NCBI GenBank assembly: GCA_019359715.1
Contig: JAHHGS010000111.1
Span: forward strand, 1-38,174
From: Aphanocapsa sp. GSE-SYN-MK-11-07L
Lineage (GTDB): Bacteria; Cyanobacteriota; Cyanobacteriia; Thermosynechococcales; Thermosynechococcaceae
Length of the DNA stretch: 38,174 nucleotides
Direction of reading: 5' to 3'
Positions within the stretch are counted from its first letter, which is position 1; every line of letters begins with the position of its first letter. Shown piece after piece: positions 1-38,174 of this stretch. The translations under genes were made by a program, and so were the position numbers. Under the pieces are notes generated by a model. It did no database searches. It saw only the letters and a program-made list of their open reading frames with translations, and was not told the DNA's origin.

Positions 1-191
1 CTGCCTTTCATTAAGATAGGGCAATATTGAACGGAGTTTCTCTGTCAGTTTTGAGTTATCCTCCATGCCTCAATAATAGTTCTCTAAACTCGCAGAGTTG
101 TAAACCTTATTTCGTGACAAGCCCTTATCTTCTAATGAGTTGTGTATGAGTTGGTGGAGGGTGAGTATCGCAGCAGGGAGAGCCGTACTGA

Positions 192-437
192 ATGTCAGAG
201 ATCGGGTTAGGAGTTGGGCGTTGTCAGGTGATGAGTGATAACGAGTTGCAGGAGCAGTTAGCGTGGTTTGATGAAGCGGACGATCGCTATCTCACGTCAG
301 AGGAACGAGCAACTCTAGAACAACAACGCGCAGATCTACAGCGGCAACGGGCTGAAAATGAACGGCAACGGCGAGAAAAACTAGAGGCATTTTTGCGATC
401 GCAGGGCTTTGACCCTGACCATCTGCCTGAAGAGTAG
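192..437 (+). pseudogene. 3' remnant of a Uma2-family nuclease gene
   Basis: This 81-codon frame resembles only the tail of a Uma2 protein. It has a short W-F-D stretch, then a Gln/Arg/Glu-rich coiled coil built on repeats such as ERQRAE, and ends in LRSQGFDPDHLPEE, the same ending as the intact Uma2 gene that follows. The PD-(D/E)XK catalytic core is absent. I read it as the surviving 3' end of a lost Uma2 gene that may still be translated. In the copy at 9.5 kb the same stretch is fused in frame to the next Uma2 gene. Confidence 0.6.
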
Positions 438-556
438 GCACAATTGCTCTTCTCATTGACGACAGACACCAACGCATCACCAAAGAACAGGATAAGATAG
501 AAACCTGATGTTCTGAAATCAATTCCTCACATTTGTAATATTTGCGGAGCCTTGCT

Positions 557-1408
557 ATGCAGATCGCTGATACGACTCCTATCCTCAGCCTCCCAGACCA
601 TACGCAACTGCCAGAGTCCGACGGTACTTTCGTGAAAAATTTCCAGGAACATCCTCAAAGCATTCTCCTCACCACTTCGATTCAGCCCCTCCTTGATACT
701 CGCCATCCCGACGGACACTATGCGATCGGGCAAGACTGTGGCATCTACTGGCGGTTGACGGAGCCACCGGAGCGGGGTGCAGAAGCACCTGACTGGTTCT
801 ATGTCCCTGATGTGCCACCGTTGTTGGATGGGCAGATGCGCCGTTCCTATGTCATGTGGAAGGAGATTATTGCGCCGTTGATTGTGATTGAGTTTGTATC
901 GGGGGATGGATCTGAGGAGCGAGATCGGACTTCCCCATTGAGTAGTGAAGCGGCGAAAGCGGGAAAGTTTTGGGTATACGAACAGGCAATTCGTGCGCCG
1001 TTCTATGCGATTTATGAGGTGGAAAATGCGGCGGTAGAAGTATATGAACTGGTGGCGAATTGCTATCAGCAATGCAGTCCGAATGATCGAGGGCATTACC
1101 CGATCGCGCCTTTGGGAGTGGAGTTAGGAATATGGCAGGGACGCTTTGGGAATCAGATACTGCCGTGGTTACGCTGGTGGGACAGTGCAGGAGTATTATT
1201 GCCGACGGGGAATGAGCGGGCAGAACAAGAGCGACAACGGGCAGAACGAGGGGAACAACAAGCGCAATTGGAGCGGCAACGCGCAGAGCAAGAGCGACAA
1301 CGGGCTGAAACTGAGCGACAGCAAAAGGAAGTTGAACGGCAACGACGAGAACAGCTTGAGGCGTTTTTGCGATCGCAGGGCTTCGACCCCGACCACCTGC
1401 CTGAATAG
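557..1408 (+). CDS. Uma2 family endonuclease-like protein with coiled-coil tail
   Basis: Uma2 (DUF820) proteins have a PD-(D/E)XK nuclease fold and are greatly expanded in cyanobacteria; their cellular role is not settled. Seen here: the DWFYVPDVPP segment with the first acidic residue, PLIVIEFVSGD with the E-x-x strand, and the FWVYEQAI/FYAIYE region, followed by a Gln/Arg/Glu coiled coil of about 70 residues and the tail LRSQGFDPDHLPE. The ATG at 557 is preferred over a TTG at 542 because GGAG lies 7 bases before it. The gene converges on the TonB receptor gene, with a hairpin between them. A near-identical copy lies at 9.5-10.6 kb. Confidence 0.85.
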   Translation: MQIADTTPILSLPDHTQLPESDGTFVKNFQEHPQSILLTTSIQPLLDTRHPDGHYAIGQDCGIYWRLTEPPERGAEAPDWFYVPDVPPLLDGQMRRSYVMWKEIIAPLIVIEFVSGDGSEERDRTSPLSSEAAKAGKFWVYEQAIRAPFYAIYEVENAAVEVYELVANCYQQCSPNDRGHYPIAPLGVELGIWQGRFGNQILPWLRWWDSAGVLLPTGNERAEQERQRAERGEQQAQLERQRAEQERQRAETERQQKEVERQRREQLEAFLRSQGFDPDHLPE

Positions 1409-1460
1409 GACACAGTTCATCTTCCTGTAGCAGTCCTATCTGATTTATGAACCAGTTAGT

Positions 1461-1499
1461 CTGTGAAAGTTCTCGCCCAGTGGGCAGAAACTTTCACAG
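1461..1499. terminator. Bidirectional terminator hairpin between convergent genes
   Basis: An 11-bp perfect inverted repeat (CTGTGAAAGTT at 1461-1471, AACTTTCACAG at 1489-1499) encloses a second GCCC/GGGC stem. It lies between the stop of the plus-strand Uma2 gene and the stop of the minus-strand receptor gene, where a shared terminator is expected. No strong T-run follows on either strand, so factor-independent action is uncertain. Confidence 0.65.
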
Positions 1500-1522
1500 A
1501 CCATTTGGAATTTCTATATCAA

Positions 1523-4078
1523 TCAAAACGTCACTGAGACTTGTCCCCGAATTGTAAAGGGTGCCCCCACCAAAACAGTAGAGCCAAACGAACTCTCAAT
1601 ATAGTTTTCATTTAGCAAGTTTTCTACGTTCAACTGTACTTTCCAATTATCACGGCGATAGTACAGTAGCGCATCAATACGCGCATAGGGGTCAAGCTTA
1701 ATGGTTTCTCCCCCAGGGAAATTACCTTCACGGCCTCCTACCACAAATACCCCAGTCCCCCAGCCAAACCCTTTGAGAGCACAATTTTTCAGTTCATACA
1801 CGGCCCATAGACTACCACTGTGTAATGGCACATTAAGGGTTCGTTCACCCACAAACTCTGGACGGGTATCTTCTGTGATTTTGCTATCGGTGAGGGCATA
1901 GGTGGCAATCAGTCTTAGCCCAGGTAGTAGTTCTCCAGTTAAATCAAATTCAATCCCACGGCTGCGGATTTCTCCGACTTGAATTTCAAAATTTTCAGGA
2001 TCAACGGGGTCTGGCACAAAATCATTGCGGCGAGTGATATCAAAAGCCGATAGCGTTGCAAAGGCTTTACCCTTGAAGAATTCTCCTTTAACTCCAACTT
2101 CAAACTGTTGTCCGATGACTGGCTCAAAGGGATTACCTAAGCGGTCTACGCCAAAGGATGGTAGAAAGGATCGGCTAAAACTACCATAAAGAGAAACGGG
2201 TTCAATGGGCTGATAAACAATGCCAATACGTGGGCTAAAGGCACCCACTGGATCTTCAGTGAAGGTTTCGTCAGTGATGTTGTCTCGCCCGCTCAGATAG
2301 CTCCAATCGTAGCGTCCACCCAATAAAACTTTCACCTTCTTACCAATCGACAAAAGATTCTGAGCATAAAGGCCAAAAGAGGTACCCGTTTCCACTGAGT
2401 CAAAATTGGGCTGCAATGGTTCAAGACCAGACAAGTCGCCATATACGGGTGCAAATATATCAAGGGATGATGCTGCTCCACGGAGCGGATTTCGAAATGC
2501 CCCTATACCTCGGTTGAATTCGGCACCGAACAAGAGATCATGCTCAACGATACCCGTTTTCACTTTACCGATAACATCTGCTTGGACGTTGTAATTCTCC
2601 TGCCTGGCGCGGGACTCAACAAAAGTGCGGAGTATAGTTCTGTTATCCGCTTCTAGCGCATCGAAAGCGGCTTCTCGAAGCCTATCTGTCAAAGAATTGA
2701 ACCTAAAGCTATTTTTAATTGACCAGTCATCACTAAATTGATGCTCAAGACGGTAGCTAATACTAAACTCTTCAAATTCACGCCGATCAAAGTCTGGTTC
2801 ACCTGTAAAAAGTGAGCGGGAAATTTCCCCCAAGGGATTGGGGAGGGCTGTTCCTTGGACGGGTAGCCCAAAAGGTCTAGGAATGCCAGTTTCTCTACGA
2901 TAGCTACCATCGAAGGTTAGGGTTGTATTTCTGCCAAGTTCAAAGCGCACCACTGGAAATAAGCCAAAGTTCTCACTGCTGACAAAATCTACAAATGACC
3001 TAGAGTTCTCATAGAAAGCATTGAAGCGATAGGTAATGCGCTTGTCTTGCGTCAGCGGCCCAGTCAGATCAATACTAGGGCGATAAAAACTGAAGTTGCC
3101 AATTGTCGCTTTAAGTTCGTAGCCAGGATCTTTTTTGGGTTGTTTGGTAGTGATATTAATAGTGCCACCAGGCTGGCCACTGCCATAGAGTACACTGGCT
3201 GGGCCTTTGAGTACCTCAATTTGCTCAACGTTCTCTAATGTGATGTTGCGAGTTGAAGGGCCTTGGCTATCAAAGGCACCACCGCGATCATTGCGGGCAC
3301 CATTAGTCAGAATGTTATCTGTTGCCCGAAAGCCGCGAATGTCAATCCGCCCGTCTCCTGCCTGGGAAACCCCGCTCACATTCCGCAAGACATCATTAAA
3401 ACTGGTTTCTCCCTGGTCTTCAATCACCTGCCGGGGGATGACCTGAATCGACTGGGGGACATCCATGATCGGTGTATCCGTCCGTGTCCCCACAGTGGTA
3501 TTTGGCACAACATAGCCGCCTTCCTGTTGCCCCGTGACTATTAGTTCTTCTTCCTCGTCATCCCCGCTGGTTGGATTCAGCCCGTAGATTAGCGCTCCCA
3601 CCTTCAGGGTAATGTCAGTGTTGGGTGGAGCATTGTTGCCCGTCACCCGCACCTGTAGGGTACCTGGTACCGTTTCACTCACCTGTACAGAAGCAACATC
3701 GGCAGTGGGGTTGGTGGCTAAAAAGGGCTGCCCATCGGCGAGGGAGAGGGACGTGTTTGTAATTTCGGCCACAAACGCATTGCCTTCCTGGCGGAACTTG
3801 CTAGCATCAACCTGTAAAGGTTTGTTGTCGGCAGTGTCAAGACGAATCTCTAGCCCCTCTGCTGTGGGAGTAACCGTCACCTGGGTCACTTGTACCAAAG
3901 CTTGGGCAATTTGTGTCTGCCATTCCGCCACTGTCTTGGCTGGATCTGGGAGCTGAGTTGCTGGTTCGAGCACGGGTGCCACGGTTGCAGGACTCTCTGC
4001 CTGTACTGGAGTGATCAGTCCCAGAGGCAACAATCCGAGTCCTAGACAAACTAATTGGATCAAGCGAAGATGACTCAT
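1523..4078 (-). CDS. TonB-dependent siderophore receptor with AMIN domain (module 1)
   Basis: Outer-membrane receptor for a ferric siderophore, of the FhuA/FpvA-like family; the ligand cannot be told from sequence. Order in the 851-residue protein: signal peptide about 1-27 (cut near PVQA-ES); AMIN domain about 62-165, the usual N-terminal addition in cyanobacterial receptors; an acidic EEEELIVTG segment at 175-183 that may act as TonB box; plug about 200-312 (DVPQSIQVIP, VEQIEVLKGPASVLYG, GGTINI); barrel about 320-851 with several TYALTD/LLYYRR-type strands and the C-terminal aromatic residue of outer-membrane barrels (VSVTF). It lies 102 bp downstream of its AraC regulator on the same strand. 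The spacer holds a palindrome and a direct repeat found in all four modules. Confidence 0.95.
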   Translation of the reverse strand: MSHLRLIQLVCLGLGLLPLGLITPVQAESPATVAPVLEPATQLPDPAKTVAEWQTQIAQALVQVTQVTVTPTAEGLEIRLDTADNKPLQVDASKFRQEGNAFVAEITNTSLSLADGQPFLATNPTADVASVQVSETVPGTLQVRVTGNNAPPNTDITLKVGALIYGLNPTSGDDEEEELIVTGQQEGGYVVPNTTVGTRTDTPIMDVPQSIQVIPRQVIEDQGETSFNDVLRNVSGVSQAGDGRIDIRGFRATDNILTNGARNDRGGAFDSQGPSTRNITLENVEQIEVLKGPASVLYGSGQPGGTINITTKQPKKDPGYELKATIGNFSFYRPSIDLTGPLTQDKRITYRFNAFYENSRSFVDFVSSENFGLFPVVRFELGRNTTLTFDGSYRRETGIPRPFGLPVQGTALPNPLGEISRSLFTGEPDFDRREFEEFSISYRLEHQFSDDWSIKNSFRFNSLTDRLREAAFDALEADNRTILRTFVESRARQENYNVQADVIGKVKTGIVEHDLLFGAEFNRGIGAFRNPLRGAASSLDIFAPVYGDLSGLEPLQPNFDSVETGTSFGLYAQNLLSIGKKVKVLLGGRYDWSYLSGRDNITDETFTEDPVGAFSPRIGIVYQPIEPVSLYGSFSRSFLPSFGVDRLGNPFEPVIGQQFEVGVKGEFFKGKAFATLSAFDITRRNDFVPDPVDPENFEIQVGEIRSRGIEFDLTGELLPGLRLIATYALTDSKITEDTRPEFVGERTLNVPLHSGSLWAVYELKNCALKGFGWGTGVFVVGGREGNFPGGETIKLDPYARIDALLYYRRDNWKVQLNVENLLNENYIESSFGSTVLVGAPFTIRGQVSVTF

Positions 4079-4097
4079 GTTTCCCTACACACCACGC

Positions 4098-4116
4098 ATT
4101 GAAAATAAATCTCAAT
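4098..4116. promoter_or_regulatory. Fur-like palindrome upstream of receptor 1
   Basis: ATTGA (4098-4102) and TCAAT (4112-4116) form an imperfect A/T-rich palindrome centred about 29 bp before the receptor start codon. It resembles the palindromes at the same place before receptors 3 and 4 (TTAAGAAAT / TCTTAA type). A Fur or AraC operator is inferred from position only. Confidence 0.4.
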
Positions 4117-4155
4117 TAGCGTAGAACAGAAGCGCTTCCAGTCGAAACCCTCAAA

Positions 4156-4198
4156 TGATCACTCGCCAGACTTTTTTTGATCACTCGCCAGACTTTTT
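4156..4198. promoter_or_regulatory. 22-bp-period direct repeat spanning the AraC-1 stop, candidate AraC box
   Basis: The unit TGATCACTCGCCAGACTTTT occurs twice in tandem, starting at 4156 and 4178, with 21 identical bases per copy. The second copy contains the AraC stop codon. Read on the minus strand the units are GTCTGGCGAGTGATC, similar to the GTTTTGGAGTGATG-type repeats in the other three AraC-receptor spacers. Two direct repeats about two helical turns apart are the usual target of an AraC-family dimer. The first unit starts 49 bp from the centre of the palindrome above. Confidence 0.5.
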
Positions 4199-5203
4199 GT
4201 GTTGCTGACGGTAAGCTTTCGGGCTAAAACCAAACTTTTTCCGAAATGCCCTGGCAAAATAGCCCCGATGGGCAAACCCCACCTGTTGCGCTACCTCCTC
4301 AATCCGCAAATCGCCAGTGGTCAAAAGTTGGCGGGCAACTCCCAAGCGATGGTCACTGAGATACTGAAAGACCGTTGTGCCAAACGTTTGCTGAAAGCCT
4401 TCATTGAGAGTGCGCTGATTCAATTGGGCTTTCTGGGCTAGCTCTTTGAGAGTTGGGGGAGCCGCTAACTGATTGATCAGGATATTTTTAGCCCGGTGCA
4501 GACAGTCAACCTCATCGGGGGTGAGCTTGCTGGGAGCAACTTTAGAACCACCATCGACAAAGGGCAGCAGCGCCAGTAGCATTAACTCTTGTGCTTTCGC
4601 TTGCAGATAGATGCGTTTGAACATACCGCTGTAGGGGCACAACAGGATTTGTTGTACGACCTGAAACATCTCAGGAGTGATCACGCGATAGTGAAAAAAC
4701 GGCTTGCGATCGCCCGCCAAAATCTGTTGCAGTTCTCTGGGGAGCTGCTGGCGCTGCTGAGGCGTGTAATCAGCAAAGACTTGGAACGGATTAACACCCA
4801 AATAAAGACGACGAAAAGGTTCCCCTGCCTGCCAGTGCTCAGTTTCCCGAAACTCAGAATGGGAGCAAAAATTGTAGTAGCCAATTGGCTCTTCAATTTC
4901 GTCCGTTAGCCCGTGGATCTGGGTGGTCACTTTTCCCGATAGGCAAAATGTTAAGCCAAATCCTAGATCTGGCTCTTTTTCGCTGGAACCGTTATGCCAC
5001 AAAGCTTCCAGCATTTCCCACTCTTGAATTTCCAGCTCTAACCCCTCCTGAAGCGGCATGTGGCATTGCCAAAGGCGGCCAATATGGGGCAACGTCGCCC
5101 AGTCAATGGCTTCAGTGTCCGTGTCAGCCCAAGCCGCCTGACCCTTCTGTTCGCTCTCTTGCCAGAGTTCATTAACGATAGAATCTGTCAGCTCATAAGG
5201 CAT
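4181..5203 (-). CDS. AraC family transcriptional regulator, PchR-like (module 1)
   Basis: Likely senses an imported siderophore and activates the receptor gene just downstream, as PchR does for pyochelin in Pseudomonas; the inducer here is unknown. The protein has a variable N-terminal sensor half, with the recurring WQAGEPFRRLYLG segment of this group, and a C-terminal double helix-turn-helix over the last 100 residues (LKELAQKAQLNQRTLNEGFQ, then IEEVAQQVGFAHRGYFARAF, KKFGFSPKAYR). An upstream TTG at 5218 would add five residues; the ATG at 5203 is preferred. The C-terminal codons are part of a 22-bp tandem duplication that continues past the stop. A palindrome lies directly upstream. Confidence 0.92.
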   Translation of the reverse strand: MPYELTDSIVNELWQESEQKGQAAWADTDTEAIDWATLPHIGRLWQCHMPLQEGLELEIQEWEMLEALWHNGSSEKEPDLGFGLTFCLSGKVTTQIHGLTDEIEEPIGYYNFCSHSEFRETEHWQAGEPFRRLYLGVNPFQVFADYTPQQRQQLPRELQQILAGDRKPFFHYRVITPEMFQVVQQILLCPYSGMFKRIYLQAKAQELMLLALLPFVDGGSKVAPSKLTPDEVDCLHRAKNILINQLAAPPTLKELAQKAQLNQRTLNEGFQQTFGTTVFQYLSDHRLGVARQLLTTGDLRIEEVAQQVGFAHRGYFARAFRKKFGFSPKAYRQQHKKSGE

Positions 5204-5221
5204 GGTGCTGTAACTCAATCA

Positions 5222-5242
5222 GACTATTGAGAAATAGTCTCA
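5222..5242. promoter_or_regulatory. Palindromic operator candidate upstream of AraC-1
   Basis: GACTATT (5222-5228) and AATAGTC (5233-5239) form a perfect 7-bp inverted repeat around GAGA. An overlapping arm pair TGAGA/TCTCA spans 5228-5242. The core TTGAGAAATAGTCTCA closely resembles TTAAGAAATTCTCTTAA before receptors 3 and 4, which suggests one regulator, perhaps Fur, controls both the regulator and receptor genes. Confidence 0.5.
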
Positions 5243-5267
5243 TATTAAGCGCCATGTCTGCAAACGC

Positions 5268-6176
5268 TTAGGGTGTCTCTTTCAGAGAGACACTCTGCGA
5301 TCGCAATGCTTGCACTTCTGCCACTGTTAACCCTGTCGTTTGGCTAATTGTCTGCACATCCAATACATCCAGCAGTTGCCGAGCAATTTCTAAAGTTTTT
5401 GCTCGTTCTCCCTCTTGCCGTCCTTCTTGTCGTCCTTTTTTCTGCCCCTCCTTCAGCCCATCTTGCTTGGCTTTAAGAATCGCATTACGATTGTCATGCA
5501 AAAACATCTGCCGTTTCTCTAAAATCTCTAACTCCTTGCGGCTTAATTTACTCTGCTGCGCTACTGTAAAGGCATGGTTAAGAGCAGGCACCCCCTGCAT
5601 TTTCAATGGGATTGCTTCAAGTTCATTGGCACTCCTGAGAAAATACAGCCACTTTTCTACTAATGTTTCAAGTTGATCCAATGTTTTGGTAAACTTGGGC
5701 AACTCTACAAATACCAGTTCGATGTCATCGCTGTAATCAGTGAGGTCATCTTTCTCTTTCAATCGATAGCGAGAAATAATCCGCTCACTATCGGCAAACA
5801 TTTCAAAGTCAGTAATCGTTAAGGCAATCACAGGATTTAATCGCGTGTAATCTTCCCCCACGCCCAACTGAATTGAGAAGGCTTTGGCAGCGTTGTAAAG
5901 AACTCGTTTCTCAAACCCCAATACATTAAGGACTTGCATCTCAATGATCACAGTCTTGCCATCTTGCAGGGTGGCTTTCACATCAAGATAAGAGTCCTTG
6001 ATGCCTTTGATCCGAGGGGCTTGGTAGGGATCAAGGATGATTAAATCCTGAATAGTATCTTGTTCATTGTAGAGAATAGCGTTAAGAAAGCTAATCAAGA
6101 TATCTTTACTCTCTTTGGAGCCAAAGATCTTTTTGAAGGCAAAGTCGGTTTTGGGGTTGATGTAGACAGCAGGCAT
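5268..6176 (-). CDS. Rpn family recombination-promoting nuclease / PD-(D/E)XK transposase-like protein
   Basis: Belongs to the Rpn/PDDEXK_2 group. E. coli RpnA-type members are DNA endonucleases that raise RecA-independent recombination. The protein opens with PKTDFAFKKIFGS, the signature start of this family. The likely catalytic residues are D65 in SYLDVK and E79-x-Q81 in IIEMQ, counted from this start. The C-terminus carries a Lys/Gly/Glu linker (EGQKKGRQEGRQEGERAKT) and a small helical end with TTGLTVAEVQAL. An upstream GTG at 6185 is possible, but the family normally starts at MPAVYINPK. It stands alone between iron module 1 and the CPBP gene. Confidence 0.88.
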   Translation of the reverse strand: MPAVYINPKTDFAFKKIFGSKESKDILISFLNAILYNEQDTIQDLIILDPYQAPRIKGIKDSYLDVKATLQDGKTVIIEMQVLNVLGFEKRVLYNAAKAFSIQLGVGEDYTRLNPVIALTITDFEMFADSERIISRYRLKEKDDLTDYSDDIELVFVELPKFTKTLDQLETLVEKWLYFLRSANELEAIPLKMQGVPALNHAFTVAQQSKLSRKELEILEKRQMFLHDNRNAILKAKQDGLKEGQKKGRQEGRQEGERAKTLEIARQLLDVLDVQTISQTTGLTVAEVQALRSQSVSLKETP

Positions 6177-6238
6177 GGCAGTCACCAGCGGATGCCTTGA
6201 TTATATCTTGGGGGACGATCGCCCTCCGACGGCGCTAA

Positions 6239-7036
6239 TTAACGCGCTACCAGCCGGGTCAGCACACTGTTAAGACAAAAGTCCCAAACATGAAAACTGG
6301 CGTGGGCGATCATGGCTGCTTCCAGCGAATATTGCCAAAATAGCCAACCATAAGCGATCCCAGGAATACCATTGAGTAAGATTGCTCGTAAGATGACCCA
6401 AGGTGTCAGTGGCGCAATAGTGGCGGTGGCTGGTAAGTGCCCCAGCCCAAAGATAACGGCTGTCACAGCGATCGCCCCTTGATAGATGCCCTGACTGGGC
6501 AAGGTTATGCCTTGCCGCAAAAGCTTCCATCCGCCCCAGATTAGCAATGACATCAGCCCCCATCGAATCAGAATTTCTTCGGTAATGCCGCCATAAAGTA
6601 TGGCAGTGAGGGTCGTCAGTCCGTGGGGTTCCGCCTGCTTGGCCATTCGTAAAGCTTCAGGCAGTAGGGGGTTCATCCCATAATCAATGATCCAGACTAT
6701 GACTGTCGTCGCAGCTCCAAGGCCCAGACTCCATTTCAGCTCAGCGGTAAAGGCAGTCAGCTTAGGGGTATGCAACACCCAGGCATCCAGGAGATGAGAG
6801 TGCAGCCCCACTGGGCGCGTGCAGGCGATGCCGATCAATATGGCGATCGCCAATAGAACTACAATTTGTAGCCCTTGTTGCAAGATCAGGATCGGCAACG
6901 GAGGCAGTTCCGCAGCAATTTCTGGGGGTAGTGCAGCTAATTGTTGTCGCGCCAGCGGGATTGAGGTGAACGCAAGTAGCACAATTCCTAAGCTGCCTAA
7001 CACAAATAAAATTCCAAACTGCTTGAGAACGACCAT
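6239..7036 (-). CDS. CPBP family intramembrane metalloprotease
   Basis: Predicted glutamic/metallo intramembrane protease of the CPBP (Abi/Rce1-like) family. The family motifs are present in order: EE153-154 with R158 (TEEILIRWG), H200 (FGLGHLPAT), and H245/H249 (AHASFHVWD). There are about seven hydrophobic segments in 265 residues. GGAG lies 8 bases before the ATG, inside the last codons of the winged-helix gene upstream, so the two genes are translated as a pair. Some CPBP proteins work in bacteriocin self-immunity or in protein processing; the substrate here is unknown. Confidence 0.88.
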   Translation of the reverse strand: MVVLKQFGILFVLGSLGIVLLAFTSIPLARQQLAALPPEIAAELPPLPILILQQGLQIVVLLAIAILIGIACTRPVGLHSHLLDAWVLHTPKLTAFTAELKWSLGLGAATTVIVWIIDYGMNPLLPEALRMAKQAEPHGLTTLTAILYGGITEEILIRWGLMSLLIWGGWKLLRQGITLPSQGIYQGAIAVTAVIFGLGHLPATATIAPLTPWVILRAILLNGIPGIAYGWLFWQYSLEAAMIAHASFHVWDFCLNSVLTRLVAR

Positions 7037-7039
7037 AGA

Positions 7040-7570
7040 TTAATCTCCTGGCATCAAAATACTTGACAGTAAAAATCGCTGTCGTTTTTTTGTGGGTTTC
7101 TTGTCTAGAAATGGTTTCAGGGCTTCATTGAGTGCCTGAGTTAACTGCTCTAGTTCGGCTTTGTTTAAGTGCAAAGCAATCTGGCGATAACCCACCCCAT
7201 CTTGGGCTAAATCAATTTCCTCCCGTTGCAGATACTGCTCAAATTCAGTCAGCAAAGTGGCAATAAATGCTGTGAAATACCGTTGATGATCTTCTCGACT
7301 GAGGGCCGCTAGCTCCTGTGCAGAAAACTCCAGCTTGTGCTCTTGCAAGCGATAGAACTTTTCTACGGTTCCTCGCACTGAGCGCTCGGCGACAACCTTT
7401 AAAATTCCAGCTTGAGCCAGCTTATTGAAGTGGCGATATAGAGTCGCTTGGGGGACATCAGGCAAGATCTCACACAGTTGGCGCGGCGAAAGTGGGCGAT
7501 CGCCGATAAAAGCCTGCAGGATGCGTAAACGAATCGGATGGAGAATTAAATCAGCTTTTTTGTTGCTCAC
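7040..7570 (-). CDS. ArsR-like winged helix-turn-helix transcriptional regulator
   Basis: The first 70 residues form a winged helix-turn-helix: LHPIRLRILQAFIGDRPLSP, then LPDVPQATLYRHFNKLAQAG as recognition helix, then a wing with VRGTVEKFYRL. The rest is helical and acidic and may bind an effector or form a dimer. It starts with GTG. It ends three bases before the CPBP protease start, so the pair is an operon. A perfect 16-bp palindrome 41 bp upstream of the start codon is a natural autoregulatory site. Confidence 0.85.
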   Translation of the reverse strand: MSNKKADLILHPIRLRILQAFIGDRPLSPRQLCEILPDVPQATLYRHFNKLAQAGILKVVAERSVRGTVEKFYRLQEHKLEFSAQELAALSREDHQRYFTAFIATLLTEFEQYLQREEIDLAQDGVGYRQIALHLNKAELEQLTQALNEALKPFLDKKPTKKRQRFLLSSILMPGD

Positions 7571-7610
7571 AGTAGCTGGGAAAGAACAGCATTCTCACTT
7601 TTTACTATAT

Positions 7611-7626
7611 TATCATTAATGATAAC
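7611..7626. promoter_or_regulatory. Perfect 16-bp palindrome upstream of the winged-helix/CPBP operon
   Basis: TTATCATTAATGATAA reads the same on both strands. It fits a dimeric regulator, either the adjacent winged-helix protein or Fur, whose classical core TGATAAT/ATTATCA it resembles. Its place 41-56 bp before the GTG start suits a promoter-overlapping operator. Confidence 0.5.
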
Positions 7627-7656
7627 CATAGTGTCAAATGCTTTTCTGGGGCAGGC

Positions 7657-7842
7657 TCAGCATAAATTACCGATTATCGGTTCAATCCCCGCTGAGATCG
7701 CCCTTGACTGTGTAAAATCCGTTGCAGCCTGGGTTGGACTCAAATCATGCAAAACTTGCAGCGGATCAAATCCCAGATAGAGCCGCCGAAATGGCTGCCC
7801 ACTCAACCAGATTTCAGTTTCTTCGACCGAAATATACAACAC
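7657..7842 (-). pseudogene. Fragment of an AraC-type regulator sensor domain
   Basis: The encoded ETEIWLSGQPFRRLYLGFDP aligns with ETEHWQAGEPFRRLYLGVNP of AraC-1, and the following AISAGIEPIIGN matches the next part of the sensor domain. No helix-turn-helix part follows, and the reading frame appears shifted between the two matches. This is a relic of a fifth AraC regulator and suggests a fifth iron module once stood here. Confidence 0.7.
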
Positions 7843-7869
7843 GATCTCTTATAATCGGAGCACCTGAGG

Positions 7870-9426
7870 ATGCTTGAGGTTTTGCCATGCTACCGATCGA
7901 CCTGCAACCCTTACCCTTCATTAACGATGCCAAAAGAAGATAATCCTTCACCCCAGCGATCGCCCCAGGAAGATTTGTACTGTCATTACGCTTCCCGCCA
8001 GATCGAGCAAACTTACTCCCTTTATCCCGAATTTCGACTGGAGTTAGTAGAAGGCAAGTTTTTAATTGGCGGTATTTTAGCAGGGAGTCGCTGGCTTCTG
8101 AGAGAAGCACTCCTGGGTTGGGGAGCCGAGGCGGCGATCGCTTTCGCTCCCATTGAGCAATGGTGGGAAGCGCTGCGAGTTGCCTACCAGGTCTCACACC
8201 AACATCCTGAAGACTGGTTAATCTGGGCAGAGAGTTTGCCCGCGACCCGCGAAGACTGGTGGCCACCGCTGGGTTCGCAGTACGGCGGAGAACATCGCTG
8301 GGTGCGCAATCGCCTCCGCACTGCCCTATCTGCTGCGGTCGGTCGAGGCTATGGGCGCTGTTTTGGTTCTCATTATGGAATGTGGATTGGCAACCATGTG
8401 TTTACCCCTGACCTGCTGCTTTTAGAAGATATACAGTTAGCAGAAAATCAGTTTTATGACCGCTATGTGCAAGGAGCAGCACATTTAGTCATTGAAATCG
8501 TTTTACCAGAACATGCAGAAGTTGATGAACAGGTGCGGCAACAGTATTACGAACAGTATGGTGTACCTCACTACTGGACTGTGAACCCGATCGCTCAACA
8601 GGTCAAGTTTTGGTGCAACACGCCAACCGGGTATCAGAGACAATCCCTCGACGCTGATGGAGGCTATCGAGGGGTTCCAGGACTCACCTTCACGCCAGAT
8701 CTACTCTGGGTTGATGACGATCACTTGCCTGGTTTGCCGCTTGGTCTACCGATTGTCGCCAGCGAATTTCAGCGTCGTCGCTGGCAGTTGCGTCAGGAGG
8801 CGAGTGAAACGGGGCAGAGTTGGGATAGTATCCCCTTTGAGCCATTGGTGGGTCTAGAACCTGTGCCGATTCAGCCCGAACAGTTTGTTTCCTGGTGTCC
8901 AGAATCTAAGCTAGAGGGCGGCCCCTTTCCATTGATTGGCGGTCAACGGGGAACGCGTCATGCGATCGCCATGCTCCTGATGACGCTGGGATTAGTAGAA
9001 ACAGTAAAACTTCTGCCAGGGTACGAATGGGTGCGAGTGTTGCGCCGAATTGAACGGGAGCAGCAGAATGATTCACAGCAACGTCAGGCAGGATGGCAAC
9101 AGGCAGAGGCGATCGCGCAACAACTCCATCAAGACTATCAAGTGGGGGGCGTAGGTGTGATTGGAGATTTGCAGCGGTCTACACCGCTCCATAGGTGGTC
9201 AACCATTCACTTGGTGCTTTGGGATTGTTCTGATCAGGATTGGCAAATAAAAACTGAAAATCCCTTTCCAGTGGATATCACTGAGGTTGCCTGGGCTAGT
9301 CCAGCAGAATGGCAATTGATCAATCAAAATATGACTGTTTTAGTAGGCGAGTGGAAGGCTCAAGAACAGCCAAATCTAGGGCAGCGATCGGTTTTTCACT
9401 GGTTAGATGAAACGGAATCTGCTTAA
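7870..9426 (+). CDS. Uma2 nuclease fused to a nucleotidyltransferase-like C-terminal domain
   Basis: A 518-residue protein, about twice the usual Uma2 length. The Uma2 core lies at about 150-275 (FTPDLLLLED; HLVIEIVLPE; QYYEQYGVPHYWTVNP). The region after about 410 (AIAQQLHQDYQVGGVGVIGD, then STIHLVLWD) has the pattern of a minimal nucleotidyltransferase, helix then G-x-G strand then D-h strand, but the usual GS and D-x-D residues are missing, so it is probably inactive. A GGAG 9 bases before the ATG at 7870 supports that start; MPKEDN at 7927 is an alternative. The function of such fusions is not known to me. Confidence 0.75.
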   Translation: MLEVLPCYRSTCNPYPSLTMPKEDNPSPQRSPQEDLYCHYASRQIEQTYSLYPEFRLELVEGKFLIGGILAGSRWLLREALLGWGAEAAIAFAPIEQWWEALRVAYQVSHQHPEDWLIWAESLPATREDWWPPLGSQYGGEHRWVRNRLRTALSAAVGRGYGRCFGSHYGMWIGNHVFTPDLLLLEDIQLAENQFYDRYVQGAAHLVIEIVLPEHAEVDEQVRQQYYEQYGVPHYWTVNPIAQQVKFWCNTPTGYQRQSLDADGGYRGVPGLTFTPDLLWVDDDHLPGLPLGLPIVASEFQRRRWQLRQEASETGQSWDSIPFEPLVGLEPVPIQPEQFVSWCPESKLEGGPFPLIGGQRGTRHAIAMLLMTLGLVETVKLLPGYEWVRVLRRIEREQQNDSQQRQAGWQQAEAIAQQLHQDYQVGGVGVIGDLQRSTPLHRWSTIHLVLWDCSDQDWQIKTENPFPVDITEVAWASPAEWQLINQNMTVLVGEWKAQEQPNLGQRSVFHWLDETESA

Positions 9427-9452
9427 ATGATTCAGGAAACCGGATACTTGTT

Positions 9453-10590
9453 CTTATCTTCTAATGAGTTGTGTATGAGTTGGTGGAGGGTGAGTATCGC
9501 AGCAGGGAGAGCCGTACTGAATGTCAGAGATCGGGTTAGGAGTTGGGCGTTGTCAGGTGATGAGTGATAACGAGTTGCAGGAGCAGTTAGCGTGGTTTGA
9601 TGAAGCGGACGATCGCTATCTTACGTCAGAGGAACGAGCAACTCTAGAACGACAACGCGCAGATCTACAACGACAACGGGCTGAAACTGAACAGCAACGG
9701 CGAGAAAACCTGGAGGCGTTTTTGCGATCGCAGGGCTTCGACCCTGACCATACGACTCCTATCCTCAGCCTCCCAGACCATACGCAACTGCCAGAGTCCG
9801 ACGGTACTTTCGTGAAAAATTTCCAGGAACATCCTCAAAGCATTCTCCTCACCACTTCGATTCAGCCCCTCCTTGATACTCGCCATCCCGACGGACACTA
9901 TGCGATCGGGCAAGACTGTGGCATCTACTGGCGGTTGACGGAGCCACCGGAGCGGGGTGCAGAAGCACCTGACTGGTTCTATGTCCCTGATGTGCCACCG
10001 TTGTTGGATGGGCAGATGCGCCGTTCCTATGTCATGTGGAAGGAGATTATTGCGCCGTTGATTGTGATTGAGTTTGTATCGGGGGATGGATCTGAGGAGC
10101 GAGATCGGACTTCCCCATTGAGTAGTGAAGCGGCGAAAGCGGGAAAGTTTTGGGTATACGAACAGGCAATTCGTGCGCCGTTCTATGCGATTTATGAGGT
10201 GGAAAATGCGGCGGTAGAAGTATATGAACTGGTGGCGAATTGCTATCAGCAATGCAGTCCGAATGATCGAGGGCATTACCCGATCGCGCCTTTGGGAGTG
10301 GAGTTAGGAATATGGCAGGGACGCTTTGGGAATCAGATACTGCCGTGGTTACGCTGGTGGGACAGTGCAGGAGTATTATTGCCGACGGGGAATGAGCGGG
10401 CAGAACAAGAGCGACAACGGGCAGAACGAGGAGAACAACAAGCGCAATTGGAGCGGCAACGCGCAGAGCAAGAGCGACAACGGGCTGAAACTGAGCGACA
10501 GCAAAAGGAAGTTGAACGGCAACGACGAGAACAGCTTGAGGCATTTTTGCGATCGCAGGGCTTCGATCCTGATCATCTGCCTGAGTAGGG
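9453..10590. repeat. Uma2 locus, copy B (149-bp deletion relative to copy A)
   Basis: Second copy of the sequence at 124-1410. It matches copy A at a fixed offset of 9329 up to 9751 and at offset 9180 from 9750, so 149 bp have been lost at the AT junction. The left block has more differences (about ten) than the right block. Confidence 0.9.
9521..10588 (+). CDS. Uma2 family protein with an extra N-terminal coiled coil made by deletion fusion
   Basis: Its last 280 codons are almost the same as those of the Uma2 gene at 557-1408. The first 77 residues are the tail-type coiled coil encoded by the 192-437 remnant, joined in frame at GFDPDH-TTPILSL. The result is tail, nuclease core, tail. The deletion removed the start codon and ribosome site of the original Uma2 gene, so any product now has to start at 9521 or 9560. 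Catalytic segments DWFYVPDVPP and IVIEFVSGD are intact. The family is PD-(D/E)XK-like with unsettled function. Confidence 0.78.
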   Translation: MSEIGLGVGRCQVMSDNELQEQLAWFDEADDRYLTSEERATLERQRADLQRQRAETEQQRRENLEAFLRSQGFDPDHTTPILSLPDHTQLPESDGTFVKNFQEHPQSILLTTSIQPLLDTRHPDGHYAIGQDCGIYWRLTEPPERGAEAPDWFYVPDVPPLLDGQMRRSYVMWKEIIAPLIVIEFVSGDGSEERDRTSPLSSEAAKAGKFWVYEQAIRAPFYAIYEVENAAVEVYELVANCYQQCSPNDRGHYPIAPLGVELGIWQGRFGNQILPWLRWWDSAGVLLPTGNERAEQERQRAERGEQQAQLERQRAEQERQRAETERQQKEVERQRREQLEAFLRSQGFDPDHLPE

Positions 10591-10635
10591 AACTTGTTGT
10601 GGGTCAAGCTGTATTCCGAATGAATCCAAAGAGAT

Positions 10636-12060
10636 TCAGAACTCAATCATTACGGTGGCAACGATCGCCCAAGGCTCTTGATCAAAGGCAAACAGATTCT
10701 CCAAACCCAGGTAAGCTCTGACTCTACCCCCGCGATAGAAGACCCCTGCATCAGTTCTCAGATAGGCGGGTTGCAGACCAAAGGTATCTTCGCGCTTCAA
10801 AAAACTGCTTTCCCAAACGAGGCTACTTGTTACGCCCAGTCCCTGCAAAGCTCCTTGCTGAATCTCATAGGTCGTGTACAGTTCAGCACTATGGGGAGCC
10901 ACGTCTGGCTGCTGAGTAGTGGTGTAGGTATAAATTGCTTCAACTGTCCAGTGCGGTAGCAGTTGACCAACCAAGCTCAGTTCAACGCCTCGCCGTAGAT
11001 ACTGCCGGGTTTGCTCACTAGGCTCCGTTACCCCCAAATCCGCTGTCAGGGTAGCGGGCTGAGCAAAGGTCTGATAAAGACTGAAAGCCGCTTCTAGGTT
11101 GCCATCTCGCCAGCTAGAAGAAATTCCTGCCCTCAATGTGTTGTCGATCACAGGGGATAGGTCTAGGTCTTCCAGGTCACTTTCATCGCTTTCCTCGTCA
11201 AAGTAAAGGGATCTCGTCACGCTGCCGTAGAGAGAGAACACCTCTGTCAGTTGATACGATAGCCCAGCTTCCAAGTCAAAGATTTCCTCGTCTTCTCGAT
11301 TCAGATAGCTGTAGACCGAGAGGGTATCAGTCAGTTGGTAGGAAATTTCCATTTCCACATTAAAGACCGTCTGATTTTGCGACCCAACCGTTGGCCATTC
11401 TGGGACAACCGTGGGATCGGCAATGGCGGGGTAAAGTTCGCTAAATACAAACACGTTAAACTTCTCTCCAACTGTGATTTCCTGCTGAATTGAGAGGACA
11501 AGGGCGTTTTTTTGACTGCTCAAGTCAGCGGTTGAGAATGGCTGAGAAATAGCGGTTGGACTCTGGGGAAGTAACGGGCTGTTGACCGCAGAGGAAGGAC
11601 TGTCTGTATTTGATAGCCCCAGCGGATTTTTGGACAGTTGTAGCTCTACCTGGGTCTTCGATTCCAATAGCTTGGTCGTGGTTTCCTGACTAAATTCGGC
11701 CTTCAGGCTGTACAAGTCTTCGAGGACATCTTGATCTTCGAGGTCAAGGTCAGAACTGGCAGGACGGAGTTGTCTGTTTTGTTCATCTTCAAGGGCGGTA
11801 TCTGCCTGAAAGGAGTCTTGGATCCGCCAGGAATTGGCAGGTGATGGTGAGGACAGACGCAGGGGTTTAGAAACAGCAACAGCAGAAAAAAATTCTTGAA
11901 AGGTGCGATCGCTAAGCTGAATCGAGGTTGCTTCTAAATCACTAGCGCAGAGGGACAGCGAAGCAGCATCAGCCAAAACAGGGAGACATCCCCAGCCAAA
12001 AACAAGAGCAGTGCTAGGCAGCAGCAGGGTCTTAAGGAATAGACTTAGCGATCGATTCAT
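10636..12060 (-). CDS. Plug-less TonB-receptor-like outer-membrane barrel protein
   Basis: The last 240 residues align with the C-terminal barrel of the TonB receptors in this window: SYQLTEVFSLYGSVTRSL, QYLRRGVELSLVGQLLPHW, YTYTTTQQ, ELYTTYEIQQGALQGLG, YLRTDAGVFYRGG, final MIEF. A signal peptide is visible (about 1-31). No AMIN domain and no plug are present; in their place are about 140 acidic, Ser-rich residues. At 474 residues it is a little over half a normal receptor. Its start overlaps the end of the PepSY gene by 29 bases, so the two are coupled. It may be a decayed receptor or a specialised barrel that works with the PepSY protein. Confidence 0.75.
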   Translation of the reverse strand: MNRSLSLFLKTLLLPSTALVFGWGCLPVLADAASLSLCASDLEATSIQLSDRTFQEFFSAVAVSKPLRLSSPSPANSWRIQDSFQADTALEDEQNRQLRPASSDLDLEDQDVLEDLYSLKAEFSQETTTKLLESKTQVELQLSKNPLGLSNTDSPSSAVNSPLLPQSPTAISQPFSTADLSSQKNALVLSIQQEITVGEKFNVFVFSELYPAIADPTVVPEWPTVGSQNQTVFNVEMEISYQLTDTLSVYSYLNREDEEIFDLEAGLSYQLTEVFSLYGSVTRSLYFDEESDESDLEDLDLSPVIDNTLRAGISSSWRDGNLEAAFSLYQTFAQPATLTADLGVTEPSEQTRQYLRRGVELSLVGQLLPHWTVEAIYTYTTTQQPDVAPHSAELYTTYEIQQGALQGLGVTSSLVWESSFLKREDTFGLQPAYLRTDAGVFYRGGRVRAYLGLENLFAFDQEPWAIVATVMIEF

Positions 12061-13153
12061 GCTTAGACTTCGGTGTTCGCCGCCGATACCGCCACATCAT
12101 GAATCCAGTGATTAAGAGAAGGCTAGGAGATAAACCGACAAAGACATAGAAAATTCGGGAAGCTGTGCCAGCAAAAGTGCCAAAGTGAAATGGGCCGAAG
12201 GATTCTAACAGGCGATCGCCTAAGGATTTTTGGGTCGGATCGTCAATTTTGAGTACCTTGCCGCTAAATTGATCCAGAGAGATAGAAAAATCTTTGGCGT
12301 TAATCGTTTTATTGACTTGAATCACACCTTCTGGCTGGGTCGGGAAATAAATTGCCCTGATTTCACCTGCGGGCAAGGCTGCACTAGCGGATTGAATCAG
12401 TGTGCTAATTCCTGCTGGCGGTTGATTGGCGATTACCTTTGAAGTGGGTTCAGCCACTGGCTGCGGGCTAAAGGTTAAGGCGTAGATGACTGGATTAATC
12501 CAAGGGCTAAAGTTCCAAATAAAGCCCGTGCCCATTGCCATTGCCAAGAACACTGCCGCGATGATACCCGCGACTTTGTGCAGGTCGAAATTCAACCGTT
12601 TGATTTGAGCGTTCCATTTAATTTTGAATCCGAGTGCAAGTTTACGCCAACCTGGCCAAAGAACAATGCCTGTAACACAAAGGATTGTTGCAAGTAAGCC
12701 GACAACTCCAGCGACGTAAGCGCCCCATTCTCCACCCAGTAGGTTGATATGAATATCGTAGAGGAAACTGCTGTAGCGATCGCCACTGGGATCGGGGGTA
12801 CCGATGATGGCCCCAGTGTAGGGGTTAATGCTAGCGGCTGTATAGTGTTCAGCCGCATCAACCCACCACGCTTTGATCGGTTCGCTGAGGGTTTTGGGCA
12901 TTTCTAGGCTTTGCAGCGTTAAGTTGGGAAACCGAGATTGAGCTTGGCTAACCAGAGCTGCGATCGCCACGGGTTGCTCATTCGGGGAAACGGCAACTTT
13001 CTGGCTGAACGGAGAAGATGTCCAACCATGAATGATTAGTAAACTGCCCGTAAGTCCGATCACGGCGGCTAGAATGCCGACAGCTAGACCAATGTAGCGG
13101 TGGGCAATAAAGACAACATCTCGGATTCGTTTTGGGTTTAGAATGGCTCTCAT
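12032..13153 (-). CDS. PepSY-associated TM protein, FoxB-like ferric-siderophore reductase candidate
   Basis: Inner-membrane protein of the PepSY_TM family. Pseudomonas FoxB, a relative, is a haem-binding membrane reductase that frees iron from ferrioxamine. Four hydrophobic segments lie near residues 14-42, 140-165, 190-215 and 335-355. Conserved His residues fall next to them (FIAHRYIG; YDIHINLLGG; NFDLHKVAG; FGPFHFGTFAG) and suit haem ligation. PepSY-like soluble parts lie between the TM pairs. It is first in a two-gene operon with the plug-less barrel. Reduction of ferric siderophore is inferred from family and context. Confidence 0.82.
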   Translation of the reverse strand: MRAILNPKRIRDVVFIAHRYIGLAVGILAAVIGLTGSLLIIHGWTSSPFSQKVAVSPNEQPVAIAALVSQAQSRFPNLTLQSLEMPKTLSEPIKAWWVDAAEHYTAASINPYTGAIIGTPDPSGDRYSSFLYDIHINLLGGEWGAYVAGVVGLLATILCVTGIVLWPGWRKLALGFKIKWNAQIKRLNFDLHKVAGIIAAVFLAMAMGTGFIWNFSPWINPVIYALTFSPQPVAEPTSKVIANQPPAGISTLIQSASAALPAGEIRAIYFPTQPEGVIQVNKTINAKDFSISLDQFSGKVLKIDDPTQKSLGDRLLESFGPFHFGTFAGTASRIFYVFVGLSPSLLLITGFMMWRYRRRTPKSKHESIAKSIP

Positions 13154-13210
13154 AGTAACAGCGCCTGATAGAACCTAGAATTTAAGTAGGATCAACTTGG
13201 AGAGAACGTG

Positions 13211-13480
13211 ATGGCAAAGGTAACGGTTGAAGTTTCTGATGTATTGCTCGAACAATTGGAGTCAGCGGGCTGTTCAATTGCAAAAATCCTGCCTGAAGCG
13301 CTGATGCAATATCTGACAACGCTTTCCACTGTGAAGGATATTACTCAGACCCAGACTTGGAAGTTGTGCGGCAGTTTTGTTACGGTGTCTGAACCAACCG
13401 ACGGGCTGGACAGATTGCAAGGTGCGATCGCAACCAACGATGCCGAACAAATTGATGAAGTTCTTTACAACGGACTTTAA
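13211..13480 (+). CDS. Putative antitoxin of a VapBC-like pair
   Basis: A 89-residue protein (90 if a GTG at 13208 is used) with no strong domain I can name. It opens with KVTVEVSDVLLEQLESAG, like small cyanobacterial antitoxins. Its stop codon overlaps the ATG of a broken PIN-domain gene (TAATG), the classical layout of antitoxin followed by toxin. GGAG lies 9 bases before the ATG. The toxin is dead, so it is probably an orphan antitoxin. Confidence 0.6.
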   Translation: MAKVTVEVSDVLLEQLESAGCSIAKILPEALMQYLTTLSTVKDITQTQTWKLCGSFVTVSEPTDGLDRLQGAIATNDAEQIDEVLYNGL

Positions 13481-13708
13481 TGAAACAGGTTTTAGTTGAT
13501 ACATCTGCTTTAGCTGCATTTACAGAAAATTTTAAGTACACCACCAGAGCAAATATTTATTAGCATTATTACGATTGAGGAAATACTACAGGGCGCTTTA
13601 GCTGCTATTCACAAAACCAGACAAATCCGACTGGAGCCAAGCGCATTGGCACCTAAAATTGCCGGATTGCTGCAATTAGCTGCTCTAGGCAGTACGTTGT
13701 CGTTATAG
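13480..13708 (+). pseudogene. VapC-type PIN-domain toxin, frameshifted and shortened
   Basis: The start encodes KQVLVDTSALAAF, the first PIN motif with its catalytic Asp, but the frame stops at 13563. A second frame (from about 13535 to the stop at 13706-13708) encodes PEQIFISIITIEEILQGAL, the second PIN motif with its acidic residue. The stretch normally between the motifs is mostly missing, so an internal deletion plus frameshift is likely. The C-terminal acidic motif is absent. Confidence 0.7.
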
Positions 13709-13806
13709 CGAATGTGGCTGACTTCGTCAGAATTGGCATTGTTGATATAGAAAATTGGTTATAAATCATTTAGAAAGACTCCACTCATTTTACAAATCGG
13801 AGGCTT

Positions 13807-13886
13807 GATCCCCCTAAATCCGCCTTAAAAAGGGAGACTTTGAAGGCTCCGGTTCCCCCCTTTTTTAAGGGGGGCTAGGGGGGATC
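13807..13886. repeat. GATCCCCC...GGGGGGATC hairpin repeat, left copy
   Basis: An 80-bp unit that starts GATCCCCCTAAATC and ends GGGGGGCTAGGGGGGATC, with inner CCTTAAAAAGGG and CCTTTTTTAAGGG pairs, so nearly the whole unit folds back on itself. The same unit recurs at 14297-14406 in the same orientation. Repeats of this type are common between genes in filamentous cyanobacteria. Confidence 0.85.
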
Positions 13887-13925
13887 CACCCCTTGAGCAT
13901 CAACCCAAGAATCACCAACCCTCTG

Positions 13926-14318
13926 ATGCCTAATCATCAAAATCTTAGCAGCAGCGACTTTCATCTTCCCTACCATCCACAACTGATTCCTAGAGCCAAA
14001 GAACTCCGCAAAAATCCCACACCAGCGGAGAGAAAACTTTGGCAGAGCTATCTGAAAACCTTTCCTTTTCGAGTGCTGCGACAACGACCCATTGCCCATT
14101 TTATTGTGGATTTTTATTGTGCTGCCCTGAAGTTGGTGATTGAAGTGGATGGAGATAGTCATTTTACACAGGAGGGGCAAGAATACGATCAAGAAAGAAC
14201 TGAGATTTTGACAGGATATGGGTTGAAGGTAGTACGGTTTACGAATGATCAGGTGATGCATCAGTTTGAGATGGTCTGTGGGCAGATTGGAGGGGAGATC
14301 CCCCTAAATCCCCCTTAA
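13926..14318 (+). CDS. DUF559 domain protein (Vsr-like endonuclease fold)
   Basis: A 130-residue protein of the DUF559 family, PD-(D/E)XK fold related to very-short-patch repair and restriction enzymes. Signature parts are present: RKNPTPAERKLWQ, a basic LRQRPIAHFIVDFYC segment with D62, and KLVIEVDGDSH with E73 and D75, then GYGLKVVRFTNDQV. Length is normal for the family. The ATG at 13926 is chosen over a TTG at 13893. No methylase or helicase partner is nearby. Its function as a stand-alone gene is not known; the flanking repeats suggest it is mobile. Confidence 0.85.
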   Translation: MPNHQNLSSSDFHLPYHPQLIPRAKELRKNPTPAERKLWQSYLKTFPFRVLRQRPIAHFIVDFYCAALKLVIEVDGDSHFTQEGQEYDQERTEILTGYGLKVVRFTNDQVMHQFEMVCGQIGGEIPLNPP

Positions 14319-14406
14319 AAAGGGGGACTTTGAGGACTCTAGTTTCCTCCGAGGGTTTAGTTTTAACTTCCAGTTTCCTCCTTTTTAAGGGGGGCTAGGG
14401 GGGATC
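14297..14406. repeat. GATCCCCC...GGGGGGATC hairpin repeat, right copy
   Basis: A 110-bp relative of the 13807-13886 repeat. The outer arms are the same. The middle is longer because a segment with AGTTTCCTCC occurs twice. Its left end codes for the end of the DUF559 protein, and its last bases (GATC) supply the TGA stop of receptor 2 on the minus strand. Confidence 0.85.
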
Positions 14407-16954
14407 AAAACGTAAATGAAACTGTTCCCTTGACTGTGAAAGGTGCGCCAGGAATTGCACCATTGACGATACTGGTGAAGTAGTCCACATTAAATAAGTT
14501 CTCAAAGTTTAACTGTACCCGCCAATTATTTCGCCGATAGTAAAGTAGTGCATTTGTGAGGGTGTAGGTCGGTAATTTGACCGTATTTTCAATATTTCCC
14601 TGCCTTGCTCCGAGCACAAACACGCCAGCACCCAAGCCTAATCCTTGTAGGCTACCGGTTTGAATTTCGTATACTGCCCAAAAGTTAGCACTATGCCGAG
14701 GAACGTTAGTCAGAAATTTCCCATCAAGGCCAGTGTTATCCACTGTAACTTTGGCATCAATGTAAGCATAGCCAGCAATTAACCTCAGTCCAGGCAGTGG
14801 TTCTCCAATTAAACTAAAATCCATGCCTCGACTTTGCTGTTCGCCAACTTGAATCTGAAAGTTAACTGGATCCACCGGATCAGGCTGAAAATCATTTTGG
14901 CGGGTAATTTGGAAGGCTGCCAAAGTTGTGGCTAGCTTGCCGTTCAGGAACTCTGTTTTTACCCCGACTTCAAACTGATCTCCTGTGATTGGGATAAATG
15001 AATTACCCTCACGATCTTTCCCAGATTGGGGTTCAAAGGAGCGGCTCCAACCTGCGTAAAGAGAAACGGGCTGAATGGGCTGATAGACAATGCCGACACG
15101 AGGGGCAAACCCAGAGACAGGATCATCAACGCCTGACGATTCCTCTGGCACCGTGATCACAAACCGATTAAAGGCCCAGTCGAAGCGACCGCCCAGGAGA
15201 ATTTTGACCTTGTCGCCAATCGAGAGCAAATTTTGGGCATAAACCCCAACATTGTCGCTGGTATAAATGCTGGCGGAACCGACTTCGGAATCGTTAAAGA
15301 AGTTGCCGTAGACTGGCTCAAAAATATCGATCGGAAAATTTTCTATCCCACCTCCAAAGGCTTCATCGCTAATGTCTCGCTGCAGTTCTACCCCAAACAG
15401 GAGATCATGTTTAACAATCCCAGTCCGTGCTTTCCCTAAGACTTCAGTTTGGAAAGTGTAGGTTTCTGCTGTCTCTTCACTGGCATCAGCATTACGGTCT
15501 AAAGTTCTGTTATCGTCCTGTAATTCCCCAGGAAACATTCTTGTGATTTCTGCAAAAGCATAGTTATATCTAAAGCGGTTACGAACCGACCAGTTTTGAC
15601 TAAACTCATGCTCAAGCTGGTAGCCAATTCTCCAATCTACTCGATAGAGTTGATCAAAATCGGGTTCTCCTAAAAACTGAGAGCGAGGAATTTTTCCAAA
15701 TGGGTTAGGAAGAATTGTTCCCTTCAATGGTAAGCCAGAAAATACAGCAGTGCCTGAATCCGTCTGCCTTTGATAGCCCCCATCTAGAGTTAACTTGGTG
15801 TTTTTGCCCAGTTGAAAGCGAAAAACCGGAAAGATCGAAAAGTCATCTCTGCTGACATCATTGATGAATGAGCCTGCATCTTCATAGTCAATGTTTAAGC
15901 GATATAAAGCTGTTTTTTCTGGATTGAGCGGGCCGGTTAGGTCAACTGTGCCTCGGTAAAAGTTAAAGCTACCCAATGTGGCCCCCAGTTCATAGAAGGG
16001 TTGGTCTAGAGGCTGCTTTTCCGTTAGGTTCAGCGTGCCTCCAGGGTTGCCTGCCCCATACAGGACTGAGGCAGGGCCGCGCAATAGCTCTACTTGCTCA
16101 ATATTGTTTCTGTAGTCAATCCCAAACCCAAATGGGCCGCTCTGGGAAAAGCCATCGCGCAAGACATTGCCGCCAAAGCCCCGCACTGTCAGTGCTCCAA
16201 ATGTGGTTGTAGGTGAAACCCCGGCCAGATTACGCAGAACATCGGTGATATTGCTGGCAGCTTGGTCTTTGAGCACCTGCTGGGGTACGACCTGGATCGC
16301 TTGCGGCACATCTCGAATTGGAATATTTGTGCGGGTTCCCACACTGGAATCGGGCACGATGTAGCCCCCACGATCGCCCGTAACGATAATTTCCTCTTCG
16401 GTTTGCTCTGTTTCTGGGTTGAGGCTGTAGGCAAAGGCTCCTACTTTTAAGCTCACGTCTGATTTGGGTAGAGCATTATTGCCGGTTACGCTGACCCGAA
16501 CTGTATTTGCGTCTGCTTGGGTAACGCTGACGACTGTAATGTCAGCCGTTGGATTCTCTGCCTGAAATTCCTGAGCCTCAGGCAATGCCAACACTGCACT
16601 GGGAATCTCTGCGATTAAACTATTGCCTTCAGTCCGAAACTTAGAGGCATCAACGGATAACGACTGATCTGCGGCAGTTTCCAGCACAATCTCTAGTCCG
16701 GCAGCAGCGGGCTGGAGCTTAACACCAGTGATCTGGGTCGGTTGAGAAGTATTGGGGGATGTTTGGGAAAACGGCTGCGATTCCGGTGCAGGCTGTTGCA
16801 CCAGCAAATCAGCCGCTTGGGACGAAATAGGTTCTAGCCCATCCACCGTTGCAACTTCAGGTTCCACAGCCCAGCTAGCAGCGGGCAAAACCAATCCAAT
16901 TAAACTGAGGCTCAACCCAAGGGTCGAGACTTGCGATCGCAGCCAACTTGTCAC
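14405..16954 (-). CDS. TonB-dependent siderophore receptor with AMIN domain (module 2)
   Basis: Outer-membrane ferric-siderophore receptor, closest in build to receptor 1. It has a signal peptide ending near PAASWA, an AMIN domain (TGVKLQPAAAGLEIVLE onward), an acidic EEEIIVTG segment, a plug (RDVPQAIQVVPQQVLKDQ; VELLRGPASVLYG; GGTLNL) and a barrel ending VSFTF. Starts: a TTG at 16981 gives 858 residues; a GTG at 16954 has GGAG 9 bases before it and a better signal peptide, so it is preferred. The stop TGA is shared with the end of a mobile-looking repeat, so the original 3' end may have been altered by that insertion. Confidence 0.94.
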   Translation of the reverse strand: MTSWLRSQVSTLGLSLSLIGLVLPAASWAVEPEVATVDGLEPISSQAADLLVQQPAPESQPFSQTSPNTSQPTQITGVKLQPAAAGLEIVLETAADQSLSVDASKFRTEGNSLIAEIPSAVLALPEAQEFQAENPTADITVVSVTQADANTVRVSVTGNNALPKSDVSLKVGAFAYSLNPETEQTEEEIIVTGDRGGYIVPDSSVGTRTNIPIRDVPQAIQVVPQQVLKDQAASNITDVLRNLAGVSPTTTFGALTVRGFGGNVLRDGFSQSGPFGFGIDYRNNIEQVELLRGPASVLYGAGNPGGTLNLTEKQPLDQPFYELGATLGSFNFYRGTVDLTGPLNPEKTALYRLNIDYEDAGSFINDVSRDDFSIFPVFRFQLGKNTKLTLDGGYQRQTDSGTAVFSGLPLKGTILPNPFGKIPRSQFLGEPDFDQLYRVDWRIGYQLEHEFSQNWSVRNRFRYNYAFAEITRMFPGELQDDNRTLDRNADASEETAETYTFQTEVLGKARTGIVKHDLLFGVELQRDISDEAFGGGIENFPIDIFEPVYGNFFNDSEVGSASIYTSDNVGVYAQNLLSIGDKVKILLGGRFDWAFNRFVITVPEESSGVDDPVSGFAPRVGIVYQPIQPVSLYAGWSRSFEPQSGKDREGNSFIPITGDQFEVGVKTEFLNGKLATTLAAFQITRQNDFQPDPVDPVNFQIQVGEQQSRGMDFSLIGEPLPGLRLIAGYAYIDAKVTVDNTGLDGKFLTNVPRHSANFWAVYEIQTGSLQGLGLGAGVFVLGARQGNIENTVKLPTYTLTNALLYYRRNNWRVQLNFENLFNVDYFTSIVNGAIPGAPFTVKGTVSFTF

Positions 16955-16970
16955 ACCGACACACTCCAGT

Positions 16971-16999
16971 CTCAGTATCAAGAATTATTATCAACTGAG
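16971..16999. promoter_or_regulatory. Fur-like palindromic region upstream of receptor 2
   Basis: CTCAGT (16971-16976) and ACTGAG (16994-16999) enclose ATCAAGAATTATTATCA, which on the minus strand gives TTGATAATAATTCTTGATA, a reasonable match to the Fur core. It lies just upstream of the GTG start chosen for receptor 2; if the TTG at 16981 were used it would overlap the coding sequence, another reason to prefer the GTG. Confidence 0.45.
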
Positions 17000-17006
17000 A
17001 ACAGTA

Positions 17007-17143
17007 GACCTGTTGCTTTATAACGCAAAAAATCGCCGAAACCCTTATCGTCACTAGCTTGCAGCCATTGATCATGAAAATCGCCTGGAATGATTGCTCT
17101 GCTTGGTTTTCATGGCTTTTTGTGGCTTATTAAGCAACAGGTC
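17007..17143. mobile_element. MITE-like element with 12-bp terminal inverted repeats and TA flanks
   Basis: GACCTGTTGCTT (17007-17018) and AAGCAACAGGTC (17132-17143) are perfect inverted repeats at the ends of a 137-bp non-coding segment. TA lies on each side (17005-17006 and 17144-17145), as expected for an IS630/mariner-type TA target duplication. It separates the Fur-like palindrome of receptor 2 from its AraC-type direct repeat. Removing it plus one TA brings the two sites to about 53 bp, close to the 49-50 bp in the other modules. Confidence 0.65.
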
Positions 17144-17177
17144 TAGTAGTCTAGAGATGGAGTGTCTGTCTACGCCT

Positions 17178-17206
17178 AAAACGGACACGATCATTGCAAA
17201 ACGGAC
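17178..17206. promoter_or_regulatory. 20-bp-period direct repeat at the AraC-2 stop, candidate AraC box
   Basis: AAAACGGAC occurs at 17178-17186 and again at 17198-17206, a 20-bp period. On the minus strand this reads GTCCGTTTTGCAATGATCGT then GTCCGTTTTAG, matching the GTTTTGGAGTGATG-type repeats of modules 3 and 4. The second repeat lies within the last codons of AraC-2. Confidence 0.5.
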
Positions 17207-18171
17207 TTTTTGCCTGCCAAACACTCGCGCGGGGTAATGCCAAACTTGCCCTTGAAGGCCTCGGCAAAGCGTGACGAGCGAGCATAGCCGACCAGTCCAG
17301 CCACTTCTGCCACTGTTCGATCAGGTTCCCGCAATAGGCGTTCAGCTTGCTCTAGGCGTTGATCAGTCAAGAAACCAATCACGGTGGTGCCAAAGATATG
17401 TTGGAATCCGCGCCGGAGGGTGCGATCGCTCAGTCCCACCTGCTGCGACAACTCTAAGATAGAAGGTGGATGCTCCAGACTGGCGAGTAAAATATCCTTG
17501 GCCTGATGAATCCGCTCCATCGTCCTCCGTTTAAGACGGGGGTTAGCCAATCGTTCTGGCTCAGTTTGCAGAAGTTCGACTTGTAGGGCCAGCAACTCAA
17601 ACACTTTTGCTTGTAGATAGATCTGCTTCGTCAGACCTTGGTAAGGACAGCTAAAAATCTGCCGCATAATCCGCTGCATTTCAGCCGTAACTTTTTGATC
17701 AGGTCGGCAAAATTGCCAATCGTTGGGTTGAATCAGGACTTGCAGCTCTGGTGGCAGTTGACCAAAATCATCTCCATATAGCGTTTTTAGTAAATCTGGC
17801 TCAAAGCTTGCACTCAGGCTCATGCAGCGTCCACCAGCCAACACTTCTTCTGCTGACTGTAGGGCAATACCGCTGCCAAACAGGGTATATCGACCGTCTT
17901 GCTGGGTACGACAGGCTGGTAGTTCTAGACAAATTTCAACTTCATGTTCTCGTTCAGGATACTTGAAAACGTAGGCGTGACGAGACTCCCAAGTGCTCAG
18001 GAATAGCGTTAATTCATCGCCGCACAGCCCAATGATTTGTAGATGCCCTTGACCCAGCAAGGCAGGCTGCTGACAAGTCTCTTCCCAATAATTGGATGAA
18101 GAGATATTTGTACACTCCCACTCGACAGTACTATATAACTCCAAGTAGTCTGATGGTGTTAGGGTAAGCAT
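17191..18171 (-). CDS. AraC family transcriptional regulator, PchR-like (module 2)
   Basis: A 326-residue regulator with a divergent N-terminal sensor half and a clear C-terminal double helix-turn-helix (ILELSQQVGLSDRTLRRGFQ; VAEVAGLVGYARSSRFAEAF; KGKFGITPREC). It precedes receptor 2 on the same strand, but the spacer is 236 bp, longer than in the other modules because of the MITE-like insert. Two TTATTGAGAA-type repeats stand directly before the ATG. Siderophore sensing is inferred from family and neighbour. Confidence 0.92.
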   Translation of the reverse strand: MLTLTPSDYLELYSTVEWECTNISSSNYWEETCQQPALLGQGHLQIIGLCGDELTLFLSTWESRHAYVFKYPEREHEVEICLELPACRTQQDGRYTLFGSGIALQSAEEVLAGGRCMSLSASFEPDLLKTLYGDDFGQLPPELQVLIQPNDWQFCRPDQKVTAEMQRIMRQIFSCPYQGLTKQIYLQAKVFELLALQVELLQTEPERLANPRLKRRTMERIHQAKDILLASLEHPPSILELSQQVGLSDRTLRRGFQHIFGTTVIGFLTDQRLEQAERLLREPDRTVAEVAGLVGYARSSRFAEAFKGKFGITPRECLAGKKSVLQ

Positions 18172-18209
18172 TATTGAGAATTTTTCAATAAATTATTGAG
18201 AATAATATC
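18171..18209. promoter_or_regulatory. Paired TTATTGAGAA boxes upstream of AraC-2
   Basis: TTATTGA (18171-18177) and TCAATAA (18185-18191) form a perfect inverted repeat, directly followed by a second TTATTGAGAATAATATC at 18193-18209. The core matches the TTGAGAAAT palindrome before AraC-1. The first arm touches the start codon, so binding would block expression. Fur is the likely binder; this is inferred. Confidence 0.5.
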
Positions 18210-18255
18210 ATTTATAAAACTAAATTTTTTGAAATCTTTGGCGATCGCTAGGTTT

Positions 18256-18360
18256 AGCGATCGCCGCGCTCCTGTTTATCGCAAAATTATGGTTGCAGTA
18301 CCAGCCCTGGCAGTCTGTTTACTATTTGCCACGTTAGTCTTGACTGCTGCCCCTCAATAG
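18256..18360 (+). pseudogene. Orphan 3' end of a cpcL (membrane rod-linker) gene
   Basis: These 34 codons plus stop encode SDRRAPVYRKIMVAVPALAV followed by CLLFATLVLTAAPQ, nearly the same as the C-terminal membrane helix of the intact CpcL at 35625-36335. The linker domain is missing upstream; the sequence before it is AraC promoter DNA. It is a scar of a lost cpcL copy, joined to iron module 2. DNA identity extends a few bases past the stop (TAGTT-GCTGT). Confidence 0.88.
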
Positions 18361-18424
18361 TTTGCTGTCTACCGGCTTATCCCCTTCCGCTATACTACAA
18401 ACAGTCTTGCTGGAGAGTCCTGCA

Positions 18425-19177
18425 ATGGTTCGTCTCGATGCCAACCCACCCCAATCTGTTAGTGAGGAAGTTACAGACGATATTCAGTGGCCTCCGACTC
18501 ACTTGTATAGCGATGAACCGCCCTTGGAAACCGATTTTCACCGCAACCAGATTGACCTGTTGATTCGGCTGCTCAAATACTGGTGGCAAGACCGCCCAGA
18601 CTTTTATATCTCTGGCAACCTAACGGTCTACTACAACGAACAGCAACTTAAACACTGCGACTTCCGTGGCCCGGATATTTTTGTGGTGCTGGGAACGGAA
18701 AAGAAAGATCGTCGTAGTTGGGCCATTTGGGAGGAAGGAGGAAAGTATCCAAATGTCGTGATTGAGCTACTTTCCAGTTCTACTGCAACGGTAGACCGAG
18801 GCAAAAAGAAAGACCTCTATCAAGATATTTGGCGTGTTCCTGATTATTTTTGGTTTCACCCCGAAACTCTGGAGTTTGCTGGGTTTCATCTAGTGAATGG
18901 GCAGTATGAGGCAATCACTCCCACGGAGCAGGGCTGGCTGTGGAGTCAGCAGTTGAGGTTATACTTGGGCATTCATGAGCGACAGTTGCGCTGGTTGAGC
19001 GCTGAAGGGCAACTAATTCCGTTGCCAGAAGAGCAAGAGCGGCTGGACAAAGAACAGGCGCAACAAGCTCAAGAGCGAGAGCGGCTAGCCAAAGAGCAAG
19101 CGCAGCAACGTACAGCACGACTAGAGGAGCTGCTGCGATCGCAGGGCATCGACCCAGATCAACTCCCTGATTTGTAG
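18425..19177 (+). CDS. Uma2 family endonuclease-like protein
   Basis: A 250-residue Uma2 protein from a different branch than the 0.5-kb and 9.5-kb copies. Core segments: CDFRGPDIFVVLG with the first Asp, YPNVVIELLSSSTATVDRG with the E, KKKDLYQDIWRVPDYFWFHP with the Lys/Tyr helix. The tail is again a Gln/Glu/Arg coiled coil ending LRSQGIDPDQLPDL. The ATG at 18425 starts the conserved region; an earlier in-frame start at 18362 would give an unlike N-terminus. It directly follows the cpcL scar. Confidence 0.85.
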   Translation: MVRLDANPPQSVSEEVTDDIQWPPTHLYSDEPPLETDFHRNQIDLLIRLLKYWWQDRPDFYISGNLTVYYNEQQLKHCDFRGPDIFVVLGTEKKDRRSWAIWEEGGKYPNVVIELLSSSTATVDRGKKKDLYQDIWRVPDYFWFHPETLEFAGFHLVNGQYEAITPTEQGWLWSQQLRLYLGIHERQLRWLSAEGQLIPLPEEQERLDKEQAQQAQERERLAKEQAQQRTARLEELLRSQGIDPDQLPDL

Positions 19178-19223
19178 GTTAGGGCGATCGCTCCTTACGT
19201 TTGACTGCCTCTGCGATCACTTA

Positions 19224-19316
19224 GGATTACGGGTATCTTTAGTCGAACTCTCGCTCTCTGCATTCAGATGAAAGGTGCCGTCGTAGCCCAGACAAGGAAC
19301 TTTATAGGCGTTGGCA
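19224..19316 (-). pseudogene. 93-bp fragment of the module-4 lipoprotein gene
   Basis: Matches 26335-26427 with only a few mismatches and would encode NAYKVPCLGYDGTFHLNAES and a little more on the minus strand. Neither the lipobox nor the C-terminal part is present. It lies on the strand and side where module 3 would be expected to carry its own lipoprotein gene, so it is likely the relic of that gene. It is abruptly joined to a purK fragment. Confidence 0.8.
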
Positions 19317-19663
19317 CCCACAACTCCGGTCACTTTAGCCTCGATGCCTGCGCGACTTCCCAGGTTGAGCAACACCTGCGGGCGGTGTGCGGGCTGCCCT
19401 TGGGAGACGGTGCCCTCAAGACGGCTGGTGCAGTCATGGTTAACTTACTGGGATTTGAGCAAGCGGAGAGCAGTTATCTTGACCAGCGGCAGCAGTTGGC
19501 AAATTTGCCCCAAACCTTTGTCCACTGGTACGGCAAAACCCAGGCTTACCCCGGGCGCAAGTTGGGCCATGTAACCACGCTTTTGGATACCTCTGATCGC
19601 CAAGTCGCCCTGGCAGCAGCACAAGCGATCGCAGCGATTTGGTACGGCGATCGCCTACCATAG
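19316..19663 (+). pseudogene. purK: 3' end of purK (N5-carboxyaminoimidazole ribonucleotide synthase)
   Basis: About 115 codons encode THNSGHFSLDACATSQVEQH, then LRAVCGLPLGD and FVHWYGKTQAYPGRKLGHV, a clear match to the C-terminal part of PurK, the ATP-grasp enzyme of purine synthesis. The first two thirds, including ATP-grasp residues, are missing, and the sequence before it belongs to the lipoprotein fragment. It cannot make an active enzyme. A complete purK is expected elsewhere in the genome. Confidence 0.85.
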
Positions 19664-19693
19664 AGGCACTGCCCATTGCATTTCAGCCTGGCT

Positions 19694-20257
19694 ATGACTT
19701 CCACCACCGATCGCGTGTATTGGACAACTGAAGACCTCCAGCTTCTGCCAGAGAGTAGTAATCGCTACGAAATTATTGATGGACAGTTGCTCATGACTCG
19801 CGCTCCGCACTGGAAACATCAAAAAGTAATTGTTAAAGCGTCCAGAATTTTAGATGCCTGGGCAGAAGCAACTAAGTTGGGGGAAACGGTAGCGACACCG
19901 GGAGTTATTTTTGACGATGCCGATAATGTGATTCCCGATCTAGTCTGGATTAGTCACGAGCGATTAGCAGCAGGGGTAGATGAGGAAGGACATTTCACGA
20001 TCGCTCCCGAACTGATTGTGGAAGTGCTTTCACCAGGGACTCAAAATGAGCGCCGCGATCGGGAAACCAAACTCAAACTTTACGCCGAACGGGGGGTAAA
20101 GGAATATTGGATTCTAGATTGGCGGCTCCAGCAACTGGAAGTTTACCGTCGGCAAAATGCATTGCTTCATCTGGTGGCAACGCTGTTTGCTGCCGATATT
20201 TTGACTTCTCCTCTACTGCCAGATTTTAGCTGTGACGTTGCTGAGTTTTTCCGCTAA
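19694..20257 (+). CDS. Uma2 family endonuclease-like protein (short form)
   Basis: A 187-residue protein that is the compact, tail-less form of Uma2. Family landmarks are all seen: NRYEIIDGQLLMTRAPHWKH, NVIPDLVWIS with the first Asp, APELIVEVLSPGT with E-x-L, DRETKLKLYAERGVKEYWIL with the Lys and Tyr helix. The ATG at 19694 gives the usual N-terminus; an earlier ATG at 19676 adds six residues. It is a paralogue of the gene at 25225-25806, and both sit beside an iron module, so they were probably duplicated with it. Confidence 0.9.
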   Translation: MTSTTDRVYWTTEDLQLLPESSNRYEIIDGQLLMTRAPHWKHQKVIVKASRILDAWAEATKLGETVATPGVIFDDADNVIPDLVWISHERLAAGVDEEGHFTIAPELIVEVLSPGTQNERRDRETKLKLYAERGVKEYWILDWRLQQLEVYRRQNALLHLVATLFAADILTSPLLPDFSCDVAEFFR

Positions 20258-20271
20258 CGGTTGCTATACAG

Positions 20272-20352
20272 ATGGCTCTGAGGGATTTGCTCAACCCGAT
20301 TGAAGGGGAGAATGAGCAGGTTTCAGCCGATGGGGCTGACGACCATCGCCAC
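20272..20352 (+). pseudogene. Scar of an IS5/IS4-type DDE transposase
   Basis: The short stretch encodes ALRDLLNPIEGENEQVSADG followed by ADD, which resembles the region around the second catalytic Asp of IS5/IS4-type transposases (typically E-Q-V-S-A-D-G-A-Y-D). Nothing before or after it continues the enzyme, and no terminal repeats were found. The open frame runs on to 20463 with unrelated sequence. Confidence 0.5.
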
Positions 20353-20483
20353 AGATCCAAGACATTAGCCTCGCTATTGCCCTTCTACCCCAACTTCACT
20401 CCAAACATTGATTCTTTTTTAGACTCCGCGATCCAAAGTGATAAACGGCGCGATGTCCAATAATGTAATAGATGCCGGTAGTG

Positions 20484-20891
20484 CTAAACAAGTAATGATT
20501 CATTGTAGTGGTGGACAAAATACCAAATGGCTCCAATATGGTTCTCTAAGGATTTAGAAAAGGAGAGAGTCTTTCGCACCAAGCGAGACACCCGCTGCCT
20601 TAAGGTGTTGTTGAATCGCTCAATGTGACTGGTTTTGCCTGTTTCTTTGCCCACTGCACGATGACGTTTGCTGGGGAGTACAGCTCCATAGGCTGCCCAA
20701 AAATCAGTGTAGGCGATCGCGCATTGACGATACATTGGCGGGAGGGAGTCCCACAAATGCCGGGCGGCGGCTTCATCACGGGCACCAATGTAGACCCCCA
20801 CAATCTCGCGGGTGTCGGCATCGAGCGCCAACCAGACCCATTGCTTGTTTCCCTTATGATCGACAAACGACCATAACTCATCACATTGCAT
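20484..20891 (-). CDS. insB: IS1-family transposase, InsB part (catalytic)
   Basis: Catalytic half of the IS1 transposase. The acidic triad can be seen as CDELWSFV, AYTDFWAAYG and HIERFNNTLRQR. It has no good start of its own. On the minus strand the insA end reads CCTAAAAAAAGGGGC, and a -1 slip on this A-run joins insA to insB as P-K-K-K-G-R-L-T-M-Q-C-D, as in E. coli IS1, so the active enzyme is the InsAB' fusion. Confidence 0.92.
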   Translation of the reverse strand: MQCDELWSFVDHKGNKQWVWLALDADTREIVGVYIGARDEAAARHLWDSLPPMYRQCAIAYTDFWAAYGAVLPSKRHRAVGKETGKTSHIERFNNTLRQRVSRLVRKTLSFSKSLENHIGAIWYFVHHYNESLLV

Positions 20892-20893
20892 CG

Positions 20894-21193
20894 TTAGCCG
20901 CCCCTTTTTTTAGGAGCGACTTGCACTTGGCGAGGTACCTGAGCGTATTTGTTATTGACGTAGGTTTGCAGCCACTGTTCAGAGACTTGAGTGGCACGAG
21001 CGATGCCAGCGAGAGAAATCCGTTCCAGCAGTAATCGGTCAATCAGGTTCCGTGTTGTAGGGTCGATCACTTTTTTGGTCGGGTGTTCAATAAATTGTCG
21101 TCCACAGGAGTGACATTTGAACCGTTGTTTACCGTTGTGGATACGGCCATTCTTTACCGTTTGGCAAGACGTACAAATGGGGCACGCTGGCAT
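20894..21193 (-). CDS. insA: IS1-family InsA (zinc finger and HTH protein)
   Basis: A 99-residue protein with the N-terminal zinc finger CPICTSC then CHSCGRQF, and a helix-turn-helix near ISLAGIARATQVSEQWLQTY. In IS1 it binds the ends and represses transposition when made alone; after -1 frameshifting at its 3' A-run it becomes the N-terminal part of the transposase. The stop follows the slippery run by a few codons (KKRGG). Confidence 0.92.
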   Translation of the reverse strand: MPACPICTSCQTVKNGRIHNGKQRFKCHSCGRQFIEHPTKKVIDPTTRNLIDRLLLERISLAGIARATQVSEQWLQTYVNNKYAQVPRQVQVAPKKRGG

Positions 21194-21263
21194 GGCAGGA
21201 AAATCGGAAGTAACTCTACAACCTCATCATTACATCTTGAGCACTACCATAGATGCCTAACAA

Positions 21264-23825
21264 TTAAAACGTCCAACCAATCGAACCCGTAATGGTAAAC
21301 GGTGCACCTCGCTGAATAAAGCTTCCACCAAAGGCATAGCTGCCATAGTCGATGTCAAACAGATTACGAATATTAATCGCTGCGTTAAACCCATCACGAC
21401 GGTAGTAAAGGGCTGCATCGGTTCTTAGGTAACTCTGTAGTTCAGCCGAATTTGCTAAATCGACCTGTCTTTCGCCAACATAGAACAGTCCTAAACCAAA
21501 CCCAAAGCCTCTCAGATTGCCTTTTTGAATTTCGTAGGTTGTCCAGAGACTGGCTTGATTAAAGGGCACGTTATCTAATCGGTTGCCAACCGGAGTTACG
21601 TTATCTTTGGTAACTTCGGCATCGGTATAGGCATAGGAAAGAATGATTTTCCAACCAGGTAAAAGCTGTCCTGCAGCATCTAGCTCAATCCCTTGGCTCC
21701 TGACTTCTCCAGTTTGAATCGAAAACGTAGGATTATTGGGGTCGGGTGTAATCACATTTGTTTTGATAATGTGATAAGCGGCGAGAGTTGCTGAAAGCAT
21801 ACGGTCTAACAAATCTGCTTTCACGCCCAATTCATATTGAGTTCCCTTCGTGGGTTCAAATACTCCCCCATCTGGATTAACACTGAATCCGCTACTCGGC
21901 TTGAAAGAAGTGCTGTAGCTTGCATAGAAAGAGAGCATGTCGTTGGGCTGATACACTAAGCCAACGCGGGGGCTAAAGGCTCCGTCGTTGATTACTGGCT
22001 CATCAAAATCATTGTCTTGTCTTTCTAAATCATTGTTTGTCCAATCATAACGTCCGCCAATCAGTAGCTTCAAATTCCTGATTAAGGTAATTTGATTTTG
22101 GAGGTAAATCCCATAATTTTTATTAAATTGAGTATAGCTAAAACCTGGTAGATATTCAGGTCTGGGGATATCATAATTCGGGTTAAAAATATCTAAATCA
22201 GCAGGGACTGTGGCACTAAAAGCTCGATAATCAAATTCAAAGTAATTAATATCAAGGCCTGCTAGAAGCTGGTGAGAAATCGATCCAGTCTTAAACTTTC
22301 CAAGTAGGTCAATTTGCCCAGAGTAGCTGTTTGCCCACTCACTAGATTCCTCAGCAAATAGGTCTGTTAGAATGCGATCGTCAACAAGTGTGGTGAAATA
22401 ATTTCGGTTCAGAGTCCTTTGATTCAGAAGAACAGCAAGATTACTACGAACCTGCAAGTTTTCACTAAATCGGTGATTTAAGTTAAAGCCAATTCGATTG
22501 GTTGTAATATCCTGTAAGGCTAAACTGGGATAGGCGGGGTAAAAGTTTCGAGGAGGTAAGCTGCCATCGCTCAATAGCGGAACTTCAAAATTTGGATTAT
22601 CTGCAAAATATCTTACATACTCATAGGATAAATTCAGGTCTGTTCGATCTCCTAGCTTCAGAGTAATTGAGGGTGCAATCGCGGTGGTGCCAGAACCAAC
22701 AAAATCTTGATAGCTTCCGGCACTTCGATAGGTGGCAATAAATCTGTAGAGAACGTTGCGATCTGCGGTTAATGGCCCAGAAAAGTCAATGCTAGGCTGA
22801 TAGAAACTATAATTTCCTACTTGAAATTCAACATTGTAATAGGGGTTACTGAGAGGCTTTTTGGTAATAGTGTTAATCACTCCACCCGGTTCTTGAGCAC
22901 CGAACAGAACCGATGCAGGCCCCTTTAGCACTTCTATTTGCTCGACTGTCTTGATCGACGATACGGAATAGTAGTCATAATCTCGAAAGCCGTTCCGCAG
23001 ATTTCCTCCTGTAATTTCACCAATATTGAATCCTCTGATAATGAAGGTTCCACCGGGTGCGCCATAGCTGTTTGAACCATCAAGCACACCACTAACCGTT
23101 TCCACTGCCTCGGTGACAGTTCTGACATTGCGATCGCGGATCACCTGTTGCGGCACGATCTGAATCGAAGCAGGAATATCGCGGATTGGGGTATCGGTTT
23201 TGGTGGCAGTGGACGTATCGGGCACAAAATAACGTCCTTCTCCTTCACCTGTGACGACAAGTTCTTCTTCGGCTGCTTCATCCTCTGGGTTAAGGCTGTA
23301 GGCAAAGGCTCCGGTTTTAAGCGTCACTTCCTGTTTGGGTAGGGCATCTTTTCCGGTCACACTCACCCGAATGCTGCTGGCATCCTGTTGCACGACTTGC
23401 ACGTTGGCAATTTCTGCGGTTGGGTTTTCTGCCGTAAAAGCTTGGCCCTCTGGTAGCGCTAGCACGGCGTTGGGAATATCGGCAATTAGGCTGTTACCTT
23501 CGGTTCTAAACTTGGTCGCATCAACTGCCAGCGGTTTACCGTCTGGGGTATCGAAGATAATTTCTAGCCCGGCTGGGGTGGGATTCAGCTTAACGGCGGT
23601 TACTTGCTGAGTCGCTGCTTCAATCTGAGCCATCCACTCCTTAACTGAGGTGGCAGAACGGGGCAGGTCGCCAACATTAAGAACCGGGGCAGGCTTCGTC
23701 GCTGTTGCATCTCCTTCTGCCCGTCCCGGCTGCACCAACAGAACCGAGACTACCCCAGCGTTGACGAAGGTTGTGCAAAGTACAATTGTCCAGACTCGAA
23801 CTCTCGACGATTTCCAAAGGCTCAT
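21264..23825 (-). CDS. TonB-dependent siderophore receptor with AMIN domain (module 3)
   Basis: Outer-membrane ferric-siderophore receptor of 853 residues. Signal peptide about 1-36 (ends QPGRA), AMIN domain about 75-170, acidic EEELVVTG segment, plug with RDIPASIQIVPQQVIRDRNV, VEQIEVLKGPASVLFG and GGVINT, then barrel ending GSIGWTF. GGAG lies 7 bases before the ATG. It is a close paralogue of receptor 4; the AMIN and plug regions are almost the same, while the outer barrel loops differ, which suggests a different siderophore. IS1 lies directly after its stop. Confidence 0.95.
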   Translation of the reverse strand: MSLWKSSRVRVWTIVLCTTFVNAGVVSVLLVQPGRAEGDATATKPAPVLNVGDLPRSATSVKEWMAQIEAATQQVTAVKLNPTPAGLEIIFDTPDGKPLAVDATKFRTEGNSLIADIPNAVLALPEGQAFTAENPTAEIANVQVVQQDASSIRVSVTGKDALPKQEVTLKTGAFAYSLNPEDEAAEEELVVTGEGEGRYFVPDTSTATKTDTPIRDIPASIQIVPQQVIRDRNVRTVTEAVETVSGVLDGSNSYGAPGGTFIIRGFNIGEITGGNLRNGFRDYDYYSVSSIKTVEQIEVLKGPASVLFGAQEPGGVINTITKKPLSNPYYNVEFQVGNYSFYQPSIDFSGPLTADRNVLYRFIATYRSAGSYQDFVGSGTTAIAPSITLKLGDRTDLNLSYEYVRYFADNPNFEVPLLSDGSLPPRNFYPAYPSLALQDITTNRIGFNLNHRFSENLQVRSNLAVLLNQRTLNRNYFTTLVDDRILTDLFAEESSEWANSYSGQIDLLGKFKTGSISHQLLAGLDINYFEFDYRAFSATVPADLDIFNPNYDIPRPEYLPGFSYTQFNKNYGIYLQNQITLIRNLKLLIGGRYDWTNNDLERQDNDFDEPVINDGAFSPRVGLVYQPNDMLSFYASYSTSFKPSSGFSVNPDGGVFEPTKGTQYELGVKADLLDRMLSATLAAYHIIKTNVITPDPNNPTFSIQTGEVRSQGIELDAAGQLLPGWKIILSYAYTDAEVTKDNVTPVGNRLDNVPFNQASLWTTYEIQKGNLRGFGFGLGLFYVGERQVDLANSAELQSYLRTDAALYYRRDGFNAAINIRNLFDIDYGSYAFGGSFIQRGAPFTITGSIGWTF

Positions 23826-23850
23826 CTAATTTCTCCACTCACCACTATAA

Positions 23851-23873
23851 TTATTAAGAAATTCTCTTAATAA
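23851..23873. promoter_or_regulatory. Perfect 9-bp-arm palindrome upstream of receptor 3
   Basis: TTATTAAGA (23851-23859) and TCTTAATAA (23865-23873) around AATTC. The same 23 bases occur at 29266-29288 before receptor 4. Centre about 37 bp before the start codon. Related cores lie before AraC-1 and AraC-2. Fur is the likely binder, as iron repression of receptors is the rule in cyanobacteria, but this is inferred. Confidence 0.65.
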
Positions 23874-23911
23874 GCTGGAATGAGTTTAGAGAAAGGGCAG
23901 TCACGGCTGCA

Positions 23912-23942
23912 ACTCCAAAACCGCACCGTCACTCCGAAACCG
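23912..23942. promoter_or_regulatory. 19-bp-period direct repeat, candidate AraC-3 box
   Basis: ACTCCAAAACCG (23912-23923) and ACTCCGAAACCG (23931-23942), period 19. It lies between the AraC-3 stop and the palindrome, starting 50 bp from the palindrome centre. The matching repeat in module 4 is at the same distance. Confidence 0.55.
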
Positions 23943-23951
23943 AAATTTTGC

Positions 23952-24935
23952 CTACTTTTTGCCTTGGGCGCACTCGCTGGGGGTAATGCCAAACTTGCGC
24001 TTAAAGGCGGCTGCAAATTTAGCTGGGTTCGCGTAGCCCACCAAATTGGCAATTTCTGCGACGGTTCGGTTGGTTTCGCGCAACTGTTCAGCCGCCCAAC
24101 TCATTCGTTGTTCAGTTAAATAGTCAAAGGGGGTTGTCCCAAACAGGGCCCGAAAGCCTTTTTGCAGGGTGCGATCGCTTAGCCCCACCTGCTGGGCCAA
24201 CTCTAGGGTGGAGGGAGGATTTTCCAACTGCAACTCCAAGCGGTCGCGGGCGGCATAAATTTGGGCGATCGTCAGCGGTTTCATCCCGGTTGGGGAGTTG
24301 GGTTTACCCTGATCAGCAATGATTGGGGCTAGCATCAGGGCCATCAGTTCATGGCTTTTAGCTTGGAGAAAAAACCGCTTTGCCGCCCCACTGTAGGGAC
24401 AGCCAATGATTTCGTGGGCGACCCGTTGGATGGCGGCAGTCGTTTTCGGGTACATCAGCGTTTGCCGATCGTTCCCTTTGACTAAAAACTTCAGTTCGGC
24501 GGGCAATTCTCCATTCACATCGGAGAACAGGGTCGTAAATCGCGCTGGTGACATTTCTAGGTTGATATGGAGGTGGGGCTGCGCACTGGAGCAGATGTAG
24601 GAATTCTGGCGTTGTACCCCACTGCCAGAAATAATTGTGCGTGAATTGTCCAGCCCACCACATTGGCTATCAAGACTTATCCCAGATAGGGTTACTCCCA
24701 ACTGAACCGGATGGTTCCATTCCGGCTGCTGAATTTGCAGGTCTTCTCGAAAAGTATAGCTACCGATTTTGAGTTCAAAATCGGGATACAGGTTAACGTC
24801 AAAGTCATAACCACTGCCCATCAGCGAAGGCATCGGATTGAGTTCACTGCCAACCTCTGGGTCAATCCGTGACATTTGCCGGGCAGCTTCATCCCATAGT
24901 TCTGCATCTTCTTGCACGGTCAAGGTTATGGTCAT
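23952..24935 (-). CDS. AraC family transcriptional regulator, PchR-like (module 3)
   Basis: A 327-residue regulator, close paralogue of AraC-4 over its whole length. The N-terminal half is a sensor (LYPDFELKIGSYTFREDLQI; SPARFTTLFSDVNGELPAEL). The C-terminal half has two helix-turn-helix units (TLELAQQVGLSDRTLQKGFR; VAEIANLVGYANPAKFAAAF; KRKFGITPSEC). It precedes receptor 3 by 126 bp on the same strand. Siderophore-dependent activation is inferred. Confidence 0.93.
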   Translation of the reverse strand: MTITLTVQEDAELWDEAARQMSRIDPEVGSELNPMPSLMGSGYDFDVNLYPDFELKIGSYTFREDLQIQQPEWNHPVQLGVTLSGISLDSQCGGLDNSRTIISGSGVQRQNSYICSSAQPHLHINLEMSPARFTTLFSDVNGELPAELKFLVKGNDRQTLMYPKTTAAIQRVAHEIIGCPYSGAAKRFFLQAKSHELMALMLAPIIADQGKPNSPTGMKPLTIAQIYAARDRLELQLENPPSTLELAQQVGLSDRTLQKGFRALFGTTPFDYLTEQRMSWAAEQLRETNRTVAEIANLVGYANPAKFAAAFKRKFGITPSECAQGKK

Positions 24936-25224
24936 GTCTTCAGCTTTTCCTGATCATCCTTGTAAACTTGTGCTGTCCTGGCAAAGGGAACCACTGTAGT
25001 ATAAAGTCTAATGAGAATTTATTTTGTTAAATCCGTCTAGTACGTTCTGTTTCCAGAAATTTCTTCAAGTGAGAAATTCCTGAAATAGTGACAGTCTTTG
25101 GCGAAGTAACCCAAACAGTTAGCGATCGCAACAGTTCACGCAGGATTTGAGGGCGATCAGGGGTTCACTTCAGACCCTCTACTTGATCTATAATCGAAGC
25201 GCCCTCACACTGCAAGATACGGTC
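24936..25224. other. Divergent intergenic region between AraC-3 and a Uma2 gene
   Basis: No gene seen. On the minus strand TATACT is a possible -10 for AraC-3, near a half-site ATGAGAATTTATTTT resembling the iron-module palindromes. A second loose inverted repeat (AGAAATTTCT at 25055-25064 with AGAAATTC at 25072-25079) follows. Neither is strong. Confidence 0.3.
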
Positions 25225-25806
25225 ATGAGCCAAACCATCAACGGTGTTCGCTGGACTATCCAAGATGTAGAAGCTTTACCTGATAACGAGTGGGTTCGCT
25301 ATGAAATTATTGATGGAGAATTGTTTGTGACGCGATCGCCTCATCATAAACATCAGCAGGTGACAGGGCGAATCTTTGCAGTTCTGGATCATTGGTCTTT
25401 GGAGAGCGGTTTGGGAGAAGCCTCGATTATGCCCGGTCTGATTTTTTCAGATTCAGATAATGTGGCTCCTGATGTGGTGTGGATCAGTTACGAACGGTTA
25501 GCACAAGTCCAGGATGAAGTAGGACATTTTCGAGGTGCGCCAGAGCTAGTGGTAGAAGTGTTATCGCCGGGGAAAGCGAATGAAGACCGAGATCGGTTAG
25601 CCAAGCTGAAACTGTATTCAACACAAGGAGTGAAAGAGTACTGGATTGTTGATCGCATTGCCCAACGAGTTGAAATTTATCGTCGCGATCAGGCTCAGCT
25701 AAGATTGGTGGCAACACTGCTGATGGGTGACGTGATTAGGTCTCCCTTGCTGCCTAACTTTGCCTGTGAAGTTGCCCGCCTGTTTGTTTCACGGGCATCG
25801 CGATGA
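25225..25806 (+). CDS. Uma2 family endonuclease-like protein (short form)
   Basis: A 193-residue Uma2 protein, paralogue of 19694-20257. Landmarks: RYEIIDGELFVTRSPHHKHQ, NVAPDVVWIS, APELVVEVLSPGK and DRLAKLKLYSTQGVKEYWIV. The ATG at 25225 matches the paralogue's start; an in-frame ATG at 25147 would add 26 residues that do not look conserved. It converges on the lipoprotein gene of module 4. Confidence 0.9.
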   Translation: MSQTINGVRWTIQDVEALPDNEWVRYEIIDGELFVTRSPHHKHQQVTGRIFAVLDHWSLESGLGEASIMPGLIFSDSDNVAPDVVWISYERLAQVQDEVGHFRGAPELVVEVLSPGKANEDRDRLAKLKLYSTQGVKEYWIVDRIAQRVEIYRRDQAQLRLVATLLMGDVIRSPLLPNFACEVARLFVSRASR

Positions 25807-25943
25807 CCCGCGATCGCAGCAGTTCGCGTAGTATTCAAGTATTCAAGGGCGATCTGTGTTGCCCCTGATAATTGACTCGGTTTCTCCATCCCAGGTTAGA
25901 GATGGTTCATCCCGAAAACAAAGCTGCTTGTCCTTGATAACAT

Positions 25944-26603
25944 TTAATCCTTACCGCAAGCCGTTTTGCCATCCCCGCAATAGGTTGACCACCAAGGATT
26001 GAATTTAGCTGAATCTTCGGCAGCAGTACTCATACTTACTAATGTCTGAAAGCTTGACTTTTCATCGCCATAGCGAAAATGCATGTGGATGGGGTCGCCG
26101 TGGGGAGCCGTGAAGCTCAGATACTGGAACTGCTTGCAGGCTGGGTCTTGGTTTCCCTCTTCGTCTTGTTCGAGTTCAAAGATATCCCACACTGATGTTT
26201 TGTACTCTGGATAATATTTGGCATCCGGGACGGCTCCCAGGTAGGCATAATGACAATCACGGGCGATCGCGGTTTTGCCTGCTGTATCTTGATAAAAGGT
26301 GACTTCCTCCATCTTTTGGATATCGATCCGTTTGGGATTACGGGTATCTTTAGTCGAACTCTCACTCTCTGCATTCAGATGAAAGGTGCCGTTGTAGCCC
26401 AAATAAGGAACTTTATAGGCGTTGGCAGACAGAACCTGGGAGGCGATCGCCGGGGATGCTGCTGGAGTTGGCGAATTAGCCGACGGGTTGGATGAGCTGG
26501 ACTGACAGCCTACAGTAATTGCTCCACTCACCAATAGCATCCCATATCGTATTAATCGTCTCGTCATCATTTTTGCCATCCATTTTGCGTTAACAACATG
26601 CAT
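25944..26603 (-). CDS. Uncharacterised lipoprotein coupled to receptor 4
   Basis: I do not recognise the family. The first 33 residues form a signal with a likely lipobox ending ITVGC33, followed by a Ser/Pro/Asn linker. The mature part has Cys in RDCHYAY, DPACKQF and YCGDGKTACGKD, and a His pair in GDPIHMHFRYGD, which could bind a metal. It begins 21 bases after the receptor 4 stop, with AAGG 8 bases before its ATG, so the two genes are one operon. A role beside the receptor at the membrane, for example holding the siderophore or iron, is only a guess from context. A 93-bp relic of a second copy lies at 19224. Confidence 0.75.
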   Translation of the reverse strand: MHVVNAKWMAKMMTRRLIRYGMLLVSGAITVGCQSSSSNPSANSPTPAASPAIASQVLSANAYKVPYLGYNGTFHLNAESESSTKDTRNPKRIDIQKMEEVTFYQDTAGKTAIARDCHYAYLGAVPDAKYYPEYKTSVWDIFELEQDEEGNQDPACKQFQYLSFTAPHGDPIHMHFRYGDEKSSFQTLVSMSTAAEDSAKFNPWWSTYCGDGKTACGKD

Positions 26604-26624
26604 TTATAAATCCTTTCCCCTGGA

Positions 26625-29243
26625 CTAAAACTCCCAACTGATCGAGCCAACGATCGTAAATGGCTCGGTTCTTTGCACAAACGTTTTGCTGAGAGCAAAT
26701 GCAGCGGTGTCTATATCAAATATATTGCGGAAGTTGAGTGCTAACCGTAAGCGATCGCGACGATAGAAAAGCGCTGCATCGGTTCGCAGGTAATCTTTGA
26801 GTTGAAACGAGTTATCCAAATCACCCTGTCGCTCACCCAGATAAAACAGTCCTAAGCCAACCCCAAACCCTTTGATCCAAGACTTTTGGAACTCATAGGT
26901 TGTCCAAAGGCTAAACTGATTCTCTGGTACATTCGGTAATCGATTGCCGACCTCAAACGTATTATCCTCCGTCAGTCTGGCATTTGTATAGGAGTAGGAA
27001 CCGATCACTCTCCAACCGGGTAAAATTTCACCAGCAATATCGAACTCAACCCCTCGACTGCGTTGCTCTCCAGTTTGAATTGAACGGGTAGGGTCAGCCG
27101 GATCGGGGGTGAGTACATTAGTCTTCGTAAGCTGATAGGCAGCTAAGGTGGCTGAAAGCTTGCCGTCGAGCAAGTCAGCCTTTACACCCACTTCGTATTG
27201 AATGCCTCTCGACGGTTCAAATGTAAGATCGGCATCTGGACTCAGGTTATCAAATCCAGAGAGGGGGAAGAAAGACCGAGTGTAGCTGGCATAGAGAGAA
27301 ACTTCTTTACTGGGCTGATAGACCAAACCAACACGAGGACTGAAAGCCCCATCATTCCGTGTGGGAAAGCGAATCACATCTCCCCCTGTAACGGTATCCG
27401 CTGCAAACTCAGTGGTCGTCCAATCATAGCGACCGCCGATTAGGAATTTTAAGTTATCATTGAATGTAATTTGATCCTGGATATAGATCCCGTAGGATTG
27501 CCTGACAAAATCAAAGATAGAAAATGTGCCCCGTGTGGAATAGGTGGGTGTTGGAATATCATAGTTGGGGTTGCGGATATCTAAAGGCGGGAGAGGCGTA
27601 TCAGCATTGAGTCCATTATCGCTGGCATTGGTATTGCGGTTGATATCCAAACCGACTAAGAACTGATGGTCGAGCGCTCCAGTCTTGAATTTACCCAGTA
27701 AATCTATTTGCCCAAAATAATTGTTTCTGACAAAGACGGCTCTGCTAGTATCGAATCCTTCTAAAAATTGATCATCAACGACGGTAAAACCTGTGGCTAC
27801 ATTCTCTGCGAAGCGACTCAGGACAATCGCCAAATTATTCCGCAACTGCCAGTTATTACTAAACTTATGGCTGAAGATGTAACCAAATTTTTGAGTTGAA
27901 AAATCAATCTGGCTTAAGCTAGGGTAGTAAGTCGCAAAGTCGCGGGGTGTCAAGCTTCCATCGCTGAGAAACACAGCATTGGTTAGCCCAGAAGCAGGAT
28001 AGCCGGAAATGCGACTAAACTCATAGTACAAGTCCAGATTAGTCCGTTCTCCCAACTTGAGCGAAATGGAAGGGGCAATCGTTGTTAGGCCTCGCTCGGC
28101 AAAGCCTTGAAAGTCGCTTGAGCCTTGATAGCTGGCAATAAAACGATAAAGCACGGTTTTATCCGCATTTAAGGGGCCTGATACATCCAGACTGGGCTGA
28201 TATAGTCCAAAATTTCCCACTTCAAATGCGAGTTGATAGAAGGGTTCACTCAGGGGTTGCTTGGTGACGACATTGACAATTCCACCGGGTTCTCCTGCTC
28301 CAAATAGCACGGAGGCAGGCCCTTTCAGCACTTCAACTTGTTCAATTGTTGCTGGCGGAGTCACGGTGTAGAAGTCACCATCGGGAAACCCATTGCGGAA
28401 GTTGACAACGCCTGTCCCCGCTTGATCAAACCCCCGAATGATCTTGAGTGTAAGCGGTGTACCACCATAAGGTCTATTGCCGGGAACAACACCGCTGACC
28501 GTTTCCAGTGCTTCTGTTACGGTTCTGACGTTGCGATCTTTTAAGACCTGTTGCGGCACAATCTGAATTGAAGCCGGAATATCGCGGATCGGGGTGTCGG
28601 TTTTGGTGGCGGTAGAAGTGTCGGGGATGAAGTAGCGTCCTTCGTTTTCCCCTGTGACGACAAGCTCCTCTTCGGCTGCTTCGTCCTCTGGGTTGAGGGT
28701 ATAGGTAAAGGCTCCGGTTTTGAGGGTCACTTCCTGCTTTGGCAGGGCATCTTTCCCGGTTACACTGACCCAAATGCTGCTGGCATCCTGTTGCACTACC
28801 CGTACTGTGGCAATTTCTTCAGTCGGACTCTCTGCTGTAAAAGCTTGCCCCTCTGGTAGTGCCAGTACAGCATTGGGAATGTCAGCAATCAGGCTAATCC
28901 CTTCGGCTCTAAACTTAGTTGCATCAATAGCTAAGGGCTTCCCCTCTGGCGTATCTAAAACAATTTCCAGTCCTGCTTCAGTTCGATTTAGCGTTACGCC
29001 TGTCACTTGCACGGTTGCGGCTTCGACCTGTGCTATCCACTCTTGCACCGTCGTTGCAGACTTCGGCAAATCATCAATCTGAGGGATTTCGGTCTGATCA
29101 TCCACTACCTGGGCATCCACCGTGGTCTGTTCAGGGAGAGTGAGGGAGGATTGCACCTCTGCCCATCCCGGTTGCACTGATAAAACTGAAACCACTCCTG
29201 CGATCGCCCATACTCCAAGTCTCAACGACTTCAAACTCTTCAT
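26625..29243 (-). CDS. TonB-dependent siderophore receptor with AMIN domain (module 4)
   Basis: Outer-membrane ferric-siderophore receptor of 872 residues (875 if a GTG at 29252 is used). Signal peptide ends near QPGWAEV; AMIN domain about 85-185; acidic EEELVVTG; plug with RDIPASIQIVPQQVLKDRNV, VEQVEVLKGPASVLFGAGEP and GGIVNVV; barrel ending GSISWEF. It is the paralogue of receptor 3, with different outer loops. Upstream are AraC-4 and the same palindrome and direct repeat; downstream is the lipoprotein gene in the same operon. Confidence 0.95.
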   Translation of the reverse strand: MKSLKSLRLGVWAIAGVVSVLSVQPGWAEVQSSLTLPEQTTVDAQVVDDQTEIPQIDDLPKSATTVQEWIAQVEAATVQVTGVTLNRTEAGLEIVLDTPEGKPLAIDATKFRAEGISLIADIPNAVLALPEGQAFTAESPTEEIATVRVVQQDASSIWVSVTGKDALPKQEVTLKTGAFTYTLNPEDEAAEEELVVTGENEGRYFIPDTSTATKTDTPIRDIPASIQIVPQQVLKDRNVRTVTEALETVSGVVPGNRPYGGTPLTLKIIRGFDQAGTGVVNFRNGFPDGDFYTVTPPATIEQVEVLKGPASVLFGAGEPGGIVNVVTKQPLSEPFYQLAFEVGNFGLYQPSLDVSGPLNADKTVLYRFIASYQGSSDFQGFAERGLTTIAPSISLKLGERTNLDLYYEFSRISGYPASGLTNAVFLSDGSLTPRDFATYYPSLSQIDFSTQKFGYIFSHKFSNNWQLRNNLAIVLSRFAENVATGFTVVDDQFLEGFDTSRAVFVRNNYFGQIDLLGKFKTGALDHQFLVGLDINRNTNASDNGLNADTPLPPLDIRNPNYDIPTPTYSTRGTFSIFDFVRQSYGIYIQDQITFNDNLKFLIGGRYDWTTTEFAADTVTGGDVIRFPTRNDGAFSPRVGLVYQPSKEVSLYASYTRSFFPLSGFDNLSPDADLTFEPSRGIQYEVGVKADLLDGKLSATLAAYQLTKTNVLTPDPADPTRSIQTGEQRSRGVEFDIAGEILPGWRVIGSYSYTNARLTEDNTFEVGNRLPNVPENQFSLWTTYEFQKSWIKGFGVGLGLFYLGERQGDLDNSFQLKDYLRTDAALFYRRDRLRLALNFRNIFDIDTAAFALSKTFVQRTEPFTIVGSISWEF

Positions 29244-29265
29244 TGATTTCACTCACTCACTGAAT

Positions 29266-29288
29266 TTATTAAGAAATTCTCTTAATAA
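29266..29288. promoter_or_regulatory. Perfect 9-bp-arm palindrome upstream of receptor 4
   Basis: TTATTAAGA (29266-29274) and TCTTAATAA (29280-29288) around AATTC, identical to the site before receptor 3. The flanking GCTGGAATGAG-TTAGAGAAA is conserved too, so the whole control region was duplicated with the module. Confidence 0.65.
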
Positions 29289-29326
29289 GCTGGAATGAGC
29301 TTAGAGAAATGGGAGTCGCCGCTGCA

Positions 29327-29357
29327 ACTCCAAAACGGCACCATCACTCCAAAACTG
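29327..29357. promoter_or_regulatory. 19-bp-period direct repeat at the AraC-4 stop, candidate AraC box
   Basis: ACTCCAAAACGG (29327-29338) and ACTCCAAAACTG (29346-29357), period 19, starting 50 bp from the palindrome centre as in module 3. The second repeat overlaps the last codons of AraC-4. On the minus strand it reads GTTTTGGAGTGATGG then CGTTTTGGAGTT. Confidence 0.55.
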
Positions 29358-30351
29358 GAACTTTACTCAGTTTTTTTCTATTCATGCAGTCGCTCGGCGA
29401 AATGCCAACCGTGCGCTTAAACGCCGCCGCAAACTTCGCGGGGTTGCCATAGCCGGCCCGATTCGCAATTTCTGCCACCGTTTGGTTGGTGTCTCGCAAC
29501 TGTTGGGCTGCCCAACTCATCCGCTGGTCGGTCAAATATTCAAACACGGTTGTCCCGAACAGCAATCGAAATCCTCTGCGGAGGGTGCGATCGCTTAACC
29601 CGACCTGCTCTGCCAACTCCAGGGTGGACGGGGGATTTTCCAATTGCAATCGCAAACTGTCGCGGGCGGCATAAACTTGAGAGATCGTCAGGGGTTTCAT
29701 GCCGGTTGGGAGGGGTGGCTTGCCTCGATCAGCGACAATGGGTGCCAGGATCAGCGCCATCAGCTCGTGACTTTTGGCCTGGAGAAACAACCGTTTTGAT
29801 GCTTTCTCATAAGGACAGCTAATGATTTCGTGAGCAACCCGTTGAATCGCGGGAGATGTTTTGGGACAAAGCATTGTGCGCCAATCGTTCCCTTGTACCA
29901 GGAAATTCAATTCAGCAGGCAGTTCTCCGTGTTGATTAGCGAAAAGAGTCGTAAATCGCTCTGGCGACATCTCCAGGTTGACGCTGAGGTGGGGCTGGGC
30001 ACTAGAGCAGATGGAAGAATTCCCGCGCTGCACACCGCTGCCAGCAACAAAAGTGCGTGTATTATTTACCACACCGAATTGGCTATCTAGAAACATTCCA
30101 GAGACGAACACCCCAACCTCAACTGGATTATGCAGTTCCAGGTGCTTAATTTGCAGATCCTCTCGATAGGCATGGCTGGATATTTTGAGCCAGCAATCGG
30201 GATAAAGATCCACATGAAAGTCATAGCCCTTGCCCAGTATCTGAGGCATGGCAATTAGCTCACTACCAACCACCGGGTCAATCTGCGCTGTCTGCTGGGC
30301 AGATTCATCCCAAAGATCTTGATCTTCCCGCGAAGTTAAGGTTATGGTCAT
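29344..30351 (-). CDS. AraC family transcriptional regulator, PchR-like (module 4)
   Basis: A 335-residue regulator closely related to AraC-3 (both start MTITLT). Sensor half with SPERFTTLFANQHGELPAEL; double helix-turn-helix with TLELAEQVGLSDRTLRRGFR, VAEIANRAGYGNPAKFAAAF and KRTVGISPSDC. An upstream in-frame start at 30396 would overlap the methyltransferase gene; the ATG at 30351 matches AraC-3. It lies 25 bp after the methyltransferase stop and 100 bp before receptor 4, so methyltransferase, regulator, receptor and lipoprotein may be one transcription unit. Confidence 0.92.
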   Translation of the reverse strand: MTITLTSREDQDLWDESAQQTAQIDPVVGSELIAMPQILGKGYDFHVDLYPDCWLKISSHAYREDLQIKHLELHNPVEVGVFVSGMFLDSQFGVVNNTRTFVAGSGVQRGNSSICSSAQPHLSVNLEMSPERFTTLFANQHGELPAELNFLVQGNDWRTMLCPKTSPAIQRVAHEIISCPYEKASKRLFLQAKSHELMALILAPIVADRGKPPLPTGMKPLTISQVYAARDSLRLQLENPPSTLELAEQVGLSDRTLRRGFRLLFGTTVFEYLTDQRMSWAAQQLRDTNQTVAEIANRAGYGNPAKFAAAFKRTVGISPSDCMNRKKLSKVPVLE

Positions 30352-30376
30352 AACAACAATCGGTTTGACTCCATCG

Positions 30377-31408
30377 CTATACTTTTTGCCCGGCAACTAC
30401 GAGTACCAACTGTTGCTGGGCAGACCGCAGATGGGTAAAGCCTGTCTGGGTTAGCCACTCTAGGACAGTAGATTGCGGCCAGGTGCGTCCACCGCAGGTA
30501 ACGTAGTAGATCAAAGAAAACAAGCTCATAGGCGCAGACAGCTTGCCGCGATCGCCGGGATGAAACAGGTCGTTAATCAAGATAGTGCCGCCGGGGCGCA
30601 GCGCTTGCCAGGACTTTTGCAGGGCGATTTGACACTGCTCAGCCTGCAAGCAATGCAAAATATTGGAGAGGAAAACCAGGTCGTAATCCGTGCCCCAGTC
30701 GGTATCCAACAGGTTGCCTTCAATGTAGGAAATGCGATCGCTCAAGCCCGCTTCCGCAATTTTGGGCATTCCGACTTGAGCAGCATTCGGCAAGTCCAAA
30801 ATACTAGCCTTGAGGCCAGGATAGCTGCGGCAAAAGGCAATGCTGTATTCTGCTGGCCCGCCTGCCACATCTAACATTCGCTTAGGAGCAGGGTTAAGTT
30901 TGGCCCATTTGATCACTTGCGGCGCTCGCTGCTGACCGCTGCTTTCAAGCATCGTGTAGTAATTGGCAGCGCAGGTAGATGACTGCGGGTCGAAGTGAAA
31001 ATTAGGGACTTGCCCCGTCCGAATATCCTCCTCTAGGAGCGCCATTTGGCTGCTAATGTCGCCCCCTAAACGCAAAAAGTCGTGAACCAAACCGCCTGCT
31101 TTGGTAAGGTGCTGTGCAGAAACGGCAGTCAGCCGGTACTGGTTGCCTTGGCGCTGGATAAAGCCAAACCCGTCCAGGCTTTCTAACAATACCTGCATAC
31201 CGTGGGCATCGTAGTTCATGGCGGTGGCTAAATCTGCTGCGGTTTGAGGCTGCTGGTTGAGCGCATCAAAAATGCCTAGCCGGACGGCGGTCACTACAAC
31301 TTGGCTGACCCCCATGCCCAGCATCGCCAGCAAAAATGGCTGCAACTCTTTGCGAGTCTGGAGGGCGATCGCTTCTAAGGGATTTTCTGGTTTGACCGTC
31401 AGGCGCAT
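30377..31408 (-). CDS. SAM-dependent O-methyltransferase (dimerising, plant OMT-like type)
   Basis: Class of acetylserotonin/caffeate-type O-methyltransferases found in secondary metabolism. The N-terminal winged-helix dimerisation part lies at about 30-105 (TAVRLGIFDALNQQPQTAAD). The SAM-binding motif LDVAGGPAEYS lies at about 179-189, then ILDLPNAAQVG and DLVFLSNILHCL. GGAG lies 7 bases before the ATG at 31408; a start at 31435 is less likely. The substrate is unknown. Its place at the head of iron module 4 raises the chance that it acts on a siderophore or signal, but no siderophore synthesis gene is nearby. It is divergent from the antenna operon. Confidence 0.88.
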   Translation of the reverse strand: MRLTVKPENPLEAIALQTRKELQPFLLAMLGMGVSQVVVTAVRLGIFDALNQQPQTAADLATAMNYDAHGMQVLLESLDGFGFIQRQGNQYRLTAVSAQHLTKAGGLVHDFLRLGGDISSQMALLEEDIRTGQVPNFHFDPQSSTCAANYYTMLESSGQQRAPQVIKWAKLNPAPKRMLDVAGGPAEYSIAFCRSYPGLKASILDLPNAAQVGMPKIAEAGLSDRISYIEGNLLDTDWGTDYDLVFLSNILHCLQAEQCQIALQKSWQALRPGGTILINDLFHPGDRGKLSAPMSLFSLIYYVTCGGRTWPQSTVLEWLTQTGFTHLRSAQQQLVLVVAGQKV

Positions 31409-31757
31409 GGATTTTCTCCTGTAGGTTGTCAGCAAGCAGAAAATTGTTTATGACATTCTTATCAACAAAGAGAGCAAAATCATTAGTTTATTGCACAAAT
31501 CATAGCTATATGCCACTATGTTGAGCGCTAAAACTCCTGTAAAAAGAGATTTTTAAGAGGTTTTAGCAAAACTTAATCTATATTTTAATGCTAAAGACTT
31601 GCAAAAAGATCAGAAAATATTGTTTGCTTTTATTGAGTTTAATTCTCAACTTTGCCGCTTCAGTTGCTGCGCCTTTGCTGCATCGGTCGTAATCCATTTC
31701 AGCCAGAGCAGGTTGACTGTGACCCACTCTGAATCAACTTAGGAGACTGCACAACGA
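31409..31757. promoter_or_regulatory. Divergent control region between the methyltransferase and the antenna operon
   Basis: About 350 A/T-rich bases with no gene seen. It must hold promoters in both directions. TTGATAAGAATGTCATAAAC on the minus strand (about 31450-31470) is a loose Fur-like match, and AAGAGATTTTTAAGAGG near 31544 is a short direct repeat. I could not find a copy of the module direct repeat here. GGAG lies 14 bases before the first antenna ATG. Confidence 0.4.
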
Positions 31758-32846
31758 ATGACTACTTCGCTTTTTTGGACTCCCGTTTTTCGAGCCTTGG
31801 GTTGGGTTTCTAACTCAGGCAATCAGGAATCGGGAGCGCCATTGTTAGCCGGAAATAGCCGCTTTACCGATCTCTCAGGACGGCTTTTAGGTGCCCACGT
31901 TGCCCATGCGGGGCTGATTGTGCTGTGGGCCGGTGCAATGACTCTGTTTGAACTGTCTCGATTCGATCCAACCCTGCCGATGTATGGGCAAAATCTGATT
32001 CTGCTGCCCCACTTAGCCACGCTGGGAATTGGGATTGGAGATGACGGCAATGTTGTCGATACCTATCCTTATCTGGCGATCGGGATGGTGCATCTGGTCA
32101 GCTCTGCCATTTTGGGGGCTGGTGGCATCTATCATGCTGTTTTAGGCCCAGAACAGCTAGATCTGCGCTCCTTTGGCTACAAGTGGCAAGACGGCAAAAA
32201 AATGACCAGTATTCTAGGAATTCATCTGGTTATGTTGGGGATTGGAGCAATGTTACTGGTGCTGAAAGCAACTCAATTTGGGGGGATATATGACCCTATG
32301 GTTGAGCAAGTTAGGCTGGTCACGCCGAATTTGAATCCAGCCGCGATTTTTGGCTATTTGCTTGGGTTTGGCCCGAACGGTTGGACGATCACCGGCATGG
32401 CCAGCGTCAATAACCTAGAAGACATCGTTGGCGGGCATGTTTGGGTTGGGTTTCTGTGCATTGCTGGCGGCATTTTTCACATTGCCTCTCAGCCCCTAGC
32501 TTGGGCAAAGCGAGCCTTGGTTTGGTCAGGCGAAGCCTACCTGTCATACAGTTTGGGCGCTTTAGCGCTGGCTGGGTTCAGTGTGGCCTGCTTTGTTTCG
32601 GTCAATGATATTGCCTATCCGAGTGTTTTTTACGGGCCGATCAGTGGCTTGCCATCAGTCCGCCCAGCTTTAGCCAGCGTTCATGCGGGTTTAGGGTTTT
32701 TGGCTTTGGTGGGGCATATCTGGCACGCCTATCGATCGCGCGCTCAGGAGCGGCATGGGTTAGCCCATGGCACTTTCTTTGACTTTATGGCGGCCAATGT
32801 TTCAGCCCAGCCTGCCATTGCTCATCCGATCAAGTCCAGCGGCTAG
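31758..32846 (+). CDS. IsiA/Pcb (CP43-like) chlorophyll a antenna protein, first of three
   Basis: A 362-residue thylakoid protein of the CP43-like antenna group with six membrane helices. Chlorophyll-binding His lie in [48 protein letters not shown] and GHIWHAY. The large lumenal loop that CP43 carries between helices 5 and 6 is missing, as in IsiA and Pcb. Middle parts ([31 protein letters not shown]) are nearer CP43/Pcb than classical IsiA. It opens a four-gene operon. Such proteins ring photosystem I as extra antenna under iron shortage; induction here is inferred. Confidence 0.92.
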
Positions 32847-32931
32847 AACAACGGACAAAGGCTAGGAGTAAATACCAGCCTTGATTTCAACTACAAAATT
32901 TTCGGCTCTGCGCCATGGAGATGACATCACT

Positions 32932-33960
32932 ATGACAATTGCTCAATCGACTGAACAAATTCCTTGGCGGGCAGGCAATGCCCGTTTGGTTAACCTATCG
33001 GGTCAGCTTTTGGGGGCCCACGTTGCCCATGCAGGCTTAATTGTGCTGTGGGCTGGGGCAATGACTCTGTTTGAACTGTCTCGGTTTGACCCAACTCTAC
33101 CGATGTATGAGCAAGGCTTAATTCTATTACCCAACCTAGCCCGTTTAGGGCTGGGAGTCGGAGCTGGCGGAACGATTGTCGATACCTCTCCTTACTTTGC
33201 GATCGGGGTGATTCATCTGATTAGCTCGGCATTTTTGGGCGCAGGGGGACTTTTTCATGTCTTTAAGGGGCCGGGCAAACTAGAAAACGCTTCTACTTTC
33301 TTTGGCTATCGCTGGGACGATCCAAACAAAATGACCACGATTATTGGCATTCATCTAATGCTGCTAGGGGCTGGAGCCTTGCTGTTGGTCGCCAAGGCGA
33401 TGGCATTTGGCGGACTTTACGATCCCGTTGTCCAAGATGTACGGCTCGTCACCAGTCCAAACTTGAATCCAGGCGACATTTTTGGCTACTTGGTGGGCAC
33501 GGGCGGCAAGTTCTGGCTAGCCAGTGTCAATAGCTTGGAAGACATCGTCGGTGGTCACATTTATGTTGCTGCTTTGTGCGCGATCGGCGGTGTTTGGCAT
33601 TTGCTAACTCAACCTTTCAAGTGGGCGAAGCGATTGTTCGTCTGGTCGGGTGAAGCCTATTTGTCCTACAGCATTGGGGCTGTTAGTCTGATGGCCTTTA
33701 TTGCGACCCTGTTTGTCTCGGTGAATGCGATCGCCTTTCCACCGGAGTTCTTTGGCCCAACCTTGCTCTTAAAGTTCGATCGCTTTCCCTATTTTGCTAG
33801 CCCAGATGGGGTACTGACCTGCCGCGTCTGGCTGGCCAATACCCACTTCTGGCTCGGCTTCTTTTTCTTGCAGGGACATTTATTCCACGCCTTACGGGCA
33901 GCCGGCTATAGCTTCGTTGAAGGCAAAATGGTCGCTTTCCCGCGCGGACAGGTCAGTTAG
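32932..33960 (+). CDS. IsiA/Pcb (CP43-like) chlorophyll a antenna protein, second of three
   Basis: A 342-residue protein, the usual IsiA length, with six helices and the same His pattern ([62 protein letters not shown]). The ATG at 32932 with GGAG 11 bases before it is preferred over a TTG at 32881. Its C-terminal part (RAWLAN-type [20 protein letters not shown]) is the most IsiA-like of the three. It starts 85 bp after the first antenna gene and ends 21 bp before the third. Confidence 0.92.
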
Positions 33961-33981
33961 ACACACCTTGGAGGCATAAGC

Positions 33982-35544
33982 ATGACTGCAACAACTGTTG
34001 GGGTGGCAGCCCCCCCTGATTTGCCAACGAATGACTCGATGACAGCGGCTTACGTTGCTGATTCGATGCATCCCTATTCCTGGTGGGCAGGCAATTTTCG
34101 GTTTGTCGATTTGTCTGGGAAGCTGTTGGGAGCGCACATCGCCCATGCGGGGCTGATTGTGCTGTGGGCCGGGGCGATGACTCTGTTTGAGCTGTCTCGG
34201 TTTGACCCCAGCCTACCCATGCCCAGTCAGGGCTTGATTTTGCTGCCCCATCTAGCCACGCTGGGCTTGGGGGTGGGGGCAGGTGGACAAATTATGAGTA
34301 CCGATGCTTACTTTGCGATCGGGATGTTGCACCTGGTTAGCTCTGCTGTCTTGGGGGCAGGCGGCATTTACCATGCAGTGCTGGGGCCTGCCAAGCTAGA
34401 CGAAAAAGGCTTTGGCTACAACTGGCAAGATGGCAACAAAATGACCACTATTTTGGGCATTCATCTCGTGCTCTTGGGCATCGGTGCCCTGCTTTTGGTG
34501 GTGAAAGCGACCTTAGCCGGTGGACTTTACGATTCGGTTACGGCTGATGTTCGCCTGGTCTCCCATCCCACCCTCAATCCGCTGGTGATCTTTGGCTATC
34601 TGGTAGGGTTTGGCCCCAATGGCTGGACGCTGCAAGGAATGGCCAGCGTCAATAATCTCGAAGATGTGGTGGGCGGACATCTGTGGATTGGGGGGATTTG
34701 TATTTTGGGGGGAATTTGGCATATCTTGACCCGGCCAACCGCCTGGGCCCAGCGATCGCTGCTCTGGTCGGGGGAAGCCTATCTTTCCTACAGTCAGGCT
34801 GCCCTGGCCTACATGGGCTTTTTTGCCGCTTACTTTGTCACCGTTAACGACACAGTTTATCCCAGCGTATTCTACGGGCCAGTTGGCACTCCCACGGTCG
34901 ATGGGGTAATTACCCCGCGCACTTGGCTGGGTTTATTTCATATCGTGGTTGCCGCCTTACTCTTGGCGGGTCATTTTTGGCATGCTCTCCGGGCTAGGGC
35001 AAAAGCCGCAGGCTTCGTCTTTAGCACGATGAAATTCAACTCAAATGCCCTGTTTGGAGAGGTTCAATTTGCCGGGGAACCGCTGTTTGAGGGGATTGTC
35101 CAACCCTTGAAGGGCAATCCGCAGTTGGGCGGATTAGCGACACCCATTAATAACAGTGACCTTGTGCTGAGTTGGATCAAAAACTTGCCGATTTATCGCG
35201 ATCGCTTGTCGGCGATCGCCAGAGGCTTAGAAATCGGAATGGCGCACGGCTACTTGCTACTGGGGCCGTTTCTCAAGCTTGGCCCCCTCCGCAACACGGA
35301 TCAGGCTCTCTGGGCTGGCGCAGCCTCAGCGGGCGGCTTAGTGATTATTCTCAGTCTTTGTTTATTTGTTTACGGCGCGGCTGTGTTTGAGGGCAGGCGT
35401 AAACCCGTGGGCGAGTTACCCAGCAATCTGCAAACCCCTCAAGATTGGAGCTTATTTACCAGCGGCTTCTTGATTGGCGGGCTTGGAGGTGTGATCTTTG
35501 CCAGCTTTATTCTCTTAGAAATCAATCGAGCTGGCATTGTTTAG
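33982..35544 (+). CDS. IsiA/Pcb antenna protein fused to a PsaL domain
   Basis: A 520-residue fusion. Residues about 1-345 are a six-helix CP43-like antenna protein with conserved His. Residues about 365-520 are PsaL, the photosystem I subunit that holds trimers together: [60 protein letters not shown], then two hydrophobic helices. PsaL-fused antennas are known in several cyanobacteria (Anabaena and Leptolyngbya IsiA families). The PsaL part could replace normal PsaL in PSI and anchor antenna to it. GGAGG lies 7 bases before the ATG. A hairpin follows the stop. Confidence 0.93.
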
Positions 35545-35551
35545 CCACGCC

Positions 35552-35583
35552 GCAGAAGAGTAGATATGTCCCTACTCTTCTGC
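35552..35583 (+). terminator. 12-bp perfect hairpin between antenna-PsaL and cpcL
   Basis: GCAGAAGAGTAG (35552-35563) and CTACTCTTCTGC (35572-35583) pair perfectly around an 8-base loop, then TTTCTTC. It lies just after the fusion gene stop and 41 bp before cpcL. With its weak T-run it may let part of transcription continue and so set a lower cpcL dose, or protect the upstream RNA end. Confidence 0.7.
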
Positions 35584-35624
35584 TTTCTTCACTTTTACAA
35601 CCTACTTTTATGGAGGCATGACTG

Positions 35625-36335
35625 ATGCTACCTGCTTTGAGTTACTCCTTGACGAGCCAAGCCCAGCGGGTTAACGGCTACGAGATTCCGGGGGATGAAC
35701 AACCCAGAATTTACACCACCGACAACCTGCCAGAAGGTTCGGAAATTGAGCAGATTATTTGGTCGGCCTATCGGCAAGTTTTTAATGAACAGCAGATATT
35801 AGAAAGCACCCGCCAAATCGGTTTAGAGTCTCAGCTCAGGGGGGGTCAAATCACCGTCCGGGAATTTGTCGGTAACTTGGCAATGTCCGATTCATTTCGA
35901 CGCTTAAACTATGACTCCAATACGAATTACCGATTTGTGGAGATGTGCATTCAACGCTTGCTGGGTCGGCAAGTGTACAGTAACCGAGAAGTTTTCGCCT
36001 GGTCGATTTTGCTGGCAACCAAGGGCTTAACCGAGTTTATTAATACGCTGATCAGCAGCGATGAATACCTGAATCAATTCGGTAACAATACCGTGCCCTA
36101 CCAACGGCGACGTATTTTGCCAGCTCAGGCCCAAGGGGAGTTGCCCTTTGCCCGGATGGCCCGCTATGACAGCTATCATCTTAGCCAAGTCAATCAACTC
36201 AACCGTTGGCAGCCCCTGAGCTATGGCGTTAGCGATCGCAGTGCCCCGGTTTACCGCAAAGTTTTGGTAGCAGTACCAGTCTTAGCTGTAGGTTTGCTAT
36301 TTGCCACGTTGGTATTGACTGCCGCCCCTCAATAG
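35625..36335 (+). CDS. cpcL: CpcL (CpcG2) membrane-anchored phycobilisome rod linker
   Basis: A 236-residue linker. The PBS linker domain fills about 20-165 (EIEQIIWSAYRQVFNEQQIL; RGGQITVREFVGNLAMSDSF; NYRFVEMCIQRLLGRQVYSN). The C-terminal 25 residues are a membrane helix (VLVAVPVLAVGLLFATLVL), the mark of CpcL as opposed to CpcG1. CpcL attaches phycocyanin rods without a core to photosystem I. GGAGG lies 8 bases before the ATG. Last gene of the antenna operon, so chlorophyll and phycobilin antennas for PSI seem to be made together. Its 3' end is duplicated as a scar at 18256-18360. Confidence 0.93.
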   Translation: MLPALSYSLTSQAQRVNGYEIPGDEQPRIYTTDNLPEGSEIEQIIWSAYRQVFNEQQILESTRQIGLESQLRGGQITVREFVGNLAMSDSFRRLNYDSNTNYRFVEMCIQRLLGRQVYSNREVFAWSILLATKGLTEFINTLISSDEYLNQFGNNTVPYQRRRILPAQAQGELPFARMARYDSYHLSQVNQLNRWQPLSYGVSDRSAPVYRKVLVAVPVLAVGLLFATLVLTAAPQ

Positions 36336-36475
36336 TTGGCTGTTGCATTCGCATTTTTGCACTCATTAGTGGGGCGATCGCGCTTCGGTTGCTCAAGCTA
36401 GACACCCTGGAAATAGGATGTTGGTAGCAGTGGTTCACCTGTCGTACACTGACTCAAGTTGATGGATGGCAGTGT

Positions 36476-37309
36476 ATGCGGCGTGACCCGATTTTTTATC
36501 AGATGTTTCAGCGCTCACCCCAATTGCTGTTTGACTTGATTGGGTCACGCCCTAGCAATGCTGCGGACTACCGATTTGATTCGGTTGCCGTCAAAGAGCC
36601 GAAGTTTGAGATTGATGGCGTGTTTCTGCCGCCAGAGTCAGAAGGAGGAACGGTCTATTTCTGTGAAGTCCAGATGCAGAAGGATGAGACATTATATGAG
36701 CGATTATTTGGTGAATCGCTATTGTATTTCTATCGGAACAGGTCGCGCTTTACAGATTGGCAGGCTGTCTTAATTTATCCATTGCGGAGTGTGGAACAGA
36801 GTCAAATCCATCCCTATCGTGCTCTGCTTAACAGTGAACAAGTGCATCGGATTTACCTGGATGAGTTAGGAGATGTACGCTCACTCCCGATTACACTTGC
36901 AGCGACGGTATTGACCGTTACCAATGTGGCAGAAGCGGCCCGGTCTCTAATTGCCAGAGCAGAAAAAGCTGCATTACCTGAACAAGAACGCGCCAATCTC
37001 GTCGATATTGTGACCTCTATAATGGTGTATAAGTTTGCTAACCTCAGTCGTACGGAGATTCGCGCCATGCTAGGACTGGACTTAACTAGAGAACCCCGTG
37101 CCATTCGGGAAGCGAAGGAAGAAGGACGAGAAGAAGGAGAGCGATCGCTGATTCTGCGCCTTCTCACCCGACAAGTTGGAGAGTTACCAGAGGAACTGCA
37201 ATCGCGCATTCACGCCCTTTCGTTAGAACAACTAGAAAACCTCGGTGAAGCACTACTGGAGTTTGAGGCGATCGCAGACCTGGAAGCCTGGTTCAGCAAG
37301 TTAGAATAG
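36476..37309 (+). CDS. DUF2887 / Rpn-like PD-(D/E)XK protein
   Basis: A 277-residue protein of the DUF2887 group, common in cyanobacteria and related to Rpn-type nucleases. It opens RRDPIFYQMFQRSPQLLFDL. Likely catalytic residues are D48 in FEIDGVFLP and E64-x-Q66 in FCEVQMQ. The Arg/Glu/Gly linker REAKEEGREEGERS precedes a helical tail. It lies in tandem with a second copy 27 bp downstream. Function is not established; nuclease activity is inferred from fold. Confidence 0.88.
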   Translation: MRRDPIFYQMFQRSPQLLFDLIGSRPSNAADYRFDSVAVKEPKFEIDGVFLPPESEGGTVYFCEVQMQKDETLYERLFGESLLYFYRNRSRFTDWQAVLIYPLRSVEQSQIHPYRALLNSEQVHRIYLDELGDVRSLPITLAATVLTVTNVAEAARSLIARAEKAALPEQERANLVDIVTSIMVYKFANLSRTEIRAMLGLDLTREPRAIREAKEEGREEGERSLILRLLTRQVGELPEELQSRIHALSLEQLENLGEALLEFEAIADLEAWFSKLE

Positions 37310-37336
37310 CGATCGCTTTCATGGAGCGCAATCGGG

Positions 37337-38174
37337 ATGCGACGTGATCCGATTTTTTACCAAATGTTCCAGCGTTCTCCCCAATTGCTGTTTGACTTGA
37401 TTGGTGATCGCCCCGATAACGCGGCAGACTATCGGTTTGATTCGGTCGCAGTGAAGGAGCCAAAGTTTGAGATTGATGGGGTATTTCTGCCCCCAGAATC
37501 TGAACCAGGAACGGTTTATTTTTGTGAAGTGCAGTTCCAAAAAGACGAGAAGCTCTACGAGCGATTGTTTGGTGAGTCATTGCTATATTTTTACCGAAAC
37601 AGTGAGCGATTTTCAGATTGGCAAGCGGTGGTGATTTATCCAAACCGTAGTGCAGAACAGAGCAAGCTGTTTCCCTACCGAGCCTTACTCAATAGTGAAC
37701 AAGTGCATCGGATCTATCTGGATGAGTTGGGGGATGCGCGGCTATTGCCTGTTACCGTGGCAGCGACAGTGTTGACAATCTTGAATGAGGATGAAGCCCC
37801 AGAGGTAGCCCAGACTTTGCTGGCAAGAACCGAGCAGGAGGAATTCACTGAGTGGGAAAGAGCAAACCTCATTGATATTGTGACCTCTATAATGGTTTAT
37901 AAACTTTCTAATTTAAGCAGATCGGAGATTAGAGCGATGTTAGGACTAGATTTAACTCAAGAGCCGCGCGCGATTCGGGAAGCGAAAGAAGAAGGACGAG
38001 AGGAAGGACGAGAAGAAGGAGAACGATCGCTGATTCTGCGCCTTCTTACCCGACAAGTTGGAGAGTTACCAGAGGAACTGCAATCGCGCATTCACGCCCT
38101 TTCGTTAGAACAACTAGAAAACCTCGGTGAAGCACTACTGGAGTTTGAGGCGATCGCAGACCTGGAAGCCTGGT
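37337..38174 (+). CDS. DUF2887 / Rpn-like protein, tandem copy, cut by window edge
   Basis: Paralogue of the gene just upstream; 279 codons are visible and the frame runs off the end. The start is MRRDPIFYQMFQRSPQLLFD, and D in FEIDGVF and E in YFCEVQF are kept. The central part differs by many substitutions, but the last 190 bases are almost the same as those of the first copy, with one extra REEG repeat in the linker, a sign of recent gene conversion at the 3' end. By comparison only about four codons and the stop are missing. Confidence 0.88.
   Translation, partial: MRRDPIFYQMFQRSPQLLFDLIGDRPDNAADYRFDSVAVKEPKFEIDGVFLPPESEPGTVYFCEVQFQKDEKLYERLFGESLLYFYRNSERFSDWQAVVIYPNRSAEQSKLFPYRALLNSEQVHRIYLDELGDARLLPVTVAATVLTILNEDEAPEVAQTLLARTEQEEFTEWERANLIDIVTSIMVYKLSNLSRSEIRAMLGLDLTQEPRAIREAKEEGREEGREEGERSLILRLLTRQVGELPEELQSRIHALSLEQLENLGEALLEFEAIADLEAW

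Follow-up and report, generated by a model that had tools for sequence, protein, structure and literature searches.

A PsaL-fusion antenna operon of the isiA2-isiA3-isiA4-cpcG2 type near AraC/TonB siderophore-uptake modules in Aphanocapsa sp. GSE-SYN-MK-11-07L

IsiA-family proteins bind chlorophyll a, and the linker CpcL brings phycocyanin rods to photosystem I (PSI) via its membrane helix. Genes for both kinds of protein stand together in the published isiA2-isiA3-isiA4-cpcG2 synteny (PMC12090762). The orthologous clusters of Trichodesmium and Leptolyngbya JSC-1 are under strong iron regulation, and the Trichodesmium isiA-like cluster changes more than 300-fold with iron (PMC12090762). In Anabaena IsiA2, a PsaL-like domain takes the place of PsaL in PSI, and PSI stays monomeric (PMC9938196). 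AraC regulators beside TonB receptors function as iron activators, for example IutR (PMC11221513).

The DNA analyzed here (“the window”) is one whole contig (C111) of 38,174 nucleotides; the boundary of any island is therefore not visible. At 31758-36335 it carries four genes, two for IsiA-family antenna proteins, one for an IsiA-PsaL fusion and one for a CpcL-type linker, with open reading frames called at 31758-32846, 32881-33960, 33982-35544 and 35625-36335, all on the plus strand. The first gene, in the isiA2-type position, encodes an IsiA/Pcb-family chlorophyll antenna protein of 362 aa (Pfam PSII, E 2.7e-68; TIGR03041, 359.8 bits against a cut-off of 335). The second encodes another such antenna protein in the isiA3-type position (Pfam PSII, E 3.8e-71; TIGR03041, 419.7 bits); its true start is more likely the ATG at 32932 than the called 32881, because the starts of aligned orthologues (e.g., L046) fall there, which would give a gene at 32932-33960. 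The third encodes a 520-aa fusion of the IsiA4 or chlorophyll-binding protein type V (CBPV) kind, with a PSII/CP43-family domain at residues 32-302 (Pfam, E 5.3e-69) and a PsaL domain at residues 373-513 (PF02605, E 4.2e-53). Its PSII match covers only roughly the first 270 of the 500 positions, corresponding to a CP43-like six-helix antenna domain that lacks the large lumenal loop. In NCBIfam, all three score above the cut-off of the TIGR03041 IsiA/Pcb-type subfamily and under that of psbC. The fourth gene encodes a CpcL (CpcG2-type) phycobilisome rod linker of 236 aa (PBS_linker_poly, E 4.2e-46), in which a C-terminal membrane helix replaces the core-binding tail of the CpcG-type linker; it matches the CpcL of PDB 8hfq (chain n) over residues 2-227 (E 3.3e-72), and its hydrophobic tail segment is conserved among orthologues. 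These matches to Pfam, NCBIfam and PDB entries lie far beyond chance and confirm the gene identifications, bearing out the four identities given in the original prediction.

The fusion had also been proposed to be able to dock the antenna on PSI, and the comparison with characterized relatives supports this. The fusion is 58-77% identical to other fusions (alignment of 20 fusions), and its best PDB match, Anabaena IsiA2 (7y3f_1, E 4.7e-181), aligns across both domains and sits in the PsaL site. Its C-terminus is 6-8 residues shorter than those of the three PsaL proteins of the same genome.

Nearly all of the 29 loci that we call clade I (Trichodesmium, Okeania, Calothrix, Leptolyngbya, Petrachloros and others) have the four genes in the same order and on the same strand, the exceptions being one without a CpcL match (L051) and one interrupted by a contig end (L069). 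In a quick tree, the 29-row clade containing the window's fusion has a support of 100, and the window and Petrachloros stand on long branches at an unresolved base, a placement that gives no decision between transfer and loss. When plasmids were searched for the fusion, the one match was a psbC-like gene carried by a Fischerella plasmid, which gives no sign of plasmid carriage. Some neighbors recur among clade I loci: a flavodoxin gene, no more than 7 kb away in 7 loci, an alpha/beta-hydrolase gene (8 loci) and a small unknown protein; the window's own nearest neighbors (methyltransferase, DUF2887) are not conserved at these loci. By sequence, then, the operon is of the published isiA2-isiA3-isiA4-cpcG2 type, and its genes are widely conserved and not new; that its parts were already known had been said at the outset, and the published Trichodesmium and JSC-1 clusters support it. 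The window adds a holder of the PSI-monomer antenna set in the GTDB family that includes Petrachloros, and the CpcL-bearing version emerges as a distinct clade kept across distant cyanobacteria.

A palindromic, Fur-box-like site, TTGAGTTTAATTCTCAA, lies at 31633-31649 and ends 108 bp upstream of the operon. It agrees with TTGAGAATNATTCTCAA at 14 of 16 positions, a consensus drafted after the 31633 site had been seen, so that the orthologous loci and the other sites in the window form the test. Of 26 regions upstream of orthologous operons, 9 had a palindrome that outscored shuffled sequence at P ≤ 0.01, and in 15 it ranked within the top 3 of the whole locus (about 1.3 expected); the other 11 loci have no high-ranking palindrome. 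Similar sites precede some of the AraC/TonB genes in the window, including those at 4099 and 5227. At the operon, the E. coli Fur consensus gave no signal, and the published Anabaena FurA consensus matched at 12 of 19 positions (P 0.86, not significant); good matches to the latter stand before AraC3 and in the gap between receptor 4 and AraC4. Iron-type regulation of the operon is probable, and the predicted upstream site supports the iron response claimed for it to that extent. All three isiA-like genes also match the antisense RNA IsrR (RF01419); this candidate was rejected because psbC matches better (L004, 165.9 bits), and the Rfam model therefore reads coding conservation.

The 80-nt gap between the fusion and CpcL genes (fold −24.5 kcal/mol) contains a 12-bp perfect hairpin followed by the T-rich TTTCTTCACTTTT (35552-35583, +), a candidate terminator, attenuator or 3'-end stabilizer that may split CpcL from the first three genes or attenuate transcription before it. 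Hairpins of 8-17 bp occur in the corresponding gap of L046, L050, L061 and L063, and in Trichodesmium and Okeania loci the gap is mostly longer than 1 kb by rough start calls. The order and strand expected of a four-gene operon thus hold, but the hairpin and the long gaps of these relatives weaken the case for one simple transcript.

Across a 322-bp intergenic region, the operon diverges from an O-methyltransferase-family gene (30377-31435, −), which is BchU-like below cut-off and has no relative detected in the 80 PsaL-fusion loci compared. Beyond it come an AraC-family regulator in the PchR/IutR-type position beside a TonB receptor (29344-30396, −; HTH_18, E 4.5e-24) and that receptor itself, a TonB-dependent siderophore receptor with an AMIN domain (26625-29252, −; TIGR01783, 358 bits, cut-off 223.5). 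The operon had been described as directly joined to siderophore modules; they are indeed nearby, but the intergenic region, the O-methyltransferase gene and the AraC gene intervene, and the receptor is about 2.5 kb away. Further pairs lie on the minus strand at 21264-24935 (AraC 23952-24935, receptor 21264-23825; 71% nucleotide-identical over 2.4 kb to 28019-30351), 14405-18171 (AraC 17191-18171, receptor 14405-16981) and 1523-5218 (AraC 4181-5218, receptor 1523-4078, with the palindromic sites at 4099 and 5227). All four pairs have the makeup of a PchR/IutR-TonB receptor module, with receptors above the TIGR01783 cut-off. Next to one of these other pairs, in the same relative orientation, is what remains of a second CpcL gene (18254-18368, +), comprising the last 36 codons with the membrane helix and stop and 83.5% identical to 36229-36343.

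Very probably, the locus is a known-type iron-starvation PSI-antenna set, with AraC/TonB modules near it through loose gathering and not as one conserved island. Under low iron, a Fur-type repressor would leave the palindrome at 31633 and the gene set would be transcribed. Chlorophyll a would be bound by both IsiA proteins and by the fusion's IsiA half, the PsaL half would, as in the Anabaena homologue, occupy the PsaL site, keep PSI monomeric and seat the IsiA proteins, and CpcL would bring phycocyanin rods to that PSI by its membrane helix. The neighboring modules would be PchR/IutR-type siderophore-uptake units, probably under the same iron signal, and iron-starvation genes would gather loosely within a rearranging region, hence the modules nearby. 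A light-quality or general antenna role in place of an iron response is very doubtful. The Chroococcidiopsis thermalis homologue of the fusion, Chro_2988, is plentiful under white light and drops about 80-fold under far-red light (PMC8827656), and this genome has FaRLiP-type psbD-psbC-psbB genes (contig C81); the strong iron regulation of the Trichodesmium and JSC-1 clusters, the palindromic site and the flavodoxin neighbors in relatives speak against such a role.

The link to siderophore uptake is harder to read, and our search of the available literature found no report of an isiA-PsaL/TonB linkage. The genome (5.1 Mb) has 35 TonB matches, several of them clustered, and the window bears marks of rearrangement: a truncated receptor (10636-12060), an IS1-type fragment (20484-20891), an 840-bp repeat at 99% (570-1409 and 9750-10589) and Uma2/PDDEXK/DUF2887 genes. 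At average density 0.18 receptors would be expected in the span, yet given the clustering a cluster beside any one gene is not rare. The operon's position beside iron-scavenging receptor genes is mildly unusual. That the neighborhood is a chance product of a TonB-rich genome and a rearranging accessory region is nevertheless somewhat unlikely: a TonB receptor lies within about 10 kb in 10 of 80 PsaL-fusion loci against 1.26 expected, an eightfold excess across species by which the linkage is not pure chance, and similar palindromes precede some AraC/TonB genes. AraC/TonB modules flank the operon on both sides in a Halomicronema MAG (L062) and lie near it in Vasconcelosia (L071), and a TonB receptor stands downstream of it in LEGE 07170 (L046). 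These cases and the CpcL remnant would also suit the original prediction of one island, inherited together, but side, distance and strand differ from case to case. In the other 70 fusion loci, among them 26 of the 29 in clade I, no TonB receptor was detected at a distance of up to about 10 kb, and Petrachloros, which alone among the other clade I holders found belongs to the window organism's GTDB family, has no TonB match on the contig with its operon. With the immediate neighbors not conserved either, a co-inherited island is quite improbable. A loose, recurrent co-localization looks real in these comparisons, the predicted joint inheritance with siderophore uptake being borne out only in part, and shared regulation is a better account of it than a fixed island. 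More tentatively, and on balance rather unlikely, fusion operons and AraC/TonB modules may repeatedly meet across families as a co-regulated iron-starvation neighborhood, here once with a second antenna operon of which the CpcL tail survives. The receptor excess and the partly shared palindrome lead to the concrete, testable proposal that one iron regulator controls both uptake and PSI remodeling.

Among described systems, one of the closest is Trichodesmium erythraeum IMS101 isiA2-isiA3-isiA4-cpcG2 (Tery_2483-2486), with the same four genes, order and strand, a PsaL-fused third gene and CpcG2/CpcL fourth; the arrangement is directly visible in a T. erythraeum MAG locus (L043), although the fusion-CpcL gap of the Trichodesmium loci is longer than the window's. 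Leptolyngbya JSC-1 (isiA2-isiA3-isiA4-cpcG2-isiA5) shares the first four genes and has an isiA5 after CpcL that is absent here. Unlike in both clusters, AraC/TonB modules adjoin the window's copy. They resemble the AraC (PchR/IutR)-TonB modules of Synechocystis in having the AraC gene upstream of the receptor in the same direction (PMC11221513), but here several pairs share one 30-kb stretch and one receptor is broken. Compared with IsiA2 of Anabaena sp. PCC 7120 (chain 1 of the 7y3f PSI-monomer-IsiA supercomplex), a near full-length match with the same IsiA and PsaL-like domains, the fusion has about 20 extra residues between domains, and Nostoc-type fusions fall in another clade, whose clusters mostly lack CpcL. 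The CBPV proteins (IsiA/PsbC-PsaL hybrids; Nodularia Nsp37500) have an identical domain architecture and are likewise grouped with other isiA-like genes (PMC3610870); the Nodularia cluster includes a flavodoxin and a hydrolase, whereas here a canonical isiA-flavodoxin pair lies elsewhere (contig C22). The linker shares its rod-linker domain and C-terminal membrane segment with CpcL (CpcG2) of Synechocystis but is located in an iron-type antenna cluster, and contig C93 of this genome encodes a second CpcL-like protein.

Searches of Pfam and NCBIfam confirmed the four-gene antenna set of the original prediction in the window, which is an entire contig (C111) of a 5.1-Mb draft cyanobacterial genome (G000). 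The genes lie on the + strand and encode two IsiA/Pcb-type antenna proteins (gene 1, 31758-32846; gene 2, ending at 33960 with candidate starts at 32881 and 32932), an IsiA-PsaL fusion (gene 3, 33982-35544) and a CpcG/CpcL-type rod linker (gene 4, 35625-36335). The top Protein Data Bank match of the fusion was Anabaena IsiA2 (7y3f chain 1, E 4.7e-181), with both domains aligned; the C-terminus of its PsaL part is 6-8 residues shorter than in the three PsaL proteins of the host genome. The linker matched Synechocystis CpcL (8hfq chain n) over almost its entire length, and its hydrophobic tail is kept among orthologues. Rfam matches to the IsrR antisense RNA at 32184-34600 (− strand), spread over all three isiA-like genes, were rejected: psbC also matches this model, and the matches therefore reflect coding conservation.

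A GTDB genome search for relatives of the fusion yielded 80 named loci, 29 of which (L043-L071) constitute clade I, the CpcL-bearing type. In a quick tree, the 28 clade I loci entered (L066 was omitted) and the window cluster together at support 100. Synteny, the comparison proposed with the original prediction, bore out the arrangement: clade I loci share the isiA-isiA-fusion-CpcL order on a single strand, with small exceptions in L051, which lacks a CpcL match, and L069, which is interrupted by a contig end. Outside clade I, most fusion loci consist of isiA and the fusion and lack CpcL. Of the 28 other genomes in the window's GTDB family, two have a fusion: Petrachloros mirabilis, whose fusion is of the clade I type (genomes G398 and G421 are identical in TonB coordinates), and G400, at 55% identity. 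A small cysteine-containing membrane protein of no known function is found near the operon in 10 clade I loci (e.g., L046, 12091-12729; L071, 7421-7798).

The gaps within the operon measure 85, 21 and 80 bp. The last, between fusion and CpcL, contains a 12-bp perfect hairpin (35552-35583) followed by a T-rich stretch, and its 80 nt have a computed fold of -24.5 kcal/mol. Hairpins of 8-17 bp occupy the same gap in four other loci (L046, L050, L061 and L063), and in Trichodesmium and Okeania this gap is mostly >1 kb by rough start calls. Thus, CpcL output may be separate from, or lower than, that of the other operon genes.

Upstream of the operon lies the palindrome TTGAGTTTAATTCTCAA (31633-31649). 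The consensus TTGAGAATNATTCTCAA was drawn up after this site was known, so the score of the site itself is no test. Among 26 orthologous upstream regions, 9 reached P<=0.01 against shuffles, several of these being close relatives. In 15 of the 26 cases, the upstream site placed among the three best of its 13-21-kb locus, versus ~1.3 expected by length, a figure inflated by the AT-richer upstream regions. The next-best sites in the window fall at 4099 (receptor 1/AraC1 gap), 16978 (receptor 2 start), 5227 (before AraC1) and 18174 (before AraC2); palindromes of the TTGAG-N7-CTCAA type stand both before the antenna operon and at some AraC/TonB genes. A scan with the E. coli Fur consensus gave no signal. 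With the published FurA consensus of Anabaena, AraC3 and the gap between receptor 4 and AraC4 were marked, and the antenna operon was not. Judged from sequence, the operon is probably under iron regulation, with the palindrome as a candidate, not proven, Fur box.

The − strand from 1.5 to 30.4 kb carries four AraC/TonB-receptor pairs (1523-5218, 14405-18171, 21264-24935 and 26625-30396), in which AraC genes adjoin receptors as do those of the Synechocystis PchR/IutR activators (PMC11221513). With expectation computed from the TonB count and size of each genome, and the fetched locus as span, a TonB receptor lies near 10 of 80 fusion loci versus 1.26 expected, and near 3 of 29 in clade I alone versus 0.48 (P 0.01, which is optimistic because related species are not independent). 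A separate GTDB genome draw, partly overlapping in species, gave two fusion loci <=10 kb from a receptor (genomes G368 and G289). Co-localisation is therefore recurrent, in varied layouts, and absent in most holders of the fusion. The idea that operon and siderophore uptake are inherited together consequently does not hold as a general rule; what is partly supported is recurrent co-localisation with probable shared regulation.

At 18254-18368 (+), a second CpcL gene survives as its final 36 codons plus the stop codon. This remnant is 83.5% identical to the end of the intact gene (36229-36343), lies directly upstream of the divergent AraC2 and has its first position at a GCGATCGC site. It suggests that either another antenna operon or another CpcL gene formerly stood there. 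A TonB receptor remnant (10636-12060; barrel match only, without plug domain) adjoining a PepSY membrane protein, an IS1-type fragment and an 840-bp, 99% identical direct repeat at Uma2-type genes (570-1409 and 9750-10589) together point to a rearranging stretch. Two tandem DUF2887/DUF4351 genes occupy the right end of the contig.

Related genes occur elsewhere in the genome: a second psbD-psbC-psbB-like set resembling far-red-light (FaRLiP) clusters (contig C81, loci L006 and L013), a canonical isiA followed by flavodoxin (C22, L005) and another CpcL-like linker whose C-terminal part includes a membrane segment (C93, L124).

That the operon's parts are not new, as originally stated, agrees with the literature. 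Clusters of isiA2-isiA3-isiA4-cpcG2 have been described in Trichodesmium IMS101 and, with an additional isiA5, in Leptolyngbya JSC-1; in Trichodesmium, the top iron response of the transcriptome, >300-fold, is that of its three isiA-like genes (PMC12090762). In Anabaena IsiA2, the PsaL-like domain substitutes for PsaL, and the resulting PSI is a monomer carrying six IsiA (PMC9938196). The name CBPV was given earlier to such hybrid proteins (PMC3610870). The window operon is another instance of the already known isiA2-isiA3-isiA4-cpcG2 type.
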